Source: Botryococcus braunii
Taxonomy: Eukaryota; Chlorophyta; Trebouxiophyceae
Reading direction: 5' to 3'
DNA length: 64,000 bases
Assembly (NCBI GenBank): GCA_002005505.1
Contig: KV908345.1
Span: 717,659 to 781,658 of the forward strand
Shown: positions 1 to 64,000 of the stretch, one piece after another
How the letters are laid out: each line of letters begins with the position of its first letter
How positions within the stretch are numbered: the first letter of the stretch is position 1
Program-made: the position numbers and the translations under genes
Notes under the pieces: model-generated
Seen by the model: only the letters and a program-made list of their open reading frames with translations
Database searches by the model: none
Told to the model about the DNA's origin: nothing

Positions 1-551
1 CAAGGTAGCATACAAGTAGATTCCTCATCGAAATCATATTCCAAACATCGTCAACGGTAAATGAAAAGCCAAAAACACAAATGACAACTCTTTTATTTGC
101 CAATTGAAAAACATAGAGAGATATAGTTGACGGCGCACCCTGAAGCTACGGCTGCCGGTACCGCCGGGCTCACGATAGTACCGGGAACATCCAATAGTAC
201 CGGACAATGTTCTGCAGACGCCTATTGAATTCACCAGCGTGTGGGCGGTCATGGTTAGTCCCAGTCGATGGACAAGGATAGCGAGGGAATGTCTCCAAAA
301 CATAATCAATTTCTACAACTGCTTCTGCTTTTCCTTCCTCTTCTACAAACTATGTCGCTCGACTTGTTGTGAATGCAGAATGAGACTCTTTGAGCTCCAA
401 CAGCATTTGACCACCAATCGTCCAGAATTAAGACACAATTTGGACAACCATAACAACACTGGGATGAGTGGATAGCGTACGCATGGAAGCAAGAAACAAG
501 CGAATGAGCACATACTACCGCGCGTGCGTGCGCACGCACGCACACATACAC

Positions 552-558
<7 letters not shown>
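1..558. other. Unannotated host-like DNA
   Basis: No coding region can be supported here. The open frames are short, show no recognisable motif and run into the adjoining microsatellite. Nothing RNA-like was seen. Confidence 0.4.
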
Positions 559-852
<294 letters not shown>

Positions 853-988
853 TGCGCGCAGCCACGCACACGCGGCGTGCGCGTATCATAAACTTGTCTG
901 AGCCGTGATGACGTCAAGCCTGGATGCCTTGGGGATGTGATAGTTGGAAACCCCCACTAGTCATCTGACCGTACACAAGATTAAGATA

Positions 989-1070
989 TGCTTCACTTTT
1001 CATTTGAAGTACGGTCATGTGCGATAAGTGGTTCGCCGTTACGATCTGCTTCACTTTTCATCTGAAGTAA
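989..1070. repeat. Pair of short hairpin-like direct repeats
   Basis: A 23-bp motif (TGCTTCACTTTTCAT followed by YTGAAGTA) occurs at 989-1011 and 1048-1070. Each copy is itself an imperfect inverted repeat, CTTCA...TGAAG. Function unknown; the surrounding sequence shows no gene. Confidence 0.6.
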
Positions 1071-1135
1071 CTGTGCATCCCACCATACGGACTTCAGACA
1101 TGCTTTGTAGACACAAGAGCCCTTCTGCATGCGGA

Positions 1136-1240
1136 GATTGCCCGATCTAAATTACCCCCCCCCCCCCAAAAAAAAAAAGGCCCGAGCTCTAGTCAAGATT
1201 GCCCGAGCTCCAGCCATTCCTCCCCCCCCCCCCCAAATGT
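1136..1240. repeat. Two diverged copies of a poly-C-ending unit
   Basis: Two similar segments beginning AGATTGCCCGA run into C homopolymers at 1155-1167 (followed by A 1168-1178) and 1222-1234. They look like an old short duplication with homopolymer expansion at the same place. Confidence 0.55.
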
Positions 1241-2435
1241 CTGGACAATGCTGTACACTATGAGCAGGAACATTACAGAGGGTGGCCTTTTGGGCTTCCT
1301 CCATTTCGCCCTGTGTTGAAACTTGTGGTGCCTGAGGTCGCATCGATGACGGGAACAGAAAACCTACACATACAACCGGTCCATCCTGAAGAAACCTTCC
1401 GGAAGTATCGACCCATCTAGAGCACAATTTCAAAAGAAGGAAATATTTAATATTGACAAGAAGTGATTAAGTTTTAAGCATGTAAAACGACTTCATATAC
1501 TTCGTGCCAGTTTACACCCCTATTGTAGTCACAGTCCTCTAACAGTCACGGAAGTCGCTGGATTCCCACAATACGATCAAGAGTGACCAGCAATTTATGC
1601 CCTCTTGCAGTCACAGAAGGGGTTGGATTCCAAATTTTCAACGGAATTCAATCTGGTTCAACCAGACAAATTGGTCGGTTTGCAAGTCCTCTTCTCATCT
1701 ACTGATCAATGTGCCTCTCTCACACCTGCCGCACCTCGAGGACCTCAGATGTGGCGCATAACCGCTTTGCCTTAGGAATAAACCAAAAAGCTTGGCGCAC
1801 ACGCGTCCTCTCAATTCGAAAAGCATTGGACGTACGCCCACACATGGCTGCACTTGAGCTCGGGATCGATGCAGCCCCCTTTGCCTCTATTTCTAAAACA
1901 CTGGCAGCGTACCCTTACAAGTGTCTACACCTGCAATAACTCCTACTCGCGCAGTCTAGCACTTGGCCCGGCCACAGCAAAGGCGTGATTATGTGCTTCA
2001 CCCGCCTGTCCTGCTTTCCCATTGCGTCCTAAGTTTCCGTTGTGCCCCAGTCGTCCATTATGTCCTGGTATCCCAGTGTATCCCAGTTTGCCTTCTAAAT
2101 GGAAACTCGACTTGGTGATATACTTCCAACGACTTGGTGACTTCGCTTAACAGAGGATATAACGGAGCCTGGTCCATCCAGTACTGTCTGGTTGTTGCTC
2201 GTCCCGTGCAGAAACCACACGCATGCTACACTGCGACACCCTCTGCTTGGCTAACAGTGTTCCGCACTTCCCCACGCACCCGGAGGATGGCCACCGGAAA
2301 ACAAAGGAACGAGTTAATGTCCACATGCAGCACCGATTTTGTGCCAACATGCGCACCAGAAGAGTGCCAGGTGGCAGATCACAGCGGCAAGAGTGGTTCC
2401 GCTCAGGTATGACTGTTAAAATATGTGGAGACCAG

Positions 2436-2491
<56 letters not shown>

Positions 2492-3326
2492 AAAGAGCCC
2501 AGTCCCGTTGTAGCTGGATCTTGCCACTGGAGCAGTACTGAAGAGCTTGTGCTGAAGTGACACAACAGTGATCCAGTACAAAACTGCGCCAGCAAACTTT
2601 ACGCATGATGCTAAACTGCCCCCCGGAAGGCCGCTGGCATTTTTGGCATTACAGCAGCTGGCCATGGGGCACGTCTGCCTGTTCTGTGGCAGACGTGTCA
2701 CATGTGGCTGCTACTTATGGGAGGGGGGATGAAGCAACAATGACCTTCATGCCATCCTCCACAGGGACCACTCAAAAGTTGGTCCTCGCCTCTGCACAGC
2801 TCTTGCCCTTCTACTTCTTCCTCTTCCTTGAAATTACTACATGACCATCATAGGATGATTCCATCACACACATGCATTACCACCATCTTGTGCGCCGATT
2901 CCTTTTATTCTGAACCTTAAGGATAACTTACCGCCACATATGTTTACACATATTTTTGGGGGACTTCCCGCATGTATCAGAGGGGGAACCAAATTTGACT
3001 TCCAACTGAAACCAACGACAACCCAGTTGCATGTATGCTGGTATCGGCATGGCCAGTTCTTGTGAAGGGCTCACTTCCTCAGTATCACTTCTTGGCTTCC
3101 TCCACTTGCCATTCACTCCCTCCAGTGTCCTGCACGTATCCATACGGCTCCATACGCAGCGTTGTGAAGACCGCACCACAGCATTGGATACACTCTCTCA
3201 AGCCCTATACCCTTTGCAGCAACACTGCCTGGTCCACATTTTTGGGGACACCCAAACTAGCTTCAAAATTCCCAAATTTGGCAGCACCTGGGATGACACG
3301 TTCATCCGGCCCGAGAACTATGCCCT
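1241..3326. other. Unannotated host-like DNA with a poly-A tract
   Basis: Apart from 49 consecutive A residues at 2441-2489, nothing with coding or RNA character is recognised. The A tract could be a retroposed tail or simple homopolymer growth. No poly-A signal or target duplication was found that would choose between these. Confidence 0.4.
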
Positions 3327-4220
3327 CTACAGGTTATATAAAGTGCTCAAATAGAGGAGATAACCGCGGCACATCATGGTGTAAACAACACAAACAGTAA
3401 CTACATCAAATACCAGCCCGATCAGGATCCTACCATTTCCTAAAGGCCAACAGCTTCCCCCGGGAATGGAGCTCCCTTTCTCCTGCAGGAACAGTCGGCG
3501 CCTGTAGATCTCTAGACCAAATCCCAGTAGGATCGCAATCAGAAATGTACAGGTTTGCATAATCCCAATCTTAGCCTGGCACATAGTGATCAAATATCGA
3601 GGGGAACTGGGATTCATATAGATTCCCTCCCTCCCCCAGTGTTCTTGGATAAACTTTTCTAAAAAGCCTCCCACCCCAAACATGCACCACGCTTCTTCCG
3701 GGACAAGTCGGCGACAATATGATTCATTTGCATACCACAGTAGCACGAGCATGGCAGCCGAATTTAGGCTGTCCAGGTACAAAGGCAGTGGCAACCCCAA
3801 GCAGTGGCCAAGGATGGGAAAGAGTAGAGTCGAAAAGAAATAGTGAGGAGTAATTGCGGGTCTCAAAAAAGGTGTTTGCCCAGGAAGTGTAAACCACAGG
3901 CTGCGAATGTCCGCACATCTGATGCAAACACACAAGCGCTGTACAAAGAACCAAAGTCGTGACACCCCAGAAAATCCATCCAGCTTGGTTTCAAGCATGT
4001 ATAATGCTCCAATGCAGATAGCTGCGTAAGCAGCTTGCACAAATAGCCTCCTTGTGAAATCCGGCGCGACGCGTTGCCAGGCTAAGACAAAAAGAGCCAC
4101 CAACGAGATGCAAGCATTGGAGGCAAGATACACTTTGCAGAACGTTCTGTGGCATGAGACAATATATTGCTGGACGCTGGCCTCCAATAATGGATCTGCA
4201 AATGCCAAGCTTGACCTCAT
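3327..4220 (-). CDS. Putative multi-pass membrane protein (family unknown)
   Basis: An intact 297-codon frame. I do not recognise the family. Hydrophobic stretches suggest five to six membrane segments, near residues 37-50, 64-80, 125-150, 155-168, 222-242 and 265-285. Between them lie Arg-rich loops (for example EIYRRRLFLQEKG) and Cys-rich patches. The ATG at 4220 is preferred because the decayed paralogue at 8401-9331 conserves the same MRSSLAFA opening, and an in-frame stop lies upstream. Similarity to that paralogue runs over the whole length (e.g. CADIRSLWF/CADIQSLWF, HYFFSTL, SAAML, EIYRRRLFL). This supports a real coding sequence and a tandem or dispersed duplication. No introns are needed. 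A host gene is likelier than a transposon product, since no LTR or TIR brackets it. Function unassigned. Confidence 0.6.
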   Translation of the reverse strand: MRSSLAFADPLLEASVQQYIVSCHRTFCKVYLASNACISLVALFVLAWQRVAPDFTRRLFVQAAYAAICIGALYMLETKLDGFSGVSRLWFFVQRLCVCIRCADIRSLWFTLPGQTPFLRPAITPHYFFSTLLFPILGHCLGLPLPLYLDSLNSAAMLVLLWYANESYCRRLVPEEAWCMFGVGGFLEKFIQEHWGREGIYMNPSSPRYLITMCQAKIGIMQTCTFLIAILLGFGLEIYRRRLFLQEKGSSIPGGSCWPLGNGRILIGLVFDVVTVCVVYTMMCRGYLLYLSTLYNL

Positions 4221-5427
4221 AGTCCCTGCACAGTGGCAGAGATGATGAGTGCGGGCCTTGAGTACACAGCCAGGTCACTCCTCAGGGCTATCAGAGTGTC
4301 CTGAAGTGAAGGCTCTTGAAAAACCACGCAAGCAACTAAAGACAAAAAATGCTGCAGCAAGGGCCTCTTGCTAGTCAAAGTCAGAACCTGACAGGCGGAC
4401 TTGGCTGGCTAGAGGCATACAGCGCAGGCAGTAAGCGGGAAATCCCTTTCAGTCACCTGGATTGCACGTAATGCGGCTTTTGCTAGCAAATTGCTTGTCA
4501 GAGATTTCATGTCATACGTACGTTCGGCCAACCTTATGGCAGCCGGAGGAACCGTTTCGATGCACCAAGAATATCGTACACTATCACTGCAGCGAAGAGA
4601 GCGCAAAAGGATTCGACCTAGCAAGACAAGCAGTGCCAAATGCTGTTGGAGGAAAAGGGCTAAAATTCATGCCGCTGTTGACCTTCAATGTTTTCTCAAA
4701 CGGCGTGAACGAGCGGTTCGAAAACCGAAAGCCTCTGAATCCAAACGAAGTCAAGGAGAGTCAAATCTTACCAGGAGAAGAACGAAGAGAGGACCTACCG
4801 GGAAATCCCTAACAGGACAAACAGTTCTCGCCGGGGCGGGACGTTGTGACGGGGTAGATTTGATCGACGCCAAGATGACCGCGGTAAGCGGTTGATAACA
4901 GCTGAAATGATCCCACCTCTTCAATGAAGAGTCTTCATGATTCCTCTGGGATCGGATTCGGATCATCCGAGGTTATCCTGAGCCGGGAAATCCAAAGCCT
5001 AGATCATCGAGCCTCAACGATCGAGGTGGGCTTCAGCGGAAGTGCGCTATCCATAGAGAGCCTATCAGTGATTCCACCAGAACCGATTTTGACTCTGATC
5101 ATATCATTCAAGCAGCGTTTACAGAGCCGGTTATGTCCACATTCGCACCTGTGTCCCGAGGGGCTCTTCCAAAGGCAGAATCTGTTGCCACGTATACATT
5201 CAACGCATTTTCCGGTATGGGTTACTAGTAGACAGTGTCGTAACAGGCCTCGAGAGTGGACCCTCGTAGGACCCTTCTTCGCAGCCTAGGTCTCGGTCCT
5301 TCAGAACTGTCCACTATGCGACGACACGGTCGCTACTCGTACTGGTGACTCTTAGCCTGTCTCGGCATTTTTCTTGGCTGTTACAATACGCTCAAGCAGC
5401 CACTTCAGAGGTGTGGAGATATTCAAT
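4221..5427. other. Unannotated host-like DNA
   Basis: Overlapping short frames on both strands lack recognisable motifs. A basic Arg/Lys-rich plus-strand frame around 4491-4895 was considered but has no independent support. Confidence 0.4.
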
Positions 5428-5448
5428 ATTAAGAGTGAAGCCTATTTA
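5428..5448 (+). repeat. Fragment of TIR element end
   Basis: ATTAAGAGTGAAGCCTATTT matches the outer terminal inverted repeat of the elements at 5562, 6302 and 10171. Only the end of the element is recognisable here. Confidence 0.5.
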
Positions 5449-5561
5449 GAGGAAGCTACTTCTTCCCTTAATCATGACACTCCCTGATCGATCTTCACAA
5501 GGGTCTTGTAGTGGCTCAAAGTAGGTAAATGGCTATGCTGTACATGTTTAAGGATGTAGTC

Positions 5562-5650
5562 AAAATTAAGAGTGAAGCCTATTTTAACCGCACACCATAA
5601 ATCCATCATGCAGGGACGCGGAATCTAGGGGCCAAATATTCAAGGTGATA
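5562..5650 (+). mobile_element. Left arm of a TIR (MITE-like) element
   Basis: The segment carries the TIR (AAGAGTGAAGCCTAT...TAACCGCACACC) followed by a subterminal block with GGACGCGGAATCTAGGGGCC. The 6302-6398 copy is nearly identical over about 85 bp. No right arm is seen before the next copy; the sequence passes straight into a microsatellite at 5652. Either the copy lost its right arm or the microsatellite grew from its interior. Confidence 0.6.
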
Positions 5651-6282
<632 letters not shown>

Positions 6283-6301
6283 TTGTTGAAGGATCTACTG
6301 T

Positions 6302-6740
<439 letters not shown>

Positions 6741-7827
6741 GAGTTAGGAATAGGGGAACATTCTAACACCAGGAATGGTGCTAGTAGCATTGTTATGAGG
6801 CGGTGCAAGTCCGCTGATTGAACGCTGTGACCTGTGTTCGAGCCCTGGGAACTGCAGGAGAGCTATGGCATCCGCACTTTTCAATGGACTTGCTGAGAAC
6901 GTCTGGGGGCTGCTTCCAAAGGTCTGGCAGGCTCCTTTCTGCAATTCCTCCCTTCGGACCGACTTTTGGGTACATATTGCACCTGCTCCTTTGTCTGTCC
7001 TGTTTAGGTCATGCATAACTTACGTCAGCTTTGCCTTCAACACACGAGGCCGGCAGAAGTTCCCGGTGTCTTTTGACATAATTTGAGCAAACCATAACCG
7101 CAAATCACGTATCCTATGGTGTTTTTGTTACCAGGTTCGTCCGGTCTTTCAATGGACAGGATGCGAAGAGAGCAGCATCGTAGCTCAGCTGATCTCCTGT
7201 ATTGTGTATAGTGTGTGTGAAGTGTGTCTGTGCATGAGAGTCTGTGGTTTTCATCCTCACGATAATGGTGATTGGGAAGGTGACCCTGGCACACATGAGG
7301 TGCGCCAAGGGGTGTGACACTCGACAGATACCGCCATAGAAATGCTTTCACACTGCCGGTAGTAAGACACATAACCAGTTGCCAGCCCTGTGAGGCCGTT
7401 TGTTCTGCTGAAGCTCCCGTATAGGAGAATTACAGAACCTCTCGACCCTTTTTTGCTCTTGGCAAACAGCCCGACACATGTGATTGCTTCTTAGTCAGAC
7501 AAGCATGCGCTGGTCACCTCCAGATTTTGTCTTAGCTAGAAGCCCCCCCCCCCCCCCCCCAAAACCCCCTCCTTTCGATCAGTATGTATCACATTGAGAG
7601 ATCTAAGAGTCTGTTGCTTCTTACCTGCTAAATTTCTCTCCAACACTCAACTACCCGTGGCTATCACATGTCAGAAAGGTCCTTTCCTGACAGACCAGCA
7701 GTACCATTTGTCATGCTGACAGTTTGAAGGCCGAAGTTGCTACCTTCACAAGCATTCTTTTCAAGGACCACCACGTAACGCAAAATGTCAAGGTGGGGGA
7801 ATGAACATATGCAAGGGGCAAGGGGCA

Positions 7828-7830
<3 letters not shown>
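6741..7830. other. Unannotated host-like DNA with a poly-C tract
   Basis: No gene is recognised. There are 18 C residues at 7543-7560. A GTTCGAGCC motif near 6837 resembles a pol III B box, but no convincing A box or cloverleaf surrounds it. Confidence 0.4.
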
Positions 7831-8256
<426 letters not shown>

Positions 8257-8400
8257 CAGCCGGCTCTATTGATACAGCCGCGAACAGCTTGAAATGCGGT
8301 TACAAGGTCATAGGTCATATTCAAGGATGTTGCTCCTTCGTAATCTTTCAACCTGTGGCAAAAACCATGAAGCATGCAGGTATTGCTGCTCCAGTCTGCT

Positions 8401-9331
8401 TCAGACCATCCTTTCCAAGCCATGCGCATGGCCACCGGAAGCATCCAAGCTCAAGAAGAGTAGGTAACCATAACTCAGGAGACCAGAGAGAGTAAAAACA
8501 GTGATGACATCCAACACAATGGCACTTAGGCACAAGTGCCAATGTTCCCGAAGGGCCAAGTCGATGCTCCAGGCGCATTATGAGCCCTTTCCAGGAGGAA
8601 CAGCCGACGCCTGTAGATCTCATGTCCAAACTCCAGCAGAACTGCGCAAATGAACATGGCGGCTTGCGTAACCCCTAATTTGGCTTGGCAGAATGCAGAG
8701 GCGTGTTGAGGAACCCTTGGATCCATTTGTACTCCAACCCTGCTCCAGTGTTGTTTTAAAATGTTTTCTAGCATGCAGCCTTCCCCAAAAAGAGACCATG
8801 CCTCTTTTGGAGCAAGGCGGGTACAAAATGCTTTGTTGGCATGCAGGATCATAGCTAGCATGGCTGCGCTATTGAAAATGTCCAGGTACAACGGAAGAGG
8901 CATCCCCCTGCAGTGCAGGACATTTGGGAAAACAAGAGTCGAAAAGAAATAGTGGATAGTAAATGTTGGCTTAAGGAACAGTGTCTGGCCGGGAACAGTA
9001 AACCAAAGACTCTGAATGTCAGCGCATCGGACACACACACACACAAGCGCTAAACAAAAAACCAGCCATGCCATATCCCAAGGAAATTTCCTGTCCTGGC
9101 ATTAAGCAGGTACAGTGGTATTTATCCCACAGTTGCATAAGCAACTTGAATGGACAGCCTCCGTATGAGATCGGGAGCTGTTCACTGCCAGACAAGGGCC
9201 AAAGATGCCAAAACAGAAATGGAAGCATGTGTGGCGAGATACTGGCTGCAAAAGCTTTTGCAGTGTAGTTTCAAGGGATCTTGCAGGCTGGCCTCCAAAC
9301 GTGAATTGGCAAAGGCCAGGCTGGACCGCAT
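8401..9331 (-). pseudogene. Decayed paralogue of the 3327-4220 membrane protein
   Basis: Protein similarity to the intact copy can be followed from the MRSSLAFA start to the C-terminal GYLLYL/GYLLFL segment, but in three frames. In-frame stops occur where the intact copy has sense codons: a TGA just after the first membrane segment, a TAA, and a TAG aligned to a CAG. A frameshift follows at the short TG run near 9030. The main surviving block is about 8530-9074. A second frameshift near 8530 puts the last segment (VLDVITVF...GYLLFLSL) in another frame, ending at the stop at 8401. Splicing could in principle remove some lesions, but their number favours a pseudogene. Confidence 0.75.
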
Positions 9332-9584
9332 GATCCTGAACAGATGCCAGACATGATCAACACATGCCTGAATGTCCTTGACCAACCAGTTGTCTTTATT
9401 AGTTATATAGTCTATGATTGTCTGTTGTACTTGCTTTTAAGCTGCTCCAACAATGACAAAAGTGTAGCCAATATCCACAGACGTATGGGGACCAGCTTGG
9501 CATGACTGTTTGGCTTGAAATGTGAAAGTCGTTGAATGCTGTGAGCAGCTGCATCATTTGGATAGTGATGCGGACCTCAAGCTA

Positions 9585-9597
9585 CCCCCCCCCCCCC
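9585..9597. repeat. Poly-C tract
   Basis: Thirteen C residues followed by AAACACCCC. It resembles the C-then-A homopolymers near 1155 and 7543. The flanks at 9332-9643 show no gene. Confidence 0.8.
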
Positions 9598-9643
9598 AAA
9601 CACCCCATCAACCGTCCCTAGTGACATTATTTTTTGATAAAGG

Positions 9644-9695
9644 AGAGAGAGGAAGAGGGAGAGGGGGAAGGGAGAGAGGGAAGGCGGGGGAGAAG

Positions 9696-9740
<45 letters not shown>

Positions 9741-9989
9741 TGAGAGAGAGAGAGAGACAGAGAGAGAGAGGGGGGGGAGAGAGAGAGAGAGAGAGGGAGG
9801 GAGGGAGGGAGGGAGGGAGGGAGGGAGGGAGGGAGGAGGGAGGGAGGGAGGGAGGGAGGGAGGGAGGGAGGGAGGGAGGGAGGGAGGGAGGGAGGGAGGG
9901 AGGGAGGAGGGAGGGAGGGAGGGAGGGAGGGAGGGAGGGAGGGAGGGAGGGAGGAGGGAGGGAGGGAGGGAGGGAGGGAGGGAGGGAGG

Positions 9990-10054
<65 letters not shown>
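9644..10054. repeat. Polypurine microsatellite (GA)n(GGGA)n(GA)n
   Basis: GA runs flank a long GGGA array (about 9796-9995) interrupted four times by a GGA slip. Purine-only on the plus strand over about 400 bp. Confidence 0.95.
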
Positions 10055-10057
<3 letters not shown>

Positions 10058-10170
10058 GGGGAGAGGCGGGTAGGACACTCCGCAAAAGACTAAAATAATA
10101 CACGGGGCAACTATGGGCAAGGGGCAATTGTTTTGTGGGAAGAGAAAGAGAAGTCATTCTTATCATAACA

Positions 10171-10326
10171 TCTAGAAGAAAGAGTGAAGCCTATCCTAAC
10201 CGCACACCAAAAATCGTGCATGCGGGTACGCGGAATCTAGGGGCCCAAGACAAAAAAGGGGGGTATTGAAAATTCCGAGGGAGAAACCGGCGTGCAGTTA
10301 GGATAGGCTTCACTCTTTATTCTAAA
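10171..10326. mobile_element. Complete 156-bp TIR (MITE-like) element
   Basis: The 37-bp left arm (TCTAGAAGAAAGAGTGAAGC then CTATCCTAACCGCACACC) is the near-perfect reverse complement of the right arm at 10289-10326. The interior keeps the family block with ACGCGGAATCTAGGGGCC. It has no coding capacity. This is the clearest member of the family also seen at 5428, 5562 and 6302. The target duplication is unclear. Confidence 0.75.
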
Positions 10327-10599
10327 CCCTTCACAACATATGTGACGCATGGTGGAGGTTAACAAGGTCTTAAGTGGGTCAAGAGGTAGACATTTTCTAG
10401 AAAAGAATATTCAATTTCTCATTTTCAGTTACAACCGTTCACGACACCGAACCCTGAACAAATAAGCTGACCCCAATTTTTTTAACTTCTCAAAGGGCCA
10501 CATCCGGTCAGTTAAGGTTGTCCATTGGACACGTTTGTGCGATCTTGCGTCCACCTCACGAAGCTGCATATGCAACCGCCCATACTCTGCATGCATGAT

Positions 10600-11420
10600 A
10601 TGTCTACACTGTCATGGACAGAGCAATGTCATGATCACGGTAGGCCTATGTCTTTGGAAGCCAGTGTGTAACAGGGGTTTTACAATCGAGAACCTCGTGA
10701 CGCGTGACGGCGCTACACGTGCAGGAGCGCACCGGTGGTGTTGCTACGAGAGGGCATTATCTTGGAGATATACGTGTTATGATAGCATAGACACCCAAGG
10801 AATTTAGGTTTCGATGTTATGGAGATCTGGGCAGGAGGTGGAAGCCCCATGATGTAAGAATTGTGCTTGCGACATTCGGGCCTTTGTCGATCATCTGTTT
10901 CACAGTGTGCTGGACTTAACTGCTTTTCAACCTCGTATACTGCCAGTGTCACGCCCTGATTGACCTGAAATATCTTAGCAAACTAAAGTGATCCCCAAAA
11001 TTTAATTTTTCGCGAGCCTTCTCTTTTAAAGGGAAAATTGAAATACCGGTATATCAGTCATTCAACTAATACCGGTATATCAGTCATTCAACCTGGGATC
11101 CCAACTCCACGGGGCAATCTCCAACATACCACAGAGCAATGCCATGACCCCATGTAGGCCATATACGACTGGACGCCACTGCTCTGCACTACTTGCTATT
11201 CAACCCTCATACACTGACCTTCATCCTGAAAAGCCCAGAGTACCCCATTTAGCTTCCCCGAGATCACCACGATTAGAGTAAGCCAATATGTTACATAACA
11301 AAGAGCAATGTCGTGGACCTTTTATAGGCCATGGATCCAATGTAGCGGACTAACTATTGTTCATGAACTTCTACACATTGTCATTCATGCCTGCTTGACC
11401 TAGAAAACCGTATTTGGCAG
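10600..11420 (+). repeat. Diverged dispersed repeats and a 26-bp tandem duplication
   Basis: A motif like AGAGCAATGYCRTGA...TAGGCC recurs near 10619, 11131 and 11300. A companion motif, TTCAACCYYRTAYACTG, recurs near 10924 and 11199, with a weaker match near 11363. This suggests about three old copies of a longer unit with irregular spacing. Inside lies a clean 26-bp direct duplication (11043-11094) containing the palindrome ATACCGGTAT. No gene is recognised in 10327-11520. Confidence 0.45.
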
Positions 11421-11524
11421 TCCTAATGCCCATGATTACAATAACTCCACCCGCCATAATTTGGAGGGCAAGCACCCTTTCTATGGATAGGCCTCTCCAT
11501 GAGTCAATCAGGGGTTGCGCGCGC

Positions 11525-11977
<453 letters not shown>

Positions 11978-11978
11978 G

Positions 11979-11990
11979 TGGTATCGGCGA
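11979..11990 (+). promoter_or_regulatory. Primer binding site TGGTATCGGCGA (element A)
   Basis: Lies one base after the 5' LTR. The same 12-mer follows the 5' LTRs of elements B and D. It predicts a tRNA 3' end TCGCCGATACCA, with discriminator A and an A1-U72 pair. That pair is a feature of eukaryotic initiator tRNA; the tRNA identity is inferred. Confidence 0.75.
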
Positions 11991-12047
11991 CAAGGATTAG
12001 TTCCTTGTCGTTCGTTCGTGGTGCGTTTCTTTTCCTTTCGGATTGTG

Positions 12048-12605
12048 ATGTCTCGGCATCCTCGTTCGGGTTCAAGGGCTCGTGCACCTAGTCCTGGCAT
12101 CGCGGAGCCAGATCCATCCATAGATCTTCTTGCTTATGTATATGTAGATCGTTCATGGGTAGATCCTCGTTGTATGCTTAGGCGTTTGGTAGATATCGGT
12201 GCCCTGCTCGAAGGAGCCGTTGCATTAAGATCTAGTGTTCCGTCGCATTCCCCTCCAGTTGATACCGCTCAGAGCATTTCAGAGGGACTTGAGATGTTAA
12301 TTCAGTGCTCTCTCGCGCAACCTGCACCTGTGGTCGTGCCGCAGCCCATACCAACGGCAACTCCGGCATCGGCTACAGCCTCGTCAGGTTCAGGGAAGCC
12401 CTCGCTCAAGTTGCCAGACCCATCTGTATTCGAGGGAGATCCAATAAAGTTGGATCCTTGGCTTATGCAGACTGAAATGTTTTTGGGGACCTACGATGTA
12501 GGCTTGTCATCCGCTCGGTCCGTGGAGGTGGCTACGACGTTCTTCCGTTGCTTCCAATTACACCTTGAGTTGAGGAAGCACTTTTACAAATCAAATACAA
12601 CTTGA
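12048..12605 (+). pseudogene. gag of element A, N-terminal part, broken
   Basis: The ATG at 12048 opens MSRHPRSGSRARAPSPG and is preferred to an upstream in-frame GTG. A Ser/Pro/Ala-rich region is followed by a typical Ty3-type capsid start (LPDPSVFEGDP...LDPWLMQTEMFLGTYDVGLS..ATTFF). After about 12540 the capsid similarity stops and the frame ends within 60 bases. This looks like a deletion of the rest of capsid and any zinc knuckle. The next recognisable frame belongs to the gag/protease linker. Confidence 0.7.
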
Positions 12606-13103
12606 TTTGTTGGACTTCTTTGGTATTACAGCAGTGTGAGGCCTGTTTCAGGTGTCTGCCAACTGTTCAGTGACCCAGTATGGGATTCCTGTTTTGTATG
12701 GGCTTGGTAATCTGCAGGATTTCTTTCACATTTGTTGCCATTCTTTCAAGTCCCATATTGTGGATGGGCATGGTTTGTGTAGAGAGTTTCAGACATCCCC
12801 CCATGCCAGTGACTTGATCAATCCTGTGTGCATGTACAAGAGAGATGCAGCTCCTCACCTTCTTTCTAGTGATGCTCATGTTGTCTTGTTTGTTGATGGT
12901 AGTAACAGGGAGTGTACTGTTAGCCAGCTTGTGTCACAGCTACTGCCAGGTACTAGATTGACTGTGCTCTCTTGCCTGAGCCACTGTGAACAGGTGCTGG
13001 AAGGGACTACACAACAACAGTCTCATGATGTATTGCTCTCGGCTTCTGTTTTGGATGCACTGGGTCTTACTTCCACCTTTAAGAGCTCACCCCACTGCAG
13101 TTC
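12606..13103 (+). pseudogene. gag-protease linker of element A, interrupted by Copia
   Basis: An open frame (12652 onward) reads into the Copia LTR and has no recognised domain. In element A it continues across the Copia insertion at 31524, ending just before the protease active site at 31717. Joining the halves at the TSD (agttc) does not keep frame with the 31529-31716 segment. A one-base lesion near 13080 must therefore also be present. Confidence 0.55.
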
Positions 13104-13831
13104 TGTTATAATAGTGACAGAACATTTTGGTGCCTTTCCCTCAGAAGAGTAATAGTGGCCAGATCATCGTCAATTACCAGAGAGAGCAGTTAGTAGAATG
13201 AGTAATCAGTGGCAGAACCCAGGAGTTCTGCCAGAACCAATCTAGACCAATTGCACGTTAATAAGAAAGGATTAGATAATCGGACACGGTTTGCTCGAAA
13301 GGCTATATGCTCCTGGCTCGAAGGATTGAGGCACTTGATTGGGACATCAAAAGCACTTCGGGTGTTTGCTACTTTACTGTTGCCAGTCAAGTCTCTTCAC
13401 TCACAGACGACACTGCTTGTTTCTCTACGCACAACAAGAGTGTCGCCGGGCTTAACACCCTCGTGCCGGGACATGCAGGTAAACTGCTGTCAAGACATCA
13501 TATGAACATGAACAATGGTTTAGGAAGGGTCTAGATAAGGTACAATAGAAAGGTGTAATTGCTTAGCTCATCGGACATTGGTAATGCAGACTATCAGTAA
13601 CGTTGTTGATAGGATAGTTCGAGTTGCCGAGTGACGAGAGAGAGCAATAAACATTGTAACACTTGATTGGGACATCAAAAGCACTTCGGGTGTTTGCTAC
13701 TTTACTGTTGCCAGCCAAGTCTCTTCACTCACAGACGACACTGCTTGTTTCTCTACGCACAACAAGAGTGTCGCCGGGCTTAACACCCTCGTGCCGGGAC
13801 ATGCAGGGAACATTACGCCCAGAATTGTACA
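13104..13831 (+). repeat. 5' LTR of Copia, with internal 148-bp duplication
   Basis: A 148-bp segment is present twice, at 13332-13479 and 13660-13807. Both copies start CACTTGATTGGGACATC and end GGGACATGCAGG. The 3' LTR has the same architecture, so the duplication predates this insertion. Confidence 0.95.
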
Positions 13832-13844
13832 GGTTATGGGCCCA
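13832..13844 (+). promoter_or_regulatory. Copia primer binding site, initiator tRNA anticodon arm
   Basis: GGTTATGGGCCCA directly follows the LTR. It is the exact reverse complement of TGGGCCCATAACC, the anticodon stem-loop (CAU) sequence of eukaryotic initiator tRNA-Met. Priming from an internally cleaved initiator tRNA is established for Drosophila copia and some relatives, so this is strong support for the same mode. Confidence 0.85.
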
Positions 13845-13889
13845 CCAAACTCTTGAGCTGGGCAACTGAAAGCATGTTCCGAGCCTACG

Positions 13890-14414
13890 ATGGGACGAAC
13901 GAAGCAGAGCGGAAGGATGTCGACCGGCGGTAAAAGACCTTTTATTCCCCCACCTCCTTCACCACCGACATATGATAGCCTGAGGCGAGCTGGAGGAGAT
14001 ACGGGACCGAGAACACCAGAAGAACGAGCATTTATAGTGAAGGATTTTGTCAGCCGCGCGTACGGACTGGGCAAACTCGAACAGCCTCTGTGGTTCAGAC
14101 GACGATTCTCTGTTTACCCAGCATACAAAGTAACTGCGTGGGAGTGTTCATTCATCAACGCGGACCCAGGCTTCGTCACGCGAGCATTATTTGAACGACA
14201 TCTACAACAGCTCGGAGGACCCAACAGACCCGAGTACTGGGAAGAAAGGGCAGCCTACACAGCAGTGGAGTGTGCTCTCGCTACTCTTGACGAGGACTTC
14301 CTACTTTCCCTTCTGGGCAGCAGAAAAGGATTCAGCCCAGAGGAGTGGTGCACGGACACAGACGACGGAGACGACGACAGGGACGCGCAGCTGTCAGAAC
14401 CTAACGCAGACTGA
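13890..14414 (+). CDS. Extra ORF upstream of Copia gag (unknown function)
   Basis: A 174-codon frame lies between the primer site and gag, ending 11 bases before the gag ATG. It opens MGRTKQSGRMSTGGKRPF with a proline run (PFIPPPPSPP). The centre is mixed alpha/beta-like, with several aromatic residues (WFRRRFSVYPAYK, AWECSF). The C-terminal tail is very acidic (DTDDGDDDRD). No zinc knuckle, protease or membrane segment is visible and I do not recognise the family. Ty1/Copia elements normally start gag soon after the primer site, so an additional ORF in the leader is unusual. It could be an accessory protein, a captured host fragment, or an upstream ORF that tunes gag translation. Confidence 0.55.
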   Translation: MGRTKQSGRMSTGGKRPFIPPPPSPPTYDSLRRAGGDTGPRTPEERAFIVKDFVSRAYGLGKLEQPLWFRRRFSVYPAYKVTAWECSFINADPGFVTRALFERHLQQLGGPNRPEYWEERAAYTAVECALATLDEDFLLSLLGSRKGFSPEEWCTDTDDGDDDRDAQLSEPNAD

Positions 14415-14425
14415 GGGACATCAGC

Positions 14426-15144
14426 ATGGCGAGAAAGAGATCCAAATCAAGGGAGCCATCCGAGGAGGAGCCCACAACAGAGGAAGCATCTACATCGTCT
14501 CCCACACGACAGCCGTGTACACCCAGCACATCAAAGGGCGAGGGAGATGTACTTCCCAAGGTCATTGCCACCCAAGTCAAAGTGCATATTAAACTGGATC
14601 GTCATGGCACAAATTTTGTGGTATGGGACAATGCCTTCACTGCTGCCAATAGTGCCAAGGGTTCTTTTCCTGCCATTCAGTCAGCCATGCCTGGAACTAT
14701 CCATAATGCAGCTGCAATGCTTCTGTTGTATGAGTCAGTTCCAGAGGAATGGTTAGGGGAAGTGTCAAGTAAGCCGTCAGCATATGATGCATATCTGTTT
14801 ATTTGCAAGAAATTTGTTGGTGGTTACAACACTCAAGCCAACGCAGACTGGCTGAAGGAAATGTCAAAAGGGATGAGGCGTGGAGAAACAATCTCTCAGT
14901 ATGTGTCCAGAATGATAAATCTCAAAAGCTGCTTGAAACGCAACGGACATGACCTCCTGGATGGTCATGTGGCCTCCCGGATCGTGCAGGGACTGCCAGC
15001 AGCAGCTAATCCTCCTGGTCTACTGCCCACTGCAGTAGCTTACCCCTTGGATGAACTGGCAGCTCTCATTTCCACCACTGCAGAAGCTTCTGGCTACAAC
15101 GATGATGGAGAACAGCCTGCCATGGTGATGCAAGCAATGCCTGC
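14426..15144 (+). CDS. Copia gag-pol, N-terminal gag part (split by Gypsy-1)
   Basis: MARKRSKSREPSEEEP opens a basic then acidic N-terminus. A UBN2-type Copia capsid follows (YDAYLFICKKFVGGYNTQANADWLKEMSKGMRRG is its core, around 14765-14885). The frame is cut after the TSD cctgc (15140-15144) by the Gypsy-1 LTR. It reads on by chance through that LTR to a stop at 15322. The true continuation is at 26239, where CCT GCT CAG resumes in the same phase. No fusion product with the LTR is expected to be meaningful. Confidence 0.88.
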
Positions 15145-15307
15145 TGTAAAGTTATCCGAATTGTTTGCACCGATGAAAGTGCCAGTGTGGCCCGAGCGCC
15201 ACACCGTATGTGCTAGCGCGAAGCCTAAAGAGGCTACGCCTGGCCTAATGTACCGCTTGGCATCCGACGGGGCTAACCCTGGCGGAGTCTGCCTGCCGCG
15301 CGCTACA
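15145..15307 (-). repeat. 3' LTR of Gypsy-1
   Basis: Identical to 26076-26238 by eye. At 163 bp it is unusually short, and by chance it has no stop in the Copia gag frame, which explains chimeric open frames on both sides. Confidence 0.95.
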
Positions 15308-15736
15308 TTCTCCCCCTCCTAGGTGACCGAGCTCCCGGGAGGCCTGCCAAAGCAAGCCGCAGTCACAGGCAGAGGTGTATAGAAGGTCACTGCCACACTT
15401 CTATACATCACACTTTGAGCCGGCGAGTCTCCTCCAGACACCAGACCGCAGCCTGGGTGTACACTTGCCTGAGGTATCTCTATGGTACGCCTAGACCAGA
15501 ATCCCGCAGTGACGGGGCCCAAAGGGCAGTCGTCGGCGTGAACAAATGTACACTCCACGTGTACAGGTTCCCATGAAGAAGCAGTGAAGTTGCTAGCTTC
15601 AGGGCGGATAGTAGGGGCCGGGGCTGGACGACACTTAGCCACCAAGTCAGGGGACGTTCTGTGATCACGCGAACGTATGGGTAAACCACGACCCCCCGGT
15701 GACGCAGCTTGACAGGCTCGTGCTGCTGTGTTTCCC
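15308..15736 (-). other. Gypsy-1 3' untranslated region
   Basis: Non-coding stretch between the chromodomain stop and the polypurine tract. It is recognisably related to the corresponding region of element B (35204-35595), sharing blocks such as GGGTGTAC.TTGCCT and CCCGCAGTGA.CGGGG. No ORF is supported. Confidence 0.6.
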
Positions 15737-16050
15737 CTAGTCAACCTGCCCACGACGGCGTGCCCCGCCTCGTGGTGCCCGTGCGTTGACTGTGTCCCAG
15801 TATCCCTTTACAACATTGGGAGCATTTGTCAAATTCCGTTCCTCTTCCCAGGTGTCATGCTCTGACGAGTAACCCTTCCAGCGGACAAGGTACTCATACT
15901 TGGGACGGCCACGTGAATTGACACGACGGTGGTCCATTAAGGCTTCCACCTCGTACTCATCTTCCCCCTGCAGCACCTCTGCAGGTGGTGGGGGTTGCAT
16001 CGAACCATCCCGCCGGTACCGTTCCAGGTTGGAGACATGAAAGACATCAT
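15737..16050 (-). CDS. Gypsy-1 integrase tail with chromodomain (frameshifted off)
   Basis: Reads HDVFHVSNLE then a proline-rich linker and a chromodomain (YEVEALMDHR..KYEYLVRWKGYSSEHDTWE), with aromatic residues in the places expected for methyl-lysine reading. It is out of frame with the pol ORF upstream. A deletion of roughly 65 bp, judged against element B, joins the GPF motif directly to HDVFHV. In an undamaged relative this would be the C-terminus of integrase, where it guides integration. Confidence 0.8.
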
Positions 16051-19000
16051 GAATCGACTTGGAACGGCCCTACCCAACGCGGGAGGAGCTTGGGCGTGCC
16101 CACCTTGAAACGGAGGTTCTTTGAGGAGAGGAGGACCCAGTCCCCCACACCAAATTGAACGTCCCTTCGTTTGGTGTTGGCATACTGCGCTTGTCTCGCA
16201 GTGGCCACCCGATGGGTCATCCTGGCCTCATTGATGAGGCGTTGCATGCCCTGAACAAAGTCAGACGCACCAGGTACCCGTCTATTGGGGAGAATCGCGA
16301 CTGGCAGGTGGGGGTGAAACCCGTAGTTCAGCAAAAACGGCGAGGACCCCGTGGACTCGTGATCGCAATTATTGATCGCGAATTCTGCACAGACCAACTT
16401 CTCATCCCAATCATCCTGGGACTTGGCCACATACATGCGTAGCATGTCCTCGAGCACTCGATTCACTCTCTCAGTCTGCCCATCCGTCTGCGGATGGTAG
16501 GCTGTTGACATGGCTTGTCGAGTCCCAATGGATTGACACAAAGCTCTAGCAAAGTGGCTGGTGAAGAGCTTATCTCTATCGGACACCACCACTTGGGGAA
16601 CACCGTGCAACTTCCACACATTGTCAACGTACAGCTTAGCCGTCTGCTCAGCCGTAGCCTTGGTGGTTGTGGGCATAAGATGCACCATCTTGGTCAGCTT
16701 ATCCACTACGACGAAAATGGCATCATGACCCTTGCCTGTCCTAGGCAATTGGGTAATGAAATCCATAGTCACCGTGTGCCAAGGATTCAGCGGCAACTGT
16801 AAAGGTTGCAGCAACCCCGCAGGCAAAGTGTTCCGAGCCTTGTTCTTCTGACACAAGTGGCACGTTAGCACGTAACGTTCGATGTCAGCAAGCATGGTAG
16901 GCCACCAATAATGGCGCCTTACCAGGGCCAAGGTTTTCTTCACTCCTTGATGGCCAGCATACGGGCTATCATGCAGTTCCTTGAGGATGTGAGCTCGCAG
17001 CCCGAAAGCATCCGGAACCACGGCCTTCCCCTCCCTTAGAAGGAAGCCGTCAAAGTCTAGCAGACCTTCAACATTCTGCTTATCTTGGAACCATGGGTCT
17101 TGAGTATAACCCTGGACAAATTTGTCCTTCCAAGACAGAGCAACCCCGGCCGCAGCACTCCCCTCCCCCGCAGAGCGGATAGTGCCAACCAAGGCACAAA
17201 GAGAGAGCGTTGGCAGACAACGGTGCGCCGGGTGCGAACACCCACCAATCACCACGCCATTGATGATTGGACAAGGAGCCTCATAGTCGGACGGATGCCG
17301 ACTCAGAGCGTCAGCCACCACATTGGACGTGCCGGGGGCATAGTCCATGCGAAAATTGAACCTTGAAAGGAACTCTGCCCACCTGGTTTGCCGTCTACTT
17401 AAAGTAGGCAAAGTGTCCAAATAAGTGATAGCCTTGTGGTCCGTGACTACACGAAACTCAGGGGCCCCCTCTAGGTAGCACCTCCAGACTGTCAATGCAT
17501 GCACCACAGCTAGAAGTTCTTGCTCCCCAGTAGGATAGTTAACCTCAGCGGGAGTCAAGCGACGACTCTCGTAGGCAACTGGGCGACCCTCCTGGTACAA
17601 CACGGCCCCCAACCCTGCCAAAGACGCATCGCAATGGACCTCAAACGGCTTTGAGAAGTCAGGATACGCTAAGCAAGGTGCATGTGTCAAGGCATGTTTA
17701 ATCTCGGTAAACGCCCGAACACACCCAGCACTCCATACCCAGGTCACACCTTGGCGTAGGAGTCTGTACAGTGGCGATGCAAGTGCTGCAAAATTGCGAA
17801 CAAACTTGCGAAAGTAAGTTGCCAGCCCCAGGAAAGACCGCAACTCGCCAACATTCTTCGGTGTGCTCCAATTAGCAACTGAAGCCACCTTACGTGGGTC
17901 CACTTTAATCCCATCTGCTGAGACTAAATGGCCCAAGTACTCCAGCTCATCCTTGGCGAAAGAGCACTTCTTTAGGTTAGCATACAACTTATGCTGCCGC
18001 AACAGTTCAAGGACTTTGCGGAGATGCTCCCTATGCTCTTCAATGGACTTGCTGTAGATGAGGATGTCATCAAGGTACACGAGCACAAACTTGTGCAGGT
18101 AAGGAGCAAAGATAGCATTCATGGCAGTTTGAAACGTGGCCGGGGCATTAGTCAGCCCAAATGGCAAAACCCGCCACTCGAACAACCCCGCGGGTGTTCT
18201 GAAAGCTGTCTTTGGCATATCCTCATCTGTGATCCGGATCTGGTGATAGCCAGACGTGAGGTCAAGACTAGAGAACACTGTAGAACCCTGCAGTTGATCA
18301 AGAGTATCATCGATACGAGGCATCGGATACCTGTTCTTGACCGTCTGTCGATTCAAAGCTCGGTAATCGATGACCATCCGGAGGCTTCCATCCTTCTTTT
18401 GCACAAAAAGAATGGGCGCACCATAGGGTGATGTAGACGGCTGTATATACCCTTTGTCCAACAATAGCTTTGTCTGGCGTAACGCCTCATCATACTCTAA
18501 GCGTGAAAGCCGGTACAACGGACGAGACGGTGGACGAGCATGTGGATCGCTCAAGGGTATAGTGTGTCTAACCCCTTGCCTCTCAGGCGGAAGGTGCGGG
18601 ACATCTTCAGGGAAAACATCTTGGAATTCACTGAGTATGTCAACAACAGGAGAGTTAGGAGAAGGAATGGAGACATTCGGATCGGTAGATAGATCGGTTA
18701 CAATTGCCAGAAAGGACTGACAGCCCTTTCTGCTTAACCTTCTAGCCTGCACTGCAGACAAAACCAATCTAGGCACATCCTCCACTTCTGAACCCTTCAA
18801 AGGCCTCTCCTCCTTAGGCGGGCAACGCAAAACGAACGGCTTGTTCTTTCTTGTATACCCCCTAACGGTGTCCTCTTCAAACATGAGATTTGCACGGAAT
18901 GTCTTTAACCAGGGAGTCCCCAACAGCACATTCCAATCCATGGCAAAGTCTAGCACAAGACACGACACCTTAGCAAACTGTACCCCCTGGATGACAATGT

Positions 19001-19280
19001 CTAAGACAGCACATCCGATGTGGTTTACAGTTCTCCCGTCAGCCAACTTAATGCTTAAAGAATCCCCCTTCGGCGGCACAATCTCCAAGTGAAGGGCTTT
19101 AGCAAAGTCTGCACTGACCACATTGCAAGAAGCTCCAGAGTCCAGCATCGCCGTGGCCTTGCTCCCCTGCACCTCGGCAGGAAACACCATCACAAGCTGT
19201 GACACGGCTTCTTGACAAGCAAATGCATGAATAGACGTCAAACATGCAGGGCCTACATCGCCAAGCGAAGGCCCACACCT
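16047..19280 (-). CDS. Gypsy-1 pol (PR-RT-RNase H-IN), C-terminus truncated
   Basis: About 1,077 codons are open from just after the gag TGA at 19281-19283. Protease: LDSGAS (residue about 45) and [34 protein letters not shown], and YLDDILIYS near 18070. RNase H: VHCDASLAGLGAV, E in TGEQEL, TDHKAI. Integrase: HHCC zinc site (H...H...CHLCQ), core D (TMDF), D (VSDRD) and E (TERVNRVLED), then a GPF motif. The frame ends at 16047 by the lesion that cuts off the chromodomain. There is no in-frame ATG near the start; the first alternatives are TTG or internal codons, which fits synthesis by stop readthrough from gag. Confidence 0.93.
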   Translation of the reverse strand, partial: RCGPSLGDVGPACLTSIHAFACQEAVSQLVMVFPAEVQGSKATAMLDSGASCNVVSADFAKALHLEIVPPKGDSLSIKLADGRTVNHIGCAVLDIVIQGVQFAKVSCLVLDFAMDWNVLLGTPWLKTFRANLMFEEDTVRGYTRKNKPFVLRCPPKEERPLKGSEVEDVPRLVLSAVQARRLSRKGCQSFLAIVTDLSTDPNVSIPSPNSPVVDILSEFQDVFPEDVPHLPPERQGVRHTIPLSDPHARPPSRPLYRLSRLEYDEALRQTKLLLDKGYIQPSTSPYGAPILFVQKKDGSLRMVIDYRALNRQTVKNRYPMPRIDDTLDQLQGSTVFSSLDLTSGYHQIRITDEDMPKTAFRTPAGLFEWRVLPFGLTNAPATFQTAMNAIFAPYLHKFVLVYLDDILIYSKSIEEHREHLRKVLELLRQHKLYANLKKCSFAKDELEYLGHLVSADGIKVDPRKVASVANWSTPKNVGELRSFLGLATYFRKFVRNFAALASPLYRLLRQGVTWVWSAGCVRAFTEIKHALTHAPCLAYPDFSKPFEVHCDASLAGLGAVLYQEGRPVAYESRRLTPAEVNYPTGEQELLAVVHALTVWRCYLEGAPEFRVVTDHKAITYLDTLPTLSRRQTRWAEFLSRFNFRMDYAPGTSNVVADALSRHPSDYEAPCPIINGVVIGGCSHPAHRCLPTLSLCALVGTIRSAGEGSAAAGVALSWKDKFVQGYTQDPWFQDKQNVEGLLDFDGFLLREGKAVVPDAFGLRAHILKELHDSPYAGHQGVKKTLALVRRHYWWPTMLADIERYVLTCHLCQKNKARNTLPAGLLQPLQLPLNPWHTVTMDFITQLPRTGKGHDAIFVVVDKLTKMVHLMPTTTKATAEQTAKLYVDNVWKLHGVPQVVVSDRDKLFTSHFARALCQSIGTRQAMSTAYHPQTDGQTERVNRVLEDMLRMYVAKSQDDWDEKLVCAEFAINNCDHESTGSSPFLLNYGFHPHLPVAILPNRRVPGASDFVQGMQRLINEARMTHRVATARQAQYANTKRRDVQFGVGDWVLLSSKNLRFKVGTPKLLPRWVGPFQVDS

Positions 19281-19283
19281 TCA
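19281..19283 (-). promoter_or_regulatory. In-frame UGA between gag and pol (candidate readthrough site)
   Basis: gag ends ...CCT TCT AAT GCT TGA and pol continues in the same frame: AGG TGT GGG CCT TCG. Element B has the same arrangement at 38087-38089: CCT TCT AAA CGC TGA AGG TCT GGG CCT TCA. Flanking gag codons further upstream have diverged, yet bases on both sides of the stop are conserved. This points to programmed suppression of UGA. Confidence 0.7.
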
Positions 19284-19422
19284 AGCATTAGAAGGTCCCG
19301 CGCCGGGGCTTGTCTTCTTGCCAGAAGACCCCTTCTTGAGAGGGCACTCGAATGCAAAATGGCCGGGCTTGTTGCATTCGAAACAGACGCCAGAGGCCAG
19401 CTTCCCAGCCGCCTCCCGCCTG
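19284..19422 (-). CDS. Gypsy-1 gag C-terminal part with CCHC zinc knuckle
   Basis: Reads RREAAGKLASGVCFECNKPGHF then AFECPLKKG. The CCHC pattern C-x2-C-x4-H-x4-C is complete, followed by a basic tail before the TGA. It is separated from the rest of gag by Gypsy-2. Joining at the TSD (caggc on minus) gives the continuous frame ...KLSKGFRREAAGK, confirming the split. Confidence 0.85.
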
Positions 19423-19423
19423 T

Positions 19424-19805
19424 TGTAGTGAGGTGCCGCGTCAGCGCGACGCGTCTCACGTAGGATGTGCGCGTAGTTCATGTTTCTTCGTGCCCTTTGG
19501 GATACGAGTAGATCTCGTTGTCCTTGTGTGTAGGAAAATGACTGTAATATCCTAGTGGGTCTCCTCTTGTCATCCATATCGTTATGCTCGCGAGAGCATC
19601 TCGTAGAGGGACGACGTAGCGGGATCCGCGCATAGGTGGACTAGGAACTCGGGTGGTTATCATTGTCTTTGGGTTTGCTGCTACGAGGGAGACATCTAGC
19701 ATTCTCTACATTGTTCATTATATATTGTTCTTTGGAGACTCGGACGACCTGCGTGAGGAGGGCTGCGAACTTGTAACGGATTGGAACTTCGATTTCTACC
19801 TTCGG
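19424..19805 (+). repeat. 5' LTR of Gypsy-2, 3' end missing
   Basis: Matches 24172-24553 but lacks the last ten or so bases (TGTCACCCTT side). The break runs straight into gag zinc-knuckle sequence, marking a deletion junction rather than a normal LTR end. Confidence 0.88.
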
Positions 19806-20164
19806 AAGGAAGGAAGGTTCTCAACGTTGTGAAGAGGACTCCAACAAGCACGCCGGCATACTTTCCGGGATTCACCCAGGGGCCTGTGCTTGGAGCCGTC
19901 GGACACAACGTTGGTGGGAAGTTAGATTCTCGGACAAGCGTCCCCTCCGAGCGCCAGTGTTATTTCTGCAAAAACTTTGGTCACGAGCAATGGCAATGTC
20001 AGGCCAAGCGGGACTACTTGCAAAGGAAGAGCAGGCGCGACAGTCAATTGCCCCCACCTCCTCCTTTCCCCTCTAATCAAGCTCGAGGTGGGCAGTGGAA
20101 GGGCCGTGGTGGCCGGGGAGCACATTGGAAGGGAAAAGGGCCGGGGCATAATCCTCAAAAGTAA
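19806..20164 (+). pseudogene. Gypsy-2 gag remnant with CCHC zinc knuckle
   Basis: Contains DSRTSVPSERQCYFCKNFGH and EQWQC, a complete CCHC knuckle. A Gly/Arg/Lys-rich RNA-binding tail (GGQWKGRGGRG) follows, ending at a TAA. Element D has a homologous end ([20 protein letters not shown]). The capsid part and start codon are deleted; any ATG inside the LTR is not the original start. Confidence 0.8.
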
Positions 20165-20175
20165 ATTCTGAAGCC

Positions 20176-21051
20176 ATGGATGCCACTTGCTTGCATGTTT
20201 TGCACTCTCTTGTGGCCTCCAATTTGGGAAAGGAAGGGGTGAACCTTGTGGTGCCAAATGTTAGGAAGGCTGAATCTGAGATTTCCAAGTTTTTATGGGA
20301 ACAAAGGTGCAACCCGTCCCTCACTTGTTGTTTCATTGTGGGAAGGAAAACTTGGAAAAGTAAGAGTCTCTATGCTCACCGTATGCAAGGAAGGATTGTG
20401 GAAGTGTGTTCAGGAAGGAAGGGACAGGCGGTGGACATGAATGGTCAAACTAGTGTATACCCATTCTCTTTTGTATGTTGTGTGGTTCCCCCAAGACCCA
20501 CACTCACCATGGGAAGTGTTACTACTGACTCTCCGCTAGCTATGACCTTTCCGGCGAATGTTAAGGGGAAAATCCTTTCAGTGTTGTTTGATAGTGGGGC
20601 ATCTCATTCGTTTATTAAAAGTGATACTTTGCAAGGGCTAGGGGTGCGATACAAACCCGCATGCATATCCGTGACTCTTGCTGATGGAAGTGTGTCCGAT
20701 ACGAAAGGAACGGTAGATGTGTCGTTTACACTCAAGCCTGGTATAACTTCCCGTCACAACTTCATTGCAAGCCCTGCCATGATTGATGGGGTAGACATGA
20801 TTTTGGGGCAGGACTGGATGGAAGAAAGAGGAGTCTCAATTGATTTTTGTGTGAAGGCTGCTCAATTTAGACATAATGGGAAGTGGGTCACCCTAAAACA
20901 CGCAAATTCATCGTTGCCAGTGGGGCCAAAACTTGTTTGGGGTTTACAAGCACAAGAGAGGAAGGAAGGAAGGAAGGAAGGAAGGATAGGAATGGAAAAG
21001 GATGGAAGGGTCAAGATGTTTGGAAGGTTTGTTTGTATACTGTGCTTGTGA
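20176..21051 (+). pseudogene. Gypsy-2 pol, N-terminal domain and protease (frameshifted end)
   Basis: The ATG lies 11 bases after the gag stop, in another frame. The first 110 residues align with the start of D pol (e.g. ..AE..I..FL.E..), so the start is conserved. Protease: LFDSGASHSF and MILGQDWM. The frame should continue into RT but leaves phase within a GGAA repeat (20960-20986) and ends at 21051. The reverse transcriptase follows in a different frame. Confidence 0.82.
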
Positions 21052-23489
21052 ATGAGCAGGCTGAACTGGTGGACATCACCGGGGAGGACGCCTCAAGTGA
21101 GGCCGACCTGGCGGACACCGACAAATCTATGGACGACACCCCCGTCGTCACAAAACCCCCCCGTAGTACCGGTATGACTTTCACTCATCAAATAAATGAC
21201 ATGTTGGAAGGCAAGCCACAGGCCCTGAAAGACTTGTTACTTGCAAATGAGGACTTGTTTGCAAAACAACTCCCGGGGTTACCCCCGGAGCGGGAAGTGT
21301 TTCACACAATAAATTTGGAAGAAGGACATCGGCCCCCCAATAGGCCCGCGTACCGTCTTGCTCCAAGTGAGCTTGCGGAATGCGAAAAAACGGTTGATGA
21401 GTTGTTAAAATTGGGATTGATCAGGCCAAGTTGCTCACCATTTGCATCACCTGTTTTGTTTGTTAGAAAGAAGGATGGAAGTTTGCGTATGGTAATAGAC
21501 TACCGTCCCCTGAATAAAATTACCATCTCGGATAGGTACCCTCTCCCCAGAATTGACGATCTGTTGGATAGGCTTAAGGGAGCCAAGGTGTTTTCGAGCT
21601 TGGACTTGTTGTCTGGGTACCATCAAGTGCGACTTCGCAAGGAGGATGTGCCTAAAACTGCCTTCAGGACCCCTTTTGGCTTGTACGAATTTCTTGTACT
21701 TCCCTTTGGTTTGACCAACGCGCCCGCGACATTTCAACGGCTTATGAATGAGGTTTTTCACGACTTTATAAGGGAAGGCTTTGTGGTTGTATACTTGGAT
21801 GATGTGCTCATTTATAGCAAAACGGAAGAGGAACACCTTCTGCAGTTGGACAGAGTTTTCACCCGTCTACGCGAACACCAACTCCTGGCAAAACTTGTCA
21901 AATGCTCTTTCTTTGAGAAACAATTGAAATACTTGGGACACATCATTGGGGAAAATGGGTTGGAATTGGATATGGATAAAGTCAAGGTGGTGCAGGAGTG
22001 GCCTACGCCCACAAACGTAACGGAAGGTTGGAGGTTTCTTGGGTTGTCTAATTACTTTCGAAAGTTTATTCAGAACTACAGTATCCTGGCAACCCCATTG
22101 ACAGCTCTCTCTGGGGCAAAAGCACCTTGGAAGTGGGGACAGGAACAACAGGAAGCATTTGACAACATAAAGGAAGCTTTGGTAAGTGCCCCTATCTTAA
22201 CACTCCCGGACGTACGTCGGCCATTTAAGGTAGTGTGCGATGCATGCGATTACGGCGTGGGAGCTGTGCTATTTCAAGATGGAAAGGTTTGTGCGTATTT
22301 CAGTAAAAAGTTGGGAGCAAGCGAGAGGAACTACAGTGCCACGGAACGGGAGTTATTGGCTGTAGTGTATGCTCTCACGGAATGGAGGTGTTATTTGTTA
22401 GGTAAGCCAGTAACGGTGGTGACGGATCACAAGTGCAACACCTTCTTGGGTCAACAGGTGGGGCTTAGTCCTCGGAGGGCTCGGTGGGCCGAGCGCCTGC
22501 AGGAGTTTGAGATTGAATGGGTATGGGAACCGGGCAAGACCAACATTGCGGATCCGCTCTCCAGGTGTCACTTCACTCAACACCCTGGACCTGGGGGGAG
22601 GGACAATGGGGCTGCTGTGGCCGGGGCTGCCCTCCGGCGCAAGCGTCGGCGCACCAGTCCGGACTCCCTCACCCCCTCCAGCCGGGATGTCGAGGGTACC
22701 CTCACAGCTCGGGTCCGCAAGGTCCCCAAGGTCACGCTCCCGGGGCCCGCTCACGAGACCCCAAGCTCCCTCGGCACGATGGAGCAAATCGGGTTGGCCA
22801 GCCCGAGTGAGCTTACCCGCGAGACCGATGGGTACGAATCCCTACTTGGCAAACTTGAGAAGGCTTACACATACGATCCGTGGTTGGCAGCGCGTGCGAA
22901 TAGAAGGAAGGTTAGTCTAAAGGGAGGCTTTTGGGAGAGGAATGGACGGAAATATGTTCCTGCATTGTTTGAGGAAAGGAAAGATGGGGAACTTGTCGTG
23001 GAGAACCTACGACGTGGAATTTTGGAAGCTTTACATGATCCACCTCATGTTGGTCACCCTGGAGTAACTCGCATGTACGAGCTTGTAACAAGGGAATGGT
23101 ATTGGCCGGGAATGTATGAGGATGTCAAAGCCTATGTTGCTCATTGTGACTCTTGTCAACGAGTCAAGGCTCGGAATACTTTGCCTGCTGGTCTTCTTCA
23201 CCCCTTACAAATACCAGCAAGGAAGTGGCAAAGTGTGTCTATGGACTTTATTACTAACCTCCCAAAGACCCCAAGTGGACATGATGCGATTTGGGTTGTT
23301 GTGGATAGGCTTAGCAAGTGTGCTCATTTTGCTGCTACAACAATGAATGCTGATGCTTATACTCTAGCACAATTGTTAAGGACATGGGTGTGGATGTATC
23401 GTGGATCCCGGGTGTGGTGGCATTGTGGATCACAAGCCACTCACTGGCGAACGCGGCCGCACTCTGGACGATCCGAACGAGCCAAATGA
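20987..23489 (+). pseudogene. Gypsy-2 pol, RT-RNase H and partial integrase
   Basis: RT motifs [25 protein letters not shown] and YLDDVLIYS; RNase H VCDACDYGVGAV, TERELLAV and TDHKCN; integrase zinc site HPGVTRMYELV...CDSCQ and the first catalytic Asp (SMDFITNLPK). After NADAYTLAQLLRT near 23380 homology to D integrase stops. A remnant of the chromodomain region (VDHKPLTGE...EDSW) follows in another frame, so the two other catalytic residues are deleted. The real domain boundary upstream is the slip in the GGAA repeat. Confidence 0.85.
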
Positions 23490-24152
23490 GGATAGCTGGA
23501 AATAACTTGCACAGGTCACGCGTTGTTGCCACAAGAAAGTGGAAGAATACAGAGAGAGTCACGGGCTCCCGCCATTGCCTCCCAAGGGCACGACTCCTAG
23601 GGTCCACCCTTAGGGTCCCGTCGACCGGTTGGCCCTCCTTGGAGGGGTCTCTCTGTATGGCCATATGGACTTTGGATAGGCTAGGGTAAGGCTGCCTTAC
23701 CCGGTAGGGTTGACCATGGGTCCCTTACCTGGATAGATTTTTGTGCACATTAGGTGTATGGCCTTTTCACTTCACTACCACACCTGATCAATATGGTGCA
23801 ATACTGGCGTAATACTGGACTATATGTGGAAATTGGACTCCCCTTGGACTCTGGACTTTTGGACATCTGGACTTTTAGCTCTGCCCTTGTGTCTCATTTT
23901 GGCTGTTCATCATGTGGACTTTCGTTTTTCTTTCAGTGTTTTGTCTTTTGTTCTGTTAGTCATGCCTGATCCTTGTTCTTATTGCATTATGGTGGGGACC
24001 CCGATACGCAGCATTCGGCTGGGGTCTGGCAACACGGGAGGCGGGTTGCCCGTAGGTCTAAGTCTGAGTCTCCGCATGTTGGAAGGTCTTTCTGTTCCTT
24101 TGTTTGCCTTGTCTGTTTGTTGTTGCGCTCTGCCTTCTGCGCGGGGACGCAC
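23490..24152 (+). other. Gypsy-2 3' untranslated region
   Basis: No ORF of note. Pyrimidine-rich stretches and short CTGGACTTTTGGACATCTGG repeats occur near 23850. It ends in the polypurine tract. Confidence 0.6.
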
Positions 24153-24171
24153 AGGAATAAGGGGGGGAGTA
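24153..24171 (+). promoter_or_regulatory. Polypurine tract of Gypsy-2
   Basis: AGGAATAAGGGGGGGAGTA immediately precedes the 3' LTR and would prime plus-strand DNA synthesis. It fixes the element's orientation as plus. Confidence 0.85.
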
Positions 24172-24563
24172 TGTAGTGAGGTGCCGCGTCAGCGCGACGC
24201 GTCTCACGTAGGATGTGCGCGTAGTTCATGTTTCTTCGTGCCCTTTGGGATACGAGTAGATCTCGTTGTCCTTGTGTGTAGGAAAATGACTGTAATATCC
24301 TAGTGGGTCTCCTCTTGTCATCCATATCGTTATGCTCGCGAGAGCATCTCGTAGAGGGACGACGTAGCGGGATCCGCGCATAGGTGGACTAGGAACTCGG
24401 GTGGTTATCATTGTCTTTGGGTTTGCTGCTACGAGGGAGACATCTAGCATTCTCTACATTGTTCATTATATATTGTTCTTTGGAGACTCGGACGACCTGC
24501 GTGAGGAGGGCTGCGAACTTGTAACGGATTGGAACTTCGATTCCTACCTTCGGTGTCACCCTT
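24172..24563 (+). repeat. 3' LTR of Gypsy-2
   Basis: Starts TGTAGTGAGG. The end is placed at 24563 because the next five bases (gcctg) equal the left target duplication, and removing the element with that duplication restores the Gypsy-1 gag frame. Confidence 0.82.
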
Positions 24564-25971
24564 GCCTGAAACCCTTGCTTAGCTTGTTATAAATCTTAGT
24601 TACACGTCTCACTTCGTTAAACCTGTCCTGGCTTAGGCCGTACTTCTTCTGAAGTTTGCCCAAGTGGCGTGTGGCTCCCTTGGGATAGTTATGGGCGGGA
24701 CGCTTGGTCCCACGGTCCCGAGGTACTTCTCCCTCCTCGCGGTCCCCATAGACCTTCTCCTTTCCCTTGGAGACACCTGAAAGCATAGCCAACAAAGATT
24801 CAGCCTCTTTGGCAGCTTTCACCACCGCCTCCACATTGCTCATCTCACGCCTTACCGAGGCATCCTTCATAATGAGTTCAAGTAGAGCGGGTTTTAGGCC
24901 AGCCCGAAAAGCTGCACAAGCTTCAGGCCCAGTTACTGGATATGTGACTGCCTCAACTGTTATTGCCCTAAAGGCAGTATAGTATTGAGCCACTGTTCCA
25001 GATTGTTTAAGTTGCGCCAAACGATATCGCACGGTGTCTTCCACTGACATATCGACAAAGTTGGCCAACAATTCAGCTTTGAACAAATCAAAGTCTTTCA
25101 CATCCTTGCCATGCAAAGCCAAAGACTTTTTAATCAAAGCCCATTGTTCAGCTGCTTTCCCAGAAAGACACAAGGATGCGTGATCCACAAGCGTGTCAGG
25201 AGTGAGCTGCAACAACGCCGCGTATGCCGCAAACTGCTCGAACCAAGTTGTTATCTTAGTCCCATCCTTGCTTCCATTAAAAATAGGCGCTGGAGGCCTC
25301 GTTTTAGGAGCAACGAAAGGCATAGGCGAGGGAGACGCACCTTGTCCCCCCCCCGATCCTTGCAGCAAACGCATAATCGCGTCCATCTTGCCGTCCAGGC
25401 TGCCAACTTGGGTTCCCAAAGACCCAATATCAGTGTTAAGAGCCTGGACGGACGACTCTATGCTGGTCACCCTTCTGTCGTGTAGGACATGACTCGGGAT
25501 CCGAGCATAAAAAGCGCGCGCCGCAGCGCACCAAAGCCAATACCTCCACACAACTTTTGCCCAAATAGTGGAAGCTTCCACTAAATCTTTGGAACATTGT
25601 GCAAGGCCTAGGCCATCGTCGCCCTCAGAGGACGGGTGCCGAACTGAATCGGCACACTCCGTCATAAGTGCCCGAGCCTCTTTCAAATCGTTGATGACTT
25701 CAACAATGCCGAGCCTTGCCCACTCAAGAGCTTCCTCAGCAGTCTCAAAGTCAAAAACCTTGGAAAGCAAGCCCTTCCAGTCATAACCCGAAGTCGAGTC
25801 GACCGGGTCAACACCCTCTGGAATATCTGGCACCTCAATATCCAACTCTTTCAGATATGAATAATAAGGTCTAGTATTTCCAGGGTATGGGAGCCTCCTT
25901 AGCGTGTAGCGAGGAGGTTTGCCCACCAAAGGGACGAGGTCGGTCGGGATCGGCGGCAAAACGAGAGCCAT
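24564..25971 (-). CDS. Gypsy-1 gag, N-terminal and capsid part
   Basis: Start at the ATG at 25971 (MALVLPPIPTDL), because element B gag begins MAELVLPRES. The in-frame ATG at 26046 would add a 25-residue hydrophobic leader encoded by the primer-site region. Capsid homology to B: FNGSKDGTKITTWFEQFAAY (about 25130-25290) and LSGKAAEQWALIKKSLALHG, VEDTVRYRLAQLKQSGTVAQ, GPEACAAFRAGLKP. A heptad-like segment precedes it (SIESSVQALNTDIGSL). The frame is cut by Gypsy-2 after KLSKGFR and resumes at 19422. The chance stop at 24556 belongs to the inserted LTR. Confidence 0.88.
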
Positions 25972-26061
25972 TAAACCCAAACAAAGGAGCGCAACCCCAA
26001 ACCGAAAAGCGAAGATGCTTAAAAAAAATTTTGTCAAGCCAATCAAAGCAGAAGTGACCGA

Positions 26062-26073
26062 TATGGGGCACCA
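26062..26073 (-). promoter_or_regulatory. Primer binding site of Gypsy-1
   Basis: On minus, TGGTGCCCCATA begins two bases after the 5' LTR, complementary to a tRNA ending ...TATGGGGCACCA. It differs from the site used by A, B and D. tRNA identity not determined. Confidence 0.65.
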
Positions 26074-26075
26074 AA

Positions 26076-26238
26076 TGTAAAGTTATCCGAATTGTTTGCA
26101 CCGATGAAAGTGCCAGTGTGGCCCGAGCGCCACACCGTATGTGCTAGCGCGAAGCCTAAAGAGGCTACGCCTGGCCTAATGTACCGCTTGGCATCCGACG
26201 GGGCTAACCCTGGCGGAGTCTGCCTGCCGCGCGCTACA
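26076..26238 (-). repeat. 5' LTR of Gypsy-1
   Basis: Pair of 15145-15307. Followed on the plus strand by the second cctgc. Confidence 0.95.
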
Positions 26239-29200
26239 CCTGCTCAGCGAGAGACTGCTCCTGCCTCTTCCACTAGCGGGGCCAATCCCTCCAAACAGCC
26301 AGCAGACACAGAATCAAGGGGAGAAGTGAGAGGCACATGCAACTACTGCCACAGGAAAGGCCATTTCTGGAGAGACTGCCGCAAACGCCAAAGGGATGCA
26401 GAGACACAACGCAATGTGGTGGCAGCAGTACAGCAACTTGCTGCCATGTGGCCCCAAGGTCAGTTTCCTGGTGCGCCTCAACCGCCTCCAAGCGTGCAGC
26501 ATGCATTCCCAGGCACTGGAGCGTTCCCACTGCTGCACCCTCCTCCAGGACCACCTTCTCCTCCCTCAGAAGGTATGCCATACGTGGTGTCTTATAATGT
26601 GCTGGATGGCAGTAAACACCAGCAGTCCAAACAGTCGTGGCTTGTGGACAGTGGAGCGTCTGTACATCTTGTGAACAACTTGTCCCTGCTGCATGCCCCT
26701 ACAGTACATGACCACCCTATTCCACTGCTGCTTGCTACATCTGATGCCACTGGGGGTATTGTTGCTACTGGGTCAGTGTGCCTCCTGTCCTCTCAGCGTA
26801 TTCCAGTGTGGCTGCATCATGTCCAGTGTGTTCCCTCAGCTACCACCAATATTCTCTCAGTATCTGCTGCTCTGCGTGATGGAATCCGGTTCAGTACAGA
26901 TAGACTGGGAGCATTCACTGCTGTCTCAGGACCGAGTGGTTGGCAGATGCCTGTGAAACCAGAGAATGGTCTCTATTATATTCACAACTGCCTCCCAGTA
27001 GCACCAGTGAAGGTCCCTTATTCAGTGACAGCTGCCTTGAAGAAGAAATGCTCCAAAGGTCAAAGTCATGACTGTGCCAAGCGTTTCCTGTGGCACAGCA
27101 GATTGGGACACCCAGGAGACCCCTGGATGAAACGCCTGAGCAGTGAGCAACTGGTTACTGGCTTAGACACCTCGATGTCCCCCTGTGAAAATTGTCCTAA
27201 GTACTGTGAAGCGTGCATTGAGGGGAAGCATGCACGTCCCCCATTTGGTGAAAGCTCTAGACCTGCTGAAAAACCCCTTGACAGAATCCACATTGACACT
27301 GTGGGTCCCATATCACCAGCAGCCATTACTGGGGAACGTTTTTGGGTAACTGTTACTGATGAGGCATCTGGGTGGAAGGCAGTGCTGCCAGTGAAGTCAA
27401 AAGATGTAATTGCAGCTGTTGTCAGAGACCTAATTCTGTATTGGCAAACTGAGAAGGAAACTACAGTGAAGTGCATCCGCAGTGACAGAGGGACAGAGTT
27501 CTTAAATGCCAAGTTCAAGGAATTTTGTGCATCCCAGGGCACTAAGCTGGAGACATCTGCCCCATATACCCCTCAGCAGAATGGAGTTGCTGAGAGAGCC
27601 AACAGAACCCTCAAGGAGCGCACCAGGACCCTCCTCAATTTTGCTGCAGCAAGCCCTGTTATGTGGAAGGAAGCCCTGGAGACAGCCTGCACCCTCCTAA
27701 ATATGGGACCCAGCACAGGCAGGCCCCTATCTCCCTGCGAAATGTTCATGGGATATAAGCCTGATGTATCCCTGCTGCGCACATGGGGATGCCTTGCATT
27801 TGTGCACGTTCCTGACCAGCAGAGGGGGACCTTTGCACCAAAGGCTGTGGCTGGGATGTTCACTGGTTACTCCCCAGTGTCAAAGGCATATCGTATCTAT
27901 ATGGGAGGGGGGATCTGGAGAGAGAGCAGAGATGTTCAATTTGTGGAACACATTCGGGGAGCTACTAGGGTGGGAATGGCTGTTCTCCCTGACCAGCCTC
28001 AGCAGCTTTCATACCCTGAAGACTTATCAGGGCAATTGCACAGCAGCAATCCAGTGGTGCCATTGTCACAGCGCAGTATGCAGAACCAGACTGTCAGCAG
28101 CCCATGCTCCAGCAGTAGACCTGACAGCGCCTTCCCAGTACCCTCTGACCAGGCTGCAACTGAGCCTGATAGTCAGGGGAAGCCTTCCCAGGAGGGGGGC
28201 ATTCTCATTGTGTCTCCCGAAGCAAGCACGGGAGAGCAGCAGCCGGACCTGGATCAGTCCGGGGCTCTGGACGCCATCCAACGACTGGCGCGAGGAAGTG
28301 CAGACAGCGGACAACATCATCAGACTTTAGAGCGAATACAGCAGTCACTGCGTAACCCGCATCCGGCTACTACCATCCTGCCTCCGGACGGACTGTCGCG
28401 GGCTCAACGCTATGAGCAACGAACTGCGGCTCGAGATATCCTGCTGGCACAGGATAAGGGAGAGAGCTGTGAGCGAGAGGGGAGGACTGAAGGTGACACA
28501 GAGTCACAGGGACCACGGGAAGCGCAGGAATTGGGGCAGGACACCGAGAGACCTGCTTTACTTGTAAGAGATGAGAGGGGGGCAGTTTCTGATCAGACTG
28601 CAGATGGTCCAAGTGAGCTGAGATGTATGGGTGGGACCTGCTCAGTGCCTGAGAGCAATGTTAGCGATGCGAACTCTATCAGTGATGCCCAAGGACAATG
28701 TGGTGCCAGCCACGCAAGCATGGGCCATGCATGGGAGTGTGCTGCTGGGCCTGCGCCCCAGCGCTCATGTCTAGTGGGCAGCAGACAGAGAGAGAGAGAG
28801 ACATGGGCACAGCAGCAAAATAGACCAAGTGCTCATGCAATGCAGAGTGGTCCACGTGTCTGTGAGAGTCCTGACGGGACTGCAAACCGTCAGCCATGTG
28901 AGAGTGTGTCTGAGGAGGTGAATCGGAAGCCAAGACAGTGTGAGAACTCCCCCAATTACAAGAGCTTTCCGAGAGGTACCTGTGTTTGGGAGGATGATGT
29001 GAGAGAGGCTGGCAGCAAGCTTGAGAGGGCAAGCTGTGAGTCTAAGAGAGAGAAAGAGCAGAGGGAGAGATCTGGATCTTTACCAACAGTTCCCACGTGC
29101 TGTGCGGCGACATTCAGCGAAAGAGTAGTGGATGAGAGTGAGAGTAAGAGTAAGCAAGAGCAGGGGAAGCATACTGGGGTGCGTTTTGGGAAGATCAGTG

Positions 29201-30777
29201 TGCCCTCAAGTCTCAAGGAGGCACAGCAGTCCCCACAGTGGGAGTACTGGAAGGCTGCAATGCAGGAGGAGCAAAACTCCTTAGATGCCCATGAGGTGAT
29301 GGAGTTTGTTCCTAGACCTCGTGGGCACAAAGTTATCCCAGTTCACTGGATTTTTTCAGTGAAAATGGATGCACACGGCAATGTGCTTAGATTCAAGGCC
29401 AGGCTGGTGGCTCAAGGGTGTAGGCAAATTCCAGGAGTGGATGTGATGGAGGTATTTGCTCCCACCAGCAGTTATGGGTCTAGAAGAGCTTTACTGTCAG
29501 TGGCTGCACAGGAGGGTCTTGAAATTCACCAGGTGGATGTCAAGACTGCTTTCTTAAATGGTGAATTAGAGGAGGAGGTCTATGTCACACAACCTCCTGG
29601 GTTTGAGAATGGGGATGGGAACACTGTGTGTCGCTTGAAGAAGGCATTGTATGGCCTGAAGCAAGCTCCAAGGGCATGGCATAAGACCCTTAATGAGAAG
29701 CTACATACCATGGGGTATGAGGTGTGCAAGAGTGATGCTGGGGTCTATGTGAAATGTTCTGTGGATGGAGGGAAATCCTTTGTGCTGATTTATGTTGATG
29801 ATCTATTGATAGTTTCAAAGGGCATGAGTGAGATTGAGAGGGTGAAAGGGTTGCTGAAGCAGGAGTTCACCATCCATGATCTTGGAGAGGTGAAAGATTT
29901 CTTGGGCTGTCAAGTAATGAGAGATAGAGAGAAAGGGTTGATTTCTTTGAGTTGCATCCCAAAGATTGATGCCCTAGTTGAGAAATTTGGGCTGGATCTG
30001 GAGTCTGTGGGGCCTGACACCCCTATGACTAAGGATTTTGTGGCCACACAGCGACCTATGTCTAAGGACAACAGTGCCAGCATTGGAGCTGGGAGTCCCT
30101 TACCTCCAGGTCACAGATATTGTGAACTGGTTGGGTCACTGTTGTACATTGCCAACACCACAAGGCCTGATATTTCCCAGGCTGTGGGAGTGCTTTCCAG
30201 GTATAGGATTACTCCCACCACTGCTCATTGGAATGAAGCCATCAGAGTGTTGAAATATCTGATGGCTACCAGGGATCTTGTGTTAGTACTTGGAGGGAAG
30301 GACACAGAGCTGGAGGGCTTTGTGGATGCAGATTATGGTGGTGATCAGGATCACAGGTTCTCCACTACTGGTTACGTAATTCGTGTGTTTGGAGGAGCAG
30401 TAGTTTGGGGAAGCAAAAAGCAGTCTGCAGTGGCCACATCCACTGTAGAGGCTGAGTTTATGGCGGCAAGTGCAGCTGTCAAAGAGGCAAATTGGATGAA
30501 GGGATTCCTGGAAGAAATTGGGATTTCTCCGTGGATTGTGAAGATCCACTGTGATAATCAGGGATGTATCAATCATCTCAGAAATCCAGTGTTCTCTAAG
30601 CATACCAAGCACATCGCGATCAGCTTCCATTTTGCACGGGAAGCTATTGCATTGGGTCAGGTGGATGTGAAATACGTTCCTTCTGCAAGGAATGTAGCAG
30701 ATATATTCACAAAGCCTTTGACAAGGCAGGTGTTTCAGGGACATCGTGATGCTCTGGGGTTGGCCAAGTTTTTGTGA
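26239..30777 (+). CDS. Copia gag-pol, remainder (zinc knuckle, PR, IN, RT, RNase H)
   Basis: Resumes the gag frame of 14426-15144. In order: CCHC knuckle (CNYCHRKGHFWRDC, near 26340); protease WLVDSGASVHLVN (near 26640); GAG_pre-integrase HSRLGHP...CEACIEGK (27090-27230); integrase core with D (HIDTVGP), D (SDRGTEF) and E (PQQNGVAERANR). Then comes a long Ser/Glu/Gln-rich linker (28050-29180) and RVT_2 reverse transcriptase with AFLNGELEEEVYV and YVDDLLIVS (near 29795). RNase H has FVDADYGGD, STVEAEFMA, HCDNQGCI and HTKHIAI. No stop or frameshift. The first 49 codons of the chance upstream extension (26092-26238) come from the Gypsy-1 LTR and are not part of it. The linker of about 370 residues is long for a Copia element. 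Confidence 0.95.
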   Translation, partial: PAQRETAPASSTSGANPSKQPADTESRGEVRGTCNYCHRKGHFWRDCRKRQRDAETQRNVVAAVQQLAAMWPQGQFPGAPQPPPSVQHAFPGTGAFPLLHPPPGPPSPPSEGMPYVVSYNVLDGSKHQQSKQSWLVDSGASVHLVNNLSLLHAPTVHDHPIPLLLATSDATGGIVATGSVCLLSSQRIPVWLHHVQCVPSATTNILSVSAALRDGIRFSTDRLGAFTAVSGPSGWQMPVKPENGLYYIHNCLPVAPVKVPYSVTAALKKKCSKGQSHDCAKRFLWHSRLGHPGDPWMKRLSSEQLVTGLDTSMSPCENCPKYCEACIEGKHARPPFGESSRPAEKPLDRIHIDTVGPISPAAITGERFWVTVTDEASGWKAVLPVKSKDVIAAVVRDLILYWQTEKETTVKCIRSDRGTEFLNAKFKEFCASQGTKLETSAPYTPQQNGVAERANRTLKERTRTLLNFAAASPVMWKEALETACTLLNMGPSTGRPLSPCEMFMGYKPDVSLLRTWGCLAFVHVPDQQRGTFAPKAVAGMFTGYSPVSKAYRIYMGGGIWRESRDVQFVEHIRGATRVGMAVLPDQPQQLSYPEDLSGQLHSSNPVVPLSQRSMQNQTVSSPCSSSRPDSAFPVPSDQAATEPDSQGKPSQEGGILIVSPEASTGEQQPDLDQSGALDAIQRLARGSADSGQHHQTLERIQQSLRNPHPATTILPPDGLSRAQRYEQRTAARDILLAQDKGESCEREGRTEGDTESQGPREAQELGQDTERPALLVRDERGAVSDQTADGPSELRCMGGTCSVPESNVSDANSISDAQGQCGASHASMGHAWECAAGPAPQRSCLVGSRQRERETWAQQQNRPSAHAMQSGPRVCESPDGTANRQPCESVSEEVNRKPRQCENSPNYKSFPRGTCVWEDDVREAGSKLERASCESKREKEQRERSGSLPTVPTCCAATFSERVVDESESKSKQEQGKHTGVRFGKISVPSSLKEAQQSPQWEYWKAAMQEEQNSLDAHEVMEFVPRPRGHKVIPVHWIFSVKMDAHGNVLRFKARLVAQGCRQIPGVDVMEVFAPTSSYGSRRALLSVAAQEGLEIHQVDVKTAFLNGELEEEVYVTQPPGFENGDGNTVCRLKKALYGLKQAPRAWHKTLNEKLHTMGYEVCKSDAGVYVKCSVDGGKSFVLIYVDDLLIVSKGMSEIERVKGLLKQEFTIHDLGEVKDFLGCQVMRDREKGLISLSCIPKIDALVEKFGLDLESVGPDTPMTKDFVATQRPMSKDNSASIGAGSPLPPGHRYCELVGSLLYIANTTRPDISQAVGVLSRYRITPTTAHWNEAIRVLKYLMATRDLVLVLGGKDTELEGFVDADYGGDQDHRFSTTGYVIRVFGGAVVWGSKKQSAVATSTVEAEFMAASAAVKEANWMKGFLEEIGISPWIVKIHCDNQGCINHLRNPVFSKHTKHIAISFHFAREAIALGQVDVKYVPSARNVADIFTKPLTRQVFQGHRDALGLAKFL

Positions 30778-30795
30778 GGAAAAGGCAAGGGGAAG
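30778..30795 (+). promoter_or_regulatory. Polypurine tract of Copia
   Basis: GGAAAAGGCAAGGGGAAG sits between the gag-pol stop and the 3' LTR. Confidence 0.88.
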
Positions 30796-31523
30796 TGTTA
30801 TAATAGTGACAGAACATTTTGGTGCCTTTCCCTCAGAAGAGTAATAGTGGCCAGATCATCGTCAATTACCAGAGAGAGCAGTTAGTAGAATGAGTAATCA
30901 GTGGCAGAACCCAGGAGTTCTGCCAGAACCAATCTAGACCAATTGCACGTTAATAAGAAAGGATTAGATAATCGGACACGGTTTGCTCGAAAGGCTATAT
31001 GCTCCTGGCTCGAAGGATTGAGGCACTTGATTGGGACATCAAAAGCACTTCGGGTGTTTGCTACTTTACTGTTGCCAGTCAAGTCTCTTCACTCACAGAC
31101 GACACTGCTTGTTTCTCTACGCACAACAAGAGTGTCGCCGGGCTTAACACCCTCGTGCCGGGACATGCAGGTAAACTGCTGTCAAGACATCATATGAACA
31201 TGAACAATGGTTTAGGAAGGGTCTAGATAAGGTACAATAGAAAGGTGTAATTGCTTAGCTCATCGGACATTGGTAATGCAGACTATCAGTAACGTTGTTG
31301 ATAGGATAGTTCGAGTTGCCGAGTGACGAGAGAGAGCAATAAACATTGTAACACTTGATTGGGACATCAAAAGCACTTCGGGTGTTTGCTACTTTACTGT
31401 TGCCAGTCAAGTCTCTTCACTCACAGACGACACTGCTTGTTTCTCTACGCACAACAAGAGTGTCGCCGGGCTTAACACCCTCGTGCCGGGACATGCAGGG
31501 AACATTACGCCCAGAATTGTACA
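30796..31523 (+). repeat. 3' LTR of Copia
   Basis: 728 bp, identical to the 5' LTR apart from one C/T noticed in the second 148-bp repeat. Followed by agttc. Confidence 0.95.
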
Positions 31524-31528
31524 AGTTC

Positions 31529-31716
31529 CCATACAGGCTTGCCCTTATATCGTTGCCTGGTACAGACTGGTTGTCTCAGTGTGAAGGAGAAACCCCTGCC
31601 CGCAACTTCTTTGACTCTTTTGTTCAGCTTGACAGTAGACACATTGTGAATAGTCTTGATCTTTCCTCCACTTGCATAGAGTTTGAGGGAATTCTTGCTA
31701 GTAGACCTGTCAGGAT
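31529..31716 (+). pseudogene. Element A gag-protease linker, second half
   Basis: An open frame reading FPYRLALISLPGTDWLSQ...ASRPVRI leads to the protease active site. It is out of phase with pol at 31716: the expected RILLDSGAS would need one more base. It could be a one-base deletion or a recoding site; the other lesions in this gag favour decay. Confidence 0.6.
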
Positions 31717-34700
31717 TTGTTGGACAGTGGAGCCTCTGCAAATTTTATTGATGATAAACTTGTGCAGGAGCTTGCCCTTCCCACTGTGCCTTTGAGTTCA
31801 CATGTTACTGTGAGAGTGGCTGATGGTAGGACATCTGTGGTAGGACATAGTGTGTCAACTGACCTGACTGTTGGGACCTTGGGTTTTGGAGTCACCTGCC
31901 TCCCTACTGAGTTGACCTACTATGATCTTGTCTTGGGCAAACCTTGGTTAACTGCTTTTAACCCAATTGTGAATTGGAAATTGAATGCTGTGTCTTTGGT
32001 TCATGCTAATAAAACACATGTACTTTTGGGGTGTCAGAGGTCAGGCATGCCTGGGTATGTGATCTCATCCATGGAAGTGGAAGAGATGGTGAAGTTGGGT
32101 GAATCAGTGTACATTATTCAACTGAATGCAGTGACTGACAATGTTTCAGATACTGATGCATACAATGTGCCAGAGTTGGAGCAGCTTTTGCAGGAATTTA
32201 AGGATGTACTGTCTGGACTTCCTAAAGGCCTCCCTCCTTCTCGTGCTGGAGACCACCACATCAGATTGGAGCCGGACGCAACTCCTCCAGCCTCCCGCAT
32301 ATATCCACTGTCTGGAGCCCAGCTTGCTGAGCTACGTGCACAGTTGCAGGAGCTCCTTGAGAGGGGGTTCATCCGCCCATCGACATCACCATTTGGTGCA
32401 CCCATCTTATTTGTTCCCAAAAAGGATGGTGGATGGCGTTTATGCATTGACTACAGGGCCTTGAATAGGATTACTGTTAGGACCCAACACCCATTTCCTA
32501 AGATTGATGAGATGTTCGAGCAATTGCATGGAAGTTGTGTATTTTCTAAGCTAGACCTTGCCTCTGGATATCATCAGATACGTATGCATGATGACAGCAT
32601 AGAAAAGACTGCTTTTAAAACCCGTTATGGTCATTATGAGTTCACTGTTATGCCTTTTGGGTTAACCAATGCACCTGCCACCTTTCAGTCTGTGATGAAC
32701 TCTATCTTGTCTCCCTTCCTTGATAGATTTGTGCTGGTGTACCTAGACGATATCCTCATATATTCTAAATCTGTTGCAGAGCATATGGAGCATTTGAGGA
32801 CAGTCTTGTCAGTGCTCAGGGAACATAAATTTTATTGCAAAAGGTCTAAGTGTGATTTTGTTGCTAAGCAGGTGGAATACCTTGGACACCTGTTGACACC
32901 TCATGGGATTATGGTGGATCCTAGGAAGGTTGTAGCCATTCAGGATTGGCCCACTCCTTTGAATGTGTCACAGTTGAGAGGGTTTCTAGGTCTTACTCAA
33001 TATTATGATACTTTTATGAACCGTTTTGCAGATGTTGCCTATCCTCTTACTGAGTTGCTCAAAAAGGATGTGCCTTGGACCTGGGAGGGACCCCAGAGGG
33101 AAGCCTTTGTAGCACTGAAAGATCTTGTTTCTACTCCTCCTTGCCTTTTGATGCCTGATTTAGATAAACCTTTTGTTGTGCATGTAGATGCCTCAGGTTT
33201 TGCTGTTGGTGCTGTGTTGCAGCAGGATCAAGGAAAGGGACTGCAGCCCGTTGCCTTCGAGTCCAGGAAACTCCAACCCCCTGAGAGGAAGTTAGCACCA
33301 TATGACAGAGAGTTGCTTGCTCTTGTTCATGCCTTGCTTAAATGGAAGCATTTGTTGCTGGGTGCTAAGTTTACTGTACACACTGACCAGCAAGCACTTG
33401 AGTATTTATTGAGTGCTCCTGTTAGGACTAGTAGGCAGGAAAGATGGCTTACTGAAATCATGAGATTCATGCCTGATATTAAATATGTGAAGGGCACTGT
33501 CAATGTTGTTGCAGATGCTTTGTCTAGGCGTGTTGATTTGGCAGTAATGCATGTCTCCTCTGTTTCTGTCTCGTCCCTCCTACCAGAAATTGCTTTGCTG
33601 TGTGTTTCTGATCCCACAGTTGCTAAACTTGTGGAAGAAGGTGTTTTGGTGATGAGAGACACTGTACCTTATTCGGTGCAGTCAGGTAGAGTGTATGTCC
33701 CTGATGCATTGCGAGAGAAGGTACTGAGAGAGTGTCATGCCACCTCCTTTTCTGGCCATCTTGGGATTAACAAGATGTATGAATTAGTGTGCAGGGAATT
33801 TTGGTGGCCACGTCTCAGCTCATCAGTCAGGGACTTTTGCAGGTCTTGTGACACCTGCCAGCGCACTAAGGGGACTCGAGCCGTACCTTATGGTCTACTT
33901 CAGCCACTGCCTATTCCGGATGGACCTTGGCAGAGCATTTCCCTTGACTTAGTGACTGATTTACCTGTCTGCTGTGGTTTTGACTCTATTGTGGTATTTG
34001 TTGATAGGTTTTCTAAGTTGTGTGTCTTGGCTGCATGCACTAAAACCATCACTGCACCTCAACTTGCACAACTGTTTGTTAACAGGGTCTTTGTGAGATT
34101 TGGAATGCCTACCTCCATTGTGAGTGATAGAGATCCAAGGTTCACTAGCCATTTTTGGAAGGCCTTTGTGAAAATATTGGGTACTGAGATTGCTATGTCT
34201 ACTGCTTACCACCCTCAGACGGATGGGCAGACTGAGAGAATGAACAGGACCATGGAAGACATGCTGAGAGGGTTTGTGGGTCCCAGGCAGGATGACTGGT
34301 ACAAGTATTTGAGTATGGTGGAGTTTGCATATAATAACTCACTTCAGGCTTCAACACTGCAGACACCCTTCTTCCTGAATCATGGGCGCCATCCCCTTAC
34401 TCCCTTGTCTTATGCTGTTCCCGCACGTTCTGTGAATCCTGCCGTTTCTGAATGGGTTGAGGGGCTGCAGACTGCCTTAGAGAGTGCCAAATCTAACCTT
34501 GCCTCTGCACAGCAACGGCAGAAGTCTTATGCAGATAGAAAGAGACGAGACCACCCTTTTAAGGTGGGGGACCAGGTGTTGTTGGCTGCAAGGAAAAACC
34601 AGCTTTCACCTGGGCTCTCGTCAAAGTTATCAGCTAAGTATTTTGGGCCCTTTACTATTGCTGCAGCAGTTGGTTCTCGAGCTTTTAGACTCGTCTTGCC

Positions 34701-34980
34701 TGAGACTGTAAATATTCATCCTATGTTTCATGTTTCCCAGCTGAAGCCTTATGTGTCTTCATCTGTACCAGTTACTGTTACTTCACCACCTCCTTTGTAT
34801 GCAGACAAGCGTGGCGGCGTTTATGAAGTGGAGGCCATCATAGCTAAGAAGAAAGTTGGAAAGTCTTGGCGCTACTTAGTCAAATGGAAAGGCTACGATG
34901 AGACTGAGAATACTTGGGAGCCTCTTGCCCATGTTCGCCATCTGGCTGATGACGTGGCAGCTGCCCCAGTCCTTTCTTAA
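31717..34980 (+). CDS. Element A pol (PR-RT-RNase H-IN-chromodomain)
   Basis: An uninterrupted 1,087-codon frame. Protease LLDSGASANF and LVLGKPWL; RT FVPKKDGGWRLCIDYRALN, YHQIRM and YLDDILIYS (near 32745); RNase H HVDASGFAVGAVL, DRELLAL, TDQQAL. Integrase zinc site (HLGINKMYELV...CDTCQ); core D (SLDLVTDLP), D (SDRDPRF), E (TERMNRTMED); YFGPF motif near 34645. The C-terminal chromodomain is YEVEAIIAKKKVGKSWRYLV then KWKGYDETENTWE. This is the chromovirus layout. The nominal TTG start is not a real initiator; pol would be made as a gag fusion. Intact, although this copy's gag is broken. Confidence 0.95.
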   Translation: MLDSGASANFIDDKLVQELALPTVPLSSHVTVRVADGRTSVVGHSVSTDLTVGTLGFGVTCLPTELTYYDLVLGKPWLTAFNPIVNWKLNAVSLVHANKTHVLLGCQRSGMPGYVISSMEVEEMVKLGESVYIIQLNAVTDNVSDTDAYNVPELEQLLQEFKDVLSGLPKGLPPSRAGDHHIRLEPDATPPASRIYPLSGAQLAELRAQLQELLERGFIRPSTSPFGAPILFVPKKDGGWRLCIDYRALNRITVRTQHPFPKIDEMFEQLHGSCVFSKLDLASGYHQIRMHDDSIEKTAFKTRYGHYEFTVMPFGLTNAPATFQSVMNSILSPFLDRFVLVYLDDILIYSKSVAEHMEHLRTVLSVLREHKFYCKRSKCDFVAKQVEYLGHLLTPHGIMVDPRKVVAIQDWPTPLNVSQLRGFLGLTQYYDTFMNRFADVAYPLTELLKKDVPWTWEGPQREAFVALKDLVSTPPCLLMPDLDKPFVVHVDASGFAVGAVLQQDQGKGLQPVAFESRKLQPPERKLAPYDRELLALVHALLKWKHLLLGAKFTVHTDQQALEYLLSAPVRTSRQERWLTEIMRFMPDIKYVKGTVNVVADALSRRVDLAVMHVSSVSVSSLLPEIALLCVSDPTVAKLVEEGVLVMRDTVPYSVQSGRVYVPDALREKVLRECHATSFSGHLGINKMYELVCREFWWPRLSSSVRDFCRSCDTCQRTKGTRAVPYGLLQPLPIPDGPWQSISLDLVTDLPVCCGFDSIVVFVDRFSKLCVLAACTKTITAPQLAQLFVNRVFVRFGMPTSIVSDRDPRFTSHFWKAFVKILGTEIAMSTAYHPQTDGQTERMNRTMEDMLRGFVGPRQDDWYKYLSMVEFAYNNSLQASTLQTPFFLNHGRHPLTPLSYAVPARSVNPAVSEWVEGLQTALESAKSNLASAQQRQKSYADRKRRDHPFKVGDQVLLAARKNQLSPGLSSKLSAKYFGPFTIAAAVGSRAFRLVLPETVNIHPMFHVSQLKPYVSSSVPVTVTSPPPLYADKRGGVYEVEAIIAKKKVGKSWRYLVKWKGYDETENTWEPLAHVRHLADDVAAAPVLS

Positions 34981-35033
34981 GTCCCACTTGCGGGCATCCC
35001 TTGATTAAGCCATTTGCGGCTTGAGACTTTTCC
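34981..35033 (+). other. Element A 3' untranslated region, first part
   Basis: Contains CCACTTGCGG and CATTTGCGGCTTGAGAC, echoed after element B at 39792 (CCACTTGCGGCTGATGACC). Ends in the TSD tttcc of element B. Confidence 0.7.
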
Positions 35034-35203
35034 TGTAATGATCTAGGAAATTCACGAAGACAAAGGCTAGATGCAAGATCTAAGACAAAGGCTCGTGTGA
35101 GAATGACCTCACACAGGTGCATACCGAGTCGTATGCACCCTCGTGGTCGAAGACCACGTGAGACCCGTATCCGACGGGTGGACGTATCCGGAAGTACGTT
35201 ACA
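35034..35203 (-). repeat. 3' LTR of element B, with a cluster of hairpins
   Basis: Within 64 bp lie three perfect inverted repeats: a 9-bp stem (GGTGCATAC/GTATGCACC, 35116-35139), a 7-bp stem with a 3-base loop (CGTGGTC-GAA-GACCACG, 35142-35158) and a 6-bp stem (ACCCGT/ACGGGT, 35163-35179). The same set is in the 5' LTR at about 39699-39762. Confidence 0.93.
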
Positions 35204-35595
35204 TTTCTCCCCCTCTTAGCTAGCCGAGCTCCTGGGAGGCTAACAAAGGGTGAGTGTGGAAGGCTCACTGTAACACATCCACAAGATGGTGAGCTGATGA
35301 GCGACGACCCGAAGACACCAAGCCCGAGGACTTGGGTTCGAACTTGCCTTGGGTGTACTGAGTAATAAGCCCGCAGTGAACGGGGTAACGCCGGCCACAG
35401 GCCAAACGCCACTGATTCGAAGAGCTAAATCACTACAGCAGTAAGACACAGCTTATGCTGGGACTCGAGGGAGTGGGCTTAGGAAGGCTAGCACTTGACC
35501 TGCAAGTCGGAAGGATACTCGGTGCACTCGAGTATGCGGCTAAATAACCACGACCCTCCCGCAGGCGCGGGGGCTCAAGGCCGCTGATGAGCCTC
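35204..35595 (-). other. Element B 3' untranslated region and polypurine tract
   Basis: On minus, AAGAGGGGGAGAAA abuts the 3' LTR. The rest is non-coding and related in blocks to 15308-15736 of Gypsy-1. A GGGTTCGAAC motif near 35335 resembles a tRNA T-arm but no cloverleaf was found. Confidence 0.6.
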
Positions 35596-37080
35596 CTATG
35601 TCGATGCGTCGCGACCGACTGTGTCCCAGTACCTCTTGAGCACTTCAGGAGCATTGGTCAAATTCCCTTGTGGTTCCCAAGTATTGTGTTCCGGAGAGTG
35701 ACCTGTCCACTGGACGAGGTACTCGTACTTGGCGGGATTTCGAGAATTGACACGACGGTGGGCTATGATGGAGTCCACCTCGTATTCCTCTTCTCCAAGG
35801 AGAAGTTCCGCTGGAGGCGGTGGTTGAACTGATCCATCCCTACGGTAGGGTTCCAACTTGGATACATGAAAGACATCATGTATTCTCCAGCGTGCAGGCA
35901 GAACTAGCTCATAAGCTTGTTTGCCAATGCGCTTGTGGACTTGGAATGGACCTACCCAACGAGGGAGGAGTTTTGGAGTGCCTTGCTTAAAACGTAGGTC
36001 CTTGGAGGACAGAAGGACCCAATCCCCTGGTGAGAACTGGAGATCCCTACGTTTTGTATTGGCTGCCTGTGCCTGTCGGTTGGTGGCTACTCGGTGTACC
36101 ATCCGAGCTTCATTGATCAAACGCTGCATGCGCTGAACGAAGCCGGCTGCGCTCGGAACCCGTAGGTTGGGTAGGAGCGTGGCTGGGAGGTATGGATGAT
36201 GCCCGTAGTTGAGCATGAATGGCGTAGTGCCGGTGCTCTCATGGTCTGCGTTGTTGATCGCAAACTCGGCGCAGGACAACTTGGTATCCCAGTCAGTTTG
36301 GCTGGACGACACGTACATGCGTAGCATGTCTTCCAGTACCCGGTTGGTCCTTTCTGTCTGACCATCCGTTTGAGGGTGGTAGGCAGTGGACATGGCCTGT
36401 TTGGTACCGAGTATCTCGCACAAAGCCTTGGTGAAGTGGCTGGTGAAGAGTGGATCTCTGTCAGACACTATCACTTGGGGGACCCCATGCAACTTCCATA
36501 CGTTGTCAACGTACAGGCGCGCCGTTTGCTCCGCTGTCGCTCGCGACGTGGTTGGCACCAGATGGACCATCTTGGAGAGTTTGTCCACGATGACGAAGAT
36601 GGCATCGTGGCCGCGCTCAGTGGACGGTAGCTGTGTGATGAAGTCCATCGTGACTGTATGCCAAGGAGCAAAGGGTAAGCCCAGAGGTTGCAGGAGACCA
36701 GCTGGTTTGAGGTTCCTGGCTTTGTTCTTTTGGCACAGATGGCATGTGGTGACATACCTCTCCACTTCCTGAGTCATAGAAGGCCACCAGTAATGGCGGG
36801 TTATGAGCTTCAGGGTCTTCCGAACACCTTGGTGTCCAGCGTATGGGCTGTCATGCATTTCCTTAAGGAGAAGGGTTCGCAACCCAAATGCATCGGGTAC
36901 GGCAACTTTGCCGTCGTGTAGGAAGAGACCCTCGTGTGAGAGGAGACCCTTCAAGTTGTCAGCATCCTGGAACCATGGGTCCAAAGAATAACCTTGCACG
37001 AACTTGTCTTTCCATGACAGGCTCGTGGGCTCTCCCCCCCCTGAAGGCACACCAGAACGGAGGACTGCAGATAGGGATAG
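35596..37080 (-). CDS. Element B pol 3' part: integrase and chromodomain
   Basis: Starts abruptly in the linker after RNase H ([11 protein letters not shown]...[11 protein letters not shown], homologous to Gypsy-1). Zinc site [11 protein letters not shown]...CHLCQ; core D (TMDFITQLP), D (VSDRDPLF), E ([10 protein letters not shown]); intact VGPFQV...[12 protein letters not shown]; chromodomain [29 protein letters not shown]. The reading frame from here to the stop is undamaged. The 5' side is a deletion junction at about 37070-37085. There KYPIP of the RT (CCTATCCCT) runs into the linker (CCCTATCC), so a short repeat was probably used. The in-frame ATG at 37179 is fortuitous. Confidence 0.88.
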
Positions 37081-38086
37081 GGTACTTGTTCGTGACAGTG
37101 AGTTTGTTAAGTGCGCGATAGTCGATGACCATGCGCAAGCTCCCGTCTTTCTTTTGGACAAAGAGGATAGGTGCTCCATATGGTGACGTGGAGGGCGCTA
37201 TGGATCCCTTGTCCAAAAGCAGTTTGGTCTGTCTCTCGGCTTCAAGGAATTCAGCGCGAGAGAGACGGTAGAGTGGTCGAGAAGGAGGTTTGCCATGTGG
37301 GTCAATCAGAGGGATTGTGTGAGAGATTCCAGGACGGTCTGGGGGTAACCCAGGTACTTCGTCTGGAAAGACATCAGCATACTCCTTGAGTATATCATCG
37401 ACCAGAGATGGTCCAGACATGGCAGACTCATCGACTTTGGTTACAGTGGAAAGGAAAGACTTACATCCAGAACGGACTAAGCGTTTAGCCTTCACTGCAG
37501 AGATGACCAACACCTTAGTGTCCTGACACAGGTGGCCAGGGCAAGGCTTGTCCAAAGGTGCACACTGTAAAACAAATGGCTTTGCTTTGTTCGTGTAACC
37601 TCTGATGGTCAGCTCATCGAAGTCCAACCTAGCACGACAACGACGTAACCACTGGTTGCCCAAGATGAGAGTCCAATCCATAGCTAAGTCTAACACAACA
37701 CAAGGAACCCTTGTGAAACGTTGACCTTGGACGGTAACGGACACTGTGACTTGGCCCATATGGTTGACGCGTGCCCCATTGGCTAGTTGTAGCTGTGGGT
37801 GCACATCTCCCCGTGGGGACACTTCCAATGCATGCCTCTTCACGAAGGCAGAGCTGATGACGTTACACGCCGCCCCGGAGTCGAAGAGGATGTGGCCATG
37901 CTGGTCCAACACCTGCCCAGCAAAGACCATGGTGAGGTCTTGAACAGCAGGGTCTGGATGGAAAGCATGTGCAGCTAGAAGTGGTGGTGCAGGTAGTTCA
38001 TTTGAGTGAGAACTGGGTGTAGGAGGAACCGGACTTATTCCAGCTACATCTGCATGAGCTGCAGGAGAGACTGAAGGCCCAGACCT
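37070..38086 (-). CDS. Element B pol 5' part: protease and start of RT
   Basis: Open in the gag frame directly after the TGA at 38087-38089. An approximately 52-residue linker rich in Pro/Ser precedes the first ATG (37930). Protease [10 protein letters not shown] and [10 protein letters not shown] begins ([27 protein letters not shown]) and is then lost. The palm with the YxDD motif and all of RNase H are missing, roughly 1.2 kb by comparison with Gypsy-1. The frame then runs 40 codons into unrelated phase and ends at 36959. Confidence 0.85.
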
Positions 38087-38089
38087 TCA
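38087..38089 (-). promoter_or_regulatory. In-frame UGA between gag and pol of B (candidate readthrough)
   Basis: Same position and context as 19281-19283 of Gypsy-1; TGAAGGT and GGGCCTTC are shared. No other stop occurs between here and the protease. Confidence 0.7.
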
Positions 38090-39565
38090 GCGTTTAGAAG
38101 GTGGCAAGACAACGTCAGGATGCGGGCAAGACGCGGTGTCGTGCTCGTGGACGCCGCAGTTGATGCAGCGCCCGTCAGAGTTGCGCCTGTGGAAGAGGGC
38201 CTCAGCAAGGCCCTTCTTGGCCCACTTGGCCGCCTCTTCAGCGAGTGCCTTGGGAGGCAGGTTGAGGGCAGGCTTCTTGGCAGGCTTGGTGGCCAAGGGT
38301 GGCGCGCGACGCTTATCCGCACGTGGACCACCCTCCCTGCGGTGGTCAGTGTGAGAGCCACCTGTAAGGACAGTGAGAAGATCCTCAGCTTCCTTGGCAG
38401 CCTTGACTACCACGTCAAGGTGCTCGAACTCATCCTTTGCCATGGCATCCCTCATGACCAACTGGTAGACAGCTGGCTTGAGACCATTGCGAAAAGCTGA
38501 GCAAGCCTCTGGCCCCGAGATGGGGTGTTGAACTGCCTCTACCATGATTGCCCTGAAAGCTGCATGATAGGAAGCAACAGAGTTGGTGTGTCGTAAGCGT
38601 GCGAGACGAACTCGAACAGTGTGTTCGACCTTACCCTCCACAAACTGAGCAAGCATTTCAGTTTTGAAGGTGGAAAAGTCCCTAGGATCACGTCCCCGCT
38701 GAGTGAGAGACTTTTTCATTAAGGCCCATTGCTCGGCTGCACGACCCGACAAGCATAGTGAAGCGTTTGCGACTAAGTCACCTGGTGCAATGTGCATAAG
38801 AGAGGCATAGTCGTCAAATTGCTCAAACCAGGTGGTGACCTTGGTACCTTCCTTGGACCCATCGAATTTGGGTGGTGGAACACGAATAGGCTTGGAAGGG
38901 AAGGAACTCCGATTGATTTGGTCGTAATCGAGAGGGAATTCCGGATTGAGAGGAAGCTCGGTAGTCGGGGTAAGCGGAGGCGTACCCTTGAGCAACAAGT
39001 CGCGGAGCTCTGAGAGGGTGTCCTTCATGGATCGGACGTCGCCCTCGACTACCGTAAGCCGGGCATTGGTTTCTTCACGATGGGCTTCAAGCGCCACCGT
39101 GAGGTCACCTGCGTAGGAGGGAATTGGCCCCTCCAAGTCACGCAACAGAAACTTATAATCCCAATAAGTGTTCGTTGCGGACTGGAGGTCCCTTATGGCA
39201 ATTTGATGGGCGGCAAACGCTGTGTTTGCGCCAAAGGCCGTGGGTGCGACCATGTAGGAGCTCGCGTGAGCAGCCAGCCAGGAGGCGTGGCGCTGACGGA
39301 GAGAGGCAGTGGCCTCTGAGAGTTTTTCCTGTACATCAGATATGACAACAGAAAGATCATCATAGGTTTCGTATTCCTGCACGCACAACCAAAAAGCCCT
39401 AGACGAACTCGTCCCCGCAACCACAGGTACACGGAAGTCCTTCCGAAGAAAATCTGGTACAGTCGCGAGAGTTGATGTAGGCACATATTCCAATTTCGTG
39501 AAAGATGGTTCATTAGTCAAGATGAATTCGATTGTAGACTCGCGAGGCAAAACGAGCTCGGCCAT
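38090..39565 (-). CDS. Element B gag
   Basis: About 490 codons, starting MAELVLPRESTIEF a short distance after the primer site. The N-terminal half has a coiled-coil-like stretch (LTVVEGDVRSMKDTLSELRD). Capsid FDGSKEGTKVTTWFEQFDDY, LSGRAAEQWALMKKSLTQRG, GPEACSAFRNGLKP. Zinc-knuckle region CINCGVHEHDTASC near the end, then the TGA. All parts align with Gypsy-1 gag. Intact. Confidence 0.9.
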
Positions 39566-39599
39566 AGTGCAGCACGGACAAAGTACAGAGAATAGATTT

Positions 39600-39611
39600 T
39601 CGCCGATACCA
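39600..39611 (-). promoter_or_regulatory. Primer binding site of element B
   Basis: On minus, TGGTATCGGCGA lies five bases inside the 5' LTR boundary, the same 12-mer as in A and D. Confidence 0.75.
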
Positions 39612-39616
39612 ACAAA

Positions 39617-39786
39617 TGTAATGATCTAGGAAATTCACGAAGACAAAGGCTAGATGCAAGATCTAAGACAAAGGCTCGTGTGAGAATGACCTCACACAGG
39701 TGCATACCGAGTCGTATGCACCCTCGTGGTCGAAGACCACGTGAGACCCGTATCCGACGGGTGGACGTATCCGGAAGTACGTTACA
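39617..39786 (-). repeat. 5' LTR of element B
   Basis: Same sequence as 35034-35203, followed by tttcc. Confidence 0.95.
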
Positions 39787-39791
39787 TTTCC

Positions 39792-40491
39792 AGCCACTTG
39801 CGGCTGATGACCCTTGGAGCTTCAACACCAGCCAGCTTGGATCTGGGAGGGAGGGAGGGAGGGTGGAAGGGTCTGGGAGGGGGATTCGTGAATTGGGACT
39901 TGCATGCATGTCTCTTGGTTAATTGTTTTGCTTTGCATGGGTTATGTTTCCTTATCCACGGCTCCATTTTGTGATGCACTTGCTGTGGCAGTGTAGCTGC
40001 AAATTGTAGTTCCGTGTCTGAATCACTTGCTTTGGTATCTTACCCATGAGATACACTATGTGGCAGTTAGTTGTGTCTGGCTTGCTGCTCTAGACGATAT
40101 GCCTTATGCCTTTAGTTGGAAAGCCACCTCAAGCGAAGGTTACACTGCAGTGCAGGGTAACTGGACCTAAGGTTTGGACAAGTGCTAGTCTAATGACTCA
40201 ACCTAATTGTTTCATCATTGGTGTGAGTGCTGTCTAGAGAGTTCGTCCCCTAAGTTAGAGGATCCGCCTTGCAGACGATAGTCCTTAGAATGTTAAGGTA
40301 TTCGAGCATTGAGCAGATGAGTCCCTCGTCTGTGTCGTGCTAACTTGCTTTGTGGACTTCATCCTCTGACTTGCGTTGTTTCGTAACTATAGGAGGTGTG
40401 ATTGTCTATAGTTACAGTAAGCAGGGTTCGTGATGCCCCTGTCTTACGTTTGTGGCCCCATTGCCATAAACAACATCTCATAGCTTATGCC
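39792..40491 (+). other. Element A 3' untranslated region, second part
   Basis: About 700 bp without a supported ORF, including a short GGGA repeat near 39848. A long 3' untranslated region for a Gypsy element. Confidence 0.65.
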
Positions 40492-40503
40492 AAGGGGGAG
40501 GGC
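40492..40503 (+). promoter_or_regulatory. Polypurine tract of element A
   Basis: AAGGGGGAGGGC just upstream of the 3' LTR. Confidence 0.75.
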
Positions 40504-40504
40504 A

Positions 40505-41919
<1,415 letters not shown>

Positions 41920-42864
41920 TGTCACACTTTTGGATAGGTACCTGTGTGCTTGAGTTATTACACTCAAATTTTATATATATTCCCATCAAAGGCCATTATC
42001 TCATTTTCCCGTTGATATCGTGAGAGGATCTGCCTGTTTCGGACTCCATCGTGTGTAGATCGTGTTAGGCGCCACGTTCCAGGAGTGTCTCGAGCTCGAG
42101 TTAAGTGTGATAAGGATTTACCATTTACAATACCTACGCATTCATCAACTGTGGTTGAGTGTTTTCCTTTTGAATTCCACCTTGTGAGACTCTTCTCGGA
42201 GTCTCCAAGGTCTGCTGTCTTCGTCTTGTTGTGCTTCGGCTGAGATATTTGGGTCGCTTTTTGAGTTTGTTGGGCATTAGACTGCCATATTCTGAAACCC
42301 TGTGTTGCCTTGCGTCATATTTTGAGTCCAGTTATCTCTTCCGGTGTGAGTAAGCTTGCGTGGCCGAGGAAGCTTCGCGCTCTTTAATTTTACATCTGAA
42401 CAGTGGCACATAAGTCCTTGAGGTAGAGGTCGATAAAGTGTGTTCTAGTAGGACAGTGAATTATCGTGCAAATCTATGTTCATTGTCCGAACGTTCAGGC
42501 ATGCCGCCTAAGCACTTGATCTCCCGGTTAGGCCGTGTTCCACCTCACATTTTTAACATTTGCTGAAAGCTAGGAGGATTGATTGACTGGATTGCAGGCA
42601 ACATAAGGCATAGGAAAGGCAGCTTTGCACCGATAAGTCGAGTACCCGAGTGATCGTCGTTCACGCAGACTGAGGATTCGTAAGACAGAACATTGTTACA
42701 CCTGAGCGTTTTATTTGTAAGAAAACACTTGTCATTGTCACAGGAGGAATCGAGTGTGGTAGAGCTTGATTTAGGGGGACAACCGGGAAGTCCGGCATCG
42801 CCTTAGCGAAGAGTTTCTGAGCCCACCACTGGAACTGTGTTAGCCGTCTATACACGTATAACAC
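41920..42864 (+). repeat. Candidate 5' LTR of element E
   Basis: Begins TGTCACAC and could end ...CACGTATAACA. A TATA-like stretch TTATATATAT (41971-41980) would suit an LTR promoter. TTGGCGTCGAGGTAT just after 42864 is a possible primer site. Unverified without the partner LTR. Confidence 0.35.
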
Positions 42865-42878
42865 ATTGGCGTCGAGGT

Positions 42879-44788
42879 ATGGAGGCTGATCCTTATTGTG
42901 ATGTTGAGATTACAGAGGAATTTAGTCCACCCAGACGTCGTGTCCGACAACCGCCTATAGTATTAGGTACACCTGAAGCACCACCTGTCAACGAGTCTTT
43001 GCAAATCATCCAGGACGAGCCTGAGTTAGCTGCGTTAATTCCAGCTATGTTACAGAATATCGAAAGAGGATGTGGTCAGGCAGAAGCCCAGCGTTTTGCG
43101 GATTCACTTAGGGGTGGAATAGACGTTGGTAACGAAGCTGTACACATGATGAAGGGTCTTGTTAGGGCCATACACAAGTCTTTGAACTTAAAAGATAGTG
43201 AGATGACGACTCAGATTACATCGGCAGTCACGGCAGCCGTCAGACATCAGAGATCTACGCCAGTCAGCAACGTCCCAACTCCGCAAGAGAGGTCAACTCG
43301 AAGGAAGATGCTATCAGAGCGTCTTCCCGCACTCGTCAAGGGCAGTGCAATTACATTTTGGATCGATCACGTCAAGGCCATTATACGACAGGATGGCACA
43401 GGTTTGTCAGAGGCAGAAATCTTGGATGCAGTCAAGAAGGCTGCGCGAGTGAATACTGAAGTGGCATTAAGCATTGATTCAGCAACCATGGGTAAGAACA
43501 TTGCTGATGTCAAAGAGTTCTTTGTGATACTAACCCGCTTGTTTAAACCTGATCATATTGGGTATCTTGCTGCATTGAGAGCAAAACGTCAGAAGGAAAA
43601 TCAACCTGCAGGTGAGTATATCACTGAGATCAAGGATCTAGGATATAAACATTGGGTTGGGTTGCCTGAAAAAGCAGAGACGTTTGAGATTATCATTAAC
43701 TCGATGTCTGACAAGTTTCACCGTGGATTCATGAGGGAGAAACTGTCCACCATGCATGTGGCAATGCAGGCCACTGATAACCCAAACCCAATCACTTTTT
43801 CACATTTACAAACTTGGGCTTTAGACTCGGACGCTGAATTTGTAATGAGACTGCAGAACAAGAGGACTAACAACATGCAGGCAGGAAAAGTGAACAATTC
43901 GCAGGGAGAGAATGAGCAGAACCAAGGGAACTTCACGGATAACCGCAACACTAATTACAGGGGCAGAGGACGCGGATACGGCAGAGGCTACGCAAATTAT
44001 AACCAGGGTTTCGAAGAGAAATCACCATTCTCATTCATGATGCAGCTGCACTTCTCAGGTGATGAGGATTCGGATCTAGATGTTAATATTTGTGATCTCA
44101 CATCTGGCAGCAAACATGAAGAAGATACTGAAGAGACTGATGGTGAAGGTAACCCTGAGTCTTCTTTTACGCCTATGCCAATTGAGACTCGCAAGTTTAC
44201 TACTTATGTGCCTGCCAGTGCTGCTACCAATAAACGCAAGAGAACTGTGTCTTCTCCGTCTATTGAGCATGCTGCAGCAACTCCTGACCAAGTTTTACCT
44301 TGTCATCCAACTCCTGTGGATGAACAATTTCCTAAGTTGCCTCAAGATTATCTTTCAAGCACTAAATCCAGGAATGCAACGAAGTCTCCACCAGTGAGGA
44401 AAATCATTCGCAAGCCTAAGGCAAGTGGCAGGAAGTCAGCATTAGCAGTCAAGACCCCTGCAGGCATTCCATCTTTACCCTCTATCCAGAAAAAGAATGT
44501 TCCGGCACGTACGGCGCAGCAAAATAATTCATCGAGTACTGCTGCACCAAATTCAGCCGGGCCTTTCTCTTTCAAGCAAGTAATTACCTCAGATATTCTA
44601 GCCGTTGAAAAGGGAAAAAGGCTGATGACTGCTGGAGAAAAACATGCATTTGATTTACAGCAGCAGGCTTCAGGTAAGCCCCAGCCTTATGACATCCCTG
44701 GGCAATCTAATTTACCAGTACCTCCACTTCCTGAACATGAATCTGCGTTTCAGCATGTACCCTTGTATTCAGATGGTTGTTGGAGAAT
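42879..44788 (+). CDS. Element E gag, N-terminal and capsid part (split by D)
   Basis: The ATG at 42879 (MEADPYCDVEIT) is preferred over an in-frame start at 42837, which would fall in the presumed LTR and primer site. Capsid-like helical region: FWIDHVKAIIRQ, VKEFFVILTRLFKPDHIGYL, QPAGEYITEIKDL (43350-43640). A Gly/Arg-rich segment (NYRGRGRGYGRGYANY, near 43955) may bind RNA; no CCHC knuckle is present. Then acidic and Ser/Pro/Lys-rich low-complexity stretches. The frame is cut at ...GCWRI by the D LTR at 44789 and continues at 59884 with MPLPDPTNL. Confidence 0.82.
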
Positions 44789-45264
44789 TGTCGTAGAATG
44801 CACAAGTTAGAGAGAATTTCCAAGTTGTGAGAGAGAGAGAGACAAGGCCGGATGGCCGACAAGTTGGACGCTCTTTCCAATTACAAGTAACCCCCACCTC
44901 ACGGAGCTTCCACTCCCTACTTGTGGTCTACTAAGCTTCCAAATTACCTGAGTGCGTGTCTTCCCGTGGCTTACGTCTCTATCCGTTCCTTCCCGTGGTT
45001 CGTGATCGTGTGTTCACGTTCCTCCAATGGTAGCGCACTAGTCCACCAAACCTCTACAATAGTATCTAGAAAATATCCTAGAATCCTACTATGAGAGTAA
45101 CGTCCATAACTATCCAATGGAATTCGACGGCTAGGAAGCCAAGGCTAGACGCTAGGCACGTGCGTACTCGCGTTGCTCGTACGACATGTGCGCTACATGT
45201 GCGCCTAGGCTAGGGGTTAAGGGAAATGTCCAGAAATGCCGGGAAATCCCTACATTCCATTACA
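44789..45264 (-). repeat. 3' LTR of D-outer
   Basis: 476 bp, TGTCGTAGAATGC...CCATTACA on plus. A handful of differences from 59401-59878 make this pair older than the others here. Confidence 0.92.
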
Positions 45265-46217
45265 TCATCCCCCCCTTAATTCCTGCATGACGTCATGCAG
45301 CCACATACACACATACAGTAGACCACAATTAGAAGGGAATGGTCGTCACCGAACGGCCCATCCACCAGCGCCGTTAGACCCTTGCCGAATGGGTTACATT
45401 AGGGTCCCCGCCTCCAAGTTATTCCCCTATCATCCCAAGCAATTGACTAAAGCGTCCAATTTTTTTTTTTGTTTTTAATTTATTTATTAGGTGTGCTTTA
45501 TTCCCGTCCTAAGTACAATACCGTACGATACGATACGATATGATACGATACGACACGGTACGATAAATTACGATAAATTACGGCGAACTACGACGAACTA
45601 CGACGAACGTTCGCCTTATTCCTTTCGAACTATCCAAGTCCGCCTTTATTGACACATCCCTATTTATTATTTATTAAAACAATACAATGCTTGTGACACA
45701 ACCGATAAACAATCCGAACAAGATAAATATGACACAGGTGTAGCTCAGTTCACAATGCTTTCCTAAAGTGGCTATCCATACAACACAGTTTCTTTATGAT
45801 ACATTGTCCATACTGTACACATACTGTACACATAAGGTACACATATAGTACATAGAAAGAAATCCATCCCAAGATGCCAAGTAGTCCATATCCAAGGGTT
45901 CCAAGTAGCCCATATCCAAGGGTTCCAAGTCACTTCTGTACTTCAAGCCCACGTCCCAAGTGCTAGTTAAGCAGACTGCGGTTGCGCGCCATGTGTACTT
46001 CAATTCCCATCCCTGAATGCAGAACCCCGAGTTCAATGCATCGAAGCGGTATGAGGCCTCATGCCACACATACCGAGGTAGGCAACCTACCCCGTCCCTT
46101 GTCCCAAAGTACACAAGATATACAGTCCCTACCATAGGTCCCGTCCCATGTATTCCCAGACACCAGGTGGGAACTCCACAAGTGGAATGAGGGGGACAAC
46201 CGTCCGGAGGGGCCCGT
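45265..46217 (-). other. D-outer 3' untranslated region with short tandem arrays
   Basis: On minus, a purine tract (AATTAAGGGGGGGATGA) adjoins the LTR. An array of ACGAT/ACGA-type repeats occupies about 45522-45606. A 24-bp unit (CCAAGTAGCCCATATCCAAG GGTT) occurs about twice near 45868-45932. No ORF is supported; the frame crossing this region is an extension of repeats. Confidence 0.75.
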
Positions 46218-47876
46218 TCAAGGGAAGGTGTCGCGCAGCGCCACCTGGTCCCAAATGGGCGGGGCGAGCCCCTGGAGTCTATGATAGGTATTAACCAGCC
46301 CGGGATGGGTCTCGAATGCCTCCTGAGATTCCCATGAGTCCTCTGTGGCCCCATGGCCTGCCCACTTTACAAGGTACTCGAGAAAGGGTGTGCCATCCTC
46401 AAAATGGTAGGAGTACCCATCCTTGTCGTGCAACAGCCGGTGATCGACTAGTGCATCCACTACCCACTCCAGGTGAGTGGTGCCATCCGCTTTGGTGATG
46501 ACTTTTGGGGGGCAGTATCCACGCGACTGCGCCTCCTCACGTGTCCAGTATGGCTTCAAATAGCAGACATTTATGCGGGGGTGGATGTCCAACCGGTCCG
46601 GAAGATCCAGTGTGACGAAGTTAACGTTGTCGGGCGTGACCGCCATGACCCTGAAGGGTCCCACGTGCTGCAGCTTGCTGAATCTGTTTGAAGTTAGCGT
46701 GGGGGCCGCACGGGTTGAAAGGAGGACATAGTCCCCTTCCTGGTAGATGGCCTCCCTCCTATGCCGGTTGGCATAGGCCGTCTGACGGTCTTGAGCTGCA
46801 CGCAAACACTTCCTTGCAAGGGTGATTTTGTCTTGCATTTTTCTCATGAAGAGATCAGCCCTATCCACCTTAGTGCCCTCCATGTGTCCCACCGCAAACG
46901 GTATATTTGGATCTTGCCCATATGTTAACCTGAAGGGTGTGGAGTTTAGGGAAGTTTGCCAAGAGTTGTTGTAGGCAAATTCCGCCACTGAAAGGTAATC
47001 CTCCCACTCCTTTGGGTTATCCTTGACATAGTGTTTCAGAAAATCTTCCAAGATCCTATTCACCCGTTCCGTTTGACCATCTGACTGAGGATGATATGCC
47101 GTAGTTCGAGCCGGCTTGCACCCCGTCAGACTTAGAAGTGTGTTCATGAAATTATTCACAAACCGAGGATCTCGGTCCGAAACAATTTCCTCAGGGAACC
47201 CGTGATACTTCCATACTTTATCCCTCATCAGAACAGCAACTTCATAAGCATCTGCATTGGTAGTGGTAGGGGCAAAGTGGGCACATTTGCTCAACCTGTC
47301 AACCACTACCCATACTGCGTTATGCCCGTGTTTGCTTTTAGGCAGTCCCGTGATGAAATCCATTGAGATGCTTTGCCATTTCCTTGTGGGGATTTGTAAA
47401 GGGTGTAAGAGTCCTGCGGGTAACTGGTTTGAGGCCTTCACCCGCTGGCATGAATCACAATACTTCACATACTCCCGCACATCCTCCGCCATTCCCGGCC
47501 ACCACCAGTCCCGCTTCACTAGATCATACATCTTCGCAAAGCCTGGATGACCAACAGAAGGAGGTTCATGCAAAGCTTTCAATATGTCCTGCCGCAGATT
47601 CCTAGCAACTGGACCTTCCTTATCCCGGACTTCATAAAATGCGGGCACATATTTTCTTCCCTCCCTTCCAAATTCCCAAACCCCGTCCGTAAAGTGAACT
47701 TTTCTCTTATTTGCCCTTGTTCCCAACCACGAATCATGTGCGTAAGCACCCTTCAACAATTCCAAGAAGGTGTCACACCCGTCAGACCCGAGGGTGATGG
47801 AGCCCGAGCGGGCCCTCCCGTCCCCATCCATCGAGGTTGCATTGGTCCCCTTCCCGGGGTTGGGCTCCGTGGAGAC
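46218..47876 (-). CDS. D-outer pol 3' part: integrase and chromodomain
   Basis: Linker and zinc site (HPGFAKMYDLV...CDSCQ), core D (SMDFITGLPK), D (VSDRDPRF), E (TERVNRILED), HVGPFRVMAV, then a chromodomain with a long insertion (VVDALVDHRLL..FLEYLVKWAGHGATEDSWE). The tryptophan codon that is a stop in D2 is intact here (RDWWWPGM). It continues upstream across the solo LTR at 47877-48143. D-outer reads HVGPF where D2 reads PRHVGPF, a 6-bp in-frame difference. Confidence 0.9.
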   Translation of the reverse strand, partial: VSTEPNPGKGTNATSMDGDGRARSGSITLGSDGCDTFLELLKGAYAHDSWLGTRANKRKVHFTDGVWEFGREGRKYVPAFYEVRDKEGPVARNLRQDILKALHEPPSVGHPGFAKMYDLVKRDWWWPGMAEDVREYVKYCDSCQRVKASNQLPAGLLHPLQIPTRKWQSISMDFITGLPKSKHGHNAVWVVVDRLSKCAHFAPTTTNADAYEVAVLMRDKVWKYHGFPEEIVSDRDPRFVNNFMNTLLSLTGCKPARTTAYHPQSDGQTERVNRILEDFLKHYVKDNPKEWEDYLSVAEFAYNNSWQTSLNSTPFRLTYGQDPNIPFAVGHMEGTKVDRADLFMRKMQDKITLARKCLRAAQDRQTAYANRHRREAIYQEGDYVLLSTRAAPTLTSNRFSKLQHVGPFRVMAVTPDNVNFVTLDLPDRLDIHPRINVCYLKPYWTREEAQSRGYCPPKVITKADGTTHLEWVVDALVDHRLLHDKDGYSYHFEDGTPFLEYLVKWAGHGATEDSWESQEAFETHPGLVNTYHRLQGLAPPIWDQVALRDTFP

Positions 47877-48143
47877 TGTAGCATTTCCTAGGGTATAATG
47901 CTCTAGTATGGTCCTTGGCATTGCTCTTTGACTTGCCATGTGATCTGGATTCGCAGTACAACCTCGCTCAAGTAGTTCCCTCGGTTGCCCGACTACGTAT
48001 ACGCGTCTGTGGCAGTACAGTATAATTCAATCCACCCTGGGTTTAAGAGTACGCTTGCGAATCAATCATGTAACACTCTTTCGTTGCACACCACGAACGT
48101 CTCACTGTCTCATAAAAACCTCTTCCGCTTAGTTAACGCTACA
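47877..48143 (+). repeat. Solo LTR of family A inserted in D-outer pol
   Basis: 267 bp, TGTAGCATTTCC...AACGCTACA, with GTATAC inserted near 47998 relative to element A. TSD gagac lies at 47872-47876 and 48144-48148. The uninterrupted site survives in D2 (near 52243). The internal part of the element is gone, the classic product of LTR-LTR recombination. Confidence 0.95.
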
Positions 48144-49089
48144 GAGACGTTGCGCTGCTGTTGTCCCTGGAGCTGTCCCTGGAGGACTGGGTTCCTAGAC
48201 AACGCATCCGCAACGTTAGTCTTTCCAGGCTCCCAAACCCAAAGAATGTTGAACTCCTGCAACTTCTCAGCCCACCGTGCCCTCCGAGGGCTTAAACCAA
48301 CCTGTTGCTGAAGAAAAGTGTTACACTTATGGTCTGTGGTGACAGTGACTTGTTTCCCTAGGACATAACATCTCCATTCAGTCAAGGCATACACTACAGC
48401 AAGTAACTCCCTCTCAGTTGCAGAATAGTTCCTTTCTGCACTATTGAGCTTCTTACTGTAATAAGCAATGACTCGACCTTCCTGCAATAGTACAGCGCCA
48501 ACCCCAAAATCACTCGCATCACAAATTACCTGGAAGGGTTTACGAAGGTCTGGCAGTGATAGTATGGGTGCCTGTATTAATGCATCCTTGAGAGCCGCAA
48601 GGGCCTCATCTTGCTCCTTTCCCCAAGTCCAAGAACTTTTGCTACTGGACAGTTCAGTCAAAGGTGCAGCAAGTGAGCTGAACCCCTGAATAAATTTTCG
48701 AAAATAATTTGCAAGCCCCAAAAATCTACGCACGTCGGTGACGTTTTGGGGTGTGGGCCAATCCTTGACTACCTCCACCTTTTGGGGGTCCACTTTCAGT
48801 CCATCCTTGCCAATGATATGCCCGAGGTATTTGAGTTCTGAGCATAAGAATTCACATTTGGCAAGTTTTGCAAACAATTCCTTTTCCCGAAGGCGTTGGA
48901 ACACCTTCCGAAGATGAGCATAATGCTCCTCTTCATCCCGACTGAAAATTAGAACATCGTCAAGGTACACTACCACAAACCCTTCCCTTATGAAATCATG
49001 AAAGATTTCATTCATTAGGCGTTGAAAGGTAGCGGGGGCGTTGGTGAGTCCAAAAGGAAGCACTAAGAACTCATACAGCCCAAAGGGTG
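48144..49089 (-). CDS. D-outer pol middle part: RT C-terminal half and RNase H
   Basis: From SPFGLYEFLVLPFGLTNAP through YLDDVLIFS (near 48965), the RT thumb, RNase H (VICDASDFGVGAVL, TERELLAV, TDHKCN) to the RNase H-integrase linker. The upstream edge is broken at 49089 by filler DNA and the D2 LTR, and the downstream edge by the solo LTR. Confidence 0.88.
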
Positions 49090-49115
49090 ATGTAGAACTG
49101 ATACAGCCCAAAGGG
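49090..49115 (-). other. Templated filler at the D-outer/D2 junction
   Basis: ATGTAGAACTG followed by a second copy of the adjacent 17-bp ATACAGCCCAAAGGGTG, the last two bases of which double as the first TG of the D2 LTR. No target-site duplication. Confidence 0.8.
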
Positions 49116-49580
49116 TGTCGTAGAATGCACAAGTTAGAGAGAATTTCCAAGTTGTGAGAGAGAGAGAGACAAGGCCGGATGGCCGACAAGTTGGACGCTC
49201 TTTCCAATTACAAGTAACCCCCACCTCACGGAGCTTCCACTCCCTACTTGTGGTCTACTAAGCTTCCAAATTACCTGAGTGCGTGTCTTCCCGTGGCTTA
49301 CGTCTCTATCCGTTCCTTCCCGTGGTTCGTGATCGTGTGTTCACGTTCCTCCAATGGTAGCGCACTAGTCCACCAAACCTCTACAATAGTATCTAGAAAA
49401 TATCCTAGAATCCTACTATGAGAGTAACGTCCATAACTATCCAATGGAATTCGACGGCTAGGAAGCCAAGGCTAGACGCTAGGCACGTGCGTACTCGCGT
49501 TGCTCGTACGACATGTGCGCCTAGGCACGGGGGTAAGGGAAATGTCTAGAAATGCCGGGAAATCCCCACATTCCATCACA
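49116..49580 (-). repeat. 3' LTR of D2
   Basis: Pairs with 56101-56565 by length and by the absence of the 11-bp duplication present in the outer pair. Confidence 0.92.
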
Positions 49581-50581
49581 TCATCCCCCCCTTAATTCCT
49601 GCATGTCCTCATGCAGCCACATACACACATACAGTAGACCACAATTATAAGGGAATGGTCGTCACCGAACGGCCCATCCACCAGCGCCGTTAGACCCTTG
49701 CCGAATGGGTTACATTAGGGTCCCCGCCTCCAAGTTATTCCCCTATCATCCCAAGCAATTGACTAAAGCGTCCAATTTTTTTTTTGTTTTTAATTTATTT
49801 ATTAGGTGTGCTTTATTCCCGTCCTAAGTACAATACTGTACGATACGATACGATATGATACGATACGACACGGTACGATAAATTACGATAAATTACGGCG
49901 AACTACGACGAACTACGACGAACGTTCGCCTTATTCCTTTCGAACTATCCAAGTCCGCCTTTATTGACACATCCCTATTTATTATTTATTAAAACAATAC
50001 AATGCTTGTGACACAACCGATAAACAATCCGAACAAGATAAATATGACACAGGTGTAGCTCAGTTCACAATGCTTTCCTAAAGTGGCTATCCATACAACA
50101 CAGTTTCTTTATGATACATTGTCCATACTGTACACATACTGTACACATAAGGTACACATATAGTACATAGAAAGAAATCCATCCCAAGATGCCAAGTAGT
50201 CCATATCCAAGGGTTCCAAGTAGCCCATATCCAAGGGTTCCAAGTAGCCCATATCCAAGGGCTCCCAAGTAGCCCATAGCCAAGGGTTCCAAGTCACTTC
50301 TGTACTTCAAGCCCACGTCCCAAGTGCTAGTTAAGCAGACTGCGGTTGCGCGCCATGTGTACTTCAATTCCCATCCCTGAATGCAGAACCCCGAGTTCAA
50401 TGCATCGAAGCGGTATGAGGCCTCATGCCACACATACCGAGGTAGGCAACCTACCCCGTCCCTTGTCCCAAAGTACACAAGATATACAGTCCCTACCATA
50501 GGTCCCGTCCCATGTATTCCCAGACACCAGGTGGGAACTCCACAAGTGGAATGAGGGGGACAACCGTCCGGAGGGGCCCGT
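49581..50581 (-). other. D2 3' untranslated region with expanded minisatellite
   Basis: As in D-outer but with about four copies of the 24-bp unit (near 50191-50300) in place of two. The ACGAT-type array is at about 49844-49928. Confidence 0.8.
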
Positions 50582-53500
50582 TCAAGGGAAGGTGTCGCGC
50601 AGCGCCACCTGGTCCCAAATGGGCGGGGCGAGCCCCTGGAGTCTATGATAGGTATTAACCAGCCCGGGATGGGTCTCGAATGCCTCCTGAGATTCCCATG
50701 AGTCCTCTGTGGCCCCATGGCCTGCCCACTTTACAAGGTACTCGAGAAAGGGTGTGCCATCCTCAAAATGGTAGGAGTACCCATCCTTGTCGTGCAACAG
50801 CCGGTGATCGACTAGTGCATCCACTACCCACTCCAGGTGAGTGGTGCCATCCGCTTTGGTGATGACTTTTGGGGGGCAGTATCCACGCGACTGCGCCTCC
50901 TCACGTGTCCAGTATGGCTTCAAATAGCAGACATTTATGCGGGGGTGGATGTCCAACCGGTCCGGAAGATCCAGTGTGACGAAGTTAACGTTGTCGGGCG
51001 TGACCGCCATGACCCTGAAGGGTCCCACGTGCCTGGGCTGCAGCTTGCTGAATCTGTTTGAAGTTAGCGTGGGGGCCGCACGGGTTGAAAGGAGGACATA
51101 GTCCCCTTCCTGGTAGATGGCCTCCCTCCTATGCCGGTTGGCATAGGCCGTCTGACGGTCTTGAGCTGCACGCAAACACTTCCTTGCAAGGGTGATTTTG
51201 TCTTGCATTTTTCTCATGAAGAGATCAGCCCTATCCACCTTAGTGCCCTCCATGTGTCCCACCGCAAACGGTATATTTGGATCTTGCCCATAGGTTAACC
51301 TGAAGGGTGTGGAGTTTAGGGAAGTTTGCCAAGAGTTGTTGTAGGCAAATTCCGCCACTGAAAGGTAATCCTCCCACTCCTTTGGGTTATCCTTGACATA
51401 GTGTTTCAGAAAATCTTCCAAAATCCTATTCACCCGTTCCGTTTGACCATCTGACTGAGGATGATATGCCGTAGTTCGAGCCGGCTTGCACCCCGTCAGA
51501 CTTAGAAGTGTGTTCATGAAATTATTCACAAACCGAGGATCTCGGTCCGAAACAATTTCCTCAGGGAAACCGTGATACTTCCATACTTTATCCCTCATCA
51601 GAACAGCAACTTCATAAGCATCTGCATTGGTAGTGGTAGGGGCAAAGTGGGCACATTTGCTCAACCTGTCAACCACTACCCATATTGCGTTATGCCCGTG
51701 TTTGCTTTTAGGCAGTCCCGTGATGAAATCCATTGAGATGCTTTGCCATTTCCTTGTGGGGATTTGTAAAGGGTGTAAGAGTCCTGCGGGTAACTGGTTT
51801 GAGGCCTTCACCCGCTGGCATGAATCACAATACTTCACATACTCCCACACATCCTCCGCCATTCCCGGCCACCACTAGTCCCGCTTCACTAGATCATACA
51901 TCTTCGCAAAGCCTGGATGACCAACAGTCGGAGGTTCATGCAAAGCTTTCAATATGTCCTGCCGCAGATTCCTAGCAACTGGACCTTCCTTATCCCGGAC
52001 TTCATAAAATGCAGGCACATATTTTCTTCCCTCCCTTCCAAATTCCCAAACCCCGTCCGTAAAGTGAACTTTTCTCCTATTTGCCCTTGTTCCCAACCAC
52101 GAATCATGTGCGTAAGCACCCTTCAACAATTCCAAGAAGGTGTCACACCCGTCAGACCCGAGGGTGATGGAGCCCGAGCGGGCCCTCCCGTCCCCATCCA
52201 TCGAGGTTGCAATGGTCCCCTTCCCGGGGTTGGGCTCCGTGGAGACGTTGCGCTGCTGTTGTCCCTGGAGCTGTCCCTGGAGGACTGGGTTCCTGGACAA
52301 CGCATCCGCAACGTTAGTCTTTCCAGGCTCCCAAACCCAAAGAATGTTGAACTCCTGCAACTTCTCAGCCCACCGTGCCCTCCGAGGGCTTAAACCAACC
52401 TGTTGCTGAAGAAAAGTGTTACACTTATGGTCTGTGGTGACAGTGACTTGTTTCCCTAGGACATAACATCTCCATTCAGTCAAGGCATACACTACAGCAA
52501 GTAACTCCCTCTCAGTTGCAGAATAGTTCCTTTCTGCACTATTGAGCTTCTTACTGTAATAAGCAATGACTCGACCTTCCTGCAATAGTACAGCGCCAAC
52601 CCCAAAATCACTCGCATCACAAATTACCTGGAAGGGTTTACGAAGGTCTGGCAGTGATAGTATGGGTGCCTGTATTAATGCATCCTTGAGAGCCGCAAGG
52701 GCCTCATCTTGCTCCTTTCCCCAAGTCCAAGAACTTTTGCTACTGGACAGTTTAGTCAAAGGAGCAGCAAGTGAGCTGAACCCCTGAATAAATTTTCGAA
52801 AATAATTTGCAAGCCCCAAAAATCTACGCACGTCGGTGACGTTTTGGGGTGTGGGCCAATCCTTGACTACCTCCACCTTTTGGGGGTCCACTTTTAGTCC
52901 ATCCTTGCCAATGATATGCCCGAGGTATTTGAGTTCTGAGCTTAAGAATTCACATTTGGCAAGTTTTGCAAACAATTCCTTTTCCCGAAGGCGTTGGAAC
53001 ACCTTCCGAAGATGAGCATAATGCTCCTCTTCATCCCGACTGAAAATTAGAACATCGTCAAGGTACACTACCACAAACCCTTCCCTTATGAAATCATGAA
53101 AGATTTCATTCATTAGGCGTTGAAAGGTAGCGGGGGCGTTGGTGAGTCCAAAAGGAAGCACTAAGAACTCATACAGCCCAAAGGGTGTACGAAACGCTGT
53201 TTTAGGAATGTCTTCCTCCTTTAGCCTTACTTGATGATAACCACTGAGGAGGTCCAGACTAGAGAAAATCTTAGCACCTTTAAGTTTATCAAGCAAGTCG
53301 TCTATGCGAGGGAGAGGGTACCTATCATGAATGGTGATTTTATTTAATGCCCTGTAGTCTATAACCATTCGGTATGTGCCCTCCTTCTTCCTCACAAACA
53401 AGACCGGTGAAGCATATGGTGAACATGAGGGGCGTATGTGTCCCTTAGAAAGTAGTTCATCCACAGTTCGCTCACATTCCTCAGTTTCTTCCACGGACAA

Positions 53501-54742
53501 GCGGTAAGCAGGACGGTTTGGAGGAGTTATTCCTTCCTGCACATTAATAGTGTGATAGACTTGTCGGTGTGGGGGTAGTCCTGGTAGCCCAGTTGGAAAA
53601 ATGTCCTTGTACTCCCGGAGCAAGTGTGCTAGCCGCTCAGGCTTTTTAGCACAAATTTCCTCTAGAGGGTCCGAAGGCTTACCCGTGGTGACCTCGGATT
53701 CTCCCTCTTCCTCTTCCTTTTCCTCTTCCCTTTCCTCTTCCTCTTCCACTTCCTTCTCCACTTCTAGGCAACTCTCCATATCCGGGGCCGTGCCCGAGGT
53801 ATCCCCCGGCGCAGAGTTGTGTAAGGAAGTCCCGGATGACTCCGTCGAGGGGTCGTCCATGTCCACCAAAGGTGGCATCTCTTCTTGTTCATCCCAACCA
53901 ACATGTTCATCCTTGGCCATGACATTGAACAAGCAGGTTTTCCAATGATCCCGTTTCCCTTTCCTGGTGTTTCCTAATTTGATTCCCCATCCCAACTTCT
54001 TTCCCAAGCCTTTTCCATGTTTGTTTAACAAGACCCATTTGTTATTGTGTCTAATATGAGCCTTGCCAGCTCTCACATTAACATTAGCATGTCCTGGTGC
54101 TAGCCTATCCTGTCCCAAAATAATGTCAATTCCTTCCATTATTGAGTCACACACAAGAAAGGAGTGTCTCGTAATGATAGATGGAGCAAACCGGACACTC
54201 AAATCCACTTTCCCATTTGTGTGTGTTACTGTCCCATCAGCAAGTGTGACGGGTGAAGTCCTCTTGTTATACCTCAAACCTTGCAAAACTTTTTCCCGGA
54301 CAAAAGAGTGTGTGGCCCCGGTGTCCATTAAAGCTTTACATTGTTGTCCCCTTGTCATGACAGGAAATGTGAGGTTAAGAGGTGCAGCACTTGACGTTGA
54401 ACCCAACTGACAAGATGCTTTGGGTGCTGCATAAGCTAAAACAAAGGAAAAAGGAAATGTACATTGCTGCCCTTGAAAAGAAAAGCATTCCCCTTTTGAG
54501 CCCCTAGCAAGAATTTTCAGGTTTGCGAGAGAGCGTAACCGCAAAAAGAAACTCCTACTTTTCCACACCTTCTGGCCTATCACAAAGCATGCACTGACTT
54601 GTGAATTTTCTTTTCGTTCAGCAAGAAAAGATTCAATACAAGTCTCAGCTTTGTGTTTGCCAGGAACAATCAGAGGTGTATTCCAACTTCCCAAGGACTT
54701 CTGAACAAGAAAAGTTAAATATGAAAAACAAATTTCATTCAT
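50582..54742 (-). pseudogene. D2 pol (PR-RT-RNase H-IN-chromodomain) with one stop
   Basis: The ATG at 54742 lies two bases beyond the gag TAG. About 1,385 codons are open except for a TAG at 51875-51877 in the integrase zinc domain, where D-outer has TGG (Trp). N-terminal domain of about 140 residues (shared with Gypsy-2); protease [10 protein letters not shown] and IILGQDRL; a Glu-rich linker (about 25 residues, mostly E, near 53700-53770). [22 protein letters not shown] and YLDDVLIFS (near 53050); RNase H VICDASDFGVGAVL; integrase core and chromodomain as in D-outer. A single point mutation separates it from coding integrity. Confidence 0.92.
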
Positions 54743-54744
54743 GA

Positions 54745-55983
54745 CTAATCTTGTTTAGGGCCCTTGCCCTTCCCTTTCCCTTTCCAATGTTTTCCCTTGT
54801 TAAATCCCTTAGGCCCAATGTGTGAGGGAGGTGAAACACCTTGCAGTGGTGCTGCCACTGGTTGATTGTTTCCTTGCCTCGGATAGAATCCAGGCTGAAA
54901 ATTTGATGGGGTGTGCCCACTAGCTTGAGCTTTGGCAGCTAGATATTGCTTTTTAGCAACACACTGCCATCACTCGTGGCCTAGTTTATGACAAAAATAG
55001 CATTCCCTATCCTTTGGAATAGAGGTTCTGGAATCAATTTTTCTCCCGGACCCAAAAGGGGGTGCTCCCACCAAACCCAAGGAAGGTGGTGCAGGGGGCT
55101 GTTGTTCCACCACTCCTGCTGCCACTTGAGGTGTCTGGGTGTAGACCCTCTTCCTCTTGGGTCCCTGTGCATCCACATATGTGCTTTTGAGACTTGCCTC
55201 ATATTTAACAACATAAGTGCAAATGTCTTCCAGATCAGTGAAAGGACTGCCTGTTGCAGGGTTCACAGTGCATGCAAGTTTGAGAGGAGTATTAAGACCC
55301 TTGGTAAAAAGATGTAACTGGTCTTGCATGGCTATTTGATAGTCAACCTCTACATCTGCTAAGAGAGACATAAATCTTTCAATATATCTCTCGACAGTCT
55401 CATTTCCTTGAAAGACTTTGTCTAATTTTGCCCTGGCAATGGCCACTGTGTCTGTGGAATCATATCTTTTAACCATAAAAGTTTTAAAATCCTTCCATTC
55501 CAATGTATGCTCATGTATCCCTTCCTTTTCTAGTTTCCTTACATGTGTGTCCCAAACTTTTGTAGGTCTTTCTTCCATCAATTGCACTCCCAAGGCCACC
55601 CACTTTCCTGCAGGCACATTGGTTAGTTTTGCATAGCCTTCCAACTTCCTTGCAAAATAGCAAAAAGATCCCCTCTTTCCCGAAAACAAAGAAGGAGGAG
55701 TTGCTCTTACTTGTCCACTAGGGCGAGGAGTCTCCTCCACCCCATCCCCTCCAACTTGCCTTTCGGCAAGAAGCTTTTCCTTAAATTCCAAAAATAACTG
55801 CTCCTTTATTTTATTGGTTAACTTGATCTTCTTTGTCTTTGGTGTGGACGGAGCGGGCGACGGATCGCGAGATGCCCCCTCCATCAAGTCCTCTACCAGC
55901 TCCCCTGAGCTTTCCAACGCTTCCAAAAATTCTCTTTCTTCCGAAGAAAGGTTTTTAAACTTCCCAGAAGAGGGCGGTGACAT
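54745..55983 (-). pseudogene. D2 gag with nonsense codon in the zinc knuckle
   Basis: [20 protein letters not shown] opens an acidic, helix-rich N-terminus. The capsid core includes [20 protein letters not shown] and [20 protein letters not shown]. The knuckle reads [10 protein letters not shown] then TGA in place of the TCA (Ser) kept in the copy at 58261-58275. The remaining knuckle Cys and basic GKGKGRA-type tail follow in frame. Without suppression the product lacks its nucleic-acid-binding end. Confidence 0.88.
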
Positions 55984-56086
55984 CTACGGCCCACATATGA
56001 GAGTTAGGACCTTCCATCAACGATCTCCCTCCTACGACTTTCCTCCTTCCACCACGCGAAAGACTTGCAGAGAACAACTCGGCATC

Positions 56087-56098
56087 TCGCCGATACCA
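56087..56098 (-). promoter_or_regulatory. Primer binding site of D2
   Basis: TGGTATCGGCGA on minus, two bases from the 5' LTR; same 12-mer as in A, B and D-outer. Confidence 0.75.
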
Positions 56099-56100
56099 GA

Positions 56101-56565
56101 TGTCGTAGAATGCACAAGTTAGAGAGAATTTCCAAGTTGTGAGAGAGAGAGAGACAAGGCCGGATGGCCGACAAGTTGGACGCTCTTTCCAATTACAAGT
56201 AACCCCCACCTCACGGAGCTTCCACTCCCTACTTGTGGTCTACTAAGCTTCCAAATTACCTGAGTGCGTGTCTTCCCGTGGCTTACGTCTCTATCCGTTC
56301 CTTCCCGTGGTTCGTGATCGTGTGTTCACGTTCCTCCAATGGTAGCGCACTAGTCCACCAAACCTCTACAATAGTATCTAGAAAATATCCTAGAATCCTA
56401 CTATGAGAGTAACGTCCATAACTATCCAATGGAATTCGACGGCTAGGAAGCCAAGGCTAGACGCTAGGCACGTGCGTACTCGCGTTGCTCGTACGACATG
56501 TGCGCCTAGGCACGGGGGTAAGGGAAATGTCTAGAAATGCCGGGAAATCCCCACATTCCATGACA
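56101..56565 (-). repeat. 5' LTR of D2
   Basis: Begins TGTCGTAGAATGC on plus and ends CCATGACA. It is followed by a duplicated TTTAAGTTTA (56566-56575 and 56578-56587) where D-outer resumes. Confidence 0.92.
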
Positions 56566-56575
56566 TTTAAGTTTA

Positions 56576-58041
56576 CCTTTAAGTTTATCAAGCAAGTCGT
56601 CTATGCGAGGGAGAGGGTACCTATCATGAATGGTGATTTTATTTAATGCCCTGTAGTCTATAACCATTCGGTATGTGCCCTCCTTCTTCCTCACAAACAA
56701 GACCGGTGAAGCATATGGTGAACATGAGGGGCGTATGTGTCCCTTAGAAAGTAGTTCATCCACAGTTCGCTCACATTCCTCAGTTTCTTCCACGGACAAG
56801 CGGTAAGCAGGACGGTTTGGAGGAGTTATTCCTTCCTGCACATTAATAGTGTGATAGACTTGTCGGTGTGGGGGTAGTCCTGGTAGCCCAGTTGGAAAAA
56901 TGTCCTTGTACTCCCGGAGCAAGTGTGCTAGCCGCTCAGGCTTTCTAGCACAAATTTCCTCTAGAGGGTCCGAAGGCTTACCCGTGGTGACCTCGGATTC
57001 TCCCTCTTCCTCTTCCTTTTCCTCTTCCCTTTCCTCTTCCTCTTCCACTTCCTTCTCCACTTCTAGGCAACTCTCCATATCCGGGGCCGTGCCCGAGGTA
57101 TCCCCCGGCGCAGAGTTGTGTAAGGAAGTCCCGGATGACTCCGTCGAGGGGTCGTCCATGTCCACCAAAGGTGGCATCTCTTCCTGTTCATCCCAACCAA
57201 CATGTTCATCCTTGGCCATGACATTGAACAAGCAGGTTTTCCAATGATCCCGTTTCCCTTTCCTGGTGTTTCCTAATTTGATTCCCCATCCCAACTTCTT
57301 TCCCAAGCCTTTTCCATGTTTGTTTAACAAGACCCATTTGTTATTGTGTCTAATATGAGCCTTGCCAGCTCTCACATTAACATTAGCATGTCCTGGTGCT
57401 AGCCTATCCTGTCCCAAAATAATGTCAATTCCTTCCATTATTGAGTCACACACAAGAAAGGAGTGTCTCGTAATGATAGATGGAGCAAACCGGACACTCA
57501 AATCCACTTTCCCATTTGTGTGTGTTACTGTCCCATCAGCAAGTGTGACGGGTGAAGTCCTCTTGTTATACCTCAAACCTTGCAAAACTTTTTCCCGGAC
57601 AAAAGAGTGTGTGGCCCCGGTGTCCATTAAAGCTTTACATTGTTGTCCCCTTGCCATGACAGGAAATGTGAGGTTAAGAGGTGCAGCACTTGACGTTGAA
57701 CCCAACTGACAAGATGCTTTGGGTGCTGCATAAGCTAAAACAAAGGAAAAAGGAAATGTACATTGCTGTCCTTGAAAAGAAAAGCATTCCCCTTTTGAGC
57801 CCCTAGCAAGAATTTTCAGGTTTGCGCGAGAGCGTAACCGCAAAAAGAAACTCCTACTTTTCCACACCTTCTGGCCTATCACAAAGCATGCACTGACTTG
57901 TGAATTTTCTTTTCGTTCAGCAAGAAAAGATTCAATACAAGTCTCAGCTTTGTGTTTGCCAGGAACAATCAGAGGTGTATTCCAACTTCCCAAGGACTTC
58001 TGAACAAGAAAAGTTAAATATGAAAAACAAATTTCATTCAT
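56576..58041 (-). CDS. D-outer pol 5' part: N-terminal domain, protease, start of RT
   Basis: The ATG at 58041 follows the gag TAG by two bases. It aligns with D2 pol almost base for base: [18 protein letters not shown], Glu-rich linker, [31 protein letters not shown]. It is then cut where D2 lies. The next 89 bp of RT are absent from D-outer. The chance continuation into the D2 LTR to 56506 is not biological. Confidence 0.9.
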
Positions 58042-58043
58042 GA

Positions 58044-59282
58044 CTAATCTTGTTTAGGGCCCTTGCCCTTCCCTTTCCCTTTCCAATGTTTTCCCTTGTT
58101 AAATCCCTTAGGCCCAATGTGTGAGGGAGGTGAAACACCTTGCAGTGGTGCTGCCACTGGTTGATTGTTTCCTTGCCTCGGATAGAATCCAGGCTGAAAA
58201 TTTGATGGGGTGTGCCCACTAGCTTGAGCTTTGGCAGCTAGATATTGCTTTTTAGCAACACACTGCCATGACTCGTGGCCTAGTTTATGACAAAAATAGC
58301 ATTCCCTATCCTTTGGAATAGAGGTTCTGGAATCAATTTTTCTCCCGGACCCAAAAGGGGGTGCTCCCACCAAACCCAAGGAAGGTGGTGCAGGGGGCTG
58401 TTGTTCCACCACTCCTGCTGCCACTTGAGGTGTCTGGGTGTAGACCCTCTTCCTCTTGGGTCCCTGTGCATCCACATATGTGCTTTTGAGACTTGCCTCA
58501 TATTTAACAACATAAGTGCAAATGTCTTCCAGATCAGTGAAAGGACTGCCTGTTGCAGGGTTCACAGTGCATGCAAGTTTGAGAGGAGTATTAAGACCCT
58601 TGGTAAAAAGATGTAACTGGTCTTGCATGGCTATTTGATAGTCAACCTCTACATCTGCTAAGAGAGACATAAATCTTTCAATATATCTCTCGACAGTCTC
58701 ATTTCCTTGAAAGACTTTGTCTAATTTTGCCCTGGCAATGGCCACTGTGTCTGTGGAATCATATCTTTTAACCATAAAAGTTTTAAAATCCTTCCATTCC
58801 AATGTATGCTCATGTATCCCTTCCTTTTCTAGTTTCCTTACATGTGTGTCCCAAACTTTTGTGGGTCTTTCTTCCATCAATTGCACTCCCAAGGCCACCC
58901 ACTTTCCTGCAGGCACATTGGTTAGTTTTGCATAGCCTTCCAACTTCCTTGCAAAATAGCAAAAAGATCCCCTCTTTCCCGAAAACAAAGAAGGAGGAGT
59001 TGCTCTTACTTGTCCACTAGGGCGAGGAGTCTCCTCCACCCCATCCCCTCCAACTTGCCTTTCGGCAAGAAGCTTTTCCTTAAATTCCAAAAATAACTGC
59101 TCCTTTATTTTATTGGTCAACTTGATATTCTTTGTCTTTGGTGTGGACGGAGCGGGCGACGGATCGCGAGATGCCCCCTCCATCAAGTCCTCTACCAGCT
59201 CCCCTGAGCTTTCCAACGCTTCCAAAAATTCTCTTTCTTCCGAAGAAAGGTTTTTAAACTTCCCAGAAGAGGGCGGTGACAT
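58044..59282 (-). CDS. D-outer gag (intact)
   Basis: A 412-codon frame, [20 protein letters not shown] to a basic GKGKGKG tail. Complete CCHC knuckle ([14 protein letters not shown] near 58270-58310). Acidic N-terminus, capsid helices, Pro-rich spacer ([18 protein letters not shown]). The stop TAG is followed by TC and the ATG of pol (TAGTCATG), suggesting pol is made by termination-reinitiation or leaky coupling, not by a fusion. Confidence 0.93.
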
Positions 59283-59386
59283 CTACGGCCCACATATGAG
59301 AGTTGGCACCTTCCATCGAACGATCTCCCTCCTACGACTTTCCTCCTTCCACCACGCGAAAGACTTGCAGAGAACAATTCGGCATC

Positions 59387-59398
59387 TCGCCGATACCA
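59387..59398 (-). promoter_or_regulatory. Primer binding site of D-outer
   Basis: TGGTATCGGCGA on minus, two bases after the 5' LTR. Confidence 0.75.
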
Positions 59399-59400
59399 GA

Positions 59401-59878
59401 TGTCGTAGAATGCACAAGTTAGAGAGAATTTTTAAGTTTTGAGAGAGAGAGAGAGACAAGGCCGGATGGCCGACAAGTTGGACGCTCTTTCCAATTACAA
59501 GTAACCCCCACCTCACGGAGCTTCCACTCCCTACTTGTGGTCTACTAAGCTTCCAAATTACCTGAGTGCGTGTCTTCCCGTGGCTTACGTCTCTATCCGT
59601 TCCTTCCCGTGGTTCGTGATCGTGTGTTCATGTTCCTCCAATGGTAGCGCACTAGTCCACCAAACCTCTACAATAGTATCTAGAAAATATCCTAGAATCC
59701 TACTATGAGAGTAACGTCCATAACTATCCAATGGAATTCGACGGCTAGGAAGCCAAGGCTAGACGCTAGGCACGTGCGTACTCGCGTTGCTCGTACGACA
59801 TGTGCGCTACATGTGCGCCTAGGCTAGGGGTTAAGGGAAATGTCCAGAAATGCCGGGAAATCCCTACATTCCATTACA
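59401..59878 (-). repeat. 5' LTR of D-outer
   Basis: 478 bp; shares the ACATGTGCGCTACATGTGCG variant with 44789-45264. Followed by agaat. Confidence 0.92.
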
Positions 59879-59883
59879 AGAAT

Positions 59884-61843
59884 GCCTTTACCGGATCCTA
59901 CCAACTTGGCCAAGAGACAGAAGAATGCTACCTGGCCATGGAAGTTTGCTCTTTTTGATCCCACCATTCATTCTTTCGAAAAACCACCATATTGGCCTGA
60001 GCATCTTCCGAAACCTGCCGCACACACCGGATGGCCAAGTGGCCAGAACATTGAACCAGCGGATGTGTATTATGAAAGTGGCAGAGTCAAACCTTCATTT
60101 GATTTTACACCTGTTTTGAAGCACCCACCAGAAGAGCCTAATGAGTTATATATGGCTAGGTTCAACACTGAGTTTAGATGCACGTTGGAACCTATCTGGC
60201 AGCGTACTCCAAATACAGATGACTATGTTGCAGTCGACGCTACTAATTTACCCACTCACCGCATGATAACAACTAGGACTGTGGTACATGATAGGAGTGT
60301 AGTAACTACTGTATGTCCTCAAGTACAGCTGACACATGATCACCTTGACATTGTTGCACTATTTCAAGACTCACGAGATGCAAATCCTCGCTTTGCTAAT
60401 TGGTCTATTGATATCAATGACTTACTTAGCAAAAGGCAGAGTAACCCGCCTCCGCGCGAGCATCTTGGTGCACAGATGTCTCCCATGGAGACCCGCAGGG
60501 ATATTGCGAATCACACACTTGTTCTTCGGCATGTTCATGCAGATGGCTTATTACGGCATGCAAGGGAAGTGACTGGCACATCAGTACAGGGTGATGCTGA
60601 TCTCTCTCACACCACTGCTGTTACACCTGCATTTGAATCTAATATTATCACTAGTGACTGCCCTGAACTTAACCAAATCTTTTGCAATATGCTGCAAGGC
60701 GTTGGTCCCATGTCAGGTACGTCCTATCAAGTTACTCCAGCAAATGTGTATGCTTTGAATAATAGAAGACCCCACAGGGCTGAGAATTTTAGACAATCTG
60801 ATCGAGAAGATGTGCGCCCCGCGCACCATCCTGCACCTTATTTTCACAACCCTGAGAGTCGTATCGCTTCAGCTGTTATAACAACCACACTATCGGGTCT
60901 TGTGCGCATCAACAAGAACCCTTTGTTCCCTGCTTTTGTCGATGCGTGTGATGCTTTGCTTACTCCCTCTGCTGCTGATGCTCAGAATGTCCTTGTAGAG
61001 TTAGGTACAGCACTAAATAATATGGCTGCAGAGGAAAAGCTTGCATTTTGCTGCTCTCTCAATGGCAAAGAGCTTCCTCTGCAAGGGGGGGAGGCCTTTC
61101 CTTGTCAAGCAGGGACTTCCAATCATGCAGGAACTTCTAATCAGGCAGGGAATGCTGGCCACGCTCTACACATAGAGCAGGCATATTTTATTTCCAGGAA
61201 GAATTTTAATGAAGATGATATTCCATTGATTTCTTTACTCACGCCAGCGATGCAGATTGCGGAAGCTATTCCGTTGCCGTTGGACACTGATTTTGCTCAA
61301 GTCGCAATAAATCAGGTGCCGACAATCTTCATTCCCACGGCTTCAATGCCGGCATTTAAGTTTGCATTTCTTAAACCCGCTGTTTCTAAGGATGCAAGGC
61401 CTTCACACTTCAACCCTATGGCCATCCGCACTGGACATTTTGACTCAGGCTGCAACACGAACTTGATGAGTGGAAAAGCATATGAGGCTAACAAACATTT
61501 GTTCACACCTGCTCAGATCAAAGGTATTAAACCCTTCAGGATAAACATGGCTGATGGTACCTCACACACCATGTCTTTGAGGGTAGTTGAAGACCTTGTC
61601 ATATGCATGCAAGATGCTTACTACATTGCTACCTTCCTCATCATAGACAACTTGGCCATTGATTTTCTGATCGGTTGGGCATTCATGGTTCAATATGTTG
61701 TTCAACTTAAGCCTCAGCTTTCCAAATATGCCATTGGTCTTCCTCGTAATCAACTCATGCAGAATGTATCTGAGAAGCGCACGTACCAAATGCTTGAGTT
61801 AGCGTTTAAGACTAAAAAGATGACCTTAGTGGTCTCGTCGTAG
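59884..61843 (+). CDS. Element E gag-protease, second part
   Basis: Continues the 42879 frame after the D insertion (joined at agaat, ...CWR M PLPDP...). About 650 codons, most without a recognised domain. The ATG at 59840 lies inside the D LTR and is not native. Near the end is an aspartic protease: GHFDSGCNTNLM (near 61433), NMADGTSHTM as the flap region, and IDFLIGWAFM as the second motif. The active-site triad is DSG, as in many Ty3 relatives. The frame stops at TAG 61841-61843, overlapping the pol frame by 28 bases. The large unassigned segment ahead of the protease is unusual. Confidence 0.85.
61814..61843 (+). promoter_or_regulatory. gag-protease/pol overlap, candidate -1 frameshift site
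   Basis: The pol frame opens at 61816, after a TAA at 61813-61815, and is -1 relative to gag-protease. An A-rich stretch, zero-frame AAA AAG at 61814-61819, sits at the very start of the overlap and would allow the AAG-decoding tRNA to slip to AAA. It is not a perfect XXXYYYZ heptamer. Alternatively pol could restart at the ATG at 61894, 50 bases past the stop. Confidence 0.45.
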
Positions 61844-64000
61844 CTTGTTTGCTTGCACAGGATTTTTCTTTGTTACCAGACCTTGAATATATCATGTCAG
61901 AACTTTATTTTCATTGCATCTTTGAAGACCGGAGCTACGAGCACCGGGTGCCAGATGAGTTATTTGACTTCGATGAAATCACGCAAATCATGAGAGCGTG
62001 TAAGGCCGAGACAGCTATTTTGCCTTTTTCATTGCAGCTAAGAAATTCCGCCACATTTATGGGTGACCCTGCTTTGGCCCCTCTATCTGCCACTCTAGCT
62101 GCCTCTTATGAAATTGAACCTTATGATGTTTTGCTTGATTCTTGTCCCTACCTTTGTGAGGTGAAGGTTATGCCACCCACTTCTGAGCTGGATGATGATA
62201 AGAGAAGGGATATTGAGAGCTTGTTAGAGGAGTTTGCTGACTTGTTTAGCACTGGGAAGGACGATCTTGGATGTATTTCTGATCCTGAAATTTGTCACCA
62301 AATACATCTCAAGCCAGATTCTTTTCCACCCTCTAAATATCGTAATATGTCGACCTATTCTGAGAAAGAGAAGGGTTTCTTATCTGGGGAAATTAAGATG
62401 TTGCTTGAACTTGGGATTATCCGTCAATCCACTTCCCCATGGATTTCAGCACCCGTGATTGTTAAGAAACAAGATGGCACTTTACGGTTGTGCATTGATT
62501 TCCGTCCTCTGAATGCATGTACAGTGTCTGATCCGTATCCCTTGCCTTTGATTGAATCGATGCTACGTAAAATGGCCCCCGCTAAATACTTTTCAGCAAT
62601 GGACATAGCGTCAGCATTTTGGCAAGTAAAGATGCACCCTGATCATTCCAAATATACTGCATTCATGACACATGAAGGAAAATATGAGTGGTTGAGGATG
62701 CCCTTTGGATTGAAAAATGCCTCCAGCACTTTTCAAAGACTCATGGACAACGTGCTTGGTGCTGCATTGTTTTCCCATGCTTATCTTGATGATGTTCATG
62801 TATTTTCACAAACTTGGGAAGATCATGTGAGACACTTACGAGATACCTTTACTAAACTTTCATTGCATAAGATAAAACTCAAGAGGCCAAAATGCATATT
62901 TGGGGCACGATACTTAAAAACTCTTGGACATGTGGTTGGAGATGGATGTCTGCGTCCTGATCCTGACAATGTAGCCGCAATTCTTAACTTGCCTACACCC
63001 CGAGATGTTTCCACTACCAGATCTGTCTTGGGGGCTGCGGGATATTATCGTGAATATGTTGAGAATTTTGCTGGCATTACTGAACCCTTGTCTCGTTTGT
63101 TGAAGAAGACTTCTACCTTTGTGTGGACCCCAGAGTGTCAATATGCATATGACAAAGTGAAAGGTTGTTTAGCCTCTGAACCCATCTTACGTGCACCCAA
63201 TTTTAGCTTACCTTTTGCTTTAACAACTGATTGGTCAAAAACAGCCATAGGTGCCATACTTAGTCAACCTGACCCTGTGACTAATTTTGACCATCCCATA
63301 GCCTTTGCTTCAAAAACACTAAAACAGGCTGAGAGGAACTACTCTCCCACGGAAGGGGAATGCTTTGCACTCGTTTGGGCGTGTGAGAAATTTCGACCTT
63401 TCTTACACGGAAGGCGCTTTATTGCTTATACTGATCATGCACCCTTACAGTATTTGGATTCGAAGCGACACACAAACAGTAAATTAGAACGATGGGCCCT
63501 TAGGCTCCAAGAATTTGACATCGATATCCAGTATAAAAAAGGGGCTGATAATCTTGTTGCTGATTGCCTATCCCGTTGCGTGCATTCTGAAGCTTTACAT
63601 GTTTATGCTGTTACGCCCATTTGGGAACCTCAACCTGTGAAGCAAAGTGACCTTGACTCTATTCCATGTGTAATTTGTGGTTTTCCGCAAGGTGATGACA
63701 ATATTGTTTTGTGCGATGGATGTAACCGTTGCTTTCACCTGCGATGTTTGTTTCCACCCCGCTCAATCGTACCTGGGGGCTGCTGGTTCTGCCCGGCTTG
63801 TGATCCATATCTTGGAAAAGATGGAGAACTAAAGATTGCAGAGATCAAGAATGCAGAAACGCCTTTGGAATGCCACAGACACGACCCTTATATGGATGCT
63901 GCATTTTTGGACTTTGTTTATTCTGGACACAATCTAGATCTTTTCACCAATCTTCCTCCCAAGATAGCGGCAGAATTCAGAAGAAGAGGCTCGTACTTCA
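61816..64000 (+). CDS. Element E pol: RT, RNase H, PHD finger (runs off window)
   Basis: Open without a stop for at least 728 codons to the window edge. First ATG at 61894 (MSELYFHCIFED). RT: fingers VKKQDGTLRLCIDFRPLN (near 62461), palm YFSAMDIASAFWQV, MPFGLKNASSTFQR, catalytic AYLDDVHVFS (near 62775). RNase H: TTDWSKTAIGAIL, SPTEGECFAL, TDHAPLQYLD, then ADNLVADCLSR. Next, 63667-63801 encodes a PHD finger: CVIC, CDGC, FH, C, WFCPAC in the C4HC3 spacing C-x2-C-x11-C-x2-C-x4-H-x2-C-x15-C-x2-C. After it comes ECHRHDPYMDAAFLDFVYSG, unassigned. Integrase should follow outside the window. In Ty3 elements RNase H normally leads directly to the integrase zinc site, so the PHD finger is an insertion. 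Confidence 0.9.
63667..63801 (+). other. PHD finger domain within element E pol
   Basis: All eight zinc ligands are present (C4HC3), with the conserved Trp two residues before the last Cys pair. PHD fingers typically bind the histone H3 tail, methylated or unmodified at K4. Here the domain would sit between RNase H and the integrase. Confidence 0.88.

Follow-up and report, generated by a model that had tools for sequence, protein, structure and literature searches.

What does a zinc finger of the kind that reads histone tails do inside the polyprotein of a retrotransposon, and does it belong there at all? The question is raised by element E, a Gypsy-type element at the right end of a 64,000-nucleotide stretch of Botryococcus braunii DNA (the window; C9:717659-781658), in whose pol frame an earlier note had placed a PHD finger after the RNase H domain. 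The window was analyzed as part of a 176-Mb genome sequence in 989 contigs.

The PHD finger in the pol frame

The PHD finger was confirmed by a profile search on the pol, a check that the earlier note had proposed. Residues 618-662 of frame 61816-63999 matched PF00628 with an E-value of 1.8e-8 and a score of 34.7 bits against a Pfam cut-off of 24, and the Pfam domains of this frame followed one another in the order RVT_1, RNase H, and PHD. The C4HC3 motif was found exactly at 63667-63801, as claimed; its last spacing, given in the note as x15, is C-x14-C, and the full ligand pattern reads C-x2-C-x11-C-x2-C-x4-H-x2-C-x14-C-x2-C. Because of this E-value, and because 62 database proteins carry a Pfam PHD with the same C4HC3 motif, a chance origin of the match is excluded. 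The viral contigs searched contained no match. The coordinates of the features of E are collected in Table 1.

The frame stays open up to the end of the window and for 122 nt further, to C9:781780. The integrase that was expected to the right of the window is indeed there, but not in the same frame: it resumes in another one (L009:1027-2373; H2C2, 2.7e-15; rve, 4.5e-9), so that the frame of the window copy of E is interrupted after the PHD, ahead of the integrase. A loss of frame immediately outside the window, which had been named as evidence against an element-encoded PHD, therefore did occur in this copy; it is absent from intact copies, and since such copies exist, the loss is private to the window copy. 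In a copy of the same family (C235; L011), RT, RNase H, PHD, H2C2, and rve lie in a single 1165-aa frame, and in a copy of another family (C354; L012), they lie in a single 1178-aa frame, which bears out the placement of the PHD between RNase H and integrase. The integrase domains of the C235 copy matched PF17921 (H2C2; 7.8e-16) and PF00665 (rve; 2.6e-8), and a GPY/F motif was present (GPF at aa 1079), while the rve match of the C354 copy reached 30.2 bits, below the Pfam cut-off of 32.6. Both copies show the RT-RNase H-integrase domain order of Ty3/Gypsy elements (Metaviridae), and no chromodomain was found in either (Pfam, E ≤ 0.05).

On C164 and C278, further frames (1146 and 1151 aa, respectively) contain the PHD with matching RT-RNase H and integrase parts, bringing the genome to at least four PHD families with all parts in one frame of 1146 to 1178 aa. 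In line with this, a genome search for the same RNase H-PHD order, using 270 residues from RNase H to integrase, yielded at least 147 matches (best 142 of 1608 candidates scored). These fell into identity groups of 96 to 100% (including E) and near 80, 67, and 57%, corresponding to the four or more families, with fragments in between and a further divergent group near 30% identity. Copies lacking the PHD were not seen in this search; its query contained the PHD, which makes it a weak test for such copies, and the PHD-free database search described below is the better one. A host gene captured by a single copy, or an assembly join, would also place a PHD in this position. We discard both, since the same arrangement recurs in other copies and in metagenomic proteins, and nothing was found in their favor; the PHD belongs to the element and not to a neighboring host gene, as the earlier note had held.

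Table 1. Features of element E. Positions are those of the window unless another sequence is named.
Feature	Position	Strand	Remarks
5' part of E (5' terminus to mid-ORF1)	41490..44788	+	99.45% identity with the beginning of the C235 copy (L054 300-3598)
142-bp terminal direct repeat A1 (TGTCAT...GGATAC)	41490..41631	+	Matches the C235 copy at its 5' end with 100% identity
ORF1, first part (gag-like by position)	42807..44785	+	No Pfam match
Nested insertion splitting E	44789..59878	.	5-bp target duplication AGAAT at 44784-44788 and 59879-59883
ORF1, second part	59879..61840	+	DSG motif, aspartic-protease type (by eye); no Pfam match over the whole part
Pol frame inside the window	61816..63999	+	Continues to C9:781780, then frame lost
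Reverse transcriptase domain (RVT_1)	62461..62934	+	Pfam E 6.7e-29
RNase H domain (RT_RNaseH)	63199..63516	+	Pfam E 1.3e-35
PHD finger, C4HC3	63667..63801	+	Pfam E 1.8e-8; all 135 nt the same as in the C235 copy
Split terminal repeats A1 ... B1-TATA-A2 ... B2	41490-41631; L009:3118-4146		C235 copy: L054:300-441, L055:1873-2897

Ends and layout of element E

Element E extends further left than had been seen before. Its 5' end lies at 41490, and the element is interrupted by a 15.1-kb nested insertion with TG..CA ends, which carries two minus-strand chromodomain Gypsy integrase ORFs (46221-48026 and 50585-51874). In the C235 copy, ORF1 is unbroken (1313 aa; L054 1617-5555). The outer flanks of E show a 4-bp target duplication, CCTT (on C9, in the left flank and again after the 3' end at C9:784745), and those of the C235 copy show ACGG, so that target duplications were present in both of the E copies examined over both outer flanks (2/2). 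TG...CA ends and a short target-site duplication are thus present in E. Two identical full LTRs are absent, the 5' and 3' ends having just 142 bp in common, which is unusual among LTR elements. A second copy of this 142-bp repeat lies about 1 kb before the 3' end (L009:3138-3278; 96%), and the repeat has 34 matches across the genome. The 3' end is built as B1 (16 bp)-TATA-A2 (142 bp)-about 850 bp-B2 (16 bp), the 16-bp motif standing once ahead of the second 142-bp copy, with TATA between the two, and once at the extreme 3' end.

Split direct repeats are the layout of DIRS-type elements. Element E is like DIRS/PAT-like elements in this layout; its pol, however, encodes an rve-type integrase. 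A tyrosine recombinase was looked for, and no recombinase family was among the Pfam matches of the intact E-type pol, which contains H2C2 and rve instead.

Two further observations concern the layout of these elements. ORF1 and pol of E overlap by 28 nt in different frames (window 61816-61843; L011:1531-1558), whereas in the C278 family they share a frame and are separated by one stop codon (L050:5541-5543); pol expression may therefore differ between families. Next to a C100 copy, a stretch of about 655 bp from the E 3' end occurs as three tandem repeats (L051:1614-3657).

Distribution of the PHD among related elements

A database search with the RNase H-PHD-integrase stretch returned 30 proteins, and Pfam PHD and RNase H were found in the same protein in 26 of them, all from jgi, lgn, or ena sources. 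The search was repeated with a PHD-free query, RT-RNase H, and the 8000 candidates with the most shared words were scored; of these, 6018 passed and 120 were listed. When proteins were ranked by best local alignment (134 of 136 aligned), ranks 1 to 37, at 88 to 47% identity, carried the PHD without exception (37/37), and all came from the list of the PHD-free search. The first PHD-less protein stood at rank 38 with 46% identity, and below it PHD-bearing and PHD-less proteins interleave. In the order of whole-protein scores, PHD-less proteins stood as high as second and fourth (39.6 and 44.8% best local identity); several of these high-scoring proteins are long and animal-derived. A quick 143-row RT-RNase H tree united the 64 E-type rows in one clade with an SH-aLRT of 99.9. 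Because ranks 1 to 37 all carry the PHD and the E-type rows form one clade, the PHD is, judged from these sequences, a mark of the clade, still present in relatives of about 44% identity. The clade, to which E belongs as a Ty3/Gypsy-type retrotransposon, is large and old, and its pol has the PHD as a fixed part, after RNase H and before the zinc domain of integrase.

The other Gypsy families of the window had been said to carry chromodomains. This held for four other integrase ORFs, in which chromodomains were confirmed; in the Gypsy pol ORFs 20877-23486 and 16047-19277, no chromodomain was seen. The former has no rve and the latter ends inside an SH3-like domain, and both may therefore be cut short. 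In a 45-row tree, E was separate from the chromodomain families of the window.

The PHD was also found in a second, deeper lineage, in the same slot between RNase H and integrase, together with a Dam-like N6-adenine methyltransferase domain that follows protease and precedes RT. A 1912-aa frame on C523 (L044:76-5811, + strand) comprises gag, protease, Dam-like domain, RT, RNase H, PHD, H2C2, and rve, the Dam-like domain matching with an E-value of 1.5e-11 and 44.7 bits (Pfam cut-off, 28.1); an NCBIfam phage methyltransferase model scored 38.8 against this protein, below its cut-off of 97.05. On C25, this order is spread over two frames (L046:6090-8354 and 2825-6127, - strand; Dam, 9.3e-17), with no gag match in the scanned frames, and C35 has it through H2C2 (L047:3-5000, + strand; Dam, 1.4e-11), with no rve in that frame. 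An NPPF motif was present in the Dam-like domains of both C523 and C25 (2/2 examined). Three database proteins group with this lineage, two with a whole PHD (P0031 and P0032) and one cut inside it (P0035). A precomputed Dam domain is absent from all three, and P0035 contains a stretch that resembles the Dam-like domain by eye and is without NPPF; the methyltransferase may therefore be worn down in some members.

In the 45-row tree, the E-type elements and the Dam lineage were united with support of 97/95. The quick 143-row tree requires two changes for the PHD. A tree in which all 70 PHD rows form one group surpassed the quick one by 32.9 log units and is not rejected (p-AU, 0.776), a solution that the quick search had therefore missed. 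These trees thus favor one origin of the PHD in the two groups, without proving it.

LTR-type retrotransposons with a chromatin-reader fold are already known. Chromoviruses, also represented in the window, likewise have a Ty3/Gypsy pol with such a fold on the integrase side; in E-type elements, however, the reader is a PHD N-terminal of integrase and not a chromodomain C-terminal of it. PHDs are present in ORF1 of CR1 and L2 LINEs, for which a passage of PMC4120745 suggests a targeting role. These are non-LTR elements, and in the cases that passage treats, the PHD lies in ORF1 or at the ORF start and not next to an integrase. According to the table of PMC2836005, the DNA transposon Ginger1-9_HM encodes a Gypsy-like integrase protein with a PHD; in this single family of the table, the PHD is C-terminal, together with Ulp1. 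Retrotransposons with methyltransferases (DNMT in Ty3/Gypsy and other elements, Dam in DIRS) are cases of captured epigenetic domains, as in the Dam lineage described here. The word PHD is absent from two papers on such elements (PMC5890265 and PMC6338049). In a passage of PMC6338049, Ty3/Gypsy and DIRS elements are mentioned jointly as encoding DAM and DCM, among them elements of green algae and charophytes; Dam in a Gypsy element, as in the second lineage, may therefore not be new. A literature search found no earlier report of a PHD in a Gypsy pol, most subscription journals lying outside it, so that an earlier notice is possible; within this scope, the PHD version described here is new, and its extent is wide. 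PHD occurs 0 times in PMC3601003, and its mentions in three other papers were irrelevant (a thesis in the references of PMC6875170, a host gene near an insertion in PMC3286476, and a reference in PMC5408684).

What the PHD may read

Of seven pol segments compared among four families of the genome, none was as conserved as the PHD in any of the six family pairs. Its amino acid identity in the six pairs was 98, 78, 80, 78, 80, and 87%, against 88, 70, 67, 70, 67, and 69% for RT-RNase H, and the linker and post-PHD segments were far less conserved. Finite dN/dS values for the PHD were 0.052 and 0.036; they derive from dS of 2.6 and 3.7 and are rough, synonymous sites being mostly saturated. When the window PHD was aligned with those of 41 of the 62 database proteins (42 rows), the eight zinc ligands, L642, P647, P653, and G655 were among the columns without variation. 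An AlphaFold model of the window frame predicted two short strands in the PHD (630-632 and 639-641), with moderate confidence over the domain (block mean pLDDT of 67 to 82, and 55 in the block with its last two residues). One explanation of the PHD is that it is a purely structural zinc module of an N-terminal extension of integrase, its fold kept without any reading. The fixed position and spacing would agree with this, as would the further stretch and the H2C2 zinc domain that come next. However, the neighboring linker and post-PHD segments are much less conserved, and relatives outside the clade manage without a PHD, so that we consider a purely structural role improbable.

By sequence, the best solved relatives of the E PHD (best 60 of 86 PDB sequences) were those of EHD3, WSTF, CHD4, KDM5B and KDM5A PHD1, ATXR5, and PHF21A (BHC80), with BAZ2A slightly lower. 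These nearest solved PHDs are mostly readers of unmodified H3, KDM5B among them. MLL5, presumably a reader of H3K4me3, was last among the 60 PDB matches listed. PHDs that read H3K4me3 have a cage Trp two residues before the zinc His. At this position, Trp was found in 0/67 E-type PHDs and in 0/5 rows of the Dam lineage; the 67 have C, P, L, F, T, Y, M, or A there, with Phe or Tyr in 3.

The E PHD aligned without gaps to PHD1 of KDM5B, a domain of a host demethylase. According to the passage on its H3 contacts in PMC4225485, A1 is held by L325, P347, G349, and W351, R2 is contacted by D328, T3 by E321, and K4 by D308; the numbering was placed on the PDB sequence and agrees with the published contact residues. 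The 67 E-type PHDs compared with it had been chosen by a motif in which the zinc ligands and an aromatic residue (W, F, or Y) at the Trp position were fixed and the other positions were free. In the A1 pocket, the equivalents of P347 and G349 were P and G in 67/67 each (and invariant in the 42 aligned rows), and that of W351 was W in 63 and F in 4, an aromatic residue being required by the motif. The K4-contact position, D308, was D in 58/67 and E in 5/67. The A1-pocket and K4-contact positions are thus alike in KDM5B PHD1 and the E-type PHDs, but the R2 and T3 contacts are not kept across the whole clade: the equivalent of D328 was D in 28, E in 6, S in 27, and another residue in 6, and that of E321 was D or E in just 13/67. 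Since these positions vary, H3 binding may be changed or lost in part of the clade. The window PHD itself has D, V, L, D, P, G, and W at D308, L325, L326, D328, P347, G349, and W351 and D in place of E321. Because the A1 pocket and the K4 contact are kept, the cage Trp is absent, and the nearest solved PHDs are of the kinds listed above, the sequences are best accommodated by a reader of the unmodified-type H3 N-terminus, and least well by a reader of promoter marks; such binding is inferred.

We therefore suggest, at a probability of roughly 0.55, that the PHD in the E clade binds the unmodified-type H3 N-terminus and tethers the integration complex to nucleosomes of that kind. After proteolysis, the PHD would remain N-terminal of integrase. 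It would bind the N-terminus of histone H3 as do the unmodified-H3 readers KDM5 PHD1, BHC80, and AIRE and, once bound, would tether the integration complex to nucleosomes in the unmodified-H3 state, steering or docking integration. It may thus act from the N-terminal side as the chromodomain is thought to act from the C-terminal side in chromoviruses. Points against this reading are the variable R2 and T3 contacts, the high whole-protein scores of some PHD-less proteins, the presence of MLL5 among the solved matches, the moderate confidence of the AlphaFold model over the PHD, and insertion positions that give no positive indication of targeting. That a PHD can serve in this way is suggested by HIV-1, whose integration was redirected by a PHD fused to an integrase tether, as described in a passage of PMC8149907.

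Alternatively, the PHD could bind a host partner protein or a SUMO/ubiquitin factor and not histone tails, serving nuclear import, docking to chromatin complexes, or integrase stability. A precedent is KAP1, whose PHD works as an E3 module, and the fold, A1 pocket, and acidic D308 position are kept in the E clade, yet the R2 and T3 contacts vary. The retention of the P347, G349, and W351 equivalents in 67, 67, and 63 of the 67 sequences speaks against such a partner, but P and G may have a role in the fold, and an aromatic residue was a condition of the motif, so that conservation of the A1 pocket is not decisive here. We regard a host partner as rather unlikely, though the strongest of the alternatives.

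Site choice by LTR retrotransposons rests on few known devices, including chromodomains and host-factor tethers. A conserved module in many related elements may help to choose landing sites, and a clade that keeps an integrase-side PHD, more conserved in the families compared than its reverse transcriptase, would be a natural experiment in reading another histone state. Binding of unmodified H3 by the PHD could also be set in a broader and more tentative picture: an ancient Gypsy-like superclade, in this host and in the hosts of the metagenomic relatives, may target integration via an unmodified-H3-reading PHD ahead of integrase, with one branch adding an adenine-methyltransferase domain and the E branch replicating with split direct repeats and not with ordinary LTRs. 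If this were true, the Dam branch would be an element with both a chromatin reader and a writer of DNA marks, and the lineage with PHD and Dam-like domain would connect retroelements to histone reading and DNA adenine methylation.

In the version of the earlier note, the PHD reads H3K4me3 and E targets promoters so marked. The domain is a PHD, some PHDs do read H3K4me3, and a tether with the ING2 PHD sent HIV-1 toward start sites, according to the same passage of PMC8149907. Against this stand the cage position, which is never Trp in the 67 sequences, and the nearest solved PHDs (EHD3, WSTF, CHD4, KDM5 PHD1, ATXR5, BHC80, and BAZ2 types), mostly assigned above to unmodified H3. Insertion positions were compared for 91 E-type, 28 Dam-lineage, and 150 chromodomain loci, with exons of kinase and light-harvesting genes serving as 120 host-gene proxies. 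The locus lists were merged by hand from the best 142 of 1608 PHD candidates and the best 150 of 1236 chromodomain candidates, the latter of which may include host genes. The light-harvesting matches (PF00504) numbered 35 and were mostly partial, as expected of split genes, and mark the host as a photosynthetic eukaryote; a search for COX1 yielded a single weak match, which fell below the cut-off and contained two stops. Within 50 kb of an E-type locus lay 3 of the 120 proxies, against 6.2 expected if uniform, which is no enrichment at a low power; the corresponding figures for chromodomain loci were 8 and 10.2. The distances to proxies showed no difference between E-type and chromodomain loci (P value of 0.68; low power). 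Insertion close to genes thus finds no support here. Promoter targeting through H3K4me3 is accordingly not upheld, and we consider it very improbable. All three kinds of loci had more pairs within 20 kb than expected: 9 against 0.93 for E-type loci, 21 against 2.54 for chromodomain loci, and 15 against 1.62 for the host-gene proxies.
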